Assembly (NCBI RefSeq): GCF_900142625.1
Contig: NZ_FRBN01000003.1
Coordinates: forward strand, 124,001 to 188,000
Direction of reading: 5' to 3'
Source: Roseovarius marisflavi
Lineage (GTDB): Bacteria > Pseudomonadota > Alphaproteobacteria > Rhodobacterales > Rhodobacteraceae
DNA: 64,000 nucleotides
Position numbers and translations under genes: made by a program. Shown piece after piece: positions 1 through 64,000 of this stretch (within the stretch, counting starts at the first letter, position 1; the number at the start of each line of letters is the position of its first letter). The notes under the pieces are model-generated. The model had not been told where the DNA came from. It saw nothing but the letters and a program-made list of their open reading frames with translations, and did no database searches.

Positions 1-470
1 ACGGTCCTACCTTTGCCGAGCCGCATGACTGTATCATCGTACATCGTTCCAAGGTGACCCCGGCCAGTGTCTGGAGCCGCGATGACCCGATGTGGGAAGA
101 CGCCCGCAAACAGGCCGCCGCCGATGGGGTCGTGCTAGAGGACGGCGCCGATGAGCCGATCCGGGACGGCAACAAGGTGCGGGTCTACATGTGGTCGCAG
201 GCGCCGATGTTCAGCCTTGAAAAGTTCACGGTCAAACAGGGGGATGAGGTGACGATCTATGTCACCAACCTTGATGATGTGGATGACGTGACCCACGGGC
301 TTACCCTGTCAAACCACGGTGTCGCGATGGAAGTCGGGCCGCAGGCCACCGCCTCGGTTACCTTTACCGCCGATCGTCCGGGTGTTCACTGGTACTATTG
401 CCAGTGGTTCTGTCATGCGCTGCACATGGAAATGCGCGGTCGCATGCTGGTCGAGCCGCGGGAGGCCTGA
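1..470 (+). CDS. nosZ: Nitrous-oxide reductase NosZ, C-terminal part (gene starts before the window)
   Basis: About 155 C-terminal residues of periplasmic N2O reductase, which reduces N2O to N2. The reading frame is open from base 3, where it reads [15 protein letters not shown], a NosZ-typical stretch, so the 5' end is simply cut off by the window. The rest is the cupredoxin-fold CuA domain. The ligands are visible: His in [12 protein letters not shown], and the C-x-W-x-C-x3-H-x2-M group in [14 protein letters not shown]. The stop is at 468-470 and nosD starts 5 bp later, so nosZ and nosDFYLX are probably one operon. The catalytic CuZ domain lies outside the window. Confidence 0.96.
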
Positions 471-474
471 GCCG

Positions 475-1743
475 ATGCGGTGCTTCGCCCCCCTTCTGGC
501 GCTTTGCCTTTCGCTGCCCGGCCTTGCCGTGGCAGAGGAGCGCGCTGTGCCGGCCGGGGGCGGGGCGCTGGCGCTGGCCATAAAAACCGCCGGGGCGGGG
601 GATACCCTCCGCCTTGGCCCCGGTCGCCATCAGGGCGGGCTGGACATCACGCGCCCCGTGACGATTGACTGCGCGGCGGGCGCAGAGATTGACGCGGGCG
701 GGCAGGGCAGTGTTCTGACGCTTCGCGCGCCGGAGGTGACCATTTCCGGCTGTACCCTCACCGGATCAGGCAGCGATCACGAGGCGCTTGATAGCGGCAT
801 TCGCCTTCTCAAGGGGGCGGACGGCGCGCGCATTATCGGCAACCACCTGAGCGGCAACCTCTACGGCGTCGACATTCATGGCGCCCGCAACGCAAAGGTC
901 AAAGGCAACACCATCGAAGGCCGACAGGATCACCGCATGAATGCGCGCGGCAATGCTGTTTATCTCTGGGATGCGCGGGGGGCGGAGGTTGTGGGCAACG
1001 ATATCCGCTGGGGCCGTGACGGAATCTTTGTGAATACCTCGCATTCCAACGCCTTTGTCGGCAATCGCTTTCGCGACCTGCGCTTTGCGGTGCACTTTAT
1101 GTACGCCAATAAATCCGAGGTCAGGGGCAATCTGTCGATCGGCAATCACCTTGGCTATGCGGTGATGTTTTCCAAGGGCCTCAGGCTCTTGAACAATGTC
1201 TCTCTGGGGGATGCCGAGCACGGCATCATGCTGAATTACACCAATAGCTCGGAGGTGCGCGGCAACCTTGTCAGAAATGGCGGCGACCGCTGTCTGTTCA
1301 TCTACAACGCCCATAAGAACCGGGTCACCGGCAACCGGTTCGAGCGCTGCGGCATCGGCGTGCATTTCACCGCCGGCTCCGAGCGCAACGCGATCAGCGG
1401 CAACGGCTTTGTCGGCAATCGCACGCAGGTAAAATATGTCGGTTCCAAATGGCTTGACTGGAGCGATGGCGGCATCGGTAACTACTGGTCCGATTTCGCC
1501 GCCTATGACCTCAATGGCGACGGGCTTGCCGACACGCCCTATCGCCCCAACGACAGCATGGATCATATCCTGTGGACCCAGCCGTCGGCGCGGCTGCTTT
1601 TAGGCGCACCCGCGGTGCAGCTGGTGAAATGGGCGCAATCGGCCTTTCCGGCGCTCTTGCCCGGCGGGGTGATCGACAAGGCCCCGCTGATGCAGCCGGT
1701 CGATATTGCGATACCAGATTGGGAGGTCCGGCATGACGGATGA
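475..1743 (+). CDS. nosD: NosD, periplasmic beta-helix protein for CuZ maturation
   Basis: 422 aa. NosD works with the NosFY ABC transporter to deliver sulfur for assembly of the tetranuclear CuZ site of NosZ in the periplasm. Residues 1-20 form a Sec signal peptide ending LPGLAVA. Residues of about 100-330 are a run of CASH-type right-handed beta-helix repeats with recurring GN and N-x-GN turns. The ATG at 475 was chosen because it gives the signal peptide; the same frame is open upstream but there it only shadows nosZ. The gene overlaps nosF by 11 bp, which suggests translational coupling. Length and order fit nosZDFYLX. Confidence 0.95.
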   Translation: MRCFAPLLALCLSLPGLAVAEERAVPAGGGALALAIKTAGAGDTLRLGPGRHQGGLDITRPVTIDCAAGAEIDAGGQGSVLTLRAPEVTISGCTLTGSGSDHEALDSGIRLLKGADGARIIGNHLSGNLYGVDIHGARNAKVKGNTIEGRQDHRMNARGNAVYLWDARGAEVVGNDIRWGRDGIFVNTSHSNAFVGNRFRDLRFAVHFMYANKSEVRGNLSIGNHLGYAVMFSKGLRLLNNVSLGDAEHGIMLNYTNSSEVRGNLVRNGGDRCLFIYNAHKNRVTGNRFERCGIGVHFTAGSERNAISGNGFVGNRTQVKYVGSKWLDWSDGGIGNYWSDFAAYDLNGDGLADTPYRPNDSMDHILWTQPSARLLLGAPAVQLVKWAQSAFPALLPGGVIDKAPLMQPVDIAIPDWEVRHDG

Positions 1744-2638
1744 CACGCGGGCCCTCACGGTCTCGGCCCTGACGAAGAGCTACGGAAAGGCCGAGGTTCT
1801 CGGCGGCATCGACCTTAACCTTGCCGCCGGGGAGCGGGTTGCGCTTTTGGGGCATAACGGCGCCGGAAAATCCACCCTGATCAAGCTTGTGCTTGGGTTG
1901 ATCCGGCCCAGTTGCGGCCAGATCCGTGTTGCCGGTCACACCCCCGGCAGCATGGCCGCGCGCAGCGCCACCGCCTATCTGCCCGAACAGGTGGCCTTTC
2001 ACAAATCCCTGACCGGGCGCGAACAGCTTACGACCTTTGCGCGGCTGGCGGGCGAGCACCCCAAGACCGTTGCCCCCCTGCTTGAGCGTGTCGGTCTGGC
2101 CGAAGCCGCTGACCGGCGCATCGGCACATGGTCCAAGGGCATGCGGCAACGCCTTGGGCTGGCGCAGGCCCTGCTGGGGCGTCGCCGCGTGGCCCTGCTG
2201 GACGAGCCGACCAGCGGGCTTGACCCGATATCGCGCCACGATCTTTACGCGGTGATCGCGGAGATGGCCGCAGGCGGCACCGCCGTTTTGATCGCCAGCC
2301 ACGCCCTGACCGAACTAGAGGCGCGCACCGACCGGATCGCGATCATGCGCAAAGGGCGGCTGGTGGCCGATGATACCCTGCCGGGCCTCAGCCAGAAGGC
2401 AGGCCTTCCGACCCGTATCCGCCTGACGGCGCGTGACGGGGCGGCGGAAGCGGTGCAGGCGCAATTGGGCGGCACGCGGGTCAATGGCTGTGCGGTCGAG
2501 CTCAGTTGTACCGCCGATCAGAAGATGGCCCAGCTTGCGCGCATCTCGGGGCTTGGCGATGCGGTGCGGGATGTCGAGATGGCCCCGCCCAGCCTTGAGG
2601 ATATCTACCGTCACTATTGTGGGGAGGCCCGCCAATGA
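1733..2638 (+). CDS. nosF: NosF, ABC transporter ATPase for CuZ assembly
   Basis: 301 aa cytoplasmic ABC ATPase that powers NosY. Walker A is GHNGAGKST (residues 40-48). The signature region reads SKGMRQR, in place of LSGGQ, followed by Walker B VALLDEP and a switch His in IASHALTELE. The C-terminal third (about 215-301) is the accessory domain found in NosF. The start is the ATG at 1733, which begins inside the end of nosD; an earlier in-frame start would give a meaningless N-terminal extension. The stop overlaps the nosY start by 4 bp (ATGA). Confidence 0.95.
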   Translation: MTDDTRALTVSALTKSYGKAEVLGGIDLNLAAGERVALLGHNGAGKSTLIKLVLGLIRPSCGQIRVAGHTPGSMAARSATAYLPEQVAFHKSLTGREQLTTFARLAGEHPKTVAPLLERVGLAEAADRRIGTWSKGMRQRLGLAQALLGRRRVALLDEPTSGLDPISRHDLYAVIAEMAAGGTAVLIASHALTELEARTDRIAIMRKGRLVADDTLPGLSQKAGLPTRIRLTARDGAAEAVQAQLGGTRVNGCAVELSCTADQKMAQLARISGLGDAVRDVEMAPPSLEDIYRHYCGEARQ

Positions 2639-3459
2639 TTACCCGTATCCTTGCCATCGCCATGGCCGAGTTCCGTATCCAGCTGCGCAATCGCTGGCTA
2701 GTGTCGGCGACGTCTCTGATGACGCTATTTGCGCTGGCGCTGACCTTTGCGGGATCGGCGCCGACGGGCAGCCTTGGGGTCGACCTGCTGACCGTTTCGG
2801 TGGCCTCGATGACGACGCTGGCGGTCTATCTCGCGCCGTTTCTGGCCTTGATGATCGGTTTTGACGCCATCGCAGGCGAGGCCGAGCGCGGCACGCTGGG
2901 GCTGGTGCTGACCTATCCGCTGCGCCGGGGCGAGATGCTCCTGGGGAAATTCGCGGCCCATCTTTTGGTGCTGAGCATTGCGATTGCGCTGGGCCTTGCC
3001 TCTGCGGGGGTTGCGGCGGCGCTTGCAGGCGGTGCCGGTGCTGATAGCGTGCTGGCGCTCGTTCGCCTTATTGCGACGGCGATCCTTCTGGGGGCGTGTT
3101 TTCTGGCACTTGGCTATGCCGCCTCTGCGCTCTCGAACAGTGTTGCCGGGGCGGCGGGGCTTGCCGTTGGAATGTGGCTGGTGCTGGTGGTGCTTTACGA
3201 TCTGGGGCTTTTGGGGGCGCTGGTGTTTGACGATGGCGGGGCGTTCACGCGCCATGTCTTTCCCTGGCTTCTGGCCGCCAACCCGGCGGATGCGTTTCGC
3301 CTCTGGAACGTGGCTGGTTCACAGCAGGTGGCGCTGGTTTCGGGCATGGCGGGGGCCGGGGCGGCCTTGCCAGTCTGGGCGGCACCGCTGTCGCTGTTTC
3401 TCTGGCCGTTGCTGGCCCTCGGGCTGGCCCGCGCCGCCTTTGCGAGGGTCGAGCCATGA
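2635..3459 (+). CDS. nosY: NosY, ABC transporter permease for CuZ assembly
   Basis: 274 aa integral membrane partner of NosF and NosD. About six hydrophobic segments are visible, the first at about residues 20-42, with the ABC-2-type permease pattern (IAGEAERGTLGLVLTYPLRR after the second helix). Together with NosD it forms the NosDFY complex that handles a sulfur species needed for CuZ. The start at 2635 overlaps the nosF stop, and the stop overlaps the nosL start at 3456. Confidence 0.94.
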   Translation: MITRILAIAMAEFRIQLRNRWLVSATSLMTLFALALTFAGSAPTGSLGVDLLTVSVASMTTLAVYLAPFLALMIGFDAIAGEAERGTLGLVLTYPLRRGEMLLGKFAAHLLVLSIAIALGLASAGVAAALAGGAGADSVLALVRLIATAILLGACFLALGYAASALSNSVAGAAGLAVGMWLVLVVLYDLGLLGALVFDDGGAFTRHVFPWLLAANPADAFRLWNVAGSQQVALVSGMAGAGAALPVWAAPLSLFLWPLLALGLARAAFARVEP

Positions 3460-3968
3460 AACGTCTTCTGCTTGCAACCCTCCTGCTTGCCGCCTGTAAA
3501 GAGGAGACGGCGCAAGCGCCCGATCCGATCGCCATGACCGCCGACGCCCTGAGCCACTTTTGCCTGATGCAGGTCGACAGCCACCCCGGCCCCAAGGCGC
3601 AGATTCACCTCAAGGGCCTGCCCGAGCCGATCTTTTTCGCGCAGATGCGCGACGCGCTTGCCTATGTGAAGGGGCCGGAACGTGACGCAGATATCCTTGC
3701 CTTCTATGTCAGCGACATGGGCGCGGCGGAAAGTTGGCAGAGCCCCGGCATTGACAATTGGGTCGCCGCGCAAACGGTCAGCTTCGTGGTCGGCGCCGAT
3801 GTCAGCGGTGGCATGGGCGCGCCAGAAATCGTGCCGTTTGCCGACCCCGCCGCAGCCGAGGATTTTGCCGCCCGCAAAGGTGGCAGGGTGATGAGCCTGT
3901 CCGAGATCCCGGCGGAGCTTGTGCTTGCCCCGGTCGATGTCATTTTCAATGAGGAGGCCCCGACATGA
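3456..3968 (+). CDS. nosL: NosL, copper-chaperone lipoprotein
   Basis: 170 aa. NosL is an outer-membrane- or periplasm-facing lipoprotein that binds Cu(I) and hands copper to apo-NosZ. A lipobox (LLLAAC, lipidated Cys14) ends a short signal peptide. The family core is seen in the Cys-x-Met motif CLM near residue 34, followed by DSHPGPKAQIHLKG, which matches the HPGPKAQI block of NosL proteins. ATGA overlaps with both nosY and nosX place it in the nos operon. Confidence 0.92.
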   Translation: MKRLLLATLLLAACKEETAQAPDPIAMTADALSHFCLMQVDSHPGPKAQIHLKGLPEPIFFAQMRDALAYVKGPERDADILAFYVSDMGAAESWQSPGIDNWVAAQTVSFVVGADVSGGMGAPEIVPFADPAAAEDFAARKGGRVMSLSEIPAELVLAPVDVIFNEEAPT

Positions 3969-4855
3969 CCCCGACCCGCCGCCGTTTCCTGAGCATTTGC
4001 GCAGCCGCCCTGGCCCTGCCGGGCGCGGCTATGGCGTTGACGCAAACCGCGCGCTGGAGCGGGGTTGCGCTTGGCGCGCCAGCCTCGGTGACGCTTGTCG
4101 GCATAAGCGCGATTGACGCCCGCCCGGTCTTTGCCCGGCTTGAGGCCGAGCTTGCGCGGCTTGAACGTATCTTTAGCTTATACCGCCCCGACAGCGCAGT
4201 TGTGCGCCTCAATCACACCGGTCACCTTGCCGCGCCGCCGCCCGAATTGCTGGGCGTTCTGACGTTGGCGGACAGGATACACGGCGCGACCGAAGGGGTC
4301 TTTGACCCCACGGTTCAGCCGCTCTGGAATGCCTTGGCCAATGGCGGCGATGTCGCCGCGGCGCGCCACTCTGTCGGCTGGAAGGGGCTGCGCTTTGATG
4401 CGCAGGAGGTCCGTTTCACCCGCCCCGGCATGGCGCTGACGCTCAACGGTATTGCACAGGGCGAGATCACCGACCGCATCGCGGCGCTGCTCGGCGGGCA
4501 GGGATTTGGCGATATTCTTGTGGATATCGGTGAAATCGTCGGGCGCGGTCATCGCCCCGACGCCACCCCCTGGCAGGCCGGGATTGCCACGCCAGAGGGC
4601 GACATCCTGGAGCGCGTCACCCTGAGCGACCGCGCCCTCGCCACATCGGCGCCCAAAGGCACGCGCCTTACGCCGGATCAGGGTCATATCCTTGGCCCAC
4701 AGGGGCAGGCGCCCTGCCACAGCCTCGTGAGCCTGTCGGCGCCAAGCGCGGCTTTGGCGGATGGGCTTTCGACCGCGCTTTGCCTGCTTGACGGGCCGTC
4801 GGCGCAAGCGGCTGTGGCGCGCTTTGCGGGCGCGAAAATCGAAATCATTGCCTGA
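3965..4855 (+). CDS. nosX: NosX, ApbE-type FAD:protein FMN transferase
   Basis: 296 aa. NosX is a periplasmic ApbE-family flavinyl transferase that attaches FMN covalently to a Thr of NosR, and probably also to the related NirI encoded at 15191. The N-terminus carries a Tat signal (RRRFLS, followed by a hydrophobic stretch to about residue 24). ApbE features include the region ERIFSLYRPDSAVVRLN, the FDPTVQPLW block, and the NGIAQGEITD substrate/Mg site. The usual GG of the next ApbE block appears as VDIGEIV. The gene ends the overlapping nosDFYLX run; a 32-bp gap with RBS AGAGGAG follows. Confidence 0.93.
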   Translation: MTPTRRRFLSICAAALALPGAAMALTQTARWSGVALGAPASVTLVGISAIDARPVFARLEAELARLERIFSLYRPDSAVVRLNHTGHLAAPPPELLGVLTLADRIHGATEGVFDPTVQPLWNALANGGDVAAARHSVGWKGLRFDAQEVRFTRPGMALTLNGIAQGEITDRIAALLGGQGFGDILVDIGEIVGRGHRPDATPWQAGIATPEGDILERVTLSDRALATSAPKGTRLTPDQGHILGPQGQAPCHSLVSLSAPSAALADGLSTALCLLDGPSAQAAVARFAGAKIEIIA

Positions 4856-4887
4856 CATTCATCCCCAACCAAAGAGGAGAACGACCC

Positions 4888-5268
4888 ATGAAAACCACCC
4901 TTATGACAGCCGCCGCACTGGTACTGGCGCTTGGTGCGCCGGCCTTTGCCGAAGGCGACGCCGAGGCGGGCGAGAAGGTGTTCAAGAAATGCAAGGCCTG
5001 CCATCAGGTGGGCGAGGACGCCAAGAACCGCGTCGGCCCGGTTCTGAATGGCATCGTCGGGCAACCGGCGGGGGCCTTGGAGGATTTCAAATACTCATCG
5101 GTCCTGCAGGAGCGCGCCGCCGAGGGGCTTGTCTGGACCAAAGAAGAGCTGAGCGCCTTTCTGGCCAGCCCGAAGAAATATATGAAGGGCACCAAGATGT
5201 CTTTTGCCGGGCTGCGCAAGGACGATGATATCGAAGACGTCATCGCCTATCTGGCGACCTTCGAATAA
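4888..5268 (+). CDS. Class I c-type cytochrome (c2/c550-like)
   Basis: 126 aa periplasmic monoheme cytochrome. The signal peptide is residues 1-21 (ending PAFA). The heme site is C35-K-A-C38-H39, and the probable sixth ligand is the Met in KMSFAGL near residue 110. The c2/c550-type features G-E-K-V-F-K-K-C and VGPVLNGIVG are present. It follows nosX by 32 bp with a good RBS (AGAGGAG), so it is probably expressed with the nos genes and could donate electrons to NosZ, NirS or Nor. The exact partner cannot be told from sequence. Confidence 0.9.
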   Translation: MKTTLMTAAALVLALGAPAFAEGDAEAGEKVFKKCKACHQVGEDAKNRVGPVLNGIVGQPAGALEDFKYSSVLQERAAEGLVWTKEELSAFLASPKKYMKGTKMSFAGLRKDDDIEDVIAYLATFE

Positions 5269-5286
5269 CGCCGCGGTCTGCCGTCA

Positions 5287-5318
5287 CCGGTCGCCCCGCA
5301 TCACGCCGGGGCGGCCGG
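5287..5318. terminator. Bidirectional terminator-like hairpin between the nos and nir operons
   Basis: GC-rich inverted repeat in the 52-bp gap between two convergent genes. CGCCCCG (5292-5298) pairs with CGGGGCG (5307-5313). An outer CCGG pair (5287-5290 with 5315-5318) extends the stem across one T-G step. On the plus strand it is followed by TTTCATTT. Position and structure suit a shared terminator for the nos-cytochrome and nir operons. Confidence 0.6.
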
Positions 5319-5320
5319 TT

Positions 5321-5554
5321 TCATTTGCGCTCCTCGGCCTCGTCCATCAGGCCGCGCACCCATTTCGTCACCCACCAGTTGACCGGCAGGGCCAGCGGAA
5401 CACAGGCAAGAAGCGCGCTCACCGGCGAGAGTGCTGGCAGGCCAATCGCCTGCCACATCAAGCCCAGCATGAACAGGTTGATCGCCACCGCCAATGCGGT
5501 GAACGGGTAGAGCAGCAGGTAGAGCCTTGTCTGGTTTTGGCCGGTGTCGGTCAT
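5321..5554 (-). CDS. Small two-helix membrane protein at the end of the nir operon (NnrT/DUF2798-like?)
   Basis: 77 aa with two hydrophobic segments (about residues 11-31 and 41-58) separated by a short loop. A conserved-looking C-terminal stretch, PVNWWVTKWVRGL, has several Trp residues. It overlaps the upstream chelatase gene by 4 bp (ATGA), so it is the last gene of the nir operon. Small proteins of this shape occur near denitrification genes under the name NnrT, and DUF2798 proteins share the two-helix form, but I cannot assign it firmly. No function is claimed beyond an inner-membrane protein co-expressed with heme d1 synthesis. Confidence 0.6.
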   Translation of the reverse strand: MTDTGQNQTRLYLLLYPFTALAVAINLFMLGLMWQAIGLPALSPVSALLACVPLALPVNWWVTKWVRGLMDEAEERK

Positions 5555-6252
5555 GCCGTCACACGCGCGCGCATCAAGGCCCGCGCCACCAGAGCCGCCA
5601 CAGCGGGCGCACAGCCGATCGGCGCAAGCGCGACACCTTTGTAATCCGCCCCGTCCAGAGCTTCGGGGATATCATCCATCACATGGCCGCCCCTGGCGGC
5701 AAAGAATGGCAAACAGATTGCCTTGGGGCCAAGATCAAGCGCCACATCGGCCAGATAGGGCGCCTCCTCGACAAAGCCGACGCGGATCCCGGCAAAGGCA
5801 ATCAGTTGCGAAAGGGCGCTTGCAAAGGCCTGCGTGTCGCGCGCCGAATTGCGGCTGCGGCCCGAGCCATGCGCGGCGATGAAAAGCCGGGTCTCGCCGG
5901 GCTGCCAGCCCTCGCGGGCGAGGGTGGCGCGCAGCACATCTGCCGCCATCCCCGGCAGGCCGGGATCAAGCCCCAGAGGCGGCAAAATATCCGCCTGCCT
6001 GTCGCGCAGGCGCTTGCGAAGCTCGTCGCCGGTGAACCAGCCGGCGGTCATGAACAGCGGATAGACCAGAGGACGCGGCCCCGCCGCCGTTAATGCGGCC
6101 TCAAGCGCGCCGGGCTTGGCCAAGGTCGCGCCTGTAACCTGCCAGCCGGGCAGGGCGCGCGCCACCTCGGCGGCAAGGGCCGCGAGCGTGGCCTCGGCCG
6201 GGTCCGGATCAGAGGGCTGTCCGTGGCTGACGATGATTGCGCTGCTGCTCAA
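5551..6252 (-). CDS. CbiX/SirB-like sirohydrochlorin chelatase
   Basis: 233 aa two-lobed CbiX-family protein. The N-lobe begins IIVSHGQP (His10), but where the family has its second metal-binding His this lobe has Trp (AGWFTGDEL, W72), so it looks degenerate. The C-lobe keeps both His: AAHGSGRS (H128) and GGHVMDDIPEAL (H190). CbiX/SirB proteins insert Co2+ or Fe2+ into sirohydrochlorin. Heme d1 is made from siroheme, so a chelatase in the nir operon, overlapping nirN and the next gene by 4 bp each, could supply the iron-insertion step. Family assignment is firm; metal and role are inferred. Confidence 0.85.
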   Translation of the reverse strand: MSSSAIIVSHGQPSDPDPAEATLAALAAEVARALPGWQVTGATLAKPGALEAALTAAGPRPLVYPLFMTAGWFTGDELRKRLRDRQADILPPLGLDPGLPGMAADVLRATLAREGWQPGETRLFIAAHGSGRSRNSARDTQAFASALSQLIAFAGIRVGFVEEAPYLADVALDLGPKAICLPFFAARGGHVMDDIPEALDGADYKGVALAPIGCAPAVAALVARALMRARVTA

Positions 6253-7811
6253 TGGCTTGTTCCTTCCGAGAATGTGATCTTGTTGAAAACATTGTATTTT
6301 CCAGAGGGCTTACGCATTGCCAGCCGGGTCACCTCTTCCAGCGTTCTGGCATCATAGACGATGACCGCGCCGTCGTCTTCCCAGACCGACACAAGGGCAT
6401 GGCTGCCGTCGCGGGTAAATTCGACATGCGCCACCGTGGCCCCCGGAACAGGGCGCAGGGTTTTGACAATCTCAAGGCTTTGCTTGTCGATCACATGCAT
6501 CACGTCCTTGTTCGGGCCAAAGAACACGTCTGCCCAGAAGTAGGGCGAATTTTCGTGACTTCTCAGGAAAAACCCCGGCCCGTCGGTCTTGATGGTCTGG
6601 ATCAGCTTCCAGGTTTCGGTGTCGATCACCGACAGCATGGCCTCTTTCAGATGCGGCGTGGCCATCACCCGGCGGCCGTCACGCAGCCAGGATATGCCGG
6701 ACCCCAGATGCGGCATGCCGGGCAGCGGCAATTCGGCAATCTCGCGGCCCACATTCAGGTTCACCACCACGCCGCGCCCGGTGTTGCGCGCCGCGCCCAT
6801 CAGGTGGCGGTAATCATCGGTGAAAAAGAAATCGTCCAGCGGCTCGGTGATCTCAATCCGGCGGCGGGCAAACAGCCCCTCGGACGACGCGATCGCCTCG
6901 ATCATGCCTTTCTCGCGGCTGTGCACAAATCCCTCATAGACCGGGTCGGCATCGGGATTGGTCGCCACCTCCCAGATTTCGGGGGTGTCTTTCAGGGCCA
7001 GAATAAAGCTCTGACGTTGCGGGGCCTGATAAACCGCTGAAACCCGGCTTTTCGTGCCATCCTTGCCCACGACCGGCATCACCCGCTCAACGCTCAGGTC
7101 TTCGGTCGACAGCAGGCTCAGCGTCATCGGCAGGTAATTGGCCACTGCCAGATGTTTGCCATCGGCGCTGATCGCGATGTTGCGGCTGTTTAGCCCGGCG
7201 CGCACGCGGCCCACCTGATGCAGCGACCAGATGTCGTATTTCTGCACCCAGCCATCGCGTGACATGATGAAAACATAGCGCCCGTCGGGGCTGAATTTTG
7301 GCCCGCCATGCACGGCAAAGGGGGTCTCGAAGCGGTCGAGCACGGCAAAGGTGTCGCCATCCAGAACGCTGACATGGTGATCGCCGGTTTCCACCACCAG
7401 CGTGATATTCAGCGGATCGGCGTCAAACACCGGCGCATCTGCGACGCTGTAATCGGGATCGAACCAGCGGGTTTGCGCAATCTCCTCGGTGCCCCAGCCG
7501 GGCACATGCGCCAGCGGTGTATGCAGCCAGGTCGCCAGCTCGGTGATGTCCTGCGCGCCCAGCACCGCGGCAAAGGCGGGCATCTGGGTCGCCACCCGGC
7601 CATGGGTGATCACCTTTTCAAGGTTCGGCCCGCGCATCCGGCCCAATGTCTCGGGGATCAACGCAGGCCCGGTGCCGCCCAGCCGGTCGGCCCCGTGGCA
7701 GGCGGCGCACTCGGTTGTGTAAATCTGCGCCGGATCGGCCTTGGCTGACACGGCCCCCCAAAAAATTGTGCCCAGCAAAAGCGCGCTAGTTAAAGCGATG
7801 GATCGGGTCAT
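6249..7811 (-). CDS. nirN: NirN, cytochrome c / d1-type protein for heme d1 maturation
   Basis: 520 aa periplasmic protein with the layout of cd1 nitrite reductase. It has a signal peptide (residues 1-25), a cytochrome c domain (C35-A-A-C38-H39) and an eight-bladed cytochrome d1-type beta-propeller from about residue 120. In other species NirN oxidises dihydro-heme d1 to heme d1 and passes it to NirS. Closest to nirN rather than nirS by operon position after nirJ and by divergence from the true nirS at 13325. The start overlaps the end of nirJ by 26 bp, and the stop overlaps the chelatase start by 4 bp. Confidence 0.93.
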
Positions 7812-9003
7812 GTTTCTTGCCTCTGAACGGGGTTACGGTCAGTCGTTCGCCCGCACCTGTCACGCCGATTTCGCGATCACTCAGGTAACAGGCCGGATCT
7901 TCGGCCCAGGGGTCGCCGGTCAGTTGCAGCGCGCGAATGCGGGTATTGCCGCCGCAGACGGACTTGAACGCACAGGCCCCGCAGCGCCCCTTGAGCGGGC
8001 GGGGCCGCAACCGCAGCTGCGCCAGCATCGGGTCGTCCCCCGTCCAGAGCGTCGAGAACGGCGTGACCTTGACGTTGCCGACCGTATAATCCGACCAATA
8101 GGTATCCGGGTGCACCCGCCCCAGCGTGTCGATATTGGCCACGCCCAGCCCAGAGGAATTGCCGCCCCAGGCCTCAAGGTGATCGCGCAGATTCGCGACG
8201 CGCGCCTCGTCGAAATGCCGCTCGGCCCACCGCAGCATATAGACTGCGTCGGCGTCGTTGTTGCCGGTCACGATATCCAGCGGCGCATTCTCGGCCACGC
8301 CCACCCAGGCGCGGTCAATCAGCTCGTCCAGGGCCCGGCGGGTATGGGCATGCACCGCATCCTCGCCCCGGTTCTTGTCGCCGCGCCCGGCATAGACAAG
8401 ATGGCTGAGGTAGAATTTATCCACGCCCTCGTCGTCGCAAAGCTGCAACAGATCAGGCAGTTGCGCGGCATTGTCGCGGGTCAGGGTAAAGCGCAGGCCC
8501 ACCTTGATGCCGCGCTTCTTGCATTCGCGTACCCCGCGCACCGCCTGATCAAAGGCGCCATCGACACCGCGGAACCAGTCGTTTGTCTTGCCGATTCCGT
8601 CGATGGAGATGCCGACATACTGAAACCCGATTTCGGCCACCCGGTCGGCGGCCTCGCCGTGGATCTGGGTGCCGTTTGTGCTGAGCGCCAGAAACCGGAT
8701 CTTTTTGCGCGCGGCCTCGGCCACCTCGAAGAAATCGAACCGTCCCATCGGCTCGCCGCCCGACAGGATCAGCGCCGGAATGTTGAAATCCCCCAGATCG
8801 TCCAGCACGCCCATCGCCTGTTCGTGGCTCAGCTCGCCGGGAAAATCGACATCCGCCGAAACCGTATAGCAATGGCGGCATTTCAGGTTGCAGCGCCGCG
8901 TCAGGTTCCAGATCACCACCGGCTTCACCGCCCCCGCGCCGCGCCGCGCGCGCACCGGTGTCGGATTTACCAATTGTTGCATATATTCCGAGAGGCGAAA
9001 CAT
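7786..9003 (-). CDS. nirJ: NirJ, radical SAM enzyme of heme d1 synthesis
   Basis: 405 aa cytoplasmic radical SAM protein. The SAM [4Fe-4S] motif is C38-x3-C42-x2-C45 (CNLKCRHC). The SAM-binding GGEP motif follows in [13 protein letters not shown]-terminal SPASM-like Cys cluster ([12 protein letters not shown] and a later Cys) implies extra iron-sulfur binding. NirJ removes the two propionate side chains of didecarboxysiroheme and installs the keto groups of heme d1. The start ATG shares one base with the nirH stop (TGATG), so the two are translationally coupled. Confidence 0.95.
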
Positions 9004-9494
9004 CAGCGGCCCTCCTTTGACCGGAGCCGCAGCCCGGTCTTTTTCAAAATCCGTGTCGAATAGAGAATGTCATTGCCGCGACAGGCCCCGCCCAATAGCG
9101 CGGCAACCTCTTGTCGTTTGGCCTCGACCTCGTCGCGGTTGCTGCCGTGGATCATCGCAAACAGGTTGTAGGGCCAGTCGGGCAGGGCGCGGGGCCGCTC
9201 GTAACAGTGGCTCACGTAGTCGAGCGCGCCGACCTGCGCGCCAAGGTCCGCGACGCGGGCATCCTCAATGTCCCAGACCGACATGCCATTGGCCAGCATG
9301 CCAAGCGCATAGTGGTTGGGGGCCACGGCCACCCGGCGAATGATGCCGCTGTCCTGCATCGCGCGCAGGCGGTTGCAGAGTTCGTTTTCGTCTAGCCCCA
9401 GTTCCTGCGCCACGGCCGCGTAGGGCTGTGGCACAAGCGGCAGGCCAGCCTGCGTGGCGGCGATGATCCGGCGGTCTGTGGAATCGATATTCAT
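9003..9494 (-). CDS. nirH: NirH, siroheme decarboxylase subunit
   Basis: 163 aa member of the AsnC/Lrp-like NirDLGH/AhbAB group. These proteins have lost regulatory function and decarboxylate the C12 and C18 acetates of siroheme to didecarboxysiroheme. It has an N-terminal winged-helix-like part (residues 1-60) and a C-terminal RAM-like domain with the His/Tyr-bearing stretches SHCYERP and YNLFAMIHG. The start at 9494 was chosen because it gives [10 protein letters not shown] and an ATGA overlap with nirG; a longer in-frame extension only shadows nirG. The G/H naming rests on the Paracoccus gene order. Confidence 0.9.
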
Positions 9495-9952
9495 GCGGCC
9501 ACCCTGAACCTGATGAAGAATTCCCGGAGCTTCGGGAAACAGAGCACGCGCAGCCCTGTTTCCTGCTCCAGCGATTTGGCCACCGCCTCGATCTCTGGCG
9601 CGGATTCGGTTGCGAGAACGAACCACATGTTGAGATGGTGACTGCGTTCATAATTATGCGCCACCTCGGGGCGGGCATTGACTTTGGTCAGGACCGTTTC
9701 GAAATCCGTCTTTGGCACGGCCATGGCACAGAGGCAAAACGCCCCGCCCATCGCCTCGGCATCAAAGAACGGGCCGAAGCGGGTGATGATGCGGTCGGCT
9801 TTCATCCGCTCCAGCCGCGCCAGAAGATCGGCCTCTTCCAGCCCCAGATCCCGCGCGACGGTCAGAAACGGATCGGTCGCAATCGGAAAGCCCTCTTGCA
9901 AATGGTTGAGGATCAGGCGGTCGGTGGCATCAAGGGGGGCGTTATCTGTCAT
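9491..9952 (-). CDS. nirG: NirG, siroheme decarboxylase subunit
   Basis: 153 aa paralogue of NirH and of both halves of NirDL. It begins MTDNAPLDATDRLILNHLQ with the helix-turn-helix-like N-domain, followed by the RAM-like domain with HNYERSHHLNMWFV. It is a partner in the complex that decarboxylates siroheme for heme d1 synthesis. The ATG at 9952 overlaps the nirDL stop by 4 bp; a longer in-frame form starting near 10000 would read through nirDL and is unlikely. The stop overlaps nirH by 4 bp. Confidence 0.9.
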   Translation of the reverse strand: MTDNAPLDATDRLILNHLQEGFPIATDPFLTVARDLGLEEADLLARLERMKADRIITRFGPFFDAEAMGGAFCLCAMAVPKTDFETVLTKVNARPEVAHNYERSHHLNMWFVLATESAPEIEAVAKSLEQETGLRVLCFPKLREFFIRFRVAA

Positions 9953-10938
9953 GCGATTGTCCTTTCCTGCGCCACAAGGGCGCCTGTCTGTTTGAAACAA
10001 TGGCTTGAAAACAGCGCCAGATGCGGCGCGCCCTGCAACTCGGGCAAGGCGGCGGCCTCTGTCAGCCGTGCAAGCGCGTCCTTGCGGCTTTGGGCGTGGA
10101 TCATGGAATAGAGCCGGTAGGGCCAGACGCCCTCAACCGGCGTGCGCTCGTAACACAGCGTCACACCGGGGTGTGCGGCAAGCACCGGGCCGGCGCGGGT
10201 GATGGCCTCGTGCGGCAGATCCCAGACCACCATCGCATTGGAGCGCCAGCCAAGCGCGCGGTGGCGCACGATGACCCCGAGGCGCGCGATGATCCGCGCC
10301 GCGCTCAGCACCCTGATCCGTGCCATCACCTCGGTCGCGTCGCGCCCCAGCGTGGTTGCGAGCGTCGCGTAGGGGCGCGCATCAAGCGGCAGACCGCGCA
10401 TCAGCGCCTGCACGATGGCGCGATCGCCGGGCTGCAACACGTCCGTCTCCGGCGCTTGGCTTTGAGGCGCGCGCGGATCTTCGCCGCGCAGGCTAAAGCC
10501 GAGGTCAAGGTTGAAGGGGCGCACCAGCCGCAGGTCGAGCACGCGCAGCCCGCTGCGCTCTGCGATCCGGGCGAGGGCCGCATCCACATGGTCCCGGTCG
10601 GGGCCGGTGGCGACAAACCACAGGTTCCAGTCGTGTTCGCGCAGGTAGGAGTGGTTCACCCCCGGCTCTGCGCCGATGATCGCCGCGACCTCTTCGATCC
10701 GGCCCTCGGGCGCGGCCACCGCAGCGAGGGTGCTGGCCGATATGGTATTGGGCGCACAGGTGGCGCCCAGCCGGGTGACCTGACCGGCCTCGACGCGGGC
10801 ACGCAACCGCGCGATCACATTTGTCTCGCTGGTGCCAAGATGCTCTGCCAGCACGCCAAAGGGCCGCTCGGTGATTGGAAAATCCCGCTGCCAGTCGTTC
10901 AGAAGCGCGCGATCAATCGGGTCATTTACCCCTTGCAT
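9949..10938 (-). CDS. nirDL: NirDL, fused siroheme decarboxylase subunits
   Basis: 329 aa with two tandem AsnC/Lrp-like siroheme decarboxylase units. The first (about 1-150) has VNHSYLREHDWNLWFV; the second (about 170-325) has CYERTPVEGVWPYRLYSMIH. This NirD-NirL fusion is the Paracoccus arrangement; pseudomonads have separate nirD and nirL. With NirG and NirH it would form the full decarboxylase. It starts 3 bp after the nirF stop and overlaps nirG by 4 bp. Confidence 0.93.
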   Translation of the reverse strand: MQGVNDPIDRALLNDWQRDFPITERPFGVLAEHLGTSETNVIARLRARVEAGQVTRLGATCAPNTISASTLAAVAAPEGRIEEVAAIIGAEPGVNHSYLREHDWNLWFVATGPDRDHVDAALARIAERSGLRVLDLRLVRPFNLDLGFSLRGEDPRAPQSQAPETDVLQPGDRAIVQALMRGLPLDARPYATLATTLGRDATEVMARIRVLSAARIIARLGVIVRHRALGWRSNAMVVWDLPHEAITRAGPVLAAHPGVTLCYERTPVEGVWPYRLYSMIHAQSRKDALARLTEAAALPELQGAPHLALFSSHCFKQTGALVAQERTIA

Positions 10939-10941
10939 CTC

Positions 10942-12183
10942 TCAAAGCCCCATGCGGTGGGCGCGGGCGGTGAAAAAGATGCCCGAGGGGCTTTCAGCCG
11001 CGATTTCGCCCAGTTTTTCAAAGGTTTCCGTGTCATAGACCATCACCTTTCCGGCGTCGCGCACCGACAGCCAGACCTCGTGACCGCGCGGCGTAAACTC
11101 CATGTGCAAGACGCCGGGGCCGGGGGTGAACTGGTGGATGACCTCTTTGGTCACGCTGTCGATCACCTGTACTGTGTCATTCAGCGGATGGGCGAAGTTG
11201 ACCCAGACGTAACGCCCGTCGGGGCGGGAAATCGCGAAAACCGGCTGTCCGTGAGTGGTGGTTCTGCCGGTTTCCTGCAGGCTGCGGGCATCGACCCAGA
11301 GCACCTCGTGCTGGCCCATGGCGGGCAGCACGAAATCCTGTCCGGCCAGGGCCCAGCCTTCAAGGTGTGGCATCTTGTAGACCGGCAGCCCCTCGCGCCC
11401 TTTGGCATAGCTGGGCAGGATTACCTGCGGCTCTGGATGCTCCTGCCAGAGGTCTAGCGCGCTCAGGTGATCCTCGCCGAAGAGCCCGGCGATATAGGTG
11501 CGCCCGTCGCCGGTGACCAGAGCGTCATAGGGGTTGGTGCCCATGCCCTTGATCCTGGTAATCTGCGGGGTTTCGCCCGAGAGATCGGCAATCCATGTCT
11601 CGCCCGTGTCCCAGAGGGAAAAGACGAACCGGGTGCCCGGAATGTCGACAAGGCCGATGGTCTTGCTGCCGGTCGGGATGTCGGCCACCATTTCGAGCGT
11701 GTCGGCATCAAAGACGCGTACGCCGCCCGGCTCGTAATTCGAGACCGCCACGAAACGCCCGTCATCCGAGATCGCGCCGCCAATGGAATTGCCGGCCTGC
11801 ATCACGCGGGCGGTGATGGTTTGCGCCAGAATATCCACCTTGCTCAGCCCGCCGTCGCGGCCAAAGACATAGGCGAATTGTTCATCCGGGGAGTAGACCA
11901 GCGAGGCATGGCTCAGGTCGCCAAGCCCGGTGATGCGCCCGATGCTGGCGCGGTCGGACTGATCCACCACCAGAAGCGAGCCGCTGGCGCGTTCCACCAC
12001 CAGCCCCAGATCGCCGGTCGGTTGCGCCGAGGCGGGAAGTGCTGGCGCACAGAGCGCAAGAGCCGCCAGTGTCAGCGCAAGCAAGCGGGCGCGGAGGCCT
12101 CCGGCGGGAGTATTTCTGGAAAGATGAAAACCAGAATGGCACCTGCTTTCATTGGCGTTGGGGGACAGATTGGCAGGGGTCAT
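10942..12183 (-). CDS. nirF: NirF, periplasmic heme d1 maturation protein
   Basis: 413 aa eight-bladed d1-type beta-propeller without a heme c domain, as in NirF. NirF binds a heme d1 precursor and acts with NirN and NirS late in d1 synthesis. Odd feature: the signal peptide core (about residues 31-53, ending PALPASA) is preceded by about 30 unusual residues containing Cys and several His. These are encoded by a short sequence that looks like a dispersed repeat (12092-12140). The only ATG in frame is at 12183, overlapping the nirC stop by 4 bp, so I keep it; a non-ATG start nearer the signal core is possible. Confidence 0.92.
   Translation of the reverse strand: MTPANLSPNANESRCHSGFHLSRNTPAGGLRARLLALTLAALALCAPALPASAQPTGDLGLVVERASGSLLVVDQSDRASIGRITGLGDLSHASLVYSPDEQFAYVFGRDGGLSKVDILAQTITARVMQAGNSIGGAISDDGRFVAVSNYEPGGVRVFDADTLEMVADIPTGSKTIGLVDIPGTRFVFSLWDTGETWIADLSGETPQITRIKGMGTNPYDALVTGDGRTYIAGLFGEDHLSALDLWQEHPEPQVILPSYAKGREGLPVYKMPHLEGWALAGQDFVLPAMGQHEVLWVDARSLQETGRTTTHGQPVFAISRPDGRYVWVNFAHPLNDTVQVIDSVTKEVIHQFTPGPGVLHMEFTPRGHEVWLSVRDAGKVMVYDTETFEKLGEIAAESPSGIFFTARAHRMGL
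12092..12140 (+). repeat. Rhodobacterales-type dispersed short repeat lying inside the 5' end of nirF
   Basis: The plus strand reads CGGAGGCCTCCGGCGGGAGT, then ATTTCTGGAAAGATGAAAAC. From memory, a core GCCTCCGGCGGGAGTATTT followed by a purine-rich GGAAAGATGAA block recurs many times between genes in Rhodobacterales genomes. Here it lies within coding sequence and supplies about residues 15-31 of NirF ahead of its signal peptide. Only one clear copy is visible in the window, so its repeat status rests on prior knowledge. Confidence 0.55.
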
Positions 12184-12479
12184 TCGGGGTCACCTTCAAG
12201 CAGATAATCGGCAATCCAGGCGGCCTCGTCCTTGCTGAGCAGGGGGCGCCAGGCTGGCATCGGCGTGCCGGGGAGGCCGTCAAGGATCACGTCTGTGAGG
12301 TCGTCGCGCCGATAATGCGCAAGCGATGCGGGGCGGATATCGGGGCCAAGGCCCCCCTTGAGCGTCATCCCGTGGCACGAGCCGCAATCCTGACGGACCA
12401 GCCGTCGGAGCGCCTCCGGGTCCGGGTCGGCCAGGGCCGGGGTGGCGGCGAGCGCCAGTATGAGGGTCAGTCTATTCAC
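12180..12479 (-). CDS. nirC: NirC, small periplasmic c-type cytochrome
   Basis: 99 aa. A signal peptide (residues 1-17, ending TPALA) is followed by a monoheme domain with C32-G-S-C35-H36. A probable Met ligand lies in GTPMPAW. NirC is a c-type cytochrome of the nir operon, thought to donate electrons to NirS or take part in d1 maturation. The start is GTG at 12479, inside the end of nirE (8-bp overlap); no ATG in this frame would keep the signal peptide. Confidence 0.9.
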   Translation of the reverse strand: MNRLTLILALAATPALADPDPEALRRLVRQDCGSCHGMTLKGGLGPDIRPASLAHYRRDDLTDVILDGLPGTPMPAWRPLLSKDEAAWIADYLLEGDPE

Positions 12480-13248
12480 CCACCATCACCTCGGGCAGAT
12501 CCACCGGCAGGGGGTCGGCGGCGTGGCAAAGCGAAACAACATGGCCGATCACAAACAGCACCGGCGCGCGCAGCGGGTCTTGCGCCACGTCAAGGCCGAT
12601 CCGGTCCAGTCGCGACAAAAGCCGTGTTTCGCGCGGGGTGGTGACATTCGATACCGCCAGCACAGGCAGGGCGCCGGGCAGCCCTTCGCGCATCAGGTTG
12701 AGGGCGATCTCGGCAATATTGGCGACGCCCATATAGACCACCAGAGTGGTGGCCTCATCGGCCAGGCTTTTCCAGTCGAGATCAAGCCGCGCGTCGGCGG
12801 CGCGGTGGCCGGTGACATAGCGCACCCCGGTGGCCAGCCCGCGGTGGGTGAGCGGCACGCCGGTGGCGGCGGCCATGCCTTGAGCTGCGGTGATGCCGGG
12901 GGCATAGTCCACCGCGATCCCGCGTTCCATCAGATAGGCGGCCTCTTCGGAGCCGCGCCCGAAAATCATCGGATCGCCCCCCTTGAGGCGGGCAACGGTC
13001 AGGCCCTCGCAGGCCAGTTCGTAGAGAATTTCGTTAATGCGATCCTGCGGCACGGCGTGGCATTTGGGGGCCTTGCCCACCGGCACCATTCTGGCGGTCA
13101 TCGGCGACAGGGCCAGGATTTCGGGGCTGACCAGCCGGTCATAGACCACCGCATCGGCGCCCTTGAGCATCGTCAGCGCGCGCAGTGTCATCAGGTCAAC
13201 GGCACCGGGGCCGGCCCCGATCAGATGAACTTTGCCTGTCGCGGTCAT
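12472..13248 (-). CDS. nirE: NirE, uroporphyrinogen-III C-methyltransferase
   Basis: 258 aa SUMT-family enzyme that methylates uroporphyrinogen III at C2 and C7 to precorrin-2, the first step towards siroheme and heme d1. Family motifs are VHLIGAGPGAVDLMTLRAL at the N-terminus, the SAM loop GGDPMIFGRGSEE and the block GITAAQGMAAATGVPLTHR. There is no CysG-type dehydrogenase/ferrochelatase domain, so precorrin-2 oxidation and iron insertion need other proteins. The start at 13248 is preceded by AAGGAG with 8-bp spacing; a start 27 bp upstream has no such site. Confidence 0.95.
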   Translation of the reverse strand: MTATGKVHLIGAGPGAVDLMTLRALTMLKGADAVVYDRLVSPEILALSPMTARMVPVGKAPKCHAVPQDRINEILYELACEGLTVARLKGGDPMIFGRGSEEAAYLMERGIAVDYAPGITAAQGMAAATGVPLTHRGLATGVRYVTGHRAADARLDLDWKSLADEATTLVVYMGVANIAEIALNLMREGLPGALPVLAVSNVTTPRETRLLSRLDRIGLDVAQDPLRAPVLFVIGHVVSLCHAADPLPVDLPEVMVGE

Positions 13249-13292
13249 GGTGCTGGCTCCTTGGCTGGCGGTCAAATATCATGGGGAAGGGT

Positions 13293-13315
13293 CGGGGGCC
13301 CGGCATGGGCCCCCG
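13293..13315 (-). promoter_or_regulatory. Strong intercistronic stem-loop between nirS and nirE
   Basis: Perfect 9-bp inverted repeat CGGGGGCCC (13293-13301) and GGGCCCCCG (13307-13315) with a 5-base loop, in the 76-bp gap downstream of nirS. No T-run follows on the minus strand, so it is not a standard intrinsic terminator. It could stabilise or process the mRNA 3' end of nirS, giving more NirS than d1-synthesis enzymes. Confidence 0.6.
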
Positions 13316-13324
13316 GTGTGCGCG

Positions 13325-15156
<1,832 letters not shown>

Positions 15157-15190
15157 CGCTTTGACGGCGCGGCGGCGCGACAGTCGGCCC

Positions 15191-17227
15191 ATGATCCGCA
15201 TTGCCCTTTTCATCGCCTGTCATCTCTGGCTCGTTCTGGCGCCCCTGGCATCCGTGGCGCAGACGCAGGGCGACCTGCGCGCGCGGGCCGATGGCGCGGT
15301 ACCTGCGGCGGTCCCGACGCGCGCCATCGCTGCCGGGCTTTTCGGTCTGGCAGAGGCGCCTTTGTTGCAACATCAGGGCGAGCCGGTGCCGGGCTGGGTG
15401 GTGTCGAATGCCTCAGGCACCTTGGGATATATCGCCTCTACATGGGCGGTGACGGGGTCGGTCGGATATTCCGGGCGGCCTTTGGATGTGCTTGTGGCGA
15501 TCGACACCAAGGGCCGTATCGCGGGGGCCAAATTGATGCGCCACGCCGAGCCGATCCTGACGCTTGGCCTGTCGGATCGTGATATTGCCCGATTCGTCGA
15601 CGGTTTCACCAGGGTCGATTTCTCCGATCCCGAGGGCCCCGGAACCGGCCCCGACATGCCCGATATCATTTCCCGCGCGACCGTCTCGACGGGTGTTATC
15701 CGCGACTCGATCCTGCGCACCGCGCGCACGCTGGCGATTGCGCGTGGCGTTCTGCCCGGTGGCGGTATCGACAGGGTCAGCTTTGAGCCGCAGGGTTGGG
15801 CGGCACTTGTGGCGCAGGGCGCAATCACGCGGCGCACCGTTACGCTGACCGAGGCCAGCCGCGCGATGAGCGGCGCCAAAGTGCCGGTGCCATTGGGCGA
15901 GGCGCCGTTCATTGATCTTTACATGGCGCTGCTCGATCCGCCGGGCATCGGGCGCAACATTCTGGGGCAACAGCAATTCACCCGCACGGTGGGCGCGCTT
16001 GGACCGGGGGAAACGGCGCTTTTTGTGGCCTCCTCGGGGCTGACCTCGCATCGCGGCACGGCCTGGCGGCGCAGCGGCGTGTTTGACCGTCTGGCGGTGG
16101 TGCAGGGGGACGCCCGCATCGCTCTGGTCAAATCGGGCTATACCCGGATCGACGATCTGGCCGCGCCGGATGCGCCGCCTTTCAAGGAGCGCAGCATCTT
16201 CCACCTTCCGGGCGAGGGGTTTGATCCGCTTTTGCCCTTCACGCTTGAATTCACCGCGTCGCGGCCCTCAGAGGCGGGCGAGGTCAGTTTTACCACGGAG
16301 CTTGGCTATGCCCTTCCGTCGGCCTATACCATCGCTCCCCCGCTGGAGCCTGCGCCGCTCTGGCAATCGCGCTGGATTGAAAAGCGGTTCCAGGTCGCCA
16401 GCGTGATGGCGATGATGGCGTTTCTGACGCTGATCCTCTTGTTGCAGGAATGGCTGGTGCGCCGCCCGGGCCTTTGGCTTGGGCTTCGGCTAAGCTTTCT
16501 TGGTACCACGCTGATCGGGCTGGGATGGGGGCTGAATGCGCAGCTCTCTGTGGTACAGGTGGTGGCCTTCGTGCAATCGCTGCTGAGCGGTTTTCACTGG
16601 GAGGTCTTCCTGATCGAGCCGGTGATTTTCACCCTCTGGGGCGGTGTGGCGCTTGGCCTGCTGTTTTGGGGGCGCGGCGTGTTTTGTGGCTGGCTCTGTC
16701 CGTTCGGGGCCTTGCAGGAGCTCAGCAATCTCGCGGCGCGCCGCTTGCGCGTACCGCAAATCTCGGTGCCCCACGCGATCCACGAGCGGCTCTGGATCAT
16801 CAAGTACACGCTGTTTCTGGCGATCCTCGCGCTCAGCTTTTATTCGATGGACCTTGCCCTGCGTCTGGCCGAAGCCGAGCCGTTCAAGACCGCCATTTCC
16901 ATGCGGATGATGCGGGCCTGGCCGTTCGTGGCCTTTGTGCTGGCGCTGCTTGTGGCGGGGCTTTTCATCGAGCGGTTTTATTGCCGCTATCTCTGTCCGC
17001 TGGGGGCGGCACTTGCGCTTCCGGCCAAGCTCAAGGTGTTTGACTGGCTGCACCGGCGCCCGCAATGCGGTCGCGAATGCCGGTTGTGCGAAACCAAATG
17101 CACCGTTGGCGCGATTGATCCGCTTGGCCGGATCAACGCAAACGAATGCGTGCTCTGCCTGCGCTGTCAGGTGGTGATGAACGATGCCGCAACCTGTCCG
17201 GTTCTCAAGCGCCGGGCGCGCAAATAG
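15191..17227 (+). CDS. nirI: NirI, NosR-like membrane flavo-/iron-sulfur protein
   Basis: 678 aa. A signal peptide (1-24) leads into a periplasmic FMN-binding domain (about 70-180) with a flavinylation-type motif SRATVS, Thr164 being the probable FMN-carrying residue. It continues with about five or six membrane helices (about 395-600) holding two C-x3-CP motifs (CGWLCPFGA and CRYLCPLGA). A C-terminal two-cluster ferredoxin region has CGRECRLCETKC and CVLCLRC. NirI is needed for nirS expression or activity in Paracoccus and resembles NosR. Frame-open sequence extends far upstream but is antisense to nirS, so the ATG at 15191, with its signal peptide, is the start. Confidence 0.92.
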   Translation: MIRIALFIACHLWLVLAPLASVAQTQGDLRARADGAVPAAVPTRAIAAGLFGLAEAPLLQHQGEPVPGWVVSNASGTLGYIASTWAVTGSVGYSGRPLDVLVAIDTKGRIAGAKLMRHAEPILTLGLSDRDIARFVDGFTRVDFSDPEGPGTGPDMPDIISRATVSTGVIRDSILRTARTLAIARGVLPGGGIDRVSFEPQGWAALVAQGAITRRTVTLTEASRAMSGAKVPVPLGEAPFIDLYMALLDPPGIGRNILGQQQFTRTVGALGPGETALFVASSGLTSHRGTAWRRSGVFDRLAVVQGDARIALVKSGYTRIDDLAAPDAPPFKERSIFHLPGEGFDPLLPFTLEFTASRPSEAGEVSFTTELGYALPSAYTIAPPLEPAPLWQSRWIEKRFQVASVMAMMAFLTLILLLQEWLVRRPGLWLGLRLSFLGTTLIGLGWGLNAQLSVVQVVAFVQSLLSGFHWEVFLIEPVIFTLWGGVALGLLFWGRGVFCGWLCPFGALQELSNLAARRLRVPQISVPHAIHERLWIIKYTLFLAILALSFYSMDLALRLAEAEPFKTAISMRMMRAWPFVAFVLALLVAGLFIERFYCRYLCPLGAALALPAKLKVFDWLHRRPQCGRECRLCETKCTVGAIDPLGRINANECVLCLRCQVVMNDAATCPVLKRRARK

Positions 17228-17238
17228 GGGGTAAAAGC

Positions 17239-18438
17239 ATGATTGCCGCTCTTAAACGTGTTCTCTGCGAACCTCACCGCGTTTTCTTTCTGGCCGCCGG
17301 GCTTTACGCCGTATTCGCCCTGACCGTGTGGGAGGTCTGGCTTGGCCTTGATTTCGCCTCGGGCAGCGCGCCCGCCATGCCCTTCGCCGCCGCGCCCTAT
17401 CTGTGGCACGCGCATGAGATGATCTTTGGCTATGCCAGTGCCGCGCTTGGCGGATTTTTCCTCACTGCGGTGCCAAATTGGACCGGCAGCAGGGATACCG
17501 CGAAATTCTTTGTCGCCGCCGCCGCTCTGGTTTGGCTGGCGGGGCGGGTGGCGATCTGGGTTTCGGGCAGCCTGCCGCCCGTTGCTGTGGCGGTAATCGA
17601 CCTTGCCTTCCTGCCGCTTCTGGGGGGCAAGGTCGCGCTGATGCTCTTGCGCCGCCCAAAGCCGCAGAACGTTGCCTTTCTGGCCTTTCTTGCGCTGGTA
17701 TGGTCCGGCAACCTTATGGTGCATCTGGAATGGATCGGCCTTGCGGATGACACGCTCTATTCCGGGCTGCGCGTCGGGCTGTTGTCGCTTTGCCTGATGA
17801 TCGCCGTGCTGGGCGGGCGGGTTACGCCGGGATTCACCCGCAATGCGATGAAGCGGGCAGGCGTGGCCGAGGCCGCCCTGCCGAGATCGCGCAAGCCCGT
17901 TGATCTTGCGGCGAGTGTGATGATTGCCCTTGTGCCGCTCGCGCTGCTCTTGCGTCTGCCCGACGCGCTGACCGGCGCACTGGCCATTCTGGGGGGTGTT
18001 TTGCATCTGTTGCGCATCGCGTTCTGGCGTCCGTTCTGGACGCTTGGTCAACCGATCCTCTGGGCGCTGCATCTTGGCATGGCGATGCTGGGGCTTGGAC
18101 TTGTCCTTTGGGGCAGCAGCCTTTTGGGGGTCGGCAGCGAGGTGGCGGGCCTGCATGTTCTGGGCATCGGCGCGGTGGGGGGCATGACCGTCGCGGTGAT
18201 GAGCCGCGCCATTCTTGGTCATACGGGCCGCGCCCTTGTTGCCCCGCGCGCGGTTGCATTGGCCTATGGGCTGATCGCCGCCGCCGCCGGGCTTCGCTGG
18301 GTCGCCTCGACGCTTTCGGGTGACCTCTATCTGCCAATCCTGCTTGCCACCGGCGCGCTTTGGATCGCCGGGTTCAGCCTGTTCATACTCGCGCTCTGGC
18401 CCGCCTTCACCGGCCCCGGACTGGCGCGCGATGCCTAG
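17239..18438 (+). CDS. nnrS: NnrS-family heme/copper membrane protein
   Basis: 399 aa polytopic membrane protein with about 12 hydrophobic segments. The NnrS signature is clear: WHAHEMIFGYASAALGGFFL followed by TAVPNWTG. NnrS proteins relieve NO stress, probably by protecting iron and heme from NO, and are usually under NNR/NsrR-type control. It starts 11 bp after nirI with a purine-rich leader (GGGGGTAAAA), so it is likely co-transcribed with nirI. The start was chosen by that RBS; the frame is open further up only as a shadow of nirI. Confidence 0.92.
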   Translation: MIAALKRVLCEPHRVFFLAAGLYAVFALTVWEVWLGLDFASGSAPAMPFAAAPYLWHAHEMIFGYASAALGGFFLTAVPNWTGSRDTAKFFVAAAALVWLAGRVAIWVSGSLPPVAVAVIDLAFLPLLGGKVALMLLRRPKPQNVAFLAFLALVWSGNLMVHLEWIGLADDTLYSGLRVGLLSLCLMIAVLGGRVTPGFTRNAMKRAGVAEAALPRSRKPVDLAASVMIALVPLALLLRLPDALTGALAILGGVLHLLRIAFWRPFWTLGQPILWALHLGMAMLGLGLVLWGSSLLGVGSEVAGLHVLGIGAVGGMTVAVMSRAILGHTGRALVAPRAVALAYGLIAAAAGLRWVASTLSGDLYLPILLATGALWIAGFSLFILALWPAFTGPGLARDA

Positions 18439-18460
18439 CCGGAGCCTTTGCGCTGTCAAC

Positions 18461-18482
18461 CACAGGTCCATTGATACCTGTG
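18461..18482. terminator. Possible weak terminator hairpin between convergent nnrS and racemase genes
   Basis: CACAGGT (18461-18467) and ACCTGTG (18476-18482) form a 7-bp stem with an 8-base loop in a 47-bp gap between convergent genes. No T-run follows on either strand, so this is a weak call based mainly on position. Confidence 0.3.
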
Positions 18483-18485
18483 CCG

Positions 18486-19169
18486 TCAGTCGGCTGAATA
18501 GGCCCCGATTTTCGATGTCGTCAATCTGTTGTTCACCAAGGCTTCGGCAAAGGTGACACCGGCGGCAACACCGTCAATGACAGGCAGGCCGAATTCTTCG
18601 CTCAGCTGCGCCATCAGGTCGGCCATTCCCGCACATCCCAGGACGATCGCCTCGGCGTTGTCCTGATGAATGGCTTCACGGATTTCAGACCGAATTTTGA
18701 ACAGGGTTGCCGGATCGCCCTCTTCGAGCTTGAGCACAGGAATATCCGTCGCCCGAACGCCCGCGCATTTCTGCGCCAGACCATAGCGCATCAGGTTATT
18801 TTCAATCCCCGGAACAGAGCGCGACAGCGTTGTGATAACGCTGAACTTGTTCGCGACCATGCTGGCCGCGTGATAGGCCGCCTCTCCTATTCCGAGAACG
18901 GGAACCGAAACCAATGTGCGCACGGCGTCAAGGCCGGTATCATCGAAACAGGCAATGACGATCGCATCGGCATCCGGGTGTCGCCCGACCTCTTCAAGCA
19001 GGCCCGGCACGCATTTGGCAACATCCAGAAACCCCTGAATGCTGGCAGGACCGTTTTGCGAATTGGTCGCGATGATTTCGGTATCCGGACGCGCGACGGC
19101 GCGCGCGGCCGCCGCGATCTTGGTCGTCATGGAAACGGTTGTGTTGGGATTAACGACAAGAATTTTCAT
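18486..19169 (-). CDS. Asp/Glu/hydantoin racemase family protein (HyuE-like)
   Basis: 227 aa. It begins MKILVVNPNTT, typical of hydantoin racemases. It has the two catalytic-Cys regions of the Asp/Glu racemase superfamily: Cys in VIACFDDTGLDAVR and Cys in VLGCAGMADL. Such enzymes racemise 5-substituted hydantoins, allantoin or related amides. It lies downstream of a complete branched-chain-amino-acid-type ABC importer on the same strand, so a cyclic-amide or amino-acid derivative is a likely substrate. The start is ambiguous: GTG directly precedes the ATG, and RBS GGAGG suits either. Confidence 0.85.
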   Translation of the reverse strand: MKILVVNPNTTVSMTTKIAAAARAVARPDTEIIATNSQNGPASIQGFLDVAKCVPGLLEEVGRHPDADAIVIACFDDTGLDAVRTLVSVPVLGIGEAAYHAASMVANKFSVITTLSRSVPGIENNLMRYGLAQKCAGVRATDIPVLKLEEGDPATLFKIRSEIREAIHQDNAEAIVLGCAGMADLMAQLSEEFGLPVIDGVAAGVTFAEALVNNRLTTSKIGAYSAD

Positions 19170-19175
19170 CACTGC

Positions 19176-19898
19176 TCAGACCTCCCCGCCAAGATATGCC
19201 GCTTTGATACGATCATCGTGCAAAAGGTCTTTGGACTTGCCTTCGATCACCACATTGCCGGTCGCCATCGCATAGGCGCGGTGCGAAATGCTGAGCGCCA
19301 TGCGCGAGTTTTGCTCGACCAGCAGCACCGAGACACCTTCGTCGCGGTTGATGGCCACGATCGAGCGCGCGATATCCTGCACCAGCTTGGGCGCAATCCC
19401 GAGACTGGGTTCATCGAGCAACAAAAGCTTGGGCTTGGCCATCAATGCGCGCCCGATCACCATCATTTGCTGTTCACCACCCGACAGGGTGCCGGCCGCC
19501 TGACCATAGCGTTCTTTCAGGCGCGGAAAGCGGGTCAGGATGCTGTCGAGCGTGTCTTGAATGTCGGCCTTGTTGCTCCGGGTGAACGCCCCCATCATCA
19601 GGTTGTCCCTGACCGACATGAACGGGAACACGCGGCGGCCTTCGGGCACCATCGCGATGCCGCGTTTGACGATATCCGAGGGGTCGGTGCCATCGACGCG
19701 CGCACCCTCAAAACTCACCGAGCCCTTGACCGGCTTGGCGAGCCCGGTAATGGCACGCAGGATCGAGGATTTGCCCGCGCCATTGGCCCCGATCAGCGCA
19801 ACGGTTTCGCCCTGATTGACGCTGAGCGACACGCCTTTCAGCGCATAGACATGATCGTAGTAAAGCTCGATATCTTTGAAATCCAACATGGCTGTCAT
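19176..19898 (-). CDS. livF: LivF-type ABC importer ATPase
   Basis: 240 aa ATPase of a branched-chain-amino-acid/amide-type (HAAT) importer. Walker A is GANGAGKSS, the signature LSGGEQQM and Walker B LLLLDEPSLG. The motif VPEGRRVFPFMSVRDNL is characteristic of LivF. It pairs with LivG at 20684; the gap is 3 bp. The substrate of the transporter is unknown; the linked racemase and GntR regulator suggest hydantoin-like or amide compounds. Confidence 0.93.
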   Translation of the reverse strand: MTAMLDFKDIELYYDHVYALKGVSLSVNQGETVALIGANGAGKSSILRAITGLAKPVKGSVSFEGARVDGTDPSDIVKRGIAMVPEGRRVFPFMSVRDNLMMGAFTRSNKADIQDTLDSILTRFPRLKERYGQAAGTLSGGEQQMMVIGRALMAKPKLLLLDEPSLGIAPKLVQDIARSIVAINRDEGVSVLLVEQNSRMALSISHRAYAMATGNVVIEGKSKDLLHDDRIKAAYLGGEV

Positions 19899-19901
19899 GG
19901 T

Positions 19902-20684
19902 CTACATCCCGATCTCATCGTCGGCGCTTCCAAGGTAGGCCTCGATGACTTTTTCGTTGTTCTGGATTTCAGAGGGCGTGCCCTGCGCGATCTTCTCGCC
20001 AAAGTTCAGCACGACAATGCGGTCAGAAATGTTCATGACCGCAGGCATGTCGTGCTCGACCAGCATCACCGTCACCCCGCGTTCATCGCGCACCGAGCGC
20101 ACCAGATCGACCATGCGCATGGTTTCATCATGGTTCATCCCGGCAAAGGGTTCATCCAGCAAAAGCACCTTGGGGTCGGTCGCCAGACCAATGGCGATCC
20201 CAAGCGCGCGCAGGTTGCCCTGTGGCAGGTTGCTGGCCAATTCATTGCTGATCCCGGACATGCCCAGAAACTCCAGCAATTCATCCGCGTACCGGCCAAA
20301 GGCGGCGACGTCTTCTTTCGCGGTCTTTGAGCCCCAGAAGTACCCCGCAAGCGAGGCTTTGGCGCGCAGATGCTGCGCCACCACTACGCTTTCGCGCACC
20401 GTCATGCTTTTGAAGATCGTGGTTTCCTGAAACGTCCTGACAATGCCCTTGCGCGCCACGATATGCGGCTTGAGGTTGGATATGCGTTCGCCGCGATACA
20501 AAATTTCGCCGGATGTCGTGGGCGTGAAGGATGAGATCATTTTGAACAGAGTCGATTTGCCAGCCCCGTTCGGCCCGATCACCGACAGGATTTCATTCTC
20601 GGCCACGTCAAAGCTGATGTCGTTGTTTGCGGTCAGGCCACCGTATTTCTTGGTGACGTTCCTGACCTGAAGCAAGGCGCTCAT
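19902..20684 (-). CDS. livG: LivG-type ABC importer ATPase
   Basis: 260 aa. Walker A is GPNGAGKST (about residues 36-44). The LivG features are VRTFQETTIFKSMTVRESV and LLLDEPFAGMNHDET. The ABC signature is atypical: NLPQGNLRALGIA replaces the usual LSYGxQR pattern. It overlaps livM by 4 bp and forms one transport operon with its neighbours. Confidence 0.93.
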   Translation of the reverse strand: MSALLQVRNVTKKYGGLTANNDISFDVAENEILSVIGPNGAGKSTLFKMISSFTPTTSGEILYRGERISNLKPHIVARKGIVRTFQETTIFKSMTVRESVVVAQHLRAKASLAGYFWGSKTAKEDVAAFGRYADELLEFLGMSGISNELASNLPQGNLRALGIAIGLATDPKVLLLDEPFAGMNHDETMRMVDLVRSVRDERGVTVMLVEHDMPAVMNISDRIVVLNFGEKIAQGTPSEIQNNEKVIEAYLGSADDEIGM

Positions 20685-21661
20685 TTGTCACCTCCCTTGC
20701 CAAACCGCAGGCTTAGCAAGCCGTTGGGCAAAAACCGGATCACGGCGATCAGGATGATCGAGTAGACAAGCATCTGGTATTTGCCGAGTTCGAAAAGAAG
20801 ATCCCAGCCAAAGTAGAGCACCAGCGTGCCAAGCATCGGACCAAAGACATAGCCAAGCCCGCCCAGAAAACAGTTCAGCATGAAGTTGACGGAATCCGCG
20901 ACCTGAAAGCTTGAAGGGTAAACCGATTGCGCAATCGAGCCGAACATCGCCCCGCCAATCCCGCCGAAAAAGCTTGAGATGGCGAAGATCACGATGCGGA
21001 TATGGGCGATATTGACCCCGATCGAGCTTGCCAGTTCCTCGTTCTGCTGCATCGAGCGGCAGAGATGCCCGAGGCGCGAATTCACCAGGCGGTAGAGCGC
21101 CGCATAGGTGACAATCATCAGGATGCAGGCCGTGTAATAGAACGCCAGCTTGGTGTTCTCCATTGCCCCAAAATCAGGAATGAGAGGAATACCGAAGAGC
21201 GAGACGCCTGACGGCAGGGGAATGGAAGAAATCCCCTTGGCCCCATTAGTGATCGGCAGGGCAAGCGCCGTCAGCGTGACCACCTGCGTCAGAACCAGCG
21301 TGATCATCGCGAAGTAAACCCCGCGCAGGCGCAGGATCGGCAGGCCGATCAGCACCGCCACAAGCGCCGCGAACACGCCCGCAGCAGGCAGCGATAGCCA
21401 GAACGACCACCCCGCCTTGACCACCAGAATGGCCGAGACATAGGCCCCGATGAGGGCAAAGGCACCCTGGCCGATGTTGATCCGGCCGATGTAGAACGTC
21501 AGCCAGACCCCGGCACTTGCGATCGCCAAAAGCGCCACCGAGGTCAGCGTAAAGTAAAAGTCCCAGCGGCCCGTCACGCCGATAATCAACGGCACGCCGA
21601 CGAAGATCGCAAACAGGAAGATCGCGACGCCGATCAGTTGCTTTGCGGAAAAACCAAACAT
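20681..21661 (-). CDS. livM: LivM-type ABC importer permease
   Basis: 326 aa inner-membrane permease with about ten hydrophobic segments. LivM features are GRINIGQGAFALIGAY (family: LS.G.GAF) near residue 60 and RLGHLCRSMQQNEELASSIG, the cytoplasmic coupling region. It partners LivH. The start overlaps livG by 4 bp on one side, and livH ends 4 bp upstream. Confidence 0.92.
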   Translation of the reverse strand: MFGFSAKQLIGVAIFLFAIFVGVPLIIGVTGRWDFYFTLTSVALLAIASAGVWLTFYIGRINIGQGAFALIGAYVSAILVVKAGWSFWLSLPAAGVFAALVAVLIGLPILRLRGVYFAMITLVLTQVVTLTALALPITNGAKGISSIPLPSGVSLFGIPLIPDFGAMENTKLAFYYTACILMIVTYAALYRLVNSRLGHLCRSMQQNEELASSIGVNIAHIRIVIFAISSFFGGIGGAMFGSIAQSVYPSSFQVADSVNFMLNCFLGGLGYVFGPMLGTLVLYFGWDLLFELGKYQMLVYSIILIAVIRFLPNGLLSLRFGKGGDK

Positions 21662-21665
21662 CAGA

Positions 21666-22535
21666 TCAACCCCACGGCTTGCCCATCAGACCCTGAGGCC
21701 GGATGGCGAGGAAAATCATCAGCGAGATGAAGATCAGCAGATAGGTGATATCGCCATACTGCGACAGCACGGCAAGGCCGATGGCCTCCATGAACCCAAG
21801 GATGATGCCGCCCCAGATCGCGCCGGAAATCACGCCGGCACCACCGATCATCACCATCATGAAGGCCTTGATGGATGTCGGCCCGCCCATGCCAAGGTTG
21901 ACTCCGGTAATCGTGACCAGAAGGCCGCCGACAAGCCCCGCAAGCATCGCGCCAAGGGCAAAGCCGATCATCGAATAGCGATCCACATTCACGCCCATCA
22001 ACTGGGCGGCAGTCCGGTCTTGCGCAAGCGCGCGCAGGGCGCGGCCCGTCTTGGTATATTGCATCAACCCGATGAAGGCGACGATCGACAGGATCGCCAG
22101 GGCGCAGATCAAAATGCGGTCATAGGGCATGATCAGGCGGAAATCATAGTTGAACACGCCATCGACGATCTTGGGCACGCCGCGCTGCTTTTCGCCAAAC
22201 ACAAGCAGGATCAGCGCATCGAGGAAGAACGCGATCCCCGCCGCCAGCAGCATCGTGCTTTCTTCGCGGGCCGATCCCTTGATCACCGGCGCAAACAGGA
22301 ACTTTTCGATCAAGGCCCCAAGGATCGCGAGGGTGACGCAGGACATCACAAGCGCCAGAACGAACGGAACGCCCCACTGGCCATAGAATGTATAGGTAAC
22401 GAAACCGCCGATCACATACATCTGCCCATGGGCAAAGTTGAGAACGTTCATGAGGGCAAAAATCAGGGTCAGGCCAAGAGCGATCATCGCATATTGGGAC
22501 CCCAGATAGACGCCATTGGCCAATATCTGTTCCAT
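21666..22535 (-). CDS. livH: LivH-type ABC importer permease
   Basis: 289 aa permease with about eight hydrophobic segments. LivH features are LIFALMNVLNFAHGQMYVIG near the N-terminus and GRALRALAQDRTAAQLMGVN, the coupling loop. It is the first membrane gene after the substrate-binding protein and is separated from it by an 84-bp gap that contains a terminator-like hairpin. Confidence 0.93.
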   Translation of the reverse strand: MEQILANGVYLGSQYAMIALGLTLIFALMNVLNFAHGQMYVIGGFVTYTFYGQWGVPFVLALVMSCVTLAILGALIEKFLFAPVIKGSAREESTMLLAAGIAFFLDALILLVFGEKQRGVPKIVDGVFNYDFRLIMPYDRILICALAILSIVAFIGLMQYTKTGRALRALAQDRTAAQLMGVNVDRYSMIGFALGAMLAGLVGGLLVTITGVNLGMGGPTSIKAFMMVMIGGAGVISGAIWGGIILGFMEAIGLAVLSQYGDITYLLIFISLMIFLAIRPQGLMGKPWG

Positions 22536-22557
22536 GGGGGCTTTCTTTCTTGGAAAA

Positions 22558-22581
22558 CCCCGGACCTTACGAGGTCCGGGG
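22558..22581 (-). terminator. Attenuating terminator-like hairpin between the substrate-binding gene and livH
   Basis: CCCCGGACCT (22558-22567) and AGGTCCGGGG (22572-22581) form a perfect 10-bp stem with a 4-base loop. On the minus strand the stem is followed by TTTTCC, as in an intrinsic terminator. It lies after the binding-protein gene and before the permease genes, a common way to make more binding protein than membrane parts. Confidence 0.7.
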
Positions 22582-22619
22582 AGGGTCTGCTCAGGAGAGG
22601 CCTAAAGCAGACAGGGAGG

Positions 22620-23807
22620 TCAGTCGACTTCGGCGACGAACAGCGTCTCGAACGCGCCGTCGCGGTAGACGTTCACCACCAGCGGAACCGCCACCTGACG
22701 CTTTTGGCCAAAGGATGACATGCCCACATACCGCAGCTTCGCATCGCCGTTCATATAGGGGTTCGGGGCCTCGAAGGTGTCCATGGTTTTCTGGAAAGCG
22801 GCCACATCTGTAAGTGCCGCCGGATTGGCCTTGAGCGTTTCAAGGATGTATTCCAGGGCATAGACCTTGGTGTTGGACTCGTCGTTGTATTCGCCGAACA
22901 TCTTTGTGTAACGCTCGACGAATTCGTTCATCATCGGCGAGGCAAGTTCTGGTGTGGACGCACCGCCAACCGAGATGAACCCGTTCGCCAGATCGCCCGC
23001 ACCTTCGGCCAGAACACCCGCATCCTGTGCGGTTTCCGTCGAAATCATACCCTGAAAACCCAGTTCACGGGCCGAGCGGATCAGCTGCGGCGCATTCGCG
23101 GGCGACACACCGGACAGAACCAACAAATCAGGCTGCGTGCGCATGATCGGGGTCAGAACCGGGGTAAAGTCGGTGGTGTCGACCTGATAGGTCACATTGG
23201 CCGAAACAACCTCAAGGCCCAAAGCCTTGGCGGCTGCAACACCGCCATCACGCTGGCTGAGCGGATCGGATTCGTTGGCCGCAATGAAAGCGACGGTTTT
23301 GACGCCCTCGTTCTCCATCAGGTATTTGTAGATTGCCGGGCCAGACTGATAATTGGCCACCATGCCCAAAACCGCGTTCGAGGCGGGCGCCTGATAAAGC
23401 GACTTGGGGAAGGCGTAAGGGAAATACATGATCCCGTTTGATTCCGCGACAGGGCGCACAGCCGCCGCGCCATCATCGACGTTCGGGCCCACGACATAGT
23501 GGATGCCTTCCTGCGCCATCTTCTCCATGCCGGCAATCGCGCGCTTGGGGTCTTTCTGGTCGTCGAATGACACGATTTCGATGTCATAGGTCGTGCCGCC
23601 GATGGTGTAGCCGCCAGTCTCGTTGATCCAGGCCGCGCGGGTCTCCATCGAGCGCTGGTTCGAGATGCCCCAGGCCGCTGCCGGCCCGGAGGTCACGCCG
23701 ACAAAGCCGATCTTGAGTACCGGATTTTCCGCCACGGCGGTTGTCGCCTGCAGGGCGGTCAGGGCCACAGCCGTCACGACTGCTTTCATAAGTGTTCTGC
23801 GTTGCAT
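22620..23807 (-). CDS. Periplasmic substrate-binding protein of the HAAT-type importer
   Basis: 395 aa. It has a signal peptide (1-26, ending TTAVA) and a type I periplasmic-binding fold (Peripla_BP_6). VLKIGFVGVTSGPAAAWGIS is the usual first strand, and GGTTYDIEIVSFDDQKDPKR the next block. It is the leading gene of the operon, with RBS GGGAG. Similarity is to amino-acid/amide binding proteins; the ligand cannot be read from sequence. Confidence 0.92.
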   Translation of the reverse strand: MQRRTLMKAVVTAVALTALQATTAVAENPVLKIGFVGVTSGPAAAWGISNQRSMETRAAWINETGGYTIGGTTYDIEIVSFDDQKDPKRAIAGMEKMAQEGIHYVVGPNVDDGAAAVRPVAESNGIMYFPYAFPKSLYQAPASNAVLGMVANYQSGPAIYKYLMENEGVKTVAFIAANESDPLSQRDGGVAAAKALGLEVVSANVTYQVDTTDFTPVLTPIMRTQPDLLVLSGVSPANAPQLIRSARELGFQGMISTETAQDAGVLAEGAGDLANGFISVGGASTPELASPMMNEFVERYTKMFGEYNDESNTKVYALEYILETLKANPAALTDVAAFQKTMDTFEAPNPYMNGDAKLRYVGMSSFGQKRQVAVPLVVNVYRDGAFETLFVAEVD

Positions 23808-23903
23808 TTTTCACTCCCGTTGAATTCGCTATCGACGCCCTGGGCGTCATTCTTGACCGACAGTAAGATGAACGCACCCTTCATGCCGCACCTCGATTTC
23901 ACG

Positions 23904-23950
23904 ATTGTTAACAATTTTTGTCAACACATTTTGAAAGACGGTCGACAAAA
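23904..23950. promoter_or_regulatory. Candidate GntR operator region between the importer operon and its regulator
   Basis: The 230-bp divergent gap is AT-rich compared with its surroundings. It holds a perfect 12-bp palindrome ATTGTTAACAAT (23904-23915) and an inverted repeat TTTTGTC (23916-23922) with GACAAAA (23944-23950). Palindromes in such a gap are the expected place for the divergently encoded GntR protein to bind. No binding consensus is claimed. Confidence 0.5.
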
Positions 23951-24037
23951 TCTGGCCCTTGGCCCTACACTGATTTGAGATTAAGCAGTTCAGCGCGTGT
24001 GGTGCTGCAATAACAGTCAATCCTGAAAGGTCGCAGT

Positions 24038-24757
24038 GTGAGTATCAAATCGCAGCCAAGCCCTGAAAATGGCGTCGATATTCCGGCTGAGCCTGGTGAA
24101 AATTTCATCGTGGAGCGTATCTACAAGGCGGTTATGGAGCAAAGGCTTGCCCCAAACACCAAACTGAGCGAGGCGCGCCTCTGTGAAACCTTTGGCGTTG
24201 GTCGCATGCGGGTGCGGCGCGCGCTTTTGCTGCTTTCCAGCCAGGGAATCATCGAACTCCATTCGAATCGCGGCGCCTATGTTGCCTGCCCCGACAAATC
24301 CGAAGCGCATGATGTTTTTGCCGCCCGCATGCTGATTGAACCGCCCTTGGTGCGACAACTGGCACAGGGGGCTGCCGATTTGAACCTGGGCCTTCTGACG
24401 GATCACATCGCACTCGAAGACGCCGCCCGCAAAGAGAACGAGCGCACCGAGATAATCCGCCTGTCGGGGGAATTCCATAGCAAGCTTGCACAGGTGACCG
24501 GGAACAAGTTTATCTCAAGAATGATGCGGGAACTCGTGACCCGCACCTCGCTGATTGTGGGCCTCTTTGGCACGTCAGAGCATGCGAGTTGCCCCGACGA
24601 CGAACACGGCAGAATCCTTAAGGCGATTCAGGCGCGTGATCCGGATCAGGCCGAAGAGCTTTTGGTGTCTCACCTCAACCATATTCAAAATGGCCTTGAT
24701 ATGGACACACGGCAGCAACCTCAGGATGACCTGACTGCTATTCTGGGGGCTGGCTGA
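24038..24757 (+). CDS. GntR-family (FadR/FCD subfamily) transcription regulator
   Basis: 239 aa. The N-terminal winged helix (about 25-90) has LSEARLCETFGVGRMRVRRA, the GntR recognition region. The C-terminal all-helical FCD domain (about 95-225) carries His residues typical of its metal/ligand pocket (EFHSKLAQ, the pair EHA, and SHLNHI). It is divergent from the racemase-importer operon and probably represses it until a ligand is present. The start is GTG at 24038 with GAAAGG upstream; another GTG lies 2 bp earlier, out of frame. Confidence 0.88.
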   Translation: MSIKSQPSPENGVDIPAEPGENFIVERIYKAVMEQRLAPNTKLSEARLCETFGVGRMRVRRALLLLSSQGIIELHSNRGAYVACPDKSEAHDVFAARMLIEPPLVRQLAQGAADLNLGLLTDHIALEDAARKENERTEIIRLSGEFHSKLAQVTGNKFISRMMRELVTRTSLIVGLFGTSEHASCPDDEHGRILKAIQARDPDQAEELLVSHLNHIQNGLDMDTRQQPQDDLTAILGAG

Positions 24758-25157
24758 AAGAGGCAATCTGACAGGGGCGGATCCAAGCGGGCCAGGACTA
24801 ACGGCCGTCGCGTCTTGGGTCAGAATTCAGGTGGTGGATGAATGTTTCAGAAACAGTCTCCGCGTGCGCCAGGCTCCGGCTGATGGTCGGATGCTGTGAG
24901 TGGAAAAGCCTGCAGCATTTGGTCATTTTGAATGCCAGAGCCGAAGCCAGCTGCGGGGTGTTGCCTGACTGTGGCGTGGCGCGGCGAGGTTCGGTGTGCT
25001 GAGAGGGCCTTGGCGATGGTCTGTTCATTTTGTGCCGACGTGATGATCCGCCCGAGCGCGGGCCGCGCTAGAGGCGTTGCACCCTGATTGCCCTCGTGCA
25101 AGGGCATCGTTTTGGGGCCTGCGGCCAGAGCCTTTTCATCCAGACCCGACCCTGCCG
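24758..25157. other. 400-bp gap with no recognisable gene
   Basis: Between gntR and the norC promoter. Short overlapping open frames exist on the minus strand (for example 24847-25107 and 24798-25028), but they lack a convincing RBS, have no family I know, and are rich in Pro, His, Arg and Thr as shadow frames often are. It may be a remnant left by insertion of the importer block into the denitrification cluster. No transposase remnant or terminal repeat was seen. Confidence 0.5.
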
Positions 25158-25171
25158 TTGACTTTGGTCAA
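25158..25171. promoter_or_regulatory. NNR/DNR (FNR-like) box upstream of norC
   Basis: TTGACTTTGGTCAA matches TTGAC-N4-GTCAA exactly. It is almost identical to the nirS/nirI box (one base differs in the spacer). With the usual -41.5 placement, transcription would start near 25206, giving a 29-nt leader to norC. This indicates that nirS and nor are controlled together by the NO-responsive DNR-type regulator. Confidence 0.88.
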
Positions 25172-25234
25172 GGAACATTGGGCAGGTCGCCCGCAGAGTG
25201 ATCCCATTCGCATTAACGCGCAAAGGAGATCGCA

Positions 25235-25687
25235 ATGCGCGATGTCATGACCAAGAGCATGGCCCGGAATATCTTTTATGGCGGGTCGCTGTTCTTCATC
25301 ATCATCTTTCTGGGGCTGTCGCTCCATTCGCACCGCTATATCGTCACGACCTCGACAAACGCCGAGACGCTGACCGAAAGCGTCGCGCATGGCAAACGGC
25401 TCTGGGAAAAACACGCCTGCATCAACTGTCATACGATCATGGGCGAGGGGGCGTATTTTGCGCCTGAACTGGCCAATGTGACAACCCGCTGGGGTGTGGC
25501 CGATGACCCGGAGGGCGCATTTGAGATGCTGGACGGCTGGATGAAGGCGCAACCAAGCGGTGTCGAAGGGCGCCGACAGATGCCACGCTTTGATCTGAAC
25601 CCCGAGGAAACCCGTGCGCTTGCCGATTTCCTGCGGTGGGTCGATTCCATCGACGCACAGGGCTGGCCCCCGAACGACGCGGGCTGA
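25235..25687 (+). CDS. norC: NorC, cytochrome c subunit of nitric-oxide reductase
   Basis: 150 aa. One N-terminal membrane anchor (about 13-31) is followed by a periplasmic cytochrome c domain with C62-I-N-C65-H66. A Met ligand lies in RRQMPRFDL. NorC takes electrons from cytochrome c or azurin and passes them to NorB, which reduces 2 NO to N2O. The RBS AAAGGAG is 7-8 bp upstream of the ATG. Confidence 0.97.
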   Translation: MRDVMTKSMARNIFYGGSLFFIIIFLGLSLHSHRYIVTTSTNAETLTESVAHGKRLWEKHACINCHTIMGEGAYFAPELANVTTRWGVADDPEGAFEMLDGWMKAQPSGVEGRRQMPRFDLNPEETRALADFLRWVDSIDAQGWPPNDAG

Positions 25688-25702
25688 GAAAGGACCATTC
25701 CA

Positions 25703-27067
25703 ATGAAATACCAATCCCAAAAAATCGCGCTGGCCTACTTTGGCGTCGCTCTGGCGCTCTTTCTGGTTCAGATCCTCGGCGGGCTGCTGGCAGGGCTGAT
25801 CTATGTCATGCCCAACACCCTGTCAGAGCTGTTGCCGTTCAACATCGTGCGCATGCTGCACACCAACTCTCTGATCGTCTGGCTGCTTCTGGGCTTTTTC
25901 GGGGCCGCCTATTTCCTGATCCCCGAAGAGGCCGAGCGCGAAATCCATTCGCCCAAGATCGCCTATCTGCAACTGATCATCCTTGTCGTGGGCACTCTGG
26001 GCGTGGTGCTGACCTATGTGTTCAACCTGTTTGAGGGCAACTGGCTTTTGGGCAAGGAGGGACGCGAGTTTCTTGAGCAACCCAAATGGGTCAAGGCCGG
26101 GATCGTGGTTGCCGCCTTGCTGTTTCTCTACAACGTCACCATGACAGTGCTTCAGGGCCGCAAGACCGCGATTTCCAATATCCTGTTGCTGGGGCTCTGG
26201 GGGCTGGCGCTTTTGTTCCTGTTCGCCTTTTACAACCCGGAGAACCTGGCGCTCGACAAGCAGTACTGGTGGTATGTCGTTCACCTCTGGGTCGAGGGCG
26301 TGTGGGAGCTTATCATGGCGTCCATCCTGGCCTACCTGATGCTCAAGCTGACCGGTGTTGATCGTGAAGTGGTTGAGAAATGGCTTTATGTCATTGTCGC
26401 CGCCGCTTTGTTCTCTGGCATCCTTGGCACTGGCCACCACTATTACTGGATCGGCTCGCCGGGCTATTGGCAGTGGATCGGCTCGATCTTTTCCAGCCTC
26501 GAAATTGTGCCGTTCTTCGCGATGATGGCCTTTGCCTTTGTCATGGTCTGGAAAGGGCGTCGCGACCATCCCAACAAGGCCGCGCTTCTGTGGTCACTGG
26601 GCTGTGCCACGCTGGCATTCTTCGGGGCCGGGGTCTGGGGCTTTTTGCACACGCTGCACGGGGTCAACTATTACACCCACGGCACACAGATCACCGCCGC
26701 GCATGGGCACCTGGCGTTTTATGGCGCCTATGTCTGCCTGAACCTGGCGATCTTTACTTATGCCATGCCGATCCTGCGCAATCGCGATCCCTATAACCAG
26801 GTGCTCAACATGGCGTCGTTCTGGCTGATGTCAGGGGGCATGGTGTTCATGACCTTCACGCTGACCTTCGCGGGCACGGTTCAGACTCACATGCAACGCG
26901 TGGTCGGCGATTACTTTATGGATGTCCAGGACACCATCGCCATCTTCTACTGGATGCGGCTTGGCTCTGGCGTTGTGGTCTTCCTTGGTTTGCTGCTGTT
27001 CCTTTACGCGCTGCTCGTGCCGCGCAAAGAGGTGATCTCGACTGATGCCACGGTCGCGGCGGAGTGA
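25703..27067 (+). CDS. norB: NorB, catalytic subunit of nitric-oxide reductase
   Basis: 454 aa membrane protein with 12 helices, a member of the heme-copper oxidase superfamily with heme b, heme b3 and non-heme FeB. Recognisable parts are RMLHTNSLIVWLLLGFFGA (heme b His), VVHLWVEGVWELI (FeB His and Glu), GTGHHYYWIG (FeB His pair) and HGHLAFYGAYV. The ATG at 25703 lies 15 bp after norC with RBS AAAGGA. Length is usual for the short cytochrome-c-dependent cNor. Confidence 0.97.
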   Translation: MKYQSQKIALAYFGVALALFLVQILGGLLAGLIYVMPNTLSELLPFNIVRMLHTNSLIVWLLLGFFGAAYFLIPEEAEREIHSPKIAYLQLIILVVGTLGVVLTYVFNLFEGNWLLGKEGREFLEQPKWVKAGIVVAALLFLYNVTMTVLQGRKTAISNILLLGLWGLALLFLFAFYNPENLALDKQYWWYVVHLWVEGVWELIMASILAYLMLKLTGVDREVVEKWLYVIVAAALFSGILGTGHHYYWIGSPGYWQWIGSIFSSLEIVPFFAMMAFAFVMVWKGRRDHPNKAALLWSLGCATLAFFGAGVWGFLHTLHGVNYYTHGTQITAAHGHLAFYGAYVCLNLAIFTYAMPILRNRDPYNQVLNMASFWLMSGGMVFMTFTLTFAGTVQTHMQRVVGDYFMDVQDTIAIFYWMRLGSGVVVFLGLLLFLYALLVPRKEVISTDATVAAE

Positions 27068-27072
27068 AGCCG

Positions 27073-27885
27073 ATGGATGGAGCCATGACCCAAAACCGGA
27101 CCGGGGCGGCAGACGCCCCGTTCTACCTCGCCCAGGGCGATGAATGCGCCCTGTTTCAGGCTGCCTTCGACAATACCTTGCCGGTCCTTCTCAAAGGGCC
27201 GACCGGATGTGGCAAAACCCGGTTTGTATCGCATATGGCCGCGCAGCTTGGGCGGCCGCTTTACACGGTTGCCTGTCATGATGACCTCTCGGCGGCGGAC
27301 CTGATCGGGCGCTATCTGCTCAAGGGGGGGGAAACCGTCTGGGTCGACGGCCCCCTGACCCGCGCGGTGCGCGAGGGGGCGATCTGTTATCTCGACGAGG
27401 TGGTCGAGGCCCGCAAGGACGTCACCGTGGTGTTGCATCCGCTGACCGATGACCGGCGCATTCTTCCCATCGATCGCACAGGCGAAGAGCTTGAAGCCGC
27501 CCCCGGTTTCATGCTCGTGGCCTCGTATAATCCGGGCTACCAGAATATCCTCAAAACCCTCAAACCCTCGACCCGGCAGCGCTTTGTCGCGATGGAGTTC
27601 GACTTTCCCGTGCCCGATCTTGAAATCAAGGTCGTCGCCCAGGAAAGCGGCCTCTCGCCGGATCGTGTTGCCCCCCTGGTGCGCCTCGCCGGCAAGCTGC
27701 GCGCGCTGAAAGGGCAGGACCTTGAAGAGGGGGTTTCAACCCGTCTTGTAATCTATGCCGCAACCCTCATCGCCCAGGGCATGCCGATTGATCGCGCCAT
27801 CGAGGCGACGATGATCGCGCCGCTCACCGATGATGCGGATGTAAAACGCGGGCTCCTCGATCTGGTAACGGCTGTCTTTGGGTGA
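27073..27885 (+). CDS. norQ: NorQ, MoxR-type AAA+ ATPase for Nor assembly
   Basis: 270 aa. Walker A is GPTGCGKT (about 43-50), Walker B is AICYLDEVVEA, and a sensor 1 Asn lies in LVASYNPGYQ. NorQ works with NorD to insert the non-heme iron (FeB) into NorB. I chose ATG 27073, which has GGAG 8 bp upstream. A GTG at 27064 that overlaps the norB stop, and an ATG at 27085, are alternatives. Confidence 0.95.
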   Translation: MDGAMTQNRTGAADAPFYLAQGDECALFQAAFDNTLPVLLKGPTGCGKTRFVSHMAAQLGRPLYTVACHDDLSAADLIGRYLLKGGETVWVDGPLTRAVREGAICYLDEVVEARKDVTVVLHPLTDDRRILPIDRTGEELEAAPGFMLVASYNPGYQNILKTLKPSTRQRFVAMEFDFPVPDLEIKVVAQESGLSPDRVAPLVRLAGKLRALKGQDLEEGVSTRLVIYAATLIAQGMPIDRAIEATMIAPLTDDADVKRGLLDLVTAVFG

Positions 27886-27888
27886 GGC

Positions 27889-29832
27889 ATGGCCATGACC
27901 CGGATCGAACTTGAGCCATGGGAGCCCGAAGAAACCATCGGGAAACTGTGGCACGCTTTTGCCAGTCGCCTCGATGCGCCCCTTGTGCATCACGGAGCCG
28001 CGGTTGACCTCTCAGAGGTCAGCGGGCGGCTGGCAGTCTTTTTTCGTGGGCTTGGTGGTGCGCCATCGGTCGAAATCCGCGCCGTCTCGGGCGAGGTAAG
28101 TCAACACCGTCTGAAATTCCTGCGCCGTCTCGGGACCGAGGCGGAAATACTCCCCCGCGCCAGCTTTGACGGCGAGGTGCTGCGCCTGCCGGAGAGCCTT
28201 GCGATCTTTCCGGATCGCGCGGCCAACGGGGCGCTTTATCTCTGGCTCACTGCCGCCGTGGCACATGCCCCGATGCATAGCCCCGAAACCGACCCTCTGC
28301 GCGCTGATCTGCTGGCGATCCGGGCCGCCCTTGCGATGACCCGTACCGCACTGGAGGCCGCACCGGGCCTGCGTGCTTTGCACTCCGGGCTTGCCTCGGC
28401 CACGCTGCACAGCCGACAATCTCAAAGCCTGCCGCGCAGTGAGCAGGCGATAGAGGCGCTGGTGCGCCACCTTCTGGGGGATCGCACATACCTGTCATCG
28501 CTCGCGCTGACCTTCAACAACGCGCTCAGTACGGGTAATCTTTCCCGGATCACCGCGCCGCGCGGCTATCGCTCGTTTCAGCCGGTGCCGCTCTGGCCCG
28601 ACCTGCGCGAGCTGATCCTCTCGGCCAGCAGCGAGGTCGAGAGCCGCGACACCGAAGGCCCCCCCGAAGAGGGCTCGGAGCGCACCCACCGCGCGCGCCG
28701 CCGCAACGCTGATCAGGCCGAGCGCCGCGATAGCCTTATCCTGCATAAATTCGAGGCCATTCTCAGTTGGGCCGAGTTCCTGAATCTCAACCGCCGGGTT
28801 GACGACGACGACCCCGACAGCGCCAAAAAGGCCGCCGATGACCAGGATGAAATCGGGCTTGGTCAAATCTCCAAGGCCCCGGCCACCCGGCTAAAGCTTC
28901 ACCTTGACCTTGCCCCGGAAGATGTTGATCGTGAACGCCTTTCCGGCAAGGTCATGTATCCCGAATGGGACGTGCGCACCGGTGCCTATCTGCCGGATCA
29001 TGTGCGGGTTCTGCATAGCACCGCCCCGCCGGGCGATGGCGTGCCCGCCTTTCGCGACGACCCGCGCGCCATGCGCCGCATTACCCATGTCAAACGCCAG
29101 TTCGAGGCGCTGCGCCCGGGGCGCGTGTCGATCCCGGCGCAACTTGACGGTGACGAGCTTGACATGGAGGCCGCGGTGCGTGCGCAGGTCGATATTCTGG
29201 CAAATGGTGCGGGCAGTGAACGTATCTGGCACCAGACCCGGCCACAGGCACGTGATCTGGCGGTGTCGATCCTGCTGGATGTGTCGCGCTCGACCGAAAG
29301 TGCCGTGGGCGATCGCGCGGTGATTGATATCGAGCGCGAGGCCCTCGCGGCCCTGGCTTGGGGGCTTGACGCCTGCGGCGATGATTTTGCCATCCATGCC
29401 TTTTCCTCGCTCAAGCGCGACCGGGTTTATATCCAGACCTGCAAGGATTTTTCTGAACCGATGACCGGTCTGATTGAAGGCCGGATCGGCGCGCTTCGGC
29501 CCGGATTCTATACCCGGTTGGGTGCGGCCATCCGGCATTGTTCGGCCGAGCTTGCCCGGCAATCCAAGAAACGTCGCCTGCTGTTGGTTATCACCGATGG
29601 CAAGCCCAACGATCTTGACCACTATGAGGGCCGCCACGGGATCGAAGATACCGCCATGGCAGTGCGCGAGGCGCGCCGTGCCGGGCAGTCGGTCTTTGGC
29701 ATCACCGTCGACAAACAGGCCAAGAGCTGGTTCGCGCGGATGTTCGGGCGGGGCGGGTTTCACGTGATCCCCAACCCTGAACGCCTGACCGAGGCCTTGC
29801 CGCTGATCTATCGCGAGTTGGTTGGGGGATGA
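27889..29832 (+). CDS. norD: NorD, VWA-domain partner of NorQ
   Basis: 647 aa cytoplasmic protein. A C-terminal von Willebrand A domain (about 455-647) carries the MIDAS motif D-V-S-R-S in SILLDVSRSTES and a later ITDGKPND block. The N-terminal 450 residues are NorD-specific and include a charged, Glu/Asp- and Arg-rich linker at about 245-320. It partners NorQ in FeB insertion into NorB. It starts 3 bp after norQ and overlaps norE by 4 bp (ATGA). Confidence 0.95.
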   Translation: MAMTRIELEPWEPEETIGKLWHAFASRLDAPLVHHGAAVDLSEVSGRLAVFFRGLGGAPSVEIRAVSGEVSQHRLKFLRRLGTEAEILPRASFDGEVLRLPESLAIFPDRAANGALYLWLTAAVAHAPMHSPETDPLRADLLAIRAALAMTRTALEAAPGLRALHSGLASATLHSRQSQSLPRSEQAIEALVRHLLGDRTYLSSLALTFNNALSTGNLSRITAPRGYRSFQPVPLWPDLRELILSASSEVESRDTEGPPEEGSERTHRARRRNADQAERRDSLILHKFEAILSWAEFLNLNRRVDDDDPDSAKKAADDQDEIGLGQISKAPATRLKLHLDLAPEDVDRERLSGKVMYPEWDVRTGAYLPDHVRVLHSTAPPGDGVPAFRDDPRAMRRITHVKRQFEALRPGRVSIPAQLDGDELDMEAAVRAQVDILANGAGSERIWHQTRPQARDLAVSILLDVSRSTESAVGDRAVIDIEREALAALAWGLDACGDDFAIHAFSSLKRDRVYIQTCKDFSEPMTGLIEGRIGALRPGFYTRLGAAIRHCSAELARQSKKRRLLLVITDGKPNDLDHYEGRHGIEDTAMAVREARRAGQSVFGITVDKQAKSWFARMFGRGGFHVIPNPERLTEALPLIYRELVGG

Positions 29833-30377
29833 GCGACGCGAGCGTGTTTGACGAACTGCCCGGCGACCTGATGATCTGGGTTCTGATCGTCAGCGAACTT
29901 CTGGTCTTTGGTGCCGGGCTGGCGGCGTTTCTGGCGGTGCGGGCCGGTGATCCCGCAGGGTTCGGCGCCGCGCAGGATGCGCTTTACCGGACCGGGGCGG
30001 GGGTCAACACGGTGGTGCTTGTAACCAGTGGCGCGCTCGCCGCGTGGGCCCTGCGCCTGCGCGAGGACGCGCGGCGCGGCGCGGCACGTCTCGCTCTTGT
30101 GGCGGCGGCGCTTCTTGGTGTCGTCTTTTTGCTGATCAAGGGCTTTGAATTCGCAGGCAAAGCGGCGCAGGGCATCGGCTGGGACACGCATCCGTTTTTC
30201 ACCTTCTATTACCTGCTGACCGGCTTTCACGCCGCGCATGTGGTGGCCGGGGCGCTGGTTTTGCTGCTGGTCGCATGGAAAGACACGCCTCGCAATATCG
30301 AGGCCGGGGCGGCCTTCTGGCACATGGTCGATCTGGTCTGGGTGATCCTTTTTCCAGTGATCTACCTGCTTCGGTGA
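29829..30377 (+). CDS. norE: NorE, cytochrome-oxidase-subunit-III-like protein
   Basis: 182 aa with five membrane helices, like COX subunit III without its two N-terminal helices. Features are LPGDLMIWVLIVSELLVFG, FYYLLTGFHAAHVVAG and FWHMVDLVWVILFPVIYLLR, which match the subunit III family closely. NorE is not catalytic; it improves NO-dependent growth or Nor activity in Paracoccus-type strains. It is coupled by overlap to norD and followed by norF after 4 bp. Confidence 0.93.
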   Translation: MSDASVFDELPGDLMIWVLIVSELLVFGAGLAAFLAVRAGDPAGFGAAQDALYRTGAGVNTVVLVTSGALAAWALRLREDARRGAARLALVAAALLGVVFLLIKGFEFAGKAAQGIGWDTHPFFTFYYLLTGFHAAHVVAGALVLLLVAWKDTPRNIEAGAAFWHMVDLVWVILFPVIYLLR

Positions 30378-30381
30378 TGCC

Positions 30382-30651
30382 ATGATCCGAAACCCGCTTT
30401 TGCGTGCATGGACCGCGCTCATCGGTCTCAGCCTTGGCTCGACGCTGATCTCGCTTTGGCAATGGCCGCCGGGGTTTGCGGCAGGGGCGGGGATGCTTGT
30501 CCTGAGTTTTGCCTGGCTTAAGGCGCGCGTTATTCTGTCGTCTTATCTGAGACTTGACGCGGCCCCGTTCTGGCGGCGCGGCTTCGCGATATCGCTCGGG
30601 GTGTTCTGTCTGCTCTTGCTGGGGCTTTACCTGTTGCCGGGCCTGCTTTAG
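30382..30651 (+). CDS. norF: NorF, small membrane protein
   Basis: 89 aa with three hydrophobic segments (about 10-24, 30-46 and 66-88) and the stretch WLKARVILSSYLRLDAAPFW, which resembles prokaryotic cytochrome oxidase subunit IV (K-x-x-L-I-x-x-x-F-M-x-L). Order norCBQDEF is that of Paracoccus. Together with NorE it supports Nor function. Confidence 0.85.
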   Translation: MIRNPLLRAWTALIGLSLGSTLISLWQWPPGFAAGAGMLVLSFAWLKARVILSSYLRLDAAPFWRRGFAISLGVFCLLLLGLYLLPGLL

Positions 30652-30658
30652 CGCCGCG

Positions 30659-31219
30659 TCAGATCGCGAATTTTTGCGCCAGATCCTCGGGCAGGTCGAA
30701 TTCCTTCAACAGCCGTGCGCGCCCCTCTGCTGACATCTTTTTCGCGGTCCGGGTGACGATGGTATCAAGTTTTTCCGGGGCTTGCGTGGGGGCGAAGGGC
30801 GCGAAATACCATTTCAGAAAGGTGAAACAGATCACATCCTCGAGTGCCTGAACCTCCGGGTCGCGTTTGATCCCTTGTTTTCGGATCATTTTCTGTGCGT
30901 GTTCAATGTCCTGGCTGCCATACCCCGCGTCAGCCATGATCTCACCCACGCGGGTGGCGTGATGTTTCGCCAACTCGGTACGCCAATTCAGGTAGCCTTC
31001 GCGCCCTTCGGGAAAGTCTTTTCTTTTCAGTACCCAACGTTCGATATGCTGACCCCGCGCCGCGATTTTCAAAGGCTCGGAGGCGTCGGGGAAAAGCCGG
31101 TCAAGCTCGGCGCTCATGCGCTGACCGTAAAGCTGTGCCGCGGGTTGGCCCTGGCTTGTGTCGGGGTCATGCGCATTGGCGGCGTCAATCGCGGCAAGGG
31201 TGAGTTCGAGCTTTTTCAC
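30659..31219 (-). CDS. DUF4202-family protein
   Basis: 186 aa soluble, mainly helical protein. It matches DUF4202 throughout: LAAIDAANAHDPDT at the start, AARGQHIERWVLKR, YLNWRTELAKHHATRVGEIM, then QALEDVICFTFLKWYF. Conserved His, Glu and Asp residues are arranged as in HD-like metal proteins, but no activity is known to me. The start is GTG at 31219, overlapping the regulator stop by 4 bp (GTGA), so it is co-translated with the DNR-type regulator. It is convergent with norF (7-bp gap). Confidence 0.85.
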   Translation of the reverse strand: MKKLELTLAAIDAANAHDPDTSQGQPAAQLYGQRMSAELDRLFPDASEPLKIAARGQHIERWVLKRKDFPEGREGYLNWRTELAKHHATRVGEIMADAGYGSQDIEHAQKMIRKQGIKRDPEVQALEDVICFTFLKWYFAPFAPTQAPEKLDTIVTRTAKKMSAEGRARLLKEFDLPEDLAQKFAI

Positions 31220-31923
31220 AGGGATTTACTCCATGAATCGGCAGGATCTTTCGCGGCATAATCCTGCAACAACTTGATGTCTTCGATCGTGGCATGATGG
31301 CGCGAGACCCCCACACCGACAGCCTTGAGCTTGTAAAAGGCGCGCGACAGGCTTTCGGGTTTCATGCCCAAACGCCCGGCAATCAGCGCCTTGTCATAGG
31401 GCAAAGTCACCTCGCAGGACCCGGTCTCGCAATTGCTAAGACGGATCAGGAAATCGGCAACCCGCTGCGCCCCGGTCTGGGCCTTGATCTGTTCCACCTG
31501 GGCCACGAGATCATGAAGGTGCGCAAACGTAGAGGCAATGACCGCGAGACTTAGTTCTGGCTCGTGTTCGAGGATCGAGATGAAGCTTCGCGCCGAAATA
31601 AGAGCCAGCGTGCAATCGCTCACCGCTTCTGCGGAAACCGGGTAGGGTTGCTGACGAAAGGCGACCGCCTCGCCAAAGCTGTGGCCTCGGGTAAAGACAT
31701 TCACCACGGCCTCGTTTCCGTTGGGGGACACGCGGTAAAGCTTGACCCAGCCATCCAGCACCACATGAATGACCTGCGCCCGGTCGCCCTGGAGAAAGAC
31801 AGTCTCGCCCCGTGTGACATCCCGAAAGCTGGCATCGGCCAACAGTCTGTCAGCCACTGCAACGGGCAGGCTGCGCAGCAAAACCGAATCTCGGGCGATG
31901 TCGTGAAGTTCTGTTTTGTGCAT
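31216..31923 (-). CDS. DNR/NNR-type Crp/Fnr-family regulator
   Basis: 235 aa with an N-terminal cyclic-nucleotide-binding-like domain (about 10-125; GWVKLYRVSPNGNEAVVNVF and FGEAVAFRQQPYPVSAEAV) and a C-terminal winged helix whose recognition helix reads MKPESLSRAFYKL. There is no Fnr-type N-terminal Cys cluster, which argues for the DNR/NNR class that senses NO through heme rather than for oxygen-sensing FNR. The E-x-x-S-R residues fit TTGAC-N4-GTCAA sites such as those at 15143 and 25158. The symbol could be dnr or nnr; I leave it open. Confidence 0.88.
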   Translation of the reverse strand: MHKTELHDIARDSVLLRSLPVAVADRLLADASFRDVTRGETVFLQGDRAQVIHVVLDGWVKLYRVSPNGNEAVVNVFTRGHSFGEAVAFRQQPYPVSAEAVSDCTLALISARSFISILEHEPELSLAVIASTFAHLHDLVAQVEQIKAQTGAQRVADFLIRLSNCETGSCEVTLPYDKALIAGRLGMKPESLSRAFYKLKAVGVGVSRHHATIEDIKLLQDYAAKDPADSWSKSL

Positions 31924-32203
31924 CGGATTACCTTATGACGAGTCATTGTTATCATCTGTACACGGGAATACGCGAAAATACACCATGCAGCACTACGCGG
32001 GAATGCACCGTTGAGGCCAGTCGGGTCTGACAAATATCCAGAGATGCCGATTTGGGGTGCTCCACCGACCCGGACACTTAGCCCCTTTGCAAGGATGCCG
32101 CTTGGGGGGATGCGACACAGACGGTTTGCCATCGTGGCTCAATGGTTTTAAGGGTGTCACCGCGACCTGCACAGGTCGACCTGCTCTTGTTAAGGCATTT
32201 CCC

Positions 32204-33376
32204 ATGCGTATAGGCGTGATCCTCAATCATTTCGAGCCGCACCAGGTGCCCCATGCAGCGCCCTATGGCTTTGCCCTGTCGCGGGTGCGACCGGATTGGA
32301 CGGTGGATATTTTGTGCTCTACCCGCGGCGAAATGGAGTTTGCGCAGGAAATTGCCGGGCGGTTTGATGCACAGACCGCCAACATACAGGCGTTGAAAGT
32401 GCCTCTGGTGTTTCGGATTGCGGATCCGCTGCTGCGCCAGTTCACCTTTGCGCGCAAGGTGGCGGTGTTGCAGGCCAACGTCGACCGCCTGTCACAGTAT
32501 GACGCGCTGATCATGCCTGAAATGACCTCTCTTGCGCTGCGCCGCTCGGCGAAGATGGCCGGGGTCAAAATGATCTTTACCGGCCACGGCGCGGGCGATC
32601 TCTATAGCAATCCCTTCGGCAATTTCGACAAGAGGGTGGAGACTTTTGATCTGGTTCTGTTGCAGGGCCGCCGCCTGGCCTGCGCCATGTGGGCCGAAGG
32701 GCGGCTAAAGGACACCAGCCATGCGATAATCGGCTATCCCAAGTATGAGGCCGTGCCGCAAACGCCCCTGCGCCTGTTTGATGATGACAAGCCGGTGGTC
32801 GTTTATAACCCGACGCAAAACCCGCGCGGCTCGTCCTGGCATCGCTGGGGTGAAGCGGTGCTGGACAGGCTGGCGGCGCGCGAGGATCTGAACGTGATCT
32901 TTGCCCCCCATGCCCTGTTGTTCAAGCGCAGCTGGACACGCGGCGCGCGCCTGCCCGGGCGGTTTCGCAATCACCCCCGGATCAAGGTTGATCTGGGCAG
33001 CCGCGCCTCCTCTGATATGACCTATCTGCGGGCCTCTGATCTTTATCTGGGGGATCAGTCCAGCCAGATCTATGAGTTCATCAACCGGCCAAGGCCCTGC
33101 GTCTTTCTCAACCCCGATGAGAATAATTGGCAGGGCAACCCGTCGTTCCGCTCTTGGACGTTCGGCCCGGTGGTTGAGGATGTCGCCGATCTCGACAGCG
33201 CGATTGATGCGGCGCTGACCGAGTTTGAGCGCTGGCGCCCGGCGCAACAGGCCGCATTGGACGACGATGCAATCGGACCGGGCGCGCCCTTTGCCGATGC
33301 GCCCGCCTCGGAGCGCGGCGCGCGGGCGATTGCCGAATATATGGAACAGGGCAGCCTTTCGAAAGACTGGGCATGA
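32204..33376 (+). CDS. CDP-glycerol glycerophosphotransferase-like glycosyltransferase
   Basis: 390 aa. Overall GT-B-like sequence: an N-terminal Rossmann part, then a C-terminal half similar to the TagB/TagF CDP-glycerol glycerophosphotransferase group. VVVYNPTQNPRGSSWHRWGE and LRASDLYLGDQSSQIYEF correspond to the conserved D-x-S-S...E phosphate-binding region. It could transfer glycerol phosphate or a sugar to a surface glycan. First gene of a plus-strand glycan cluster; ATGA overlap with the next gene. The start at 32204 was chosen because the family sequence begins there. Confidence 0.75.
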   Translation: MRIGVILNHFEPHQVPHAAPYGFALSRVRPDWTVDILCSTRGEMEFAQEIAGRFDAQTANIQALKVPLVFRIADPLLRQFTFARKVAVLQANVDRLSQYDALIMPEMTSLALRRSAKMAGVKMIFTGHGAGDLYSNPFGNFDKRVETFDLVLLQGRRLACAMWAEGRLKDTSHAIIGYPKYEAVPQTPLRLFDDDKPVVVYNPTQNPRGSSWHRWGEAVLDRLAAREDLNVIFAPHALLFKRSWTRGARLPGRFRNHPRIKVDLGSRASSDMTYLRASDLYLGDQSSQIYEFINRPRPCVFLNPDENNWQGNPSFRSWTFGPVVEDVADLDSAIDAALTEFERWRPAQQAALDDDAIGPGAPFADAPASERGARAIAEYMEQGSLSKDWA

Positions 33377-34581
33377 GCCAGCCACATGATATCGGCATGC
33401 GACCGCCCGAGGATGCGGTGGTTGTGATGGTGGCGTCTGACGGCGCGCCGTCTGCGGCGGCGCAGGCGGTGGTTGACGCCCTGTGCGAGAGCCCCAAACG
33501 CCTGTCGGTCGTGCTGGTTTCTCCGCCGACCGATGCAGGGGCACTGGCCCAACGGTTCCCCCGCGCCTATGTGCACAAGGCAAACCCGGGCCTGACGCTG
33601 GCGCAGGTGCGGGCACGCGCGATGCTGTGCCCGGACGAGGCGCCAGACGGGCGCAGGCCTGCGCTGGTGACGCGGGCAATACGGCGCGGCATTCCGGTGT
33701 TTGGGCTCGCTGACGCGGGAGGGCAGAGCACGAGCACCGAAAGCCGCCTCACGGCCCTGTCGCAATCGGCCGGTGATGCGCTGCCAGAGCAGGGGGGGGC
33801 AATAATGATTGCGGATCACCTGATTTCGGCAATGGGATTTGAGCGCGGCGATGGCCCGCTGCTTGGGGCTGTCTCTCGCGGCGTGCAAAAGCTGATGCGT
33901 GGCCGCGCGCGCGCGCTCCTCGCCCCGTTTGTCCGCCGGGTCGCAAGCCGCGATGCGCTCTGCGCCCGACTGAACCAGCCAGAGGTGATCATGTGCCTGG
34001 GCAATGGCCCGACCTCGGCCGATCCACGGCTTGCGGGCATGGCCCATGACGCGCTCTTTCGGGTCAACCATCAGTGGATGCAAGACGGTTACATGACGCG
34101 CGCTGATGTGCTTTTTGCCGGGGTCAAACGATCCATGCGCGCGGCAGGGCCAACGCTGATCGGGGTGGCATCGCGGCGCAAGGAAGAGGCCTTGCTGGGC
34201 GCGCGTCTGCTCAGCCCCTGGCGCGGGCGATTGTCCTATTTCGTGGTCGAAGAGATTGCCGGTCTGGGCACCTCTTTGCAGGGCCACCCGCGCCCGACCA
34301 CCGGCGCCGTGATGCTGGCCGCTGCCATTGCGCTTGCCCCGCGTCGCCTGATCGTGGCGGGCATGGATATGTTCGCCGACAAGGCCGGCGCCTATCCCGG
34401 GCGCACGACGGCGGTGAACGCCTATACCGCCGCCCATGACCGCCAAACCGACGAGACTTTCATTCGCGCCCATCTGGCGCGTTTTGAGGGCGAAATCATG
34501 ACTCTCAGCCCCGCCTTTGCAGAGCTGGCGCATAGTGTCGCAGACGGCCAGTTTACGCTTGCAGAGCCACCGCAGGCTTGA
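33373..34581 (+). CDS. GT29 (sialyltransferase)-like glycosyltransferase
   Basis: 402 aa. From about residue 205 it shows blocks that resemble the sialylmotifs of family GT29. An L-motif-like CLGNGPTSADPRLAG is followed by LFRVNHQW, and an S-motif-like RPTTGAVMLAAAIALA is followed by LIVAGMDMF. A His-x4-Glu pair near DRQTDETF might be the third motif, which is less certain. Residues 1-150 are a separate Rossmann-like region with no clear family. GT29 enzymes use CMP-sialic acid in animals; bacterial relatives may use CMP-Kdo or another CMP-sugar. The family call is by motif reading only. Confidence 0.6.
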   Translation: MSQPHDIGMRPPEDAVVVMVASDGAPSAAAQAVVDALCESPKRLSVVLVSPPTDAGALAQRFPRAYVHKANPGLTLAQVRARAMLCPDEAPDGRRPALVTRAIRRGIPVFGLADAGGQSTSTESRLTALSQSAGDALPEQGGAIMIADHLISAMGFERGDGPLLGAVSRGVQKLMRGRARALLAPFVRRVASRDALCARLNQPEVIMCLGNGPTSADPRLAGMAHDALFRVNHQWMQDGYMTRADVLFAGVKRSMRAAGPTLIGVASRRKEEALLGARLLSPWRGRLSYFVVEEIAGLGTSLQGHPRPTTGAVMLAAAIALAPRRLIVAGMDMFADKAGAYPGRTTAVNAYTAAHDRQTDETFIRAHLARFEGEIMTLSPAFAELAHSVADGQFTLAEPPQA

Positions 34582-34650
34582 CTCTGTAGGCATCCTCAAA
34601 GATGTGGTGACCGACCCCGCATCCGACGAGGTAACGAAAGGTCGTTTAAG

Positions 34651-36036
34651 ATGAAAAACCCATACAAAACCCATTGGTATCACCGTCAGATGGCCTATTG
34701 GCTGGATAAGGATCCGGGTCGCGATTCCGGTGACATGCAGGAGATGGAGGTGATCCGCCTCGATCCCCAGCCCGGCACCAAGGCGTCGAGCAAACCACCC
34801 GTGCGGATTTTTCTGGGCACCGAGCCCGGCCAGTATCGCGCCACGCGGATTTTCGTCTGGTCGGTAATGCAGGTCCGTGACCCGGCGCGTGCGTATGAAA
34901 TTCATCTGATGTCGAATGTGGCGGGCATTCCGCGGGTTGGCTGGAAAACCGGCTTTACCAATTACCGCTATGCGATCCCTCATTGGGCGGGCAACGCCGG
35001 GCGCGCGATCTATAACGACGTTGACCAGATTTACCTGCAAGACCCGGCCGGGCTGTTTGATATGGACATGAAGGGCAAGGGTGTTCTGGCGATTTCGGTC
35101 AAGGAAAACTCGGTCATGCTGATCGATTGCGAAAAGATGGGTAAGCTCTGGACGCTTGCCGATGTAGCCGCGGGCAAGAAGCACGACCATTTCAAAGGCG
35201 CGATGGCGGATGCAGACCTGTTTGGCGAAATGCCCGGCACCTGGAATTCGCGCGATGGCGAACACCCGGTCGAGCAGACCAACTGCCTGCATTATACCAC
35301 CCTGCATTCGCAGCCCTGGAAACCCTTTCCCGGCTATCTGCGTTATCGCGAAGGCCCGCTCTACAGCCTCTGGCACGACCTTGAGAAATCCGCCGACGAA
35401 GCCGGGTATCTGATGTTCACCAAAGAGCAACCGAGCGCCGAATTCGGCCGCCTGATCGCCCAGTACCAGCAGATGCACGATACGCCGGAAACATTCGCGG
35501 GTTATCAGATCAAGAAGCATTTCACGACCGTGGCCAACCTGGTCCGCGCGACCGGCGCGACCGAAATCCTTGATTATGGGTCGGGCAAGGCGATCAACTA
35601 TGACACCATTCCGGGCGAGCCCGAGGACAGCCCCTATCGCCAGTCGGATGCATTGCCCGGCCTGCGCATCCGCTGCTATGATCCCGGCCACGCGCCCTTT
35701 TCCGATATTGGCGAGGGCCGCTATGGCGGCGTGATCTCGACCGATGTGGTTGAACACCTGTCGTCGGCTGACGTGCCTTGGGTCATCGACGAGATGTTTT
35801 CACGCGCGAGCGGCTTTGTGATGATCGTTGCGGCCTGCTATCCGGCAGTCAAAACCCTGCCTGACGGGCGCAATGCGCATACAACCCAGCAACCGCCCTA
35901 TTGGTGGCATGTGCAGATGGCGCTTGCCTCGCGCCGCTACCCGGGCGTGCGCTGGACAATGATTGCCGAGGAAAAGGGCAAACTTGGGCGCAAGCAGAAC
36001 GTTTTCACCGAAGCCTCGCCGTCACCACTGACGTGA
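34651..36036 (+). CDS. GT8-like glycosyltransferase fused to a SAM methyltransferase
   Basis: 461 aa with two domains. Residues of about 50-250 look like a GT-A/GT8-type glycosyltransferase with D123-x-D125 in YNDVDQIYL. Residues of about 290-450 look like a class I methyltransferase with motif I ILDYGSGKAINYD and motif IV-like VISTDVVEHL. It could add a sugar and methylate it, or act on a lipid-linked glycan. The start at 34651 has GAAAGG 9 bp upstream. It sits in a glycan cluster with a flippase next door. Confidence 0.72.
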   Translation: MKNPYKTHWYHRQMAYWLDKDPGRDSGDMQEMEVIRLDPQPGTKASSKPPVRIFLGTEPGQYRATRIFVWSVMQVRDPARAYEIHLMSNVAGIPRVGWKTGFTNYRYAIPHWAGNAGRAIYNDVDQIYLQDPAGLFDMDMKGKGVLAISVKENSVMLIDCEKMGKLWTLADVAAGKKHDHFKGAMADADLFGEMPGTWNSRDGEHPVEQTNCLHYTTLHSQPWKPFPGYLRYREGPLYSLWHDLEKSADEAGYLMFTKEQPSAEFGRLIAQYQQMHDTPETFAGYQIKKHFTTVANLVRATGATEILDYGSGKAINYDTIPGEPEDSPYRQSDALPGLRIRCYDPGHAPFSDIGEGRYGGVISTDVVEHLSSADVPWVIDEMFSRASGFVMIVAACYPAVKTLPDGRNAHTTQQPPYWWHVQMALASRRYPGVRWTMIAEEKGKLGRKQNVFTEASPSPLT

Positions 36037-36057
36037 TATGATCCGGTCGGACCGCAC

Positions 36058-37386
36058 GTGAGCCACAAGGACATTCACCGCCGCTTTTTGCACAATGCCA
36101 GCATGATTGTTGGCAGCAGGGCGGTGTTTGGCCTGCTCAACCTTGGCACCAACGTGATCATCCTGCGCGCCTTTGGCGCCGCTGATCTTGGCATGGTGAT
36201 GCTGCTGATCGCCTATGTCCGGGTCTTCGCCGAAGTGGCGAAATTCGAATCCTGGCAGGCGGTGTTGCGCTTTGGGGTGATTGCGCAGGAACGCGGTGAA
36301 GATGATCGGCTGCGCCGACTGCTCGGTCTGGCCCTCGGGATTGATTTCATCACCATGCTGGTGGCCATTGCCGCCGCGATCCTGCTGATCCCGCAGGCTG
36401 CGGTCTGGTTTGGCTGGAATGCGCAGGTCACCGAGATGGCGCCGTGGTTCATGATTCTGATCGTGTTCGTGACCAATGCCACCTCGAACGGGGTGCTGCG
36501 GCTATTTGATCGCATCAAGATACTGGCGCTGCAACACGGGTTGAATGCGGTGATCCGTCTTGTGCTGGTGCTGAGTGCGGTGATGTTGGGAGGCACGGTC
36601 GTTCACCTTGCAATGGCGTGGTTTGCAGCCTTCGTGATCAGCGGCGCGATGACCATGGCGGTCTGTGCCTATGAACTGATCAAGCGCGATCTGCGGCCGA
36701 AGTTTTCGCTGAACTTTCGCCGTACCGGCGCGCTTTTCCCCGGCATCTGGCATTTCCTGATGATGTCGAACCTGATTGGCACCGGGCCACTGGCGATCAA
36801 CCACCTGACCACGCTGTTTGTCGGGGCGCAACTGGGCCCGGCACAGGCGGCGGTGCTGCAACTGGCGCGCCAGCTTTCCACAGGCGTTTCAGGGCCGACG
36901 CGGCTGCTAGGGCCGCTGCTCTTGCCGGATTTCTCGCGCCTTTCTGGCCGGGGCGACTGGACCGGACTGCGCGATCTGGTGGTCCAGCAGCTCAAGGTCG
37001 CCGCGATTGTCGTGGTGGTCGGAGGCGCCATCCTGTTCGCCGTGCTGCCCATCCTGATAGAGCAGGTCTTTGGTGCGCCATTGCTGGATCACATCTGGCT
37101 GTTCCGGCTGCTGATCATGGCCGCCCTGATCAACATTCTGGGCTTTGCCCTGCATCATGCGTTGTTTTCGGCCAACAAGGGCGGCACCGCCCTGTTGATT
37201 CAGATCGCCGCAATGGCGGTCTACGGCGTGATCATGCTCACCGGGATCTGGGTGATCGGGCTGAATGCCGTGGGCCTTGGGATGATCGGCTTTGCCATCA
37301 CCTCGCGCGGGCTGAGCGTGTTGATTGGTCGTCGCCTGCTGAAAAAGCGGATCAATCGCGCCAAAAAGGGTGACGATCTGCCGTAA
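36058..37386 (+). CDS. Polysaccharide/oligosaccharide flippase (MOP superfamily, Wzx-like)
   Basis: 442 aa with about 12-14 hydrophobic segments and the layout of Wzx-like exporters of the MOP superfamily. The N-terminus (SMIVGSRAVFGLLNLGTNVI) and loop LRAFGAADLGMVMLL are typical. It would move a lipid-linked glycan made by the neighbouring enzymes across the inner membrane. The start is GTG at 36058; the ATG at the MIVGSR position is an alternative. No polymerase (Wzy) is seen nearby. Confidence 0.8.
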   Translation: MSHKDIHRRFLHNASMIVGSRAVFGLLNLGTNVIILRAFGAADLGMVMLLIAYVRVFAEVAKFESWQAVLRFGVIAQERGEDDRLRRLLGLALGIDFITMLVAIAAAILLIPQAAVWFGWNAQVTEMAPWFMILIVFVTNATSNGVLRLFDRIKILALQHGLNAVIRLVLVLSAVMLGGTVVHLAMAWFAAFVISGAMTMAVCAYELIKRDLRPKFSLNFRRTGALFPGIWHFLMMSNLIGTGPLAINHLTTLFVGAQLGPAQAAVLQLARQLSTGVSGPTRLLGPLLLPDFSRLSGRGDWTGLRDLVVQQLKVAAIVVVVGGAILFAVLPILIEQVFGAPLLDHIWLFRLLIMAALINILGFALHHALFSANKGGTALLIQIAAMAVYGVIMLTGIWVIGLNAVGLGMIGFAITSRGLSVLIGRRLLKKRINRAKKGDDLP

Positions 37387-37461
37387 GTGGCGATCTGGCC
37401 CCGGCGGCCAATTCTTGCTAGGACATCCAACAGCACTTAGATCGGAAAGGTAACTCGGGAA

Positions 37462-38394
37462 ATGGGTAAGGACCTCAAGGCATTCATGGCCCGTTATGTC
37501 TCGGGTTGGCGGTCGTCACGCCACATCGAGGCGCGCCTTCGCTTTCCCGGCATGAATTTTCACGAAGCGCTGACCCGCGTGACCTATAAGCGTATCTTCG
37601 GGGTCTGGCCCGACCTTGAAAACCCGCGCACCATCAGCGAAAAAATGTGCTGGCTGAAGGTCAACGACAAACGGCCGCAAAACGCGGTCATCACGGATAA
37701 ATACAGGTTGCGCGGCTATGCCGAGCAGAATGGGCTTGGGCACCTGATGAACGAGTTGCACGGGGTCTGGGACCGGGCCGATGACGTGGATTTTGGCGCG
37801 CTTCCGGATGCCTATGCGCTCAAGGTGACCAATGGCAGCGCCTGGAACGTGATCAAGGCCCCCGGTCAGGCGATCGACGAGGAGGCCACGCGCAAGCGGC
37901 TCGACCTCTGGATGAAAACCGACATGTCCGATCACAAGGGCGAGTGGTATTACGCCGCCTCTCCGGCGCGGATTATCGCCGAGCATTATCTGGACAACGG
38001 TGGCGGTGACATCCCCGACTATAAGCTGTTTGTGTTCAACGGCGAGACCCGCTTTATTCAATATTGCGAGACCCGCTATAGCGGTTTGCGCAGCATCTTC
38101 ATGAGCCCCCAGTGGGAGCCGATGCCCTTTACCTACGCCGTATTCGCGCCCTACGGCCCGCCCCCGCCGAGACCCGAGGCGCTGGACGAGATGATTGAAG
38201 CGGCAAAGACGCTGTCGCAGGGGTTTGCGCTGGTGCGGGCGGATTTCTACATCAACAAAGGTCGGCTGTTGCTGGGCGAGCTTTCCCTCAATCCGGTGGG
38301 TGGCTATACCGTTTTTAAACCCGACGAGTGGAACGAAAAAATCGGCGATTGGCTGGAGCTGCCGGACAAGGCGACGCTTACCGCCTCTTCCTAG
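37462..38394 (+). CDS. TupA-like ATP-grasp protein
   Basis: 310 aa. It matches the TupA-like ATP-grasp family (PF14305-type): PRTISEKMCWLKVNDKRPQ near residue 55, VTDKYRLRGY-like VITDKYRLRGYAEQNG, KVTNGSAWNVI (ATP loop), KLFVFNGETRFIQ, and a metal-site LGELSLNPVGGYTVF. These enzymes are thought to ligate an amino acid or amine to a sugar carboxylate in surface polysaccharides. RBS GGAAAGG precedes the ATG. Its TAG stop overlaps the stop of the opposite-strand gene through the palindrome CTAG. Confidence 0.85.
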   Translation: MGKDLKAFMARYVSGWRSSRHIEARLRFPGMNFHEALTRVTYKRIFGVWPDLENPRTISEKMCWLKVNDKRPQNAVITDKYRLRGYAEQNGLGHLMNELHGVWDRADDVDFGALPDAYALKVTNGSAWNVIKAPGQAIDEEATRKRLDLWMKTDMSDHKGEWYYAASPARIIAEHYLDNGGGDIPDYKLFVFNGETRFIQYCETRYSGLRSIFMSPQWEPMPFTYAVFAPYGPPPPRPEALDEMIEAAKTLSQGFALVRADFYINKGRLLLGELSLNPVGGYTVFKPDEWNEKIGDWLELPDKATLTASS

Positions 38395-39326
38395 CGGAAG
38401 GCTCCGGCGCGATACAGGCGCCAGGCCAGTTTTGGCGCGTGCAGGACCGGGTGGCGGCGTTCGGCCTCGCTGACGTCAAGTTTTACACCTGAGTGGCTGG
38501 CGACCTTTTCCAGAATGTAGTCCAGCCCCGCATCGAACGTTGTTGCGGCCTTGAGGACGCGCAGCGCGCCAAGTGGCTTGCCGATTATCCGGCGCAGCCC
38601 CCATTTGGCGGCGCAGGCCGCGCGGCGCAGCGCCCCGACATCCGGCAGATCCGGCGCGCCGTCCTTGCCCTGCGGCAAAAGGATCGCCGACAGGCGCGCA
38701 TAACGTTCGGGAAAGCGCGCAACGATCTGGGCCGCGCGCGGGCCGGGGTTTTCGGGGCGCAGCTCGGTGCGATAGCTTTCGCAAAGACCGCGCACCCAGA
38801 TGTCGCCGGGCTGTTGCGGTCCGCGCAAAAGCGGGGTGACCTGAGCCGCAAAATGCCGACAGGCATGCGCCAGCGTGTCAATCAGCCGGGCGCGCAACTC
38901 GGGGTTATCGGTGACAATGGTTGCGGGCTGTGTGAAGCGCGCCCAGAGCATCGATTCCAGCGACCGGCCGCTTGCCCGTCGCAGGAACGCGGCCTCGGAA
39001 ACCACCGCGTATTTGCTGCGCAGCCGGTTCCCGTCGGCGTCGGTGATCGCCATGAAATGCACGCTTGGCGGCAACAGCCAGGCCGCAAGACTGGCCAGCC
39101 CCCGGCCATGAACCGCAGGGTAGCTGTCAACGATCACATAGAAATCCAGCATTTTTTCGGCGGCCTCGCCCTCGCGCAGCGCCGAGCCGTAAAAGATCAG
39201 CGCCCGCACCGCCCCGCCGTGCCGGGCACGGATGGCCTCGGCCATGGCCTGTGCAGGTGCCGACAGCGGGGCCTGATCACCCTCGATCACCTCACGCAAT
39301 TGCGCGATCACCTCCGTCCCGCTCAT
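38391..39326 (-). CDS. Tam41-like nucleotidyltransferase (possible phosphatidate/ceramide-phosphate cytidylyltransferase)
   Basis: 311 aa. The sequence aligns by eye with Tam41, the mitochondrial CDP-diacylglycerol synthase. FYGSALREGEAAEKMLDFYV resembles its G-S...D-F-x3-V-D nucleotidyltransferase motif (G47, S48, D61, D67 with the same D-x5-D spacing). A KYAVVSEAAFL block and a SLESMLWARFTQPATIV block resemble Tam41 K-Y-G-V-I-S and L-Y-I-A-G-R-L-x-K-P. Such an enzyme would make a CDP-lipid from a lipid phosphate and CTP. It overlaps the upstream lipid kinase gene by 4 bp, so kinase and cytidylyltransferase are coupled. Lipid substrate is inferred only. Confidence 0.68.
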   Translation of the reverse strand: MSGTEVIAQLREVIEGDQAPLSAPAQAMAEAIRARHGGAVRALIFYGSALREGEAAEKMLDFYVIVDSYPAVHGRGLASLAAWLLPPSVHFMAITDADGNRLRSKYAVVSEAAFLRRASGRSLESMLWARFTQPATIVTDNPELRARLIDTLAHACRHFAAQVTPLLRGPQQPGDIWVRGLCESYRTELRPENPGPRAAQIVARFPERYARLSAILLPQGKDGAPDLPDVGALRRAACAAKWGLRRIIGKPLGALRVLKAATTFDAGLDYILEKVASHSGVKLDVSEAERRHPVLHAPKLAWRLYRAGAFR

Positions 39327-40288
39327 CGCAGGAACACCAGCGGTTCGGTTGTTGTGATATGCAGCTTGCCGTCCTCGGCGCAGGCCACCGGCTCGCCATC
39401 GATCACAATCGGGTCGTCGTGGATAAGGTCAAAGCGGTCGCTGCGATAGCTGGTCATGCCATGAGCGGCCAGGCGCGGGCCAGAGAGGTGCAGCAAAATC
39501 TTGGCAATCGCCCGGCGAAAACCCTTGATCGGCCAGGCGGCATGGGTCAGCGCAATTGATCCCGGCCCAGTGCCCCAAAAGGGTTTCAACCCAAGGCTGA
39601 GCCGGGGCAGGGAGGTCACCAGCGCAAGGGTATGCGGGCCGTCAATCTCTACACCCGCCCCGCGCACCGTCAGATGCGAAGCACGCAGGACCGGTCCGCC
39701 ATCAGTGTCGCGATATTTGCCCGGTGCCATCACGAACCGGACAATAGCGAGGATGATCGTGCGCAAGCCGCGCTGCACGTCGTCGTGAAACTCGCGCTGG
39801 GCAAAAAGCATCGCGCGCGCCAGCGATCCGGTGGACAGGACAAACCCGATTGCAGGGCAGGGCAGGGCGGCACTTTCGATGCGCAGCGCCCGGTGTGTTT
39901 CGCGCTCCGGCGGATCGACCTCATTGGCAAGGGCGGCGATGCGGCGGGTGATCTCGCCCGCGGTCTTGCCGCGAAAGCCAAAGCTGCGCGCCGCCAGATT
40001 GGTGCTGCCGCCTGGCAGGATGGCAAATTCGGGCGGCGAGGCAAAACCGGCCCCTGGCGCCAGACAGGCCGAGAGCACCGCCAACAGTGTGCCATCGCCG
40101 CCCTCGATAAATATCTTCTCGACGCCGTCGCGGGCCATTTGCCGCACAAAGCCATTCAGATCAGCGAAATCATCCAGCCGCAAAAAGCTGGCATGGGGCA
40201 GTTCAAGCGCTGCCGCCTCAAGCATGGCACCGCGCTTTTCAACGGCGTGGCTGCCGTGGTTGACGATAAGGCCGATGCGATGTGTCAT
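39323..40288 (-). CDS. Diacylglycerol/ceramide kinase-like lipid kinase
   Basis: 321 aa DAGK-catalytic-family protein. The nucleotide loop is IEGGDGTLLAVL (residues 61-72), the following motif ILPGGSTNLAARSF replaces the usual P-x-G-T-x-N-D-x-A, and a C-terminal DDPIVIDGEPV matches the family D-G-E motif. It would phosphorylate a lipid alcohol. In the context of ceramide-synthesis genes ceramide is a strong candidate, with diacylglycerol as alternative. ATGA overlaps with both lptG-like and Tam41-like genes. Confidence 0.82.
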   Translation of the reverse strand: MTHRIGLIVNHGSHAVEKRGAMLEAAALELPHASFLRLDDFADLNGFVRQMARDGVEKIFIEGGDGTLLAVLSACLAPGAGFASPPEFAILPGGSTNLAARSFGFRGKTAGEITRRIAALANEVDPPERETHRALRIESAALPCPAIGFVLSTGSLARAMLFAQREFHDDVQRGLRTIILAIVRFVMAPGKYRDTDGGPVLRASHLTVRGAGVEIDGPHTLALVTSLPRLSLGLKPFWGTGPGSIALTHAAWPIKGFRRAIAKILLHLSGPRLAAHGMTSYRSDRFDLIHDDPIVIDGEPVACAEDGKLHITTTEPLVFLR

Positions 40289-41340
40289 GCCGATGCCGTT
40301 CTATGATAAGAAAGCCAAAGACCTATCAGCATCAGCGTACCCACGGGCACCACCACTGCGATGATCGCACTCAGGCTACCATTCTCTGACAGGGTCTTGA
40401 ACACCCCATCCGTCACCATGAACACAAATCCCGCCGCGATACCGATCGCGAGCGAAAACTCGCCACCGTCGCGGCGCCCCAGATGCTGCATGATCGGCAC
40501 TGTCATCATCAAGAACCCGATGGCGATAAACGGCAGCGACAGCCGATTGAGAAACCACACAAAATAGGCATCCGACGGCAGGCTACCCGAACCGGTCATA
40601 TGCGACAGCCGATAAAGGTCGCTCAGGGCAAGATTGCGTGGTTCGGACAGCAAGAGTCGCAGGGTATGCGGCGTCTGCTCGCTGTGCCATATCGCGGGGG
40701 GGGCGACCTCGTTGCCGTCATAGCGGATCTGTTGCACGTTACTCAGCGCCCAGCCCGCGGGGATCGCCGTGGCGGACCCGGCCCTGGAAATCGCGGTGAC
40801 CTTGCCATTGTCGCCGCGCTCGAACAATGTCACATTGCTCAGGCTGCGGTCATTGTTGAGCGCGCCAACCTCGATCAGCAGGCGTCCATCGGCCAGCCAT
40901 AGCGCCTTCGGGGCCTGGCGGTTGTCATGCACCGCCTCGGGCCCGAGCCAATCTTCGAGCGCCCGAGTGGTCAGAGGGTTGATCTGATCAATCAGCACCG
41001 CCGAGGCGATTGTGGCAATCAGGACCGCCGGGATCAGGGCGCGCACCTGACCAAAGACCGAGATGCCCGCGCCGACAATCGCCACCAGCTCGTTGCGGCG
41101 GATCAGGCTGACATAAGTCAGCAGAAGCGCCATCAGCAGCGCAAAAATCATGATCCGGTCAAACAGGATCGGCATCCGCAGCGCCATATAGCGAAACTGA
41201 TCCGACAGGTCGGCATTCTCGGGCAGCAGATCGGCATTGCTCAGGGCGTCAAGCACACCAAGCAGGGCCACCAGCCCAAAGACGGTGAGCAAAAACCGTT
41301 GCAGAAACATCACGGCTAGATATCGGTTAAGATGGCTCAT
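40285..41340 (-). CDS. LptG-like YjgP/YjgQ-family export permease
   Basis: 351 aa. It has the LptF/LptG layout: three N-terminal helices (to about residue 125), a periplasmic beta-jellyroll domain (about 130-255) and three C-terminal helices. RRNELVAIVGAGIS matches the cytoplasmic coupling helix of LptG. It lies with an LptF-like partner (7 bp upstream) and with LptA/LptB-like genes in the same cluster, so I infer a second Lpt-type machine, perhaps for sphingolipid rather than LPS. Whether this is the cell's only lptG cannot be told from the window. Confidence 0.85.
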   Translation of the reverse strand: MSHLNRYLAVMFLQRFLLTVFGLVALLGVLDALSNADLLPENADLSDQFRYMALRMPILFDRIMIFALLMALLLTYVSLIRRNELVAIVGAGISVFGQVRALIPAVLIATIASAVLIDQINPLTTRALEDWLGPEAVHDNRQAPKALWLADGRLLIEVGALNNDRSLSNVTLFERGDNGKVTAISRAGSATAIPAGWALSNVQQIRYDGNEVAPPAIWHSEQTPHTLRLLLSEPRNLALSDLYRLSHMTGSGSLPSDAYFVWFLNRLSLPFIAIGFLMMTVPIMQHLGRRDGGEFSLAIGIAAGFVFMVTDGVFKTLSENGSLSAIIAVVVPVGTLMLIGLWLSYHRTASA

Positions 41341-41347
41341 TCAGGGG

Positions 41348-42520
41348 CTATGCCGTTGTTTCCGGGGGCGCCGACGGGGCGGCGGCTTTGGGTTTTACCC
41401 GCCATAAAGCGGGAAAGGCGGATCGTCCACTGGCGGTACGCCAGAAGGTGTAAATTGCCAGCACGGCAACCAGGGCCACAACCGGCCATGTGCCCGCCCA
41501 GGGCGGAACGACCCCACGCTGGGCTAGCGACAGGCCGAATTCCAGCAGTTTCTGCACCACCACCAGCAGCAGTATCCCGACCGCCAGCCCGCCAGACCGC
41601 GCAACCCGGCCCAGTTGCAGCCCGAGCACCACACTGATCAGAGGGAGGGCGATCAAAAGCGCCGCGCGGCTGAGCCGGTCATGCATGTCTGCCTGGGCGG
41701 CGGTTGGATCGATGGTTTTGTCGTCGGTCAGATAGGATTTGCTCATCAGCTCTTTGAGGGTCAGCTCGCGTTGATCATCGCCGCGGTCGCGGTAGCCCTC
41801 GATCGGCGTCGGCATCTTCCAGGTCACTTTGGCGGTATTAAGCCGGTTGCCCTGCGATGTGGTGATCTCTGCTGGCAGATCGCCGATCATCGCATCCTGC
41901 AAATTGATCGTCCATGTGCCATCGTCGCTTTCAGTCAGAACGCCGGTGTGGCCGGTGATAAACTTGTAATCACCGCCCTTGCTGGAGTCGATAATGAACG
42001 TTTCGCCCAGTTTTCGACCGGCAAAATTGACCTTCGAGGTCCAGACCACCTTATCGTCGAACTGAACGAATTTGCGTTCCTTGAAGGCGGTCACGATGGA
42101 GCTTTGCTTTAGCTCATGCACAATCTGGCGGTAGTTGTAGCGCGACACCGGCTGTAAAAACCCCGAGATCAAAATCGAGACCAGCGCCAGCACCACCGCC
42201 AGCCCCAGATAGGGCCGCAAGATGCGGCGCAGCGACACGCCAGTGGACATCAGCGCGACAATCTCGCCCGAGCGGCTTAGCCGTTCAATGCTGATGATGG
42301 TGGCGATCAACAGCGCCCCCGGCAGCGCCATGCCAAGATAATGTGGCAACAAATTGCCGATCATACGCGCTGCCGACTGCAACGCGTCATCCGAGCCGGC
42401 AATCAGATCGGTGATCCGGATCAACCGTTCCAGCATCAAAATCGCCAGTGCCACAGCAATTAAAGCGAGCAGGAGGCCAATGTTATTACGCAAAAGGTAA
42501 CGGTCGAGCTTGAAAAACAT
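41348..42520 (-). CDS. LptF-like YjgP/YjgQ-family export permease
   Basis: 390 aa partner of the LptG-like protein. Three N-terminal helices, a jellyroll domain (about 130-270) and three C-terminal helices. The coupling motif is LSRSGEIVALMSTGVSLRRI, and the C-terminal helices begin HDRLSRAALLIALPLISVVL, both typical of LptF. It is the first gene of a four-gene minus-strand operon (lptF-like, lptG-like, lipid kinase, Tam41-like), divergent from the DUF2141-ceramide synthase operon. Confidence 0.85.
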   Translation of the reverse strand: MFFKLDRYLLRNNIGLLLALIAVALAILMLERLIRITDLIAGSDDALQSAARMIGNLLPHYLGMALPGALLIATIISIERLSRSGEIVALMSTGVSLRRILRPYLGLAVVLALVSILISGFLQPVSRYNYRQIVHELKQSSIVTAFKERKFVQFDDKVVWTSKVNFAGRKLGETFIIDSSKGGDYKFITGHTGVLTESDDGTWTINLQDAMIGDLPAEITTSQGNRLNTAKVTWKMPTPIEGYRDRGDDQRELTLKELMSKSYLTDDKTIDPTAAQADMHDRLSRAALLIALPLISVVLGLQLGRVARSGGLAVGILLLVVVQKLLEFGLSLAQRGVVPPWAGTWPVVALVAVLAIYTFWRTASGRSAFPALWRVKPKAAAPSAPPETTA

Positions 42521-42590
42521 GTCTGGCGTTCTCTCCGGGCCGGCAGGGGGGTGTTACATCCGGTGCAACCACTTGTGATGACCCCAATCC

Positions 42591-42619
42591 TTGTAGTCTG
42601 TTACTAGAAAACCTTTATA
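42591..42619 (+). promoter_or_regulatory. Candidate sigma70-type promoter for the DUF2141-ceramide synthase operon
   Basis: TTGTAG (42591-42596) and TTTATA (42614-42619) are spaced by 17 bp in the 148-bp divergent gap, about 50 bp before the gene start at 42669. Fit to consensus is fair only. The downstream gene has a clear RBS, CTAAGGAGA. Confidence 0.35.
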
Positions 42620-42668
42620 ACCGCCAGCGGCTGACTGTAACCAGGTCGTGACCCTAAGGAGAGTGCCA

Positions 42669-43166
42669 ATGTTTATCAAACGCAGCCTTTACACCCTGGC
42701 CCTGTCTGGCGCCCTTGCGCTTTCGGTCTCTGGCGTGTCCGCGCAGGCCAAGGCGCTGGATATTCGCCCGCATGAGGCGGCAGCGGTCTGTGGCGCGCGA
42801 TCACCGCAGGTCAAGGTGATCGTCGAAAACGTCACGTCTCAGGGCATTCTGACGGTCGAACTCTACCGCCCGAGCAAGCGTGATTTCCTTAAAAAGGCGT
42901 CGCGGGTGCATCGCATCCGTGTGCCCGCCCAAAATGGCCCGCAGACCGTGTGCTTTGACGTCAAAAAGGCCGGTGCCTATGCCGTCGCCGCCTATCAGGA
43001 TCTGGATGCCGACAGGGATCTTGATCAGAAGTGGAACATGATGCCGGCCGAACCTTTTGCGCTATCGAGCAAGAAGAAGCTGGCGTTTGCGATGCCGGTG
43101 TTTGATGATGCGGCCTTTCAGGTGCCCAGTGAAGGTGCCGCCATTAGGATTACACTGCAACGATGA
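42669..43166 (+). CDS. Secreted DUF2141-family protein
   Basis: 165 aa. A signal peptide (about 1-27, ending VSAQA) precedes a small beta-sandwich with the DUF2141 pattern: VICFDVKKAGAY-like VCFDVKKAGAYAVAAYQD, then DLDADRDLDQKWNMMPAEPF, a G-x-Y-A-x3-Y-x-D...N-x-x-L-D...P-x-E-P-F arrangement. The function of the family is unknown to me. It is the first gene of the plus-strand operon and overlaps the ceramide-synthase-like gene by 4 bp, so it probably serves the lipid in the periplasm. RBS AAGGAG supports the ATG at 42669. Confidence 0.85.
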   Translation: MFIKRSLYTLALSGALALSVSGVSAQAKALDIRPHEAAAVCGARSPQVKVIVENVTSQGILTVELYRPSKRDFLKKASRVHRIRVPAQNGPQTVCFDVKKAGAYAVAAYQDLDADRDLDQKWNMMPAEPFALSSKKKLAFAMPVFDDAAFQVPSEGAAIRITLQR

Positions 43167-44338
43167 CCCAAAGCGCGTCCCCCTTGTCCGCAGCCCCCGA
43201 TATAACGGTCAGCGAAGTGACCTCGCGTGCGGACAGGGCGGCCTTCGTTGACTTGCCCTACCGCGCCTATCGCGATGTTGCGCATTGGCGCGCGCCGCTG
43301 CGGTTTGAGCGCAAGGCGCAGCTTGAGCCGAAGCATAATCCGGGGCTGGCCAGAATTGACCATACGCTGATGCTGGCGCGCCGCGATGGTCAGGTGGTCG
43401 GGCGCATCGCCGCCATCGTTAACAGGGGTCATCTGGAGCTTTACAGCGATGCCACCGGGCATTTCGGCTTTCTCGACACGCTCAGCGCCGACGCCGAGGT
43501 TGCGGCTGCCCTGATGGCGGCCGCAGAAGATTGGCTGCGCGCGCGCGCAATGACCCGCATTGCCGGGCCGTTCAGCTTTTCGATCAACGAAGAATCCGGC
43601 CTGCTTGTCGAGGGCTTTGATACGCCGCCGATGATGATGATGCCGCATGGCCGACCCGATTATGCCCCCACGCTTGAGAGGCTGGGATTTGCCAAGGCAA
43701 TGGACCTTTACGCATTTTTGCATGAATTCGGCGAAGAGTATCACATCCCGCCCACGGTCAAGCGCTGGAAAGACGCCTTTGACCGCGACCCGGCGCTTAG
43801 CATCCGACCGCTCAACATGAAGAACTTCAAGGCCGACATCCGGATGGTCATGGAAATATTCAACGACGCCTGGTCGCAAAATTGGGGGTTTGTCCCGTTC
43901 AGCGCCGATCAGATCACCGTGATGGCGCAGGAACTGAAACCGTTGCTGCGCTCTGATTCCCTCTGGATCGCGATGATTGACGGCGAACCGGCAGGGTTTA
44001 CCTTTCTGTTCCCCGATCTCAACGAAATCGTCGATGGCCTTGACGGAAAAATCCTGCCGTTTGGCTGGGCGCAACTGCTGTATCGGCTGAAAATACGCGG
44101 TCCCAAACGGGCCCGGCTGCCGCTGGCGGGATTGCGGCGCAAGTTTCACAAGACCCGCCGGGGCATGGTGGCCATGGCGGGCAGTTTCGAGGCCGCCTTT
44201 GCCGCGCAGCATGCACTCGGCGTGCGCGAGGTCGAGGCATCCTGGATTCTTGAGAGCAACAGCGATCTGCTCAATCTGGTCGATCTTTACGAGATGAAGC
44301 GCTATAAAACCTATCGTGTTTACGAGAAGGCCCTATGA
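43163..44338 (+). CDS. GNAT-family N-acyltransferase, probable bacterial ceramide synthase
   Basis: 391 aa, the size of the GNAT-superfamily proteins identified as bacterial ceramide synthase (the CC_1154 type of Caulobacter). It has an N-terminal GNAT-like part with the acyl-donor strand VVGRIAAIVNRGHLEL and a C-terminal part with SEHLYRMEI-like sequence. Blocks FSFSINEESGLLVEGF and WSQNWGFVPFSADQI are typical of this group. It would N-acylate the long-chain base or its keto form using an acyl donor, giving (keto)ceramide. Operon: overlaps DUF2141 and NTP-transferase genes by 4 bp each. Confidence 0.8.
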   Translation: MTQSASPLSAAPDITVSEVTSRADRAAFVDLPYRAYRDVAHWRAPLRFERKAQLEPKHNPGLARIDHTLMLARRDGQVVGRIAAIVNRGHLELYSDATGHFGFLDTLSADAEVAAALMAAAEDWLRARAMTRIAGPFSFSINEESGLLVEGFDTPPMMMMPHGRPDYAPTLERLGFAKAMDLYAFLHEFGEEYHIPPTVKRWKDAFDRDPALSIRPLNMKNFKADIRMVMEIFNDAWSQNWGFVPFSADQITVMAQELKPLLRSDSLWIAMIDGEPAGFTFLFPDLNEIVDGLDGKILPFGWAQLLYRLKIRGPKRARLPLAGLRRKFHKTRRGMVAMAGSFEAAFAAQHALGVREVEASWILESNSDLLNLVDLYEMKRYKTYRVYEKAL

Positions 44339-45129
44339 CCGCCAGCCCCGACCAATCCCGCCCCGTTCAGGTCCTGGTGCTCGCAGGCGCGCGCGCCGCC
44401 GGTGATCCGCTCTGTGACGCCGAAGGTGTCGCCAGCAAGGCGGTGATCGACATTGTCGGCCAGCCGATGCTGTCGCGGGTCTTGCGCGCCCTTGGCGCCA
44501 GTCGCGCCGATGCCCCCGCCTGGGTTCTCGGGCTTGAGGGCGCAGCACTTGAGGCGGCCGCCGATGGCATCCCCTGTCAGCCGCTGGCGTCCCAGGGGCG
44601 AGGCCCGGCCTCAAGCCTTATCCGCGCTCTGGAGGGGCCGATTTCGACGCCGCTTCTGGTGACAACCTGCGATCATGCGCTGCTGACGCCCGCGATGGTG
44701 GATAGCTTTCTGGCGAAATCCATCGCCAGCGATGCCGACATGACCGTGGGTTTTGCCGAACGCAGCGTCATCGAGGCCGAGTATCCGGAAACCAAGCGCA
44801 CCTATCTGCGCCTTGGCGGGGCGGAGCTGTCGGGCTGCAACCTGTTCTATCTCGCCAGCCCTGCGGCGCTCAAGGTGATCCGCTTTTGGCAAAGCGCCGA
44901 ACAGGACCGCAAGAAACCCTGGCGCATCGCCTGGCGTTTTGGCCCGCTCACGGCCCTGCGCATCCTGTTGATGCGCTCGGGGCATGAGGCGGCGTTTGCG
45001 CTGTTGTCACGCCAGCTTGGCGTGCGCGTCGCGCCGGTTCTGTTGCCCTTTGCCGAGGCCGCGATTGATGTCGACAAGCCCGGCGACCTGGTGCTTGTGC
45101 GCGAGATTTTGACCGCACGCGACGCCTGA
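44335..45129 (+). CDS. MobA-like NTP-transferase
   Basis: 264 aa. A nucleotidyltransferase with MobA-type fold: VLVLAGARAAGDPLC replaces the usual LAGG-x-G-x-R-M-G loop, with Lys in VASKAVIDIVGQPML, and TTCDHALLTPAMV as the D-x-x motif for metal binding. It could make an activated head group (for example CDP-glycerol-, CDP-inositol- or CDP-glycerate-like) for the CDP-alcohol phosphotransferase encoded just downstream. The substrate is not known. Overlaps the ceramide-synthase-like gene by 4 bp. Confidence 0.78.
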   Translation: MTASPDQSRPVQVLVLAGARAAGDPLCDAEGVASKAVIDIVGQPMLSRVLRALGASRADAPAWVLGLEGAALEAAADGIPCQPLASQGRGPASSLIRALEGPISTPLLVTTCDHALLTPAMVDSFLAKSIASDADMTVGFAERSVIEAEYPETKRTYLRLGGAELSGCNLFYLASPAALKVIRFWQSAEQDRKKPWRIAWRFGPLTALRILLMRSGHEAAFALLSRQLGVRVAPVLLPFAEAAIDVDKPGDLVLVREILTARDA

Positions 45130-45133
45130 GGCT

Positions 45134-45583
45134 TTACGCAGGCCAGCCCGCTTGCAGCGCCGCGCGCACCCGCGCCGCCGCATCCGGCGCCTCGGGGGCA
45201 TGGCCAAGGTCCGGCACCGCAGGCCAGCCCGGATCGGCAAAGGTGATGCCGTCAAAGGCAACCTCTTTGTCATAGCGCGGCAGAACGTGAAAATGTACAT
45301 GCGGATCGACCATCATCAACATCAGGTAATTGATCTTTTGATTGCCAAAGCGCGCCACCGCGGCCTCAATGTCGTGGGTGATCTGCGCCAGTTCGCCGTG
45401 CGCGCCGCCCGGCAGATCGCCAAAGGCCTGCGCCGGTCCATGCGCCAGCAGGATCATCGCACCAAGCGTCGCCTGCTGTGGTCGCGCCTGCACGCTCCAC
45501 CAGCGATAATCCCGGATCAGCGTGTCCTTGCCGCCGAAACGGGAAAAAGTGGCGTTTCGTTCTGGCATTTCGGCGCTTTCCAT
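45134..45583 (-). CDS. HIT-family hydrolase, opposite strand
   Basis: 149 aa histidine-triad protein. The HIT motif is H95-V-H97-F-H99-V-L near residue 95 (HVHFHVLPR), preceded by NYLMLMMVDP. HIT proteins are nucleotide hydrolases or transferases (AMP- or GMP-linked substrates). The gene lies on the minus strand between the NTP-transferase and CDP-alcohol phosphotransferase genes, breaking their run. It ends 4 bp from the NTP-transferase stop. The start at 45583 has AAGGGG 9-10 bp upstream. A longer minus-strand frame continues far upstream but is a shadow. Confidence 0.85.
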   Translation of the reverse strand: MESAEMPERNATFSRFGGKDTLIRDYRWWSVQARPQQATLGAMILLAHGPAQAFGDLPGGAHGELAQITHDIEAAVARFGNQKINYLMLMMVDPHVHFHVLPRYDKEVAFDGITFADPGWPAVPDLGHAPEAPDAAARVRAALQAGWPA

Positions 45584-45664
45584 GGTTATTCCCCTTGTCA
45601 TTCGTGGCTGGTTTCGGGCGGCACCAAGACCTGCCCGCAAAACGATGATAAATGGAATGACCGG

Positions 45665-46798
45665 ATGACAAAAGACACAAGCCTGCGCCTGATCGGCGAA
45701 ATGCCTGCACGGCTCTGGGGGCTTGAGCTGCATGAATGGCAGCGCCGCGCCTGGCAAAAGGCCGGTGCGGCCTCGGCCGATGACCCGGCGGCGCGGCTTT
45801 TGGTTGGCGTCGAATGGGTTCTGTCGCCGGCCTTGCAGCGCGCGTTTTTGGCCACACCGGGCGCGGCCCTTGTTGTGCCCGACCGCAACGGCGGCGCGCC
45901 ACGTCTGGCCGCGTTGCACCTGTCCGAAGGCGCGACGCCTGCGGATTTCGAAGCGTTGATCGGACAGGGCGACCCCGATTTGGACGCCCTGCGCGCGGCG
46001 GGTTTTACCACCGGCGATGCCGACGATTTCGCCGGGGCCTATGACGAGGTGCTGCGCAAACGCGAGGCGCCTTATGCGCTCTCGATGCGCAGTGAGACCC
46101 CGCGCAGCATCGAAAAGCGCCTGTTCAAAGGGTCCTACAAGGGTGTCACCGATCTGGTGACCAAATACGCCTGGCCCTGGCCTGCCTTTCACGCCACCCG
46201 CGCCGCCGCAAACCTGCATATTTCGCCCAACACCGTGACCACGGTCAGCCTTGTGATGGTCTTTGCCGCGCTTTGGTTCTTTTGGGAGGGGCACTGGGCG
46301 CTTGGCATCATTTCGGCCTGGATCATGACCTTTCTGGATACGGTCGATGGCAAGCTGGCGCGCACCACCATGAGCTATTCCAAATGGGGTGACCTTTATG
46401 ATCACCTGATCGACCTTATCCATCCGCCATTCTGGTATTGGGCAATATGGGTCGGGCTGCAACAGGCCGCCGACGGCCCGAGCGCGTTCATGCTGGATGC
46501 TTCGCTGGCGGTGCTGGTGATCGGCTATGTGCTCAACCGGGTGCAGGAGGGGGCCTTTATCGGTCTTTTTGGCTTTCACATCCATGTCTGGGAGCGGATC
46601 GATTCCATCGCCCGCGAAATCACCGCGCGACGCAATCCCAACATGCTGATCTTCATGCTGTTTGTCATGCTCGGCGCGCCGGGCTGGGGCTTTGTCGCCA
46701 TGGGCGTCTGGACGCTGTTTTGGCTGATCTTTCATCAGGTCCGGCTGTTTCAGGCCTGGCGGCAACCCGCCAAGCCGACCTCCTGGATGGCGGGCTGA
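45665..46798 (+). CDS. CDP-alcohol phosphotransferase with a degenerate N-terminal NTP-transferase-like domain
   Basis: 377 aa. Residues of about 175-360 form the membrane CDP-alcohol phosphatidyltransferase domain. All catalytic residues are present: D225, D228-G-x2-A232-R233-x8-G242-x3-D246-x3-D250. Residues 1-150 resemble an NTP-transferase fold (ARLWGLELHEWQRRAWQKAG) but lack the nucleotide loop and so are probably structural. It would move a phospho-alcohol from a CDP-linked donor to an acceptor alcohol. In this context: ceramide with CDP-head group, or head group with CDP-ceramide. Compare bifunctional inositol-phosphate cytidylyltransferase/DIPP synthase for the layout. Confidence 0.88.
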   Translation: MTKDTSLRLIGEMPARLWGLELHEWQRRAWQKAGAASADDPAARLLVGVEWVLSPALQRAFLATPGAALVVPDRNGGAPRLAALHLSEGATPADFEALIGQGDPDLDALRAAGFTTGDADDFAGAYDEVLRKREAPYALSMRSETPRSIEKRLFKGSYKGVTDLVTKYAWPWPAFHATRAAANLHISPNTVTTVSLVMVFAALWFFWEGHWALGIISAWIMTFLDTVDGKLARTTMSYSKWGDLYDHLIDLIHPPFWYWAIWVGLQQAADGPSAFMLDASLAVLVIGYVLNRVQEGAFIGLFGFHIHVWERIDSIAREITARRNPNMLIFMLFVMLGAPGWGFVAMGVWTLFWLIFHQVRLFQAWRQPAKPTSWMAG

Positions 46799-46804
46799 TC
46801 CGGG

Positions 46805-47494
46805 ATGGCGGGTACGGCACTCTTTGATCTCGATCGCACGATCACGCGCGCACCGACCTGGACGTGGTTTCTGATCCATGTGAACGGTCGGCGGCCCCGG
46901 TTTGCCGGTCAATTCGCCCTGATCGCCCTGCGCATGATCGCCTATAAACTGCGCCTTGTGCCGCGCACGTCGATCAAGGCTGCCGGGCTGCGCAGCCTGT
47001 CCGGGCATAGCCGTGCCGAGTTGCAGGCCAAGGCCGATACATTTGTCGCAGGCGTGCTTGCCAGCGGTCTGCGCCCCGGCGCCGAGGCCGCTATCAAGGC
47101 GCACAAGGCGCGTGGCGACCGGCTGGTTCTGGTCACGGCTGCTGTCGATGTGGTGGCCGAGCCGCTGGCGCGCGCGCTCGGGTTTGACGATGTGATCTGC
47201 ACGCGCCTTATCTGGCCTGCGGGTGGTCGCGGGCCGGTGCTGGACGGCGAAAATTGCTATGGTGCGGAAAAACTGCGCCGCATCGCCGATCTTCAGGCCG
47301 AGCGCCCCTTCAGCCAGCCGACCTATGCCTATAGCGATCACGTCTCGGACCTTGAATTTTTGCGCGAGGCGGATCACGGTATCGCGGTAAACCCATCCAA
47401 GCGCCTGCGGCGCGCCGCATCGGAACATGGTCTTGAAATCGTCGATTTCGAAGCCTCTATTTCTTATTCTTACAGACTGGAGCCATCCCAATGA
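46805..47494 (+). CDS. HAD-family (subfamily IB) phosphatase
   Basis: 229 aa. HAD motif I D8-L-D10-R-T is followed by helical cap sequence; motif II LVTAAVDVVAEPLA; motif III Lys in GAEKLRRI; motif IV YSDHVSDLEFL. This is the phosphoserine-phosphatase-like IB group. In head-group synthesis it could remove a phosphate from a phospho-lipid intermediate (as in PG-phosphate to PG). It starts 6 bp after the CDP-alcohol phosphotransferase and overlaps the next gene by 4 bp. Confidence 0.82.
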   Translation: MAGTALFDLDRTITRAPTWTWFLIHVNGRRPRFAGQFALIALRMIAYKLRLVPRTSIKAAGLRSLSGHSRAELQAKADTFVAGVLASGLRPGAEAAIKAHKARGDRLVLVTAAVDVVAEPLARALGFDDVICTRLIWPAGGRGPVLDGENCYGAEKLRRIADLQAERPFSQPTYAYSDHVSDLEFLREADHGIAVNPSKRLRRAASEHGLEIVDFEASISYSYRLEPSQ

Positions 47495-48219
47495 AAGCCA
47501 TCATCCTAAGCGCCGGTCGCGGGTCTCGTCTTCTGCCTCTGACGGAAACACGCCCCAAGTGCCTTCTGGCCATTGGCGATACCACCATCCTTGGCCGTCA
47601 GTTGGACACGCTTGAGGCCGGCGGGGTGACCGAGGTTGTGGTGGTTACCGGCTTTATGGCGGCTCTGGTCGAGGAAGAGGTCGCCAAACGCAGCGGTCCG
47701 ATGACGGTCAGCACCTTCTATAACCCATTCTACCAGATCGCCGATAACCTCGCGAGCTGCTGGATGGTGCGCGACTTTATGGATAGTGACTTTCTGCTGA
47801 TCAATGGCGACACCCTGTTTGAGGCGCAGTTGCTGAAAGGCGTTCTCTCAAGCCCGCATGTCCTGCCGGTTCAGGTGACGATTGACCGCAAGGATGCCTA
47901 TGATTCCGACGACATGAAGGTGCAGCTTGACGGCACCCGCCTGGCCGCCATTGGCAAGGCGCTGCCTGCCGAAAAGGCCGATGCCGAATCCATCGGCATG
48001 CTGCGCTTTACCGGCGAGGGGCCGGCCATCTACCGCGCCAAGCTTGAACAGATGATGCGCACGCCCGAAGGCGTGTCCAACTGGTTTCTCAAGGCGATTG
48101 ACGCGATTGCCAATACCACCGGTCAGGTCGGTACGTTTTCGATCGAAGGCAAGCGCTGGAACGAGGTTGACACCGTTGAGGATTATGAGGGCATCGACGC
48201 GCATTTCCGACAGTCCTGA
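47491..48219 (+). CDS. Sugar-phosphate/choline-phosphate-type nucleotidyltransferase
   Basis: 242 aa with the GT-A nucleotidyltransferase loop LSAGRGSRLLPLTETRPKCL (residues 6-25) and a metal site LLINGDTLF. The YNPFYQIADNLASCWMVRDF stretch is typical of LicC-like/phosphocholine or sugar-1-phosphate cytidylyltransferases. It could supply a CDP- or other NDP-activated head group. It overlaps the HAD gene by 4 bp. Second NTP-transferase of the cluster (see 44335); this one keeps the complete catalytic loop. Confidence 0.85.
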   Translation: MKAIILSAGRGSRLLPLTETRPKCLLAIGDTTILGRQLDTLEAGGVTEVVVVTGFMAALVEEEVAKRSGPMTVSTFYNPFYQIADNLASCWMVRDFMDSDFLLINGDTLFEAQLLKGVLSSPHVLPVQVTIDRKDAYDSDDMKVQLDGTRLAAIGKALPAEKADAESIGMLRFTGEGPAIYRAKLEQMMRTPEGVSNWFLKAIDAIANTTGQVGTFSIEGKRWNEVDTVEDYEGIDAHFRQS

Positions 48220-48333
48220 TCCTGGCGGATCTCAAGGGTGAGGCGCCACAGCCCCGGGATGAAGGTCGCGAGGTTGTGGTTTCCAACGCCGAGGTCATGC
48301 TGATATACCTCACCAAAAGCAGAGGATCTGAGT

Positions 48334-48972
48334 ATGGCATCTACACTGGCCCGGGCGCGCGGCGCTGCATGTCTTTTGGGCGTGGCCCTTGTCGGCCTGA
48401 TCTTTTCCGCCCCTGCTGTGCAGGCGCAAGATCAGGCGATCACGGTCGATCCGGCCGCCGAAGAGGCCACCGCGCCGCGCGGCACCAACCTGTCGTTTGG
48501 CGGGATCAAGGTGTCGGCGGATTTGCCGTTGCAGGTGATATCCGACGAATTGGAAATGGATCAGAATGTCAACACCGCCGTCTTTGTGGGCAATGTCAAT
48601 GTCGAGCAGGGCGATCTGACACTCAAGTCAGCGCGGGTGCTGGTCGAATACGGCATGATTGAGGGCGCATCCAGGCCCAATCAGATCATACGCCTGACCG
48701 CCAGCGGTGGCGTCACGATGACAAGCCCGAGCGAGACCGCCGAAGCCGCCCAGGCGGTCTATACGATCGCCACGCGCGAAATCTTGATGACCGGTGACGT
48801 GCTTGTCACGCAGGGGCTGAACACGGTGTCGGGTGAGCGCATGGTGGTCTATCTTGATGAGGGAACGGCCGTGATGCAGGGCAGGGTCCGCACCTTCATC
48901 AACAATAATGCCCCCGAAAATCCAAAGCCGACCGTAGCTGCTCCCGGACCGGCCAAGGAGGCCGGTCAATGA
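48334..48972 (+). CDS. LptA-like (OstA-domain) periplasmic bridge protein
   Basis: 212 aa. A signal peptide (about 1-33, ending APAVQA) is followed by an OstA/LptA beta-jellyroll: LPLQVISDELEMDQNVNTAV, FVGNVNVEQGDLTLKSARVL and later VLVTQGLNTVSGERMVVYLD. LptA proteins form filaments that carry lipid across the periplasm from LptBFGC to LptD. The C-terminal 20 residues are Pro/Ala-rich. Overlaps lptB-like gene by 4 bp. Given its place among sphingolipid genes it may bridge a sphingolipid rather than LPS. Confidence 0.85.
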   Translation: MASTLARARGAACLLGVALVGLIFSAPAVQAQDQAITVDPAAEEATAPRGTNLSFGGIKVSADLPLQVISDELEMDQNVNTAVFVGNVNVEQGDLTLKSARVLVEYGMIEGASRPNQIIRLTASGGVTMTSPSETAEAAQAVYTIATREILMTGDVLVTQGLNTVSGERMVVYLDEGTAVMQGRVRTFINNNAPENPKPTVAAPGPAKEAGQ

Positions 48973-49727
48973 CGCCAAAAGAATTCGGCGGCACACAGGG
49001 ATCGGACGGTTTGCGGGTGATCAGCCTGCGCAAGAGTTTCAAGCGTCGGATGGTGATCCGCGATCTCAGCCTTGAGTTGCACCGCGGCGAGGTCGTGGCG
49101 CTGCTCGGTCCGAACGGCTGTGGCAAGTCAACCTGCTTTTACATGATCGCCGGTCTGCTTGCGCCCGACGGCGGACAGGTGAAAATCGATGGAACAGACC
49201 TGATCGGGCTGCCGATGGATCAACGGGCACGGCTTGGGCTGGTCTATCTGCCTCAGGATGTGTCGATCTTTCGCGGGCTCAATGTCGAGGACAATATCCT
49301 GACCATCCTCGAAATCATTCAGCCCGATGCAAAGGCGCGGCGCGAAAAGCTTGAGGAATTGCTGTCGGATCTGTCCATCGCCCATCTGCGCCATGCGCCC
49401 GCCCTGTCATTGTCGGGCGGCGAGCGGCGCCGGGTCGAGATTGCCCGTTGTCTGGCCGCCGATCCGAAGTACCTGTTGCTGGACGAACCCTTTGCCGGGG
49501 TCGATCCGATTGCCGTCGGTGAAATACGCGCCATCGTTGCAGATCTGAAGCAACGCGGCATCGGCGTGCTGATCACCGATCACAATGTGCGCGAAACCCT
49601 CGAAATCGTTGATCGCGCCTATATCCTGCATGATGGCGGCGTTCTGATGAGTGGCACCCCGGATGAGGTCGTGCGCGACGAAAATGTGCGCCGGGTTTAT
49701 CTTGGCGAGGATTTTAAGATTTTCTGA
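48969..49727 (+). CDS. LptB-like ABC ATPase
   Basis: 252 aa. Walker A is GPNGCGKST, the signature ALSLSGGERRRVEIA, Walker B YLLLDEPFAGVDPIAV, and switch-His ITDHNVRETLEI; the whole pattern matches LptB closely, including LPQDVSIFRGLNVEDNI. It would energise the LptF/LptG-like permease pair encoded at 40285-42520. No LptC-like gene is found beside it, where lptC-lptA-lptB order is usual for LPS export. Confidence 0.9.
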   Translation: MTPKEFGGTQGSDGLRVISLRKSFKRRMVIRDLSLELHRGEVVALLGPNGCGKSTCFYMIAGLLAPDGGQVKIDGTDLIGLPMDQRARLGLVYLPQDVSIFRGLNVEDNILTILEIIQPDAKARREKLEELLSDLSIAHLRHAPALSLSGGERRRVEIARCLAADPKYLLLDEPFAGVDPIAVGEIRAIVADLKQRGIGVLITDHNVRETLEIVDRAYILHDGGVLMSGTPDEVVRDENVRRVYLGEDFKIF

Positions 49728-49768
49728 CACTCACCGCAGCGTCACGCGGCCTGCCGCAGCGCAGCACA

Positions 49769-49797
49769 TTGAAGTTTTTCACACCACGCTGTATTGT
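49769..49797 (+). promoter_or_regulatory. Candidate promoter for the hydroxylase gene
   Basis: TTGAAG (49769-49774) and TATTGT (49792-49797) with 17-bp spacing lie in the 158-bp gap after the lptB-like gene, about 90 bp upstream of the hydroxylase start. Fair sigma70-type match; no independent support. Confidence 0.35.
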
Positions 49798-49885
49798 CGG
49801 CCCGGCCTAAAGGATTTACCAAAAATAAAAGCAACCTGCCGCATACTCCAGCGGCGCTATGGTTCAGTTCAGAGGAAATACGCCG

Positions 49886-50698
49886 ATGACCAGCGTCAAC
49901 GACCCGCAACCCGTCAAGCCCAAGACGCTAAACCGGCCGGTCCGTAAATTCGTCAAGCGCCGGGGCAAAAAGCTGATGCGGTGGGCGGCCAAGTTTCAAA
50001 GCAAGCAAAGTATCGTTCCCGACACGCCATTTATCGACAATAGCCATTTCCCCTTTCTGTCCGAGTTCGAGGACAAATGGGAGGTGATGCGCGACGAGGT
50101 TCTTGAGATCCTCAAGAATCGCGAAGATATTCCGGGCTTTGAAGAGGTCTCGCCGGATCAGTACCGTATCGCGCAGGCCCGCCAGTGGAAAACCTTTGTC
50201 CTTTATGGATTTGGTCAGCAATTGCCCAAGAATTGCAGCAAGGCCCCGGTCACGACCGAGGTTCTCAGCCGGGTGCCGTATGTGCAGACTGCGTGGTTTT
50301 CGATTCTGGCGCCGGGGTATCATATCCCCGCCCATACCGGTGTGACCAAGGGGATCGTGCGCGCCCATCTGGGCCTGATCATCCCCAAGGACCGCGAAAA
50401 ATGCCGCATTCGGGTGCAGGATCAGATCATGGCATGGGAGACCGGCAAGGTCTTTGCCTTTGATGATACCTTTGAGCATGAGGTCTGGAATGACACCGAC
50501 GAAGAGCGGGTGATTTTGTTGTTTGATTTCGATCGGCCAATGCGGTGGCGTGGTCGGATGCTTAACAATCTGATGCTCTGGCTGATGAAATTTACGGCGT
50601 TCTATCAGGAGCCCAAGAAGAACCTCGCCGATTTCGAGGATCGCTTCGAGGCCGCCGCGCGCCGGGCGGATGCCAATCTTGAAAAACTGAGCGACTAG
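49886..50698 (+). CDS. Aspartyl/asparaginyl beta-hydroxylase-family (LpxO-like) lipid hydroxylase
   Basis: 270 aa Fe(II)/2-oxoglutarate dioxygenase. The 2-His iron site of the family is seen in GYHIPAHTG and FAFDDTFEHEVWN, with the 2-oxoglutarate-binding Arg in GIVRAHLGL and the RVILLFDFDRP block. Relatives hydroxylate acyl chains of lipid A (LpxO) or ornithine lipids (OlsE/OlsC). Among sphingolipid genes it probably hydroxylates a ceramide acyl chain or long-chain base. The start at 49886 has AGAGGA 9 bp upstream; an in-frame ATG 27 bp earlier is less supported. Confidence 0.85.
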   Translation: MTSVNDPQPVKPKTLNRPVRKFVKRRGKKLMRWAAKFQSKQSIVPDTPFIDNSHFPFLSEFEDKWEVMRDEVLEILKNREDIPGFEEVSPDQYRIAQARQWKTFVLYGFGQQLPKNCSKAPVTTEVLSRVPYVQTAWFSILAPGYHIPAHTGVTKGIVRAHLGLIIPKDREKCRIRVQDQIMAWETGKVFAFDDTFEHEVWNDTDEERVILLFDFDRPMRWRGRMLNNLMLWLMKFTAFYQEPKKNLADFEDRFEAAARRADANLEKLSD

Positions 50699-51213
50699 CC
50701 GGTCAGCCATTTTCACCCAAGACAGGCGGGGCAGGGGGGCGGCGTTGCTGCACGCGCAGCCCTGACGAGGGCGTGTTTCTGCACCTGCACACTGCGATGA
50801 GCGAATTTTCGCCGGTGGAGTCACGGATCGTGTGTGCGCGCGCCGTGATGAAAGGCAGCAGAGCCCCGTCATATTGGTGTGATCCTGTCGTGCTCCGGGG
50901 GTGTCACCCGGGCCAGGCTGGGGCAATGGAAGTCTTGTCAAGCTAATGATTTGAAAGGTTAAATTTAGTTTACCCGTCGTATGCAGCGCCCTTTGTCGGG
51001 CCGGATTGAAAGCCACAGTCAAGTTTGCCCGCGACCTCTTTGATCCAGGGCTTTCTATTTGGAAAAACAGGGTTTTATGGCAAAACTGTAATACCAATGT
51101 GATGTGCCGTGCGCGCCTAATCATGGCATTGCATCATACCAAGATCGTCGACGGCGAATCTTTTTCCAATCGTCGTGTGATGGCGTCCCATTGAGCAGAA
51201 GCAGAGGTGACTG
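50699..51213. other. 515-bp intergenic region without a gene, upstream of the acyl-ACP synthetase
   Basis: No convincing open frame. A hairpin-forming stretch (CCGGG-GGTGTCA-CCCGG, about 50897-50912) is present, then an AT-richer section with a possible promoter TTGTCA (50935-50940), 18 bp, TTAAAT (50959-50964). Long leader of about 250 nt would follow. It probably contains the promoter of the AasR-reductase-ACP-Spt operon. Confidence 0.4.
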
Positions 51214-52968
51214 ATGTTGAACCCAAGCGTAACCGAAAGCGGTGTGCCGCGTCGTAACGGAAATTTCTCGTCTCTTACCGATGCCCTTGATTATGCAGCG
51301 ACCGGCAATACCGGGCTGAATTTCTATGCGGCGGATGCCTCGCTCATCGCGGCGGTGCCATACTCGGAATTGCGCGTTCAGGCCTTGTCGCTTGCCGGCA
51401 GGCTTGCGGCGGTTTTCCCGCGCTTGTCGCGCATCGGTCTCATTGCCGAGACATCACAGGATTTCATGGTGGCCTTCATGGCCTGCCAATATGCCGGTCT
51501 TGTGCCCGCGCCGCTTTCCCTGCCGGCCGCCTTTGGCGGGCGTGACGCCTATCAGGGGCAGGTCGCGCGCACCGCAAAGACCGCTGATCTGGCCGTGGTC
51601 ATGGCGCCTGATGATCTGTTGGAATTGCTGACAGGCGCGCTTGCGCCGCTTGACATCCCGGTTGTCGCACTGTCCGGCAGTGATCTTCCCGAAGAGACCG
51701 TTGCCCCGGTTGCGCATGGCGCAGGCGACCCGGCCTATATCCAGTTTTCCTCGGGCAGCACCAGCGCGCCCAAAGGCATCTATGCCACTCAGGCCAGTGT
51801 GTCGGCAAATTGCCACGCGATCATCAATGAAGCGCTGCACATGGATGAGACCGACCGTTGTGTGTCCTGGCTGCCGCTCTATCATGACATGGGCCTTGTC
51901 GGCTTTTTCATGGTGCCGCTCTATTCCCAGACTTCTGTCGATTATATTTCGCCCACGTCTTTCGCGCGCCGCCCGACAACATGGCTGAAACTGATCAGCG
52001 AAAACCGTGGCACGATCGTTTACAGCCCCAGCTTTGGCTATGATCTGTGCGCACGCCGTTATCGCGGTGAGCCGCTCGATCTGAGCTCGCTGCGCGTTGC
52101 CGGTATTGGCGGCGACATGGTGCGCGATGATGCGATGATGGCCTTCAGCAATGCCTTCGAGGCCAGCGGGTTCAGGCAAACCGCGCTGGTGCCAAGCTAT
52201 GGCCTTGCCGAAACCACCCTTGGTGTGGCCTTTGCCCCGCTTGGCGTTGGCCTGCGCCGTGATCGGGTTGATACCGGGCGCATGCAGACGTCGGGCCGTG
52301 CCGTGCCCGCGTCGGACCTGTCAAAACCCGGTCAGGTGCGTACCTTTATTGCCTGCGGCAAGCCGATGGCCTCGCTTGATCTTCGCATCGTCGATGAGAC
52401 CGGCGAAAACCTCGAGGATCGCAAGATCGGCCAGATCATCCTGAGGGGCCCCAGTGTCGCAGCCGGGTATTTCCGTGCTGAAGAAGACGCGCTGACCCCG
52501 CTGACGGACGCGGATGGCTGGTTGGAAACCGGCGATCTCGGCTATTGGCTTGATGGCGAAGTGGTGATCACCGGGCGCTCCAAGGACCTGATCCTTTGGA
52601 ATGGCCGCAACATCTGGCCGCAGGATATCGAATGGGTTGCCCAGCAGACCGGCGGCAAGAACATCTCGGGCGCAGGCGCGTTTGAAATCAACGAAACCGA
52701 TGGCGGCACCCGTATCGTTCTTCTGGCGGAATGCTGGTCGCGCGACGAAGAGGTGCGCGAGCAGCTTTTGCATGACATCATGGCGGCCACACGCAAGACC
52801 ACCGGCGCGCCGGTCTCGGTTGAACTGGTTGGTGTCCGCTCGTTGCCGATGACCAGCTCGGGCAAGCTTAGCCGGGCCGGTGCCCGCGCGCGGTATCTTG
52901 CCGGCGGCTATAACTCTGCCCCGGTAGAAGAGCCGGTCGCCGTTACCGCTCCGGTTCGCGGTGCCTGA
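51214..52968 (+). CDS. Fatty acyl-AMP ligase / acyl-ACP synthetase for sphingolipid synthesis
   Basis: 584 aa ANL-superfamily enzyme of the fatty-acyl-AMP-ligase type: P-loop-like AYIQFSSGSTSAPKG, LPLYHDMGLVGFFMVPLYSQ, A5 motif YGLAETTLG, A7 GDLGYW, and catalytic Lys in SSGKLSRAG near residue 560. It is likely to load a fatty acid onto the ACP encoded downstream, giving the acyl donor for serine palmitoyltransferase (the Caulobacter AasR role). RBS AGAGGTGA precedes the ATG. It overlaps the reductase by 8 bp. Confidence 0.85.
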   Translation: MLNPSVTESGVPRRNGNFSSLTDALDYAATGNTGLNFYAADASLIAAVPYSELRVQALSLAGRLAAVFPRLSRIGLIAETSQDFMVAFMACQYAGLVPAPLSLPAAFGGRDAYQGQVARTAKTADLAVVMAPDDLLELLTGALAPLDIPVVALSGSDLPEETVAPVAHGAGDPAYIQFSSGSTSAPKGIYATQASVSANCHAIINEALHMDETDRCVSWLPLYHDMGLVGFFMVPLYSQTSVDYISPTSFARRPTTWLKLISENRGTIVYSPSFGYDLCARRYRGEPLDLSSLRVAGIGGDMVRDDAMMAFSNAFEASGFRQTALVPSYGLAETTLGVAFAPLGVGLRRDRVDTGRMQTSGRAVPASDLSKPGQVRTFIACGKPMASLDLRIVDETGENLEDRKIGQIILRGPSVAAGYFRAEEDALTPLTDADGWLETGDLGYWLDGEVVITGRSKDLILWNGRNIWPQDIEWVAQQTGGKNISGAGAFEINETDGGTRIVLLAECWSRDEEVREQLLHDIMAATRKTTGAPVSVELVGVRSLPMTSSGKLSRAGARARYLAGGYNSAPVEEPVAVTAPVRGA

Positions 52969-53962
52969 TCAAACCGGCGCGGCGGGCCAGTTATCACAGA
53001 CCAAAATTGCGCTGACGGGAGCGACGGGCTTTGTCGGGCGCACTCTTCTGGATCAGCTTGCAGCAGCGCAGGTGCCGGTTACGGCGCTTGCGCGCGCGCG
53101 TTCGGGTCGTGACCTGACGGATGGCGCCAACCTGCGTTGGGTCACCGGCGAGATGCATCAGCCCGACACGCTGGCAGAGTTCGTTGCAGGGGCCGATGTG
53201 GTGATCCATTGCGCCGGGGCCACCAAGGCGCTTGATGCCGAGGCATTCCACCGGGTCAACGCCACCGCCACACAGACCCTTGTGCGCGCCGCAGCGCAGG
53301 CCGGTGTCGGCCATTTCATCCTGATGTCGTCTTTGGCGGCCTCGCGCCCCGGGGTCTCGGATTACGCAGCCTCCAAGGCCGCCGGCGAACAGCTTGCGCT
53401 TGGCGAGGCTGGCGATATGGCCGTTACCACGGTGCGTGCGCCCGCGGTCATCGGCCCCGGAGATCAGGCAACGGCGCCGCTTTTCTCGCTTATCGCCCGA
53501 GGCTGGATGCCCGTTTTAGGCGGAAAAGCGCGCGCCGCCCGATTTTCCGTGATCGACGTCCAGGACCTTGCGACCCTGCTGATCGATCTCGCCGGGCCTG
53601 CGTCGACGGGGCTGAAGGGCAAGACATTCGCCCCCTACGGCCACCACAGTCTTGGCTGGTCGGATATGGCTGCCAGCGGCGCGCGGGTAACTGGCCGTAA
53701 AATACGCGAAATTCCCCTGCCCATGCCGATTGCGACGCTGGTCGGGCAGGGCGCTGATCTTGCGGCACGCATGACCGGGACGGCGCAGGTTTTTTCCTCT
53801 GGCAAGGTGCGTGAAATGCGCGCCGGCGACTGGATCGGGGATACGCCACTTGTAACAGTAACACCGCTCGATGTTACAATGCGGCGTTGCCTTAATCCGT
53901 TTCTGAGGCTAGGGAATGCGACAAACCAAGTCGTAGCAGACAACGACCGGAGGCAAGAATGA
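52961..53962 (+). CDS. NAD(P)-dependent epimerase-type SDR, probable 3-ketoceramide/ketosphinganine reductase (CerR-like)
   Basis: 333 aa extended-SDR. The cofactor loop is ALTGATGFVGRTL (G-x-x-G-x-x-G), and the catalytic region is MSSLAASRPGVSDYAASKAAG with Y-x3-K intact (YAASK). A NAD-epimerase annotation would be usual, but between acyl-ACP synthetase, ACP and Spt it matches the reductase of bacterial ceramide synthesis, which reduces the 3-keto group. The start is GTG at 52961. No signal peptide is seen; the Caulobacter reductase, as I recall, was reported in the periplasm. Overlaps ACP start by 4 bp. Confidence 0.82.
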   Translation: MPDQTGAAGQLSQTKIALTGATGFVGRTLLDQLAAAQVPVTALARARSGRDLTDGANLRWVTGEMHQPDTLAEFVAGADVVIHCAGATKALDAEAFHRVNATATQTLVRAAAQAGVGHFILMSSLAASRPGVSDYAASKAAGEQLALGEAGDMAVTTVRAPAVIGPGDQATAPLFSLIARGWMPVLGGKARAARFSVIDVQDLATLLIDLAGPASTGLKGKTFAPYGHHSLGWSDMAASGARVTGRKIREIPLPMPIATLVGQGADLAARMTGTAQVFSSGKVREMRAGDWIGDTPLVTVTPLDVTMRRCLNPFLRLGNATNQVVADNDRRQE

Positions 53963-54207
53963 ACCAGATGACCGAAACCATGTTCGACCAGATTTGTGGC
54001 ATCCTGCGGGCCCATACCAAGGTCGAGACCAAGATCGAGCCCGAAACCCTGATCGGGGCTGATCTTGCCATCGATTCCGTTGAGATGTTTGATCTCGTGA
54101 TGGAGATCGAAGAGCAATATGATATCAGCTTTCCGCTGGAAGAAGCTTCTGATATTGATACCGTCCAATCCCTGGTCACAGCGATCGAGCGCATTACAAA
54201 TGTTTGA
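53959..54207 (+). CDS. Dedicated acyl carrier protein
   Basis: 82 aa acidic ACP with the phosphopantetheine site GADLAIDSVEMFDLVMEIEE, Ser40 being the carrier serine. It lies between the reductase and Spt, overlapping both (4 and 8 bp), which suggests it carries the fatty acyl chain for serine condensation (AcpR role). Gene size and position equal those of the sphingolipid ACP in Caulobacter. Confidence 0.9.
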   Translation: MNQMTETMFDQICGILRAHTKVETKIEPETLIGADLAIDSVEMFDLVMEIEEQYDISFPLEEASDIDTVQSLVTAIERITNV

Positions 54208-55402
54208 TACCGAAGCCAACAAAAACACCGTATTCGCAAAGTTCGAAAAACTGTCCGAGCGTGTCGATAAGCTGCGCGCCGCAGGGCGCACGCCTTTTGG
54301 CATGCGGTTCGACGAAATGCTGTCGCAGACCCGTGCGCGGGTTGGCAATGCCGAAATCCTGCTGGCCGGCACCAACAACTATCTCGGTCTGACCTATGAC
54401 GCTGATGTCATGGAGGCCGCCAAACAGGCGATTGACACCCATGGCACCGCCACCACCGGCAGCCGTCTTGCCAATGGCACCTACAGCCTGCACCTTGATC
54501 TTGAGACTGACCTGAAAGAGTATTTCGGTGCGGCCTCGGCCATGGTCTGCACCACCGGCTATCAGGCAAATCTGGCCGCCCTCAGCACACTTGCCGGGCG
54601 CGGCGATCACCTTTTGATCGACGCCGACAGCCATGCCTGCATCTATGACGCTTGCCGCCTGAGCGATGCTGAAACCATCCGCTTTCGCCACAACAGCCCC
54701 GAGGACCTCAATAAGCGCCTGTCGCGCCTGCCCGCCGAGGGCGCGCGCCTTGTGGTGATCGAAGGGCTTTATTCGATGCTGGGCGATGTCGCCCCGGTGG
54801 CCGAATTCGTCGAGGTCGCCCATTCCAACGGCGCGATGATCTTTGTTGATGAGGCCCATTCGATTGGATGTTACGGCGAAAACGGTCGTGGCGTATCTCA
54901 GGCACAGGGCGTGCTCGACAAGGTCGATTTCATTTCCGGCACATTCTCGAAAAGCTTTGCCTCGATTGGCGGCTTTTGTGTGTCACGCCACGAGGCGCTT
55001 GAACTGATCCGTCTGGTCAGCCGCCCCTATCTGTTTACTGCCTCAGGCTCGCCCGCCAACATGGCCGCCGCGCGGGCCTCTCTCAAGGTAATCGCGAGCG
55101 ATACCACCCTTCGCAAACAGCTCTGGGACCGGGTGCACCAGCTTTATAGCGGGCTGACTGACGCGGGCTTTACCATCTCTTCGCCTCCGGGCCCGATCAT
55201 GGCCATTTCGCGCCCCGACGAACATGTCGCCGTGGCCGAATGGAACCAGCTGATGGATCAGGGTGTCTATGTCAATCTGGCGGTCCCCCCGGCCACGCCT
55301 CAGGCCAAGTCCCTGCTGCGTCTCAGCGTTTCGGCGGCGCATACCGAGGCCGATATCGACCAGCTCATCGCGGCGTTCCGCGGCCTGGCCAAAGGCGACT
55401 GA
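54200..55402 (+). CDS. spt: Serine palmitoyltransferase (alpha-oxoamine synthase)
   Basis: 400 aa PLP enzyme that condenses L-serine with an acyl thioester to 3-keto-sphinganine, the first committed step of sphingolipid synthesis. The PLP Lys is K251 in SGTFSKSFASIGGF; D218 and H220 are in IFVDEAHSIG; TNNYLGLTYD and GTATTGSRLANGTYSLH are AOS motifs. KBL, ALAS and AONS share the fold, but the ACP/reductase/ceramide-synthase neighbours favour Spt. The ATG at 54200 overlaps the ACP stop. A strong hairpin follows 9 bp after the stop. Confidence 0.9.
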   Translation: MFDTEANKNTVFAKFEKLSERVDKLRAAGRTPFGMRFDEMLSQTRARVGNAEILLAGTNNYLGLTYDADVMEAAKQAIDTHGTATTGSRLANGTYSLHLDLETDLKEYFGAASAMVCTTGYQANLAALSTLAGRGDHLLIDADSHACIYDACRLSDAETIRFRHNSPEDLNKRLSRLPAEGARLVVIEGLYSMLGDVAPVAEFVEVAHSNGAMIFVDEAHSIGCYGENGRGVSQAQGVLDKVDFISGTFSKSFASIGGFCVSRHEALELIRLVSRPYLFTASGSPANMAAARASLKVIASDTTLRKQLWDRVHQLYSGLTDAGFTISSPPGPIMAISRPDEHVAVAEWNQLMDQGVYVNLAVPPATPQAKSLLRLSVSAAHTEADIDQLIAAFRGLAKGD

Positions 55403-55410
55403 AACGACAT

Positions 55411-55445
55411 GCCGGGCCTGAACTCAACCTCAGGACAGGCCCGGC
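55411..55445 (+). terminator. Hairpin terminator-like structure after spt
   Basis: GCCGGGCCTG (55411-55420) and CAGGCCCGGC (55436-55445) form a perfect 10-bp stem with a 15-base loop, right after the spt stop. No T-run follows, so it may act as a 3'-stabilising element or a Rho-assisted terminator. It marks the likely end of the sphingolipid operon. Confidence 0.55.
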
Positions 55446-55591
55446 CCGAGCGGCCCTCGCGATGGGGGACAGGCTCTGTTCAAAAGGGAGAGGGGCGCTT
55501 TTGATGCGTCCGCCCGGAGATATCTTTTGGCCTGCCCTTATCCGGCGTCGCTCTGGGATACGCCGACGGCGCGCGGCGCGGGGACAGACAG

Positions 55592-56737
55592 ATGACCGAT
55601 GAAACCATCCTTGCCAATGCGCGCCTTATCCTGAACGACGAGGTGGTTCACGGTACGATCCGCATCAAGGATGGGCTGATCCGCGATATCGACAGTGGCA
55701 CAGTCGCGCCAAGGGGGGCGCGGGACATGCAGGGCGACTTTTTGGCGCCGGGTCTGGTCGAGCTGCACACTGACAACCTTGAGCGACACCTCGCGCCACG
55801 CCCTACGGTCGACTGGCCGCACCGTGCGGCCATCCTGGCCCATGACCGTGAATTGGCGGGCACCGGGATTACAACCGTGTTTGATGCGATCCGGGTGGGG
55901 TCTATTCTGTCGGGCACCAGCAAACGCTATGGCAAATATGCCCGGCAGATGGCGGATGAAATCCTTGAAATGCGAGAGGGCGGTCACCTCAGGATCAGCC
56001 ACCATATTCACCTGCGCGCCGAGATCTGTTCTGAAACACTGCTTGATGAATTTGGCGAATTCACCGCCGAGGACCGGATCGGTATTGTCTCGATGATGGA
56101 TCACACGCCGGGCCAGCGGCAATTTTCAGACCTGTCAAAGTTTGAAACCTACGTCCGGGGCAAATATAGTTTTGGCGATCAGGAATTCCGCGATTACGTC
56201 GACTTTCTCTATGCGCTTCAGTCGCAAGTGGGCGACAGCCATGCCGCCGCGACGGTCGATGCCGCCAAACGATTGGGTGCGACCCTGGCAAGCCACGACG
56301 ATACAACCGCAGATCAGGTCGCGGCCAGCCATGCCTGTGGTGTCACCATGGCCGAGTTTCCAACCACCATTGCCGCCGCCGAGACCTGTCATGCGCTTGG
56401 CATTGCCACGATCATGGGCGCCCCCAACCTCATTCGCGGAGGGTCACATTCAGGCAATGTCGCGGCGGAGGAGTTGGCGCGACTCGACCGGTTGGACATT
56501 CTGTCGTCGGATTATGTTCCGGCCAGCCTGTTGATGTCTGCGGTGCAGCTTGGCGCGATCTGGGGTGATCTGCCACGCGGGATGGCAACCGTTACGGCGC
56601 GCCCGGCCGAGGCTGTTGGCCTGACCGACCGCGGGTCGCTGCGCGCCGGGCAACGGGCAGATCTCATCCGGTTTGCAGTTCTGGATGGCACACCTGTCCT
56701 GCAAGAGACATGGAGCGTCGGACAACGGGTCTTCTGA
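55592..56737 (+). CDS. phnM: PhnM-like alpha-D-ribose 1-methylphosphonate 5-triphosphate diphosphohydrolase
   Basis: 381 aa amidohydrolase-superfamily protein matching PhnM: LAPGLVELHTDNLERHL, WPHRAAILAHDRELAG, HHIHLRAEICSETLL, SHDDTTADQV and MGAPNLIRGGSHSGNVAAEEL are family blocks with metal-binding His and Asp. PhnM removes pyrophosphate from ribose-1-methylphosphonate 5-triphosphate in the C-P lyase pathway. No other phn gene is in the window, so it may act alone, or the rest lies elsewhere. It is 189 bp after spt, on the same strand. Confidence 0.88.
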   Translation: MTDETILANARLILNDEVVHGTIRIKDGLIRDIDSGTVAPRGARDMQGDFLAPGLVELHTDNLERHLAPRPTVDWPHRAAILAHDRELAGTGITTVFDAIRVGSILSGTSKRYGKYARQMADEILEMREGGHLRISHHIHLRAEICSETLLDEFGEFTAEDRIGIVSMMDHTPGQRQFSDLSKFETYVRGKYSFGDQEFRDYVDFLYALQSQVGDSHAAATVDAAKRLGATLASHDDTTADQVAASHACGVTMAEFPTTIAAAETCHALGIATIMGAPNLIRGGSHSGNVAAEELARLDRLDILSSDYVPASLLMSAVQLGAIWGDLPRGMATVTARPAEAVGLTDRGSLRAGQRADLIRFAVLDGTPVLQETWSVGQRVF

Positions 56738-56766
56738 CCCCTTGCCGGTCCAGGCTGTTTCAAATA

Positions 56767-56781
56767 TCCATGAAATATGGA
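56767..56781. promoter_or_regulatory. Candidate ArsR operator over the arsRC start codon
   Basis: The sequence TCCATGAAATATGGA is an inverted repeat (TCCAT 56767-56771, ATGGA 56777-56781) whose right arm contains the ATG start. A direct repeat CAAATAT/GAAATAT overlaps it (56761-56778). No RBS is visible, so translation may begin on a leaderless or nearly leaderless mRNA. Placement is ideal for autorepression by the ArsR domain; no consensus is claimed. Confidence 0.45.
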
Positions 56782-57622
56782 ATCACTGCTCACAGATCGT
56801 CTTTCAACCCTGAGCCATCCGCAACGGATGGCCGTATTTCGTCTGCTCATGCGGCGGTGTCCGGATGATCTGCCAGCGGGTGAAATCGCCGAGGCGTTGA
56901 CGCTCAAGGCCAGCACGGCATCAGTCTATCTCTCGGCCCTGACCCAGGCGGGGCTCATCACGCAGCGCCGGGATGGGACGCGGCTTTTATACGGCGTCAA
57001 CCTGACGGCGGCGCGCGAGGTTGTTGGCGATCTTTTCCTTGATTGCTGTCGCGGTCGGGCCGATCTTTGCCCGCCTCAGTTTTCTGGCCTTTTGCGCAGC
57101 ATCGCGCCTGCGGCTGGTACACCCTTCAACGTGCTTTTCATCTGCACCGGCAACTCTGCCCGCTCGATCATGGCCGAAACCATTCTGCGCGACAGGGCGG
57201 GCGAGACCTTCACCGCCCATTCGGCAGGGACCGCGCATCGCTCAGAGGTGCACCCGCTGGCGATCGAAACCCTCACGACGCAGGAGCATGATGTCGGGCC
57301 GCTGCGCGCCAAGACCATTGCCGAGTTTCAAGCGGCGGATGCGCCGAAAATGGATTTCGTCCTGACCGTCTGTGACCGCGCTGCCAATGAGGACTGTCCA
57401 ACATGGTCGGGCGCGCCGATCTCGGGGCATTGGGGCATTCCCGACCCGGCAAGCGCGACCGGCACAGCGGCGCAGGTGCGACAGGCATTCCAGCAGGCCT
57501 ATGACGCGCTTCACGCGCGTATCACCGCCTTCACCGCCTTGCCCCTCGACGATCTTGATCGCGGATCGCTTCAGCAACACGTCGACAGGATCGGCCAACT
57601 CAACGCCCAAAAGGATCACTAG
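56777..57622 (+). CDS. ArsR repressor fused to LMW-phosphatase-type arsenate reductase ArsC
   Basis: 281 aa. Residues 1-110 are an ArsR/SmtB winged helix (LSHPQRMAVFRLLMRRCPDD, STASVYLSALTQAGLI), with the Cys pair CCRGRADLC near residue 92 possibly sensing arsenic. Residues of about 115-275 are a low-molecular-weight tyrosine-phosphatase-type ArsC with P-loop CTGNSARS (C-x5-R-S) and IPDPASATG. The fusion senses and reduces arsenate. It leads an operon with GAPDH (3-bp gap) and arsJ. Confidence 0.9.
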   Translation: MESLLTDRLSTLSHPQRMAVFRLLMRRCPDDLPAGEIAEALTLKASTASVYLSALTQAGLITQRRDGTRLLYGVNLTAAREVVGDLFLDCCRGRADLCPPQFSGLLRSIAPAAGTPFNVLFICTGNSARSIMAETILRDRAGETFTAHSAGTAHRSEVHPLAIETLTTQEHDVGPLRAKTIAEFQAADAPKMDFVLTVCDRAANEDCPTWSGAPISGHWGIPDPASATGTAAQVRQAFQQAYDALHARITAFTALPLDDLDRGSLQQHVDRIGQLNAQKDH

Positions 57623-57625
57623 ACC

Positions 57626-58624
57626 ATGACCACTTACGCCCTTAACGGCCTTGGCCGCGTCGGCAAACTCGCGCTGCGCCCGCTTTTGGAGCGCGGTGCG
57701 AAGATCGCCTTTCTCAATGATGCGGCTGGCGACCCGGAGATGCACGCGCATCTGCTGGAATTTGATTCCGTTCACGGGCGGTGGCCCGCAAGGTTTGGCG
57801 CTGAGACGGACGCGATCACCATTGACGGGCTGCGCCTTCCGGTGACCCGCACCCGTCGGCTTGAGGAACTGCCGCTTGGCGGTGTGGATGTGATGATCGA
57901 CTGCACCGGCGCCTTCAAGACCGAGGCCGACCTTGCTCCCTATTTTGCGGCGGGCGTGAAAAAGGTTGTGGTCTCTGCTCCGGTCAAAGACGGGCCGACC
58001 GCAAATATCGTCTATGGTGTGAACGAGCACATTTATGATGCGCACACCCACAGCATCGTGACGGCGGCCAGTTGCACCACCAACTGTCTTGCGCCGGTGG
58101 TCAAGGTTCTGCTCGAAGGAATCGGGATCAAGCACGGCTCGATCACAACGATCCACGATGTGACCAACACCCAGACGATTGTCGACCGTCCGGCCAAGGA
58201 CATGCGGCGCGCGCGCTCGGCCCTGACCAACCTGATCCCGACGACAACCGGCTCTGCCACGGCGATCACGCTTATCTATCCCGAACTGACGGGCAAGCTG
58301 AACGGTCATGCGGTGAGGGTGCCGCTTTTGAATGCCTCGATCACCGATTGCGTGTTCGAGATGGCCCGCGAAACCACCGTGGAAGAGGTCAACGGCCTGT
58401 TCCAGACGGCGGCGAGCGGCCCGTTGAAGGGCATCCTCGGCTATGAAACGCGGCCTCTGGTCTCGTCGGATTATACCAATGACACCCGCAGCGGGATCGT
58501 GGATGCGCTTTCAACCATGGTGGTGAACGGCACGCAGGTTAAACTCTATGTCTGGTATGACAACGAATATGGCTATGCCCATCGCCTGGTGGATGTGGCC
58601 CTGATGGTTGGCGCCCGGCTGTGA
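57626..58624 (+). CDS. ArsJ-associated glyceraldehyde-3-phosphate dehydrogenase
   Basis: 332 aa GAPDH with catalytic Cys in [15 protein letters not shown]-binding [15 protein letters not shown], and the C-terminal [12 protein letters not shown]. In this type of operon the enzyme makes 1-arseno-3-phosphoglycerate from glyceraldehyde 3-phosphate and arsenate, which ArsJ then exports. The 4-bp overlap with arsJ and the arsRC neighbour support this specialised role over central glycolysis. Confidence 0.9.
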
Positions 58625-59868
58625 CACGCGCGCCCGGCTTTGCGGCCTATATTGCCGTGACGGCCGCCTATTGGGCCTTCATGCTGACCGACGGAGCCTT
58701 GCGGATGCTGGTGCTCTTGCACTTTCACACGCTCGGGTTTTCGCCGGTGCAGCTTGCCTATCTGTTCGTGCTCTACGAGATCGCGGGCGTGGTGACCAAC
58801 CTCTCGGCGGGGTGGATCGCGGCGCGCTTTGGGCTCACCAGCACGCTTTACGCCGGGCTCGGGCTTCAGGTCATCGCGCTTCTGGCGCTTGCCCGGCTTG
58901 ATCCGGCATGGGGCATTACCGTCTCTGTGGTCTTCGTGATGCTGGTGCAGGGGCTGTCGGGTGTGGCCAAGGATTTGGCCAAGATGAGCGCCAAGAGCGC
59001 GGTCAAACTCCTTGCGCCGCGCGACGGCGCCGGGCTTTTTCGCTGGGTCGCGATTCTGACCGGATCAAAGAATGCCGTCAAAGGCGGTGGCTTTCTCCTG
59101 GGCGCGGCGTTGCTCGCCGTCTTTGGGTTCGTGCCCTCGGTTCTGGCGATGGCGGCGCTCTTGTCGGTGATCCTTGGGGCGGTGGTGATGCGCATGCCCT
59201 CGGGGCTTCCGGTCGGGCGCAAGGATGCCAAGTTTTCCGAGGTCCTCTCAAAGAACCGCAACATCAACTGGCTGAGTGCGGCGCGCCTGTTTCTGTTTGG
59301 CGCGCGGGATGTGTGGTTCGTGGTCGCCATCCCGGTCTATTTCTACGCGGTGCTCTCGGACGGAAGCGAGGCGGGCAACCGCGCGGCGTTTTTCATGATC
59401 GGGACATTCATGGCGCTCTGGACGATCCTTTACGGTGTGGTTCAGGGATGGGCACCGCGCATCCTGCGGGCCGCATCACGAACGCAGGCCGAGATACTGA
59501 CGCTGGCAAACCGATGGGTCGGCGCGCTGATCTTTGTGCCGGCAGTGCTTGGCGTTGCGCTCTGGCTTATGCGCGAACCGTCCGGTTTTCTGACCACAAT
59601 AATTGTCCTGGGCCTGCTGATCTTTGGCGGTATATTCGCCGTGACCTCTGCGCTGCATTCGTTTTTGATCCTCAGCTTTACAGAGACACACCGCGTCACG
59701 ATGGACGTCGGATTCTATTATATGTCCAATGCGGCAGGGCGCCTTCTTGGCACTGTGCTGTCGGGCTTCAGCTATCAACTGGGGGGGCTGGCGTTATGCC
59801 TTGGCACGGCCGCGGCTATGATCGGGCTGAGCTGGATAGGGACGGCACAATTGAGAAATCAGGCATGA
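58621..59868 (+). CDS. arsJ: ArsJ, organoarsenical (1-arseno-3-phosphoglycerate) exporter
   Basis: 415 aa MFS-type transporter with 10-12 helices. It begins [20 protein letters not shown], the typical ArsJ start, and includes [18 protein letters not shown] and a long cytoplasmic loop. ArsJ exports 1-arseno-3-phosphoglycerate, which then breaks down to arsenate outside. The start is GTG at 58621, overlapping the GAPDH stop by 4 bp. Confidence 0.92.
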
Positions 59869-59891
59869 GGATGCAAGCCCTGTCCACATGC

Positions 59892-61430
59892 CTAGTCCCA
59901 GAATTCCGCCCGCAGCTTGCGTTTATAAAGCTTTCCAGTGGCCGAACGCGGCAGTTCCTGGCGAAACTCGATGCTGCGGGGGCATTTGATGGCCGAGAGG
60001 TTTGCGCGGCAATGGGCCAGCAATTCCTCGCGCAGGGCATCCGTCGCCTGGTGCCCCGGCATAAGCTGAACGACCGCATGAACGGCCTCGCCAAAATCCT
60101 CATCGGGAATGCCGATAACCGCGGCATCAAGCACCGACGGATGGCCAAGCAGGGTATCTTCGGTCTCTTGCGGATAGATATTGACCCCGCCTGAAATGAT
60201 CACGAAGGACTTGCGGTCGGTCAGATAAAGGTATCCGTCGCCGTCCAGCCGCCCGATATCCCCCAGGGTTGTCCAGCCTTCGGCATTTGTGCAGGCTGCC
60301 GTTTTTTCGGGGTCCTTGTGATAGGTGAACTGCTGGCCGTTCTCGAAGTAAACCTCACCCTCCGAGCCCGGTGCAAGCTCGCGACCCGTCGCGTCGCAGA
60401 TATGGATCACACCCAGTTTCGCCGCGCCGACCGAGCCGGGGTGGGCGCGCCACTCGGCGCTGTTGATCGCGGTGAACCCGTTGTTTTCGGTGCCCGCGTA
60501 ATATTCGTGAACGATATCCCCCCACCAGTCGAGGATCTGGCGTTTCACATCGACCGGGCAGGGGGCCGCTGCGTGCACAGCCATTTGCATCGACGAGAGG
60601 TCATAGCTATCGCGCACCTCCTGCGGCAGCTTGAGAAGGCGCACGAACATCGTGGGCACCCATTGGCTATGGGTGACGCGGTGTTGCTCGATCAACTTCA
60701 GCGATGTCTCGGCCTCAAAGCGGTCCATGATCACCGCCGTTCCGCCCATCTTGAGTGTCACCATCGTGTGCCTGAGAGGGGCGGCATGATAAAGCGGCGC
60801 GGGGCAGAGATAGCGGGTTTCGGGGCCATAGCCAAAGAGAGTGGTCAGCAGATCGACAAGCATCGTCCGCCGCCCCGGCAAAGCCGGTTCCAGCGGCCAT
60901 TTGATGCCTTTCGGGCGCCCGGTAGTGCCCGAGGAATAGAGCATATCAAGGCCCTGTGCCTCGTCCGGGATCGGGGTCTCGTCCTGCCGGGCCACGTCAT
61001 CGGACCAGCTTGAAAATGCACCCGGAGCCTCGCCAACGCCAAAGACCTTGCAGGTGAGGGGCGAGGCCTTGGCCGATCTCTCAAGCATCGGCACGAAACG
61101 GTCGCTGGCGATCAAAATGCGGGCGTCACAATCGGCCAGAATATAGCGGATTTCGCTTTCGTTGAGATGGGTGCTTATGGTCGTGTAATAGAGGCCCGCC
61201 CGGTCTGCGGCAAAGCAGACCTCAAGCATCTCGCGCCGGTTTTCCATCAGGATCGCGATATGATCGCCCGGCTTTATCCCCTCTGCCCGCAAAAGCCAAG
61301 CGCCCTGATTGGCCCGCCTTTCCAAGGTGCCAAAGCTTACGCTTTCGCCGGTTGCGGCCATGATGAAGGCCGTTTTTTCGGGCGGGTGCGCGCGCGGGTG
61401 ATAGGGGGTGGCGGTGGGCGGCATCGGCAT
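59892..61430 (-). CDS. AMP-binding acyl-CoA synthetase
   Basis: 512 aa ANL-superfamily enzyme: LDMLYSSGTTGRPKGIKWPL (P-loop), PLYHAAPLRHTM, YYAGTENNG (A5 type), WTTLGDIGRLDGDGYLYLTD (A7), and catalytic Lys in RSATGKLYKRKLR. It activates an unknown carboxylic acid to its CoA ester; the neighbouring acyl-CoA dehydrogenase, MDR reductase and LivM-like gene suggest uptake and breakdown of a fatty or aromatic acid. The ATG shares a base with the stop of the upstream MDR gene (TGATG). Confidence 0.88.
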   Translation of the reverse strand: MPMPPTATPYHPRAHPPEKTAFIMAATGESVSFGTLERRANQGAWLLRAEGIKPGDHIAILMENRREMLEVCFAADRAGLYYTTISTHLNESEIRYILADCDARILIASDRFVPMLERSAKASPLTCKVFGVGEAPGAFSSWSDDVARQDETPIPDEAQGLDMLYSSGTTGRPKGIKWPLEPALPGRRTMLVDLLTTLFGYGPETRYLCPAPLYHAAPLRHTMVTLKMGGTAVIMDRFEAETSLKLIEQHRVTHSQWVPTMFVRLLKLPQEVRDSYDLSSMQMAVHAAAPCPVDVKRQILDWWGDIVHEYYAGTENNGFTAINSAEWRAHPGSVGAAKLGVIHICDATGRELAPGSEGEVYFENGQQFTYHKDPEKTAACTNAEGWTTLGDIGRLDGDGYLYLTDRKSFVIISGGVNIYPQETEDTLLGHPSVLDAAVIGIPDEDFGEAVHAVVQLMPGHQATDALREELLAHCRANLSAIKCPRSIEFRQELPRSATGKLYKRKLRAEFWD

Positions 61431-62446
61431 CAGAACGCGATAAGGGTCTTGCCGAAATGACCACCGTCGCGCAGGTGGCTCATGGCGTCCTTGAGGGCCT
61501 CAAAGGCAAATGTTTCCCCCAGAACCGGGCGCACCTGATGCTGCGCCATGGCGCGCAACATTGCCTCGAACCCGTCGCGATGGCCGACGGTCACCCCTTG
61601 CAGGCGGACTTGCCTGGCAACAATCAAACCAAGCGAGGCCTCGATGTTCAACCCTGACAAAACGCCGATCATCGACAGCGTGCCGCCCGGACGCACAGCG
61701 CGCAGCGACAGCGGCAGGGTCTTGGCGCCGCCCAGCTCGATGATGTTGTCATAGCCGCCGCGATCGGCGGTGATGGGGCGGCTTGCGCGCGCCCAGTCTT
61801 CCTCGCTGCGGTAATTGATCGTGGCGTCGGCGCCCATCTCGCGCACGCGGGCCAGCTTGTCGTCGCTTGACGAAATCACCGTCACATGCGCGCCCTGAAG
61901 CTTGGCAAAGGCGAGGGCAAAAAGAGCAACGCCGCCGGTGCCCTGCACCAGAACCTTGTCGCCGGCACGGGTCTGGCCGTGGGTGACAACCGCGCTCCAG
62001 GCGGTGAGCGCTGCGCAGGGCAGGGTGGCGGCCTCGGCATCGCTCAGATAGTCGGGCACTTTCACGACGCCTTCGGCAGAGAGACACATGACATCCGCCA
62101 TGACCCCGTCCAAAGGCCCGCCAAGCGCCGAGGCAAACCGCTCGGGGGTCGGCTCTCCGCTGGTCCAGTTTTGAAAATAGGTCGGGCAGACCCGGTCACC
62201 AACCGCGACGCGGGTCACACCGTCGCCGATCTCGATAATTTCGCCGACACCGTCCGAGACGGCGATCAACGGCAGCTCGCCCGTGGCCCGGCCATAGCCG
62301 CGCTCGGGCACGATCAGATCACGAGAGTTCAATGCGGCCATGCGCATCGCGACCAGCACCTGACCGGGGCCGCAGGTGGGCCTGGGGCGCTCGGACAGTT
62401 TGAGGTTGTCAAACCCCCAATCGCCTTCAATCTGAAATACGCGCAT
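61430..62446 (-). CDS. MDR-family NAD(P)-dependent alcohol dehydrogenase/quinone-oxidoreductase-like protein
   Basis: 338 aa medium-chain dehydrogenase/reductase. It has the catalytic-domain pattern MRMAALNSRDLIVPERGYG, CAALTAWSAVV, and a cofactor loop VLVQGTGGVALFALAFAKLQ. It lacks the usual G-H-E zinc-site motif (here ALNSRDL and AVSDGVGEI), so it is probably zinc-free. Substrate unknown. Its start is 3 bp downstream of the acyl-CoA dehydrogenase stop, within one operon. Confidence 0.85.
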   Translation of the reverse strand: MRVFQIEGDWGFDNLKLSERPRPTCGPGQVLVAMRMAALNSRDLIVPERGYGRATGELPLIAVSDGVGEIIEIGDGVTRVAVGDRVCPTYFQNWTSGEPTPERFASALGGPLDGVMADVMCLSAEGVVKVPDYLSDAEAATLPCAALTAWSAVVTHGQTRAGDKVLVQGTGGVALFALAFAKLQGAHVTVISSSDDKLARVREMGADATINYRSEEDWARASRPITADRGGYDNIIELGGAKTLPLSLRAVRPGGTLSMIGVLSGLNIEASLGLIVARQVRLQGVTVGHRDGFEAMLRAMAQHQVRPVLGETFAFEALKDAMSHLRDGGHFGKTLIAF

Positions 62447-62449
62447 GGG

Positions 62450-63571
62450 TCAGGTCCTTTGCTTTGCGGTCAATTTTTCCACCCGGTCCTTGAGGATATT
62501 GGTGGCGCCATCGGTGAAACCGGCGATCTGTGCGGCGGCGAGATGGCGGGTAAAGGGATGCTCGGGGCGCAGCCCTTCGGCGCCCATCAGTTGCAACAAT
62601 TCCGGCAGGTGGGTCTGTGCAGAGGTCACGGCGGCGATCTTGGCCTCGGCGGCGGCAAGCTGGGCATCCTCGCCGTTTGTCACCAGAGCGACGGCCTTGG
62701 CGGTCACGGCCCTGGAGGCGTCAAGGGCGGCCACAGCATCGGCCAGATGCGACTGCCAGCTTGGGATCGCATTGAGCGGCTTGCCAAAGCTGTGGCGGAT
62801 CGCGCCATGGCTCTGCACGGTCTCAATCGCCGCCGACATCATGGCGTTGCACATGGCCGCGACATAGGTGCGCGCGGCGTTGATCTCGGTCAGGATCGCC
62901 TTGAAGGCCGTGCCGGGGGCGATCAACCGCGCCTGCGTCGGCAGGGCGACATCGTTGAAGCGAAAGCCGCCAGTGCCCATGCTGGTTTGTGCAAACCCGG
63001 CATCTATCGCATAGCGGGTGACGCCGGGGGCCGTCAGATCGACCAGAAACGCCCCGATGCCGGAGGCGTCACCGGGGCTGGCGCATTGCGCATAGACAAT
63101 CGACAGCCCGGCATGCCGCCCGTTGATGATCCAGGTTTTTTCACCATTCAGACGCCAGCCGTCGCGGTGCTGGCGTGCCGTGGTGGTGACGGCGGCAAAG
63201 TCGCTTCCGGTGCCGGGTTCGGTCAGCGCCGTGCAGGCCGAGGTCTGGCCCGAGAGCAGGGAAGGGAGGTATTGGTCACGCAGGTCGGGGGGCGCAATCT
63301 GGCACAGGCGCAGGGCGATGTTGTGGGTGTTGACCAGCGACATGGCAAAGCCGAAATCGGCCCCCGCAAGGATCGCGCAGGCCTGAGTCCGGGTCGCGAA
63401 ATCAAGGCCCGCGCCGCCCTGAGCCACCGGCACTTCCATGCCGAACAACCCAAGTGCGGCGGCCTCGGCGACAATCGCCGCGTCGGGGCTTTGGCCCATC
63501 GACCAGCCCGCTGCGGCCGGGGCCACGCGATCTGTCGCAAAACCGGCGACCTGATCAAGGAAGGCCTGCAT
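62450..63571 (-). CDS. Acyl-CoA dehydrogenase
   Basis: 373 aa FAD enzyme. Features: CTALTEPGTGSDFAAVTTTA (signature 1), KTWIINGRHAG, then QSHGAIRHSFGKPLNAIPSW with the Arg typical of the family. The usual catalytic Glu near the C-terminus seems to lie in MGAEGLRPEHPFTR. It would introduce a double bond into an acyl-CoA made by the downstream synthetase. The ATG at 63571 shares a base with the LivM-like stop; GTG 3 bp earlier is the alternative. Confidence 0.88.
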   Translation of the reverse strand: MQAFLDQVAGFATDRVAPAAAGWSMGQSPDAAIVAEAAALGLFGMEVPVAQGGAGLDFATRTQACAILAGADFGFAMSLVNTHNIALRLCQIAPPDLRDQYLPSLLSGQTSACTALTEPGTGSDFAAVTTTARQHRDGWRLNGEKTWIINGRHAGLSIVYAQCASPGDASGIGAFLVDLTAPGVTRYAIDAGFAQTSMGTGGFRFNDVALPTQARLIAPGTAFKAILTEINAARTYVAAMCNAMMSAAIETVQSHGAIRHSFGKPLNAIPSWQSHLADAVAALDASRAVTAKAVALVTNGEDAQLAAAEAKIAAVTSAQTHLPELLQLMGAEGLRPEHPFTRHLAAAQIAGFTDGATNILKDRVEKLTAKQRT

Positions 63572-64000
63572 CACTTGCCCCGCTTGCCAAGTCTGGCCAG
63601 CAGATCGCCGGTCACGCCGACGATCCCGCGCGGCATGAAGATCGTCGCAAGCACGAGGATCAGCCCGTAAAGGATCAGTCGAAAACTATCGGCAAAGCGC
63701 AGGTATTCCGGCAAAAGCACCACGAAGAACGCGCCGATCACCGGGCCCGCAATGGTGCCCGAGCCGCCGATGATCACCGCAAGAATGGCATCGAGCGATT
63801 GGGCGACCCCAAATATCTCGGGATTGATGAAGCTTTGATAGTGGGCATAAATAGCACCGGCCAGACCACCGAACATCGCCGAGGTGACAAAGGCGAAAAG
63901 CTTGTACTTCCAGGCGGCGATGCCGATGGCACCGACCAGATCTTCGTTCTGGCGGATCGCGACAAGCGTCTGCCCGATCCGCGAGCGCACGATCAGCGCG
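63571..64000 (-). CDS. livM: LivM-type ABC permease, C-terminal part (gene starts beyond the window)
   Basis: About 143 C-terminal residues of a branched-chain-amino-acid-type permease. The coupling region VRSRIGQTLVAIRQNEDLVG and helices containing LDAILAVIIGGSGTIAGPVIGAFF match LivM. The frame is open to the window edge. It precedes the acyl-CoA dehydrogenase in the same operon, so the transporter may import the acid that the synthetase and dehydrogenase break down. It is distinct from the livM at 20681. Confidence 0.92.
   Translation of the reverse strand, partial: ALIVRSRIGQTLVAIRQNEDLVGAIGIAAWKYKLFAFVTSAMFGGLAGAIYAHYQSFINPEIFGVAQSLDAILAVIIGGSGTIAGPVIGAFFVVLLPEYLRFADSFRLILYGLILVLATIFMPRGIVGVTGDLLARLGKRGK

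Follow-up and report, generated by a model that had tools for sequence, protein, structure and literature searches.

Two overlapping genes in the window (the whole 64,000-nucleotide stretch of DNA that was analysed) are counterparts of CpgB-CpgC in the Caulobacter ceramide-diphosphoglycerate (CPG2) cluster. We favor the reading that the second protein, CpgC, is a CTP:ceramide-1-phosphate cytidylyltransferase. This reading draws on a Tam41 signature, a basic C-terminal tail, and the co-occurrence of CpgC with a CdsA-family protein (34/34 CpgC genomes) and with the ceramide synthase CerS (33/34). How ceramide 1-phosphate (C1P) is converted to ceramide phosphoglycerate (CPG) through CpgC is a question still raised in print (PMC13228409), and, as far as our literature search shows, sphingolipids activated with CDP would form a new class of lipid intermediates. 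The idea of an activated ceramide is not itself new, as a 2024 paper suggested that CC_1161 makes an NDP-activated ceramide, leaving the nucleotide open (PMC11324152).

The gene pair and its cluster

The first-pass annotation described a lipid kinase gene and a Tam41-like gene overlapping by 4 bp beside ceramide genes and a CDP-alcohol phosphotransferase. Both frames are present and share the bases ATGA, and domain matches bear out the neighbors, with all five ceramide genes inside the window. Domain, fold and neighbors together support the placement of a lipid kinase and a Tam41-type nucleotidyltransferase within a ceramide cluster, which is composed as follows.

32204-33376: TagF-like gene, additional to the Caulobacter cluster
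38391..39326 (-): cpgC homologue, 311 aa; Tam41-type nucleotidyltransferase, proposed CTP:ceramide-1-phosphate cytidylyltransferase
39323..40288 (-): cpgB homologue, 321 aa; putative ceramide kinase (PF00781 DAGK_cat, 5.1e-12)
40285..41340 (-): LptG-like permease LptG2 (PF03739, 6.8e-48); 3′ end overlaps the cpgB start by 4 bp
41348..42520 (-): LptF-like permease LptF2 (PF03739, 2.5e-59)
42648..43166 (+): DUF2141 protein (PF09912, 5e-22), recurrent in the named loci among the matches listed
43163..44338 (+): GNAT-type ceramide synthase CerS, CC_1154 counterpart (PF00583, 1.2e-4, above cut-off; cluster position)
44335..45129 (+): MobA-like NTP transferase, CC_1153 counterpart by place (PF12804, 7.4e-13)
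45134..45568 (-): CC_1157 counterpart by place, which we take to be HIT-like from its motif HVHFHVLPRY
45665..46798 (+): CpgA homologue, 377 aa; CDP-alcohol phosphotransferase with an N-terminal extension (PF01066, 2.3e-10, measured on the longer ORF 45152-46798)
46805..47494 (+): HAD-IB phosphatase (PF12710, 4.1e-33)
47491..48219 (+): CpgD homologue, nucleotidyltransferase (PF00483, 1.6e-11)
51214..52968 (+): AasR-type fatty acyl-AMP ligase (NF006624, 1.9e-197)
52961..53962 (+): CerR-type epimerase/reductase (PF01370, 8.9e-24)
53959..54207 (+): acyl carrier protein AcpR (PF00550, 2.8e-7)
54119..55402 (+): serine palmitoyltransferase Spt (NF047599, 7.2e-172, above cut-off; start of the listed ORF, the true start may lie further in)

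Relatives of CpgC were scanned with query A2 (10 of the 29 A1 sequences) and the best 80 of 575 were kept, so the resulting named loci are biased to the window's closest kin; among the matches listed, the closest relatives are from Roseovarius, with Roseovarius lutimaris the nearest one that carries a name. Excluded rows were L022 from alignment A1 (start uncertain) and L045 from alignment A3 (partial). All 80 named loci were fetched and one partial locus was omitted, leaving 79 usable for pairing counts. A kinase gene lies directly upstream of the Tam41-like gene on the same strand in 70 of these 79, which places the pairing beyond chance, and 40 of the 70 have the 4-bp start/stop overlap (best 80 of 575 relatives for both counts). 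No kinase was detected by blastp in 9/79 loci of the same best 80 of 575, three of which have a frame starting within ~260 bases of a contig end. These counts are given on the named set only, because in the mixed set of named and G-handle loci (n = 139; 126 kinase-adjacent, 13 without a kinase) several loci are the same contigs.

The C. crescentus cluster contains the same biosynthetic and transport genes as the window, with a homologous cpgC (CCNA_01219/CC_1161) likewise directly after the ceramide kinase gene. For comparison, genome G419 stands in for C. crescentus, as its gene order fits the published description of CC_1166-CC_1152. Window CpgC has 33% identity to the G419 gene in the CpgC position, and the CpgD homologue matches its counterpart by place at 51%. 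The window kinase resembles CpgB (CCNA_01218) in its DAGK domain, GGDG motif and place before cpgC, but is only 30% to the G419 gene; ceramide phosphorylation here is presumed from homology. Its translation, inspected by eye, includes EGGDGT and lacks the eukaryotic CxxxCxxC, in line with the DAGK/LCB5-type domain with GGDG and without CxxxCxxC described for bacterial ceramide kinases (PMC10331486). The window differs from C. crescentus in that lptG2 immediately precedes cpgB, spt (54119) lies within the cluster yet 15 kb from cpgC, a HAD phosphatase takes the place of the CC_1158 metallophosphoesterase, and there are extra genes such as the TagF-like one. The lptF2 and lptG2 genes are apparently in the same transcription unit as cpgB-cpgC. 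Hyphomonadaceae are the probable source from which the cluster was acquired.

The HAD-IB phosphatase perhaps fills the role of CC_1158, since HAD is found in 30/80 loci, the metallophosphoesterase in 21/80 and both together in 0/80 (best 80 of 575 relatives). Relatives of the 45134..45568 protein occur in 28/80 named loci (best 80 of 575), and it had no Pfam match at 0.01. A phosphatase of either type acting before CPG is disfavored by the CC_1158 mutant, where CPG is slightly up and CPG2 slightly down (PMC11324152).

Relationship of CpgC to Tam41

The Tam41 likeness noted in the first-pass annotation is real though remote. The window protein itself has no Pfam match at E≤1, PF09139 included, and no NCBIfam match; however, 12/80 family members match PF09139 at E≤1 (best 2.9e-8; best 80 of 575 relatives), and a rescan of 10 members gave six matches, five of them above cut-off. 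Searching the window's own genome with PF09139 returned no match, which says little alone because 0/14 control genomes matched either. An earlier PDB profile search built from 29 sequences did not find Tam41, and the A3 family profile of 80 sequences found the solved Tam41 structures 6ig2/6ig4 at E 5e-5. Predicted structure agrees with the profile: using an AlphaFold model of CpgC (pLDDT 92.6), Foldseek ranks 1-5 were all Tam41 chains. Model residues 19-264 superpose on 7ecd, a CTP-Mg complex, with Z 18.3 (232 residues, rmsd 3.5), followed by 6ig4 (Z 15.6, rmsd 4.2) and 6ig2 (Z 14.9), and the best non-Tam41 protein reaches Z only 6.7. The modeled protein thus has the Tam41 arrangement of a nucleotidyltransferase domain followed by a second domain, at 12-15% sequence identity to the solved enzymes.

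Nine signature residues (Y46, G47, D61, K105, R130, Y185, E188, R190 and E192) are kept in 80/80 A3 rows (best 80 of 575); in A1, Y185 is present in 27/29 and the remaining eight in 29/29. CpgC shares with Tam41/TAMM41 the K, R, Y, acid, R, E pattern. The acid D61, in 80/80 A3 rows (best 80 of 575), stands singly, mostly followed by F/L and Y, with no DxD, and Tam41 is described as relying on one catalytic acid where a triad is usual (PMC11646218). A basic C-terminal tail is also common to both: the last 80 residues carry +10 in window CpgC, with a median of +12 and a lowest value of +6 in A3 (best 80 of 575). No part of CpgC is hydrophobic enough to form a clear transmembrane segment, and this Tam41-type nucleotidyltransferase probably associates with the membrane peripherally.

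CpgC differs from Tam41 in a shorter segment around SpTam41 F240, in 47 C-terminal residues past the part aligned to 7ecd, and in its linkage to ceramide genes. In addition, Q133 replaces the Lys of GRFQKP, which both solved Tam41 sequences have, in every row (80/80 A3, best 80 of 575; 29/29 A1), so CpgC activity may be altered. The low identity, the Lys-to-Gln change and the shortened segment could be taken to indicate a catalytically changed or non-enzymatic relative that binds C1P and presents it to another enzyme, which we consider very improbable because the signature is invariant in 80/80 A3 rows (best 80 of 575) and a dead enzyme would not need such residues.

Substrate and product of CpgC

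Homology to Tam41 speaks to the type of reaction only and does not settle the lipid substrate. In Caulobacter, CpgB is a proven ceramide kinase with C1P as its product (PMC10331486), which supports the first-pass suggestion that the kinase supplies C1P. CPG and CPG2 are both absent from the CC_1161 mutant, in which ceramide is moderately increased, and among head-group genes only CC_1160 and CC_1161 were found to be needed for CPG (PMC11324152). A 2026 preprint (May 2026) likewise states that CpgC is needed for CPG by an 'unidentified mechanism' (PMC13228409). Across genomes, CerS is present in 33/34 with CpgC compared to 8/255 without it, and in 41/289 genomes of the class.

We propose that CpgB, by homology, would phosphorylate ceramide to C1P, and that CpgC would then join CMP from CTP to C1P, yielding CDP-ceramide and pyrophosphate. 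A CDP-alcohol phosphotransferase would transfer phosphoceramide to glycerate or phosphoglycerate, forming CPG. CpgD separately makes CDP-glycerate, as shown for the Caulobacter phosphoglycerate cytidylyltransferase (PMC12275187), and CpgA, judging from genetics, probably attaches the second phosphoglycerate. LptF2/LptG2 probably transport the product towards the outer membrane, as proposed in print; the end product contributes to the survival of Caulobacter lacking lipopolysaccharide (PMC12275187).

CDP-ceramide, raised in the first-pass annotation, is the likely next product. The same annotation set the route apart from head-group-CDP schemes, which does not hold: the cluster also contains the CpgD homologue, a maker of CDP-glycerate, and the route looks like a hybrid with such a scheme. 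Loss of CpgD leaves CPG intact (PMC12275187, PMC11324152), which means that CpgD's CDP-glycerate is not the source of the first glycerate. As for its remark that it knew of no described CDP-ceramide enzyme, a full-text search across 5.39 million papers, mostly non-subscription, found no mention of 'CDP-ceramide' or related spellings, and no published enzyme assay of CpgC was found, but the gene pair was already known from Caulobacter and NDP-ceramide had been suggested. Nor do the parts of the Caulobacter pathway literature covered report a build-up of C1P in cpgC mutants. The proposal lends itself to a direct test with purified protein, given the family profile, the matching fold and the conserved residues.

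Use of GTP, ATP or UTP by CpgC, to give an NDP-ceramide other than CDP-ceramide, seems unlikely to us. It is consistent with the nucleotide being left open in PMC11324152, with the missing Pfam match of the window protein and with Q133, but the closest solved structure (7ecd) is a CTP complex, and CDP-alcohol phosphotransferases, the usual consumers, are present. We regard as similarly unlikely a one-step attachment of glycerate or phosphoglycerate to C1P by CpgC. This was the earliest published model (Zik et al., as reported in PMC11324152) and accords with the requirement for CC_1160 and CC_1161 only; it is, however, 'energetically not very favorable' (PMC11324152), and the Tam41-type fold and signature indicate a nucleotidyltransferase.

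We hold it quite improbable that CpgC is a second CDP-diacylglycerol synthase supplying the cluster from phosphatidate rather than a ceramide enzyme. The Tam41 enzymes described do use phosphatidate (PMC11646218), and CpgB in vitro accepts diacylglycerol and ceramide about equally well, making phosphatidate from the former (PMC10331486). However, deletion of cpgB abolishes C1P and leaves phosphatidate unchanged (PMC10331486), mutation of CC_1161 eliminates CPG and CPG2, and CpgC tracks ceramide synthase. Moreover, all 34 CpgC genomes already have a protein of the CdsA family (PF01148), the usual bacterial CDP-diacylglycerol synthase, which performs the equivalent reaction on a glycerolipid. 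By profile CpgC belongs to another family, with PF01148 unmatched, and the PF01148 protein of the window's own genome is encoded elsewhere, separate from cpgC.

Candidate consumers of CDP-ceramide

For the third step, the first-pass annotation named a CDP-alcohol phosphotransferase; the gene is indeed present, but CpgA is probably not the consumer, because it is dispensable for CPG in Caulobacter (PMC12275187, PMC11324152) and a strong match is missing in 14 of the 34 CpgC genomes (11 none, 3 weak). As a tentative extension, CpgC would be the first CTP:ceramide-1-phosphate cytidylyltransferase, and CDP-ceramide would be a branch-point lipid used by a housekeeping PgsA-type (or PssA-type) enzyme. 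If so, bacteria would assemble sphingolipid head groups along a route that fully parallels the one through CDP-diacylglycerol and uses the same last enzyme.

PgsA is the sole PF01066 type common to all genomes typed, with TIGR00560 matching 26/26 genomes, 25 above cut-off; PgsA being a housekeeping enzyme, this is only a weak hint. Inspection by eye of the 30 most recurrent neighbor groups, CpgA-like genes set aside, revealed no additional transferase. The window's own genome encodes four PF01066 proteins: PgsA (TIGR00560, 132 bits), CpgA, and two that we take, from context, to be PssA-like and Pcs-like, the gene just upstream of the PssA-like one presumably being the decarboxylase Psd. Elsewhere the set is smaller. 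Two Hyphomonas and two Parvularcula genomes have only one PgsA-type protein and one CpgA-like frame, the latter judged by place and frame length; the Hyphomonas PgsA-type proteins score 104 and 100 bits, just below the cut-off of 109. Aquibaculum has one PgsA plus a PgsA-like protein that scores below cut-off, and genomes G158 and G167 have PgsA and PssA only.

The cpgB-cpgC pair and its cluster

The first-pass annotation had placed a lipid kinase and a cytidylyltransferase side by side, and this arrangement holds:

38391-39326, minus strand: cpgC, Tam41-like gene, 311 codons
39323-40288, minus strand: cpgB, DAGK-type kinase gene, 321 codons

The claimed 4-bp overlap can be read in the sequence as an ATGA common to both genes, a DAGK domain is present in CpgB (5.1e-12), and the ceramide genes and CDP-alcohol phosphotransferase said to lie nearby are within the window. 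By coordinates, the cpgB start overlaps the end of an LptG-type gene by four bases, and 7 bases separate the LptF gene end from the LptG-type gene start. Because of these overlaps and short spacing, lptF2-lptG2-cpgB-cpgC look like one transcription unit. The window also encodes LptF/LptG permeases, a GNAT protein, two NTP transferases, a CDP-alcohol phosphotransferase and a HAD phosphatase (Pfam), as well as an acyl-AMP ligase, a reductase and an acyl carrier protein (profile search), while its serine palmitoyltransferase scores above the curated cut-off of its model.

This cluster is the Caulobacter CPG2 cluster. CC_1168-CC_1152 of C. crescentus are described as a ceramide and phosphosphingolipid region (PMC11324152). 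In G419, a genome from the order of Hyphomonas, the locus begins with flippase, aasR, cerR, acpR and spt, with cpgC, cpgB and cpgA on the opposite strand, and continues with a metallophosphoesterase, a HIT-like gene, lptF2, lptG2, cerS and an NTP transferase, with cpgD on the opposite strand. This order agrees with the published CC_1166 to CC_1152 numbering to the extent that the paper spells it out; within CC_1165-CC_1163 we take the order to be aasR, cerR, acpR. Identity between window and G419 genes is 33% for cpgC, 51% for cpgD and 50% for spt. In Caulobacterales loci spt is often convergent with cpgB-cpgC; the window has the same genes as the Caulobacter-type cluster, but its spt is 15 kb distant.

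CpgC as a Tam41 relative

The proposed Tam41 likeness was not recovered by single-sequence searches with the window protein, which give no Tam41 match, but it stands by family profile and predicted structure. A profile of 80 CpgC members (here and below, the best 80 of 575 relatives) matches solved S. pombe Tam41 (E 5e-5), and 12 of the 80 match PF09139 at E<=1 (best 2.9e-8). For the AlphaFold model (mean pLDDT 92.6), Foldseek ranks 1-5 are Tam41 chains. VIA-align gives Z 18.3 over 232 residues for a Firmicutes Tam41-CTP complex and Z 15.6 and 14.9 for S. pombe Tam41, the next protein being an aminoglycoside nucleotidyltransferase (Z 6.7).

Residues (nearly) invariant among these 80, namely YGS, a single aspartate, KY, R-F-x-Q-P and Y-x-x-E-x-R-x-E, can be aligned to Tam41. 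Tam41 is reported to keep one of the usual three acids (PMC11646218), as does CpgC. The two families differ at two points: where both solved Tam41 sequences have the Lys of GRFQKP, 80/80 CpgC rows have Gln, and CpgC has a shorter segment around the Phe that is mutated in 6ig2 (F240A). No stretch of CpgC looks like a membrane span; its C-terminal 80 residues are strongly basic, resembling the amphipathic, positively charged helix reported in Tam41 (PMC7018664).

Proposed reaction and candidate consumers

Caulobacter CpgB has been shown to convert ceramide to ceramide 1-phosphate and accepts diacylglycerol comparably in vitro (PMC10331486). Loss of CC_1161, the Caulobacter CpgC, is reported to remove CPG and CPG2 with a moderate rise in ceramide (PMC11324152), whereas CPG is retained upon loss of cpgD or CC_1153 (PMC12275187, PMC11324152). 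Since CPG survives cpgD loss, the first glycerate is not supplied as the CDP-glycerate of CpgD, and it is therefore probably the ceramide partner that is activated, as would be expected of a Tam41-type enzyme. A need for CDP-diacylglycerol does not account for CpgC, because a CdsA-family protein is already present in 34/34 CpgC genomes. As the first-pass annotation proposed, CpgB would turn ceramide into ceramide 1-phosphate, and CpgC would combine this with CTP to give CDP-ceramide. On balance we favor this second step as the most likely CpgC reaction, because of the CPG genetics, the Tam41-type relation and the separate CdsA-family protein.

An NDP-activated ceramide was already proposed in the Conclusions of PMC11324152, and in May 2026 CpgC was still described as working 'via an unidentified mechanism' (PMC13228409). 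Our full-text literature search found no mention of CDP-ceramide, related spellings included, and a literature search found no publication on Roseovarius together with sphingolipid and ceramide. The pair is thus of a known kind (CpgB-CpgC), with an interesting putative reaction.

CpgA is described as dispensable for CPG in Caulobacter (PMC12275187, PMC11324152). A strong CpgA match (E below 1e-60) occurs in 20/34 CpgC genomes; among the other 14, which include an 82% complete draft, it is absent in 11 and weak in 3. PgsA is the sole PF01066 type present in all genomes typed, a weak pointer to PgsA as user of CDP-ceramide. Two CpgA-like CDP-alcohol phosphotransferases lie near cpgB-cpgC at loci L075, L081, L082, L084, L087, L102 and L109 (Dongia, Rhodospirillaceae, an unclassified proteobacterium and Nitrospirales), and three CpgA-like frames share the cpgC contig in genomes G302 (Dongia) and G037, G165 and G263 (one genus). 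These extra frames may include a CPG-forming transferase.

Distribution, origin and neighboring genes

With the window protein as query, CpgC relatives occur in 34/289 genomes of the class; CerS occurs in 41/289. Of the 34 CpgC genomes, 33 have both, and the remaining one is the 82% complete draft mentioned above. CerS without CpgC is seen in 8 genomes, in one of them by a weak CerS match (6e-12). The Fisher p of 1e-34 is descriptive rather than a true probability, as the genomes are related. A kinase lies directly upstream of cpgC in 70/79 named loci (best 80 of 575), 40 with the 4-bp overlap. By blastp, no kinase adjoins cpgC at L066, L074, L010, L088, L091, L092 and L095; cpgC directly follows cerS in L066 and L074 and cpgA in L010. 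A recurrent gene, presumably fatty-acid-hydroxylase-like by sequence (L067 5034-5780 and relatives), is found in 18/80 loci (best 80 of 575); the blastp search that found these gave no relative in the window.

Within the window's family, CpgC is found in 4/198 genomes, counting that of the window; in one of the four the frame contains a stop. In a CpgC tree of 80 rows (best 80 of 575; rooted at the midpoint for display), the window pairs with Roseovarius lutimaris (support 100/93). A seven-row group of Roseovarius, Maritimibacter and related rows (100/97) has Hyphomonas (5 rows, 100/87) as its sister. These two groups are nested among Henriciella rows, with one weak fork (91/60), and one uncultured Roseovarius row falls outside them. 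The simplest reading of these sequences is that cpgC was transferred from Hyphomonadaceae.

Further genes lie in or beside the cluster:

32204-33376: TagF-like gene, upstream of a flippase gene (PF04464 match 2.7e-5, above cut-off)
45134-45568, minus strand: HIT-like gene, lying between two cluster genes and hidden within a long ORF antisense to it
46805-47494: HAD-IB phosphatase gene, flanked by cpgA and cpgD
48334-49727: LptA-like (PF03968) and ABC ATPase (LptB-like) genes, adjoining the cluster
49859-50698: lipid acyl hydroxylase gene, between transport and ceramide genes

Where the window has the HAD-IB phosphatase, the Caulobacter-type cluster has the metallophosphoesterase CC_1158. HAD occurs in 30/80 loci, metallophosphoesterase in 21/80 and both in 0/80 (best 80 of 575; some loci short). 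One phosphatase was likely exchanged for the other, which would account for the report that Hyphomonas 'lacks CC_1158'. The name HIT-like is our assumption from the motif HVHFHVLPRY; relatives occur in 28/80 loci (best 80 of 575), G419 has one in the position of CC_1157, and the substrate may be a nucleotide intermediate. CC_1157 is termed 'probably unrelated' in PMC11324152.

The LptA-like and LptB-like genes, with LptF/LptG at 40285-42520, form a possible dedicated Lpt-type export set. PF04464 is CDP-glycerol:poly(glycerophosphate) glycerophosphotransferase, and the TagF-like product, with relatives in 7 named loci, some Hyphomonas (best 80 of 575), could extend a phosphoglycerate head group. 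The 49859-50698 product, which resembles OlsC (3.4e-67) and LpxO (2.3e-37), each below its own cut-off, is a candidate hydroxylase of the ceramide acyl chain.
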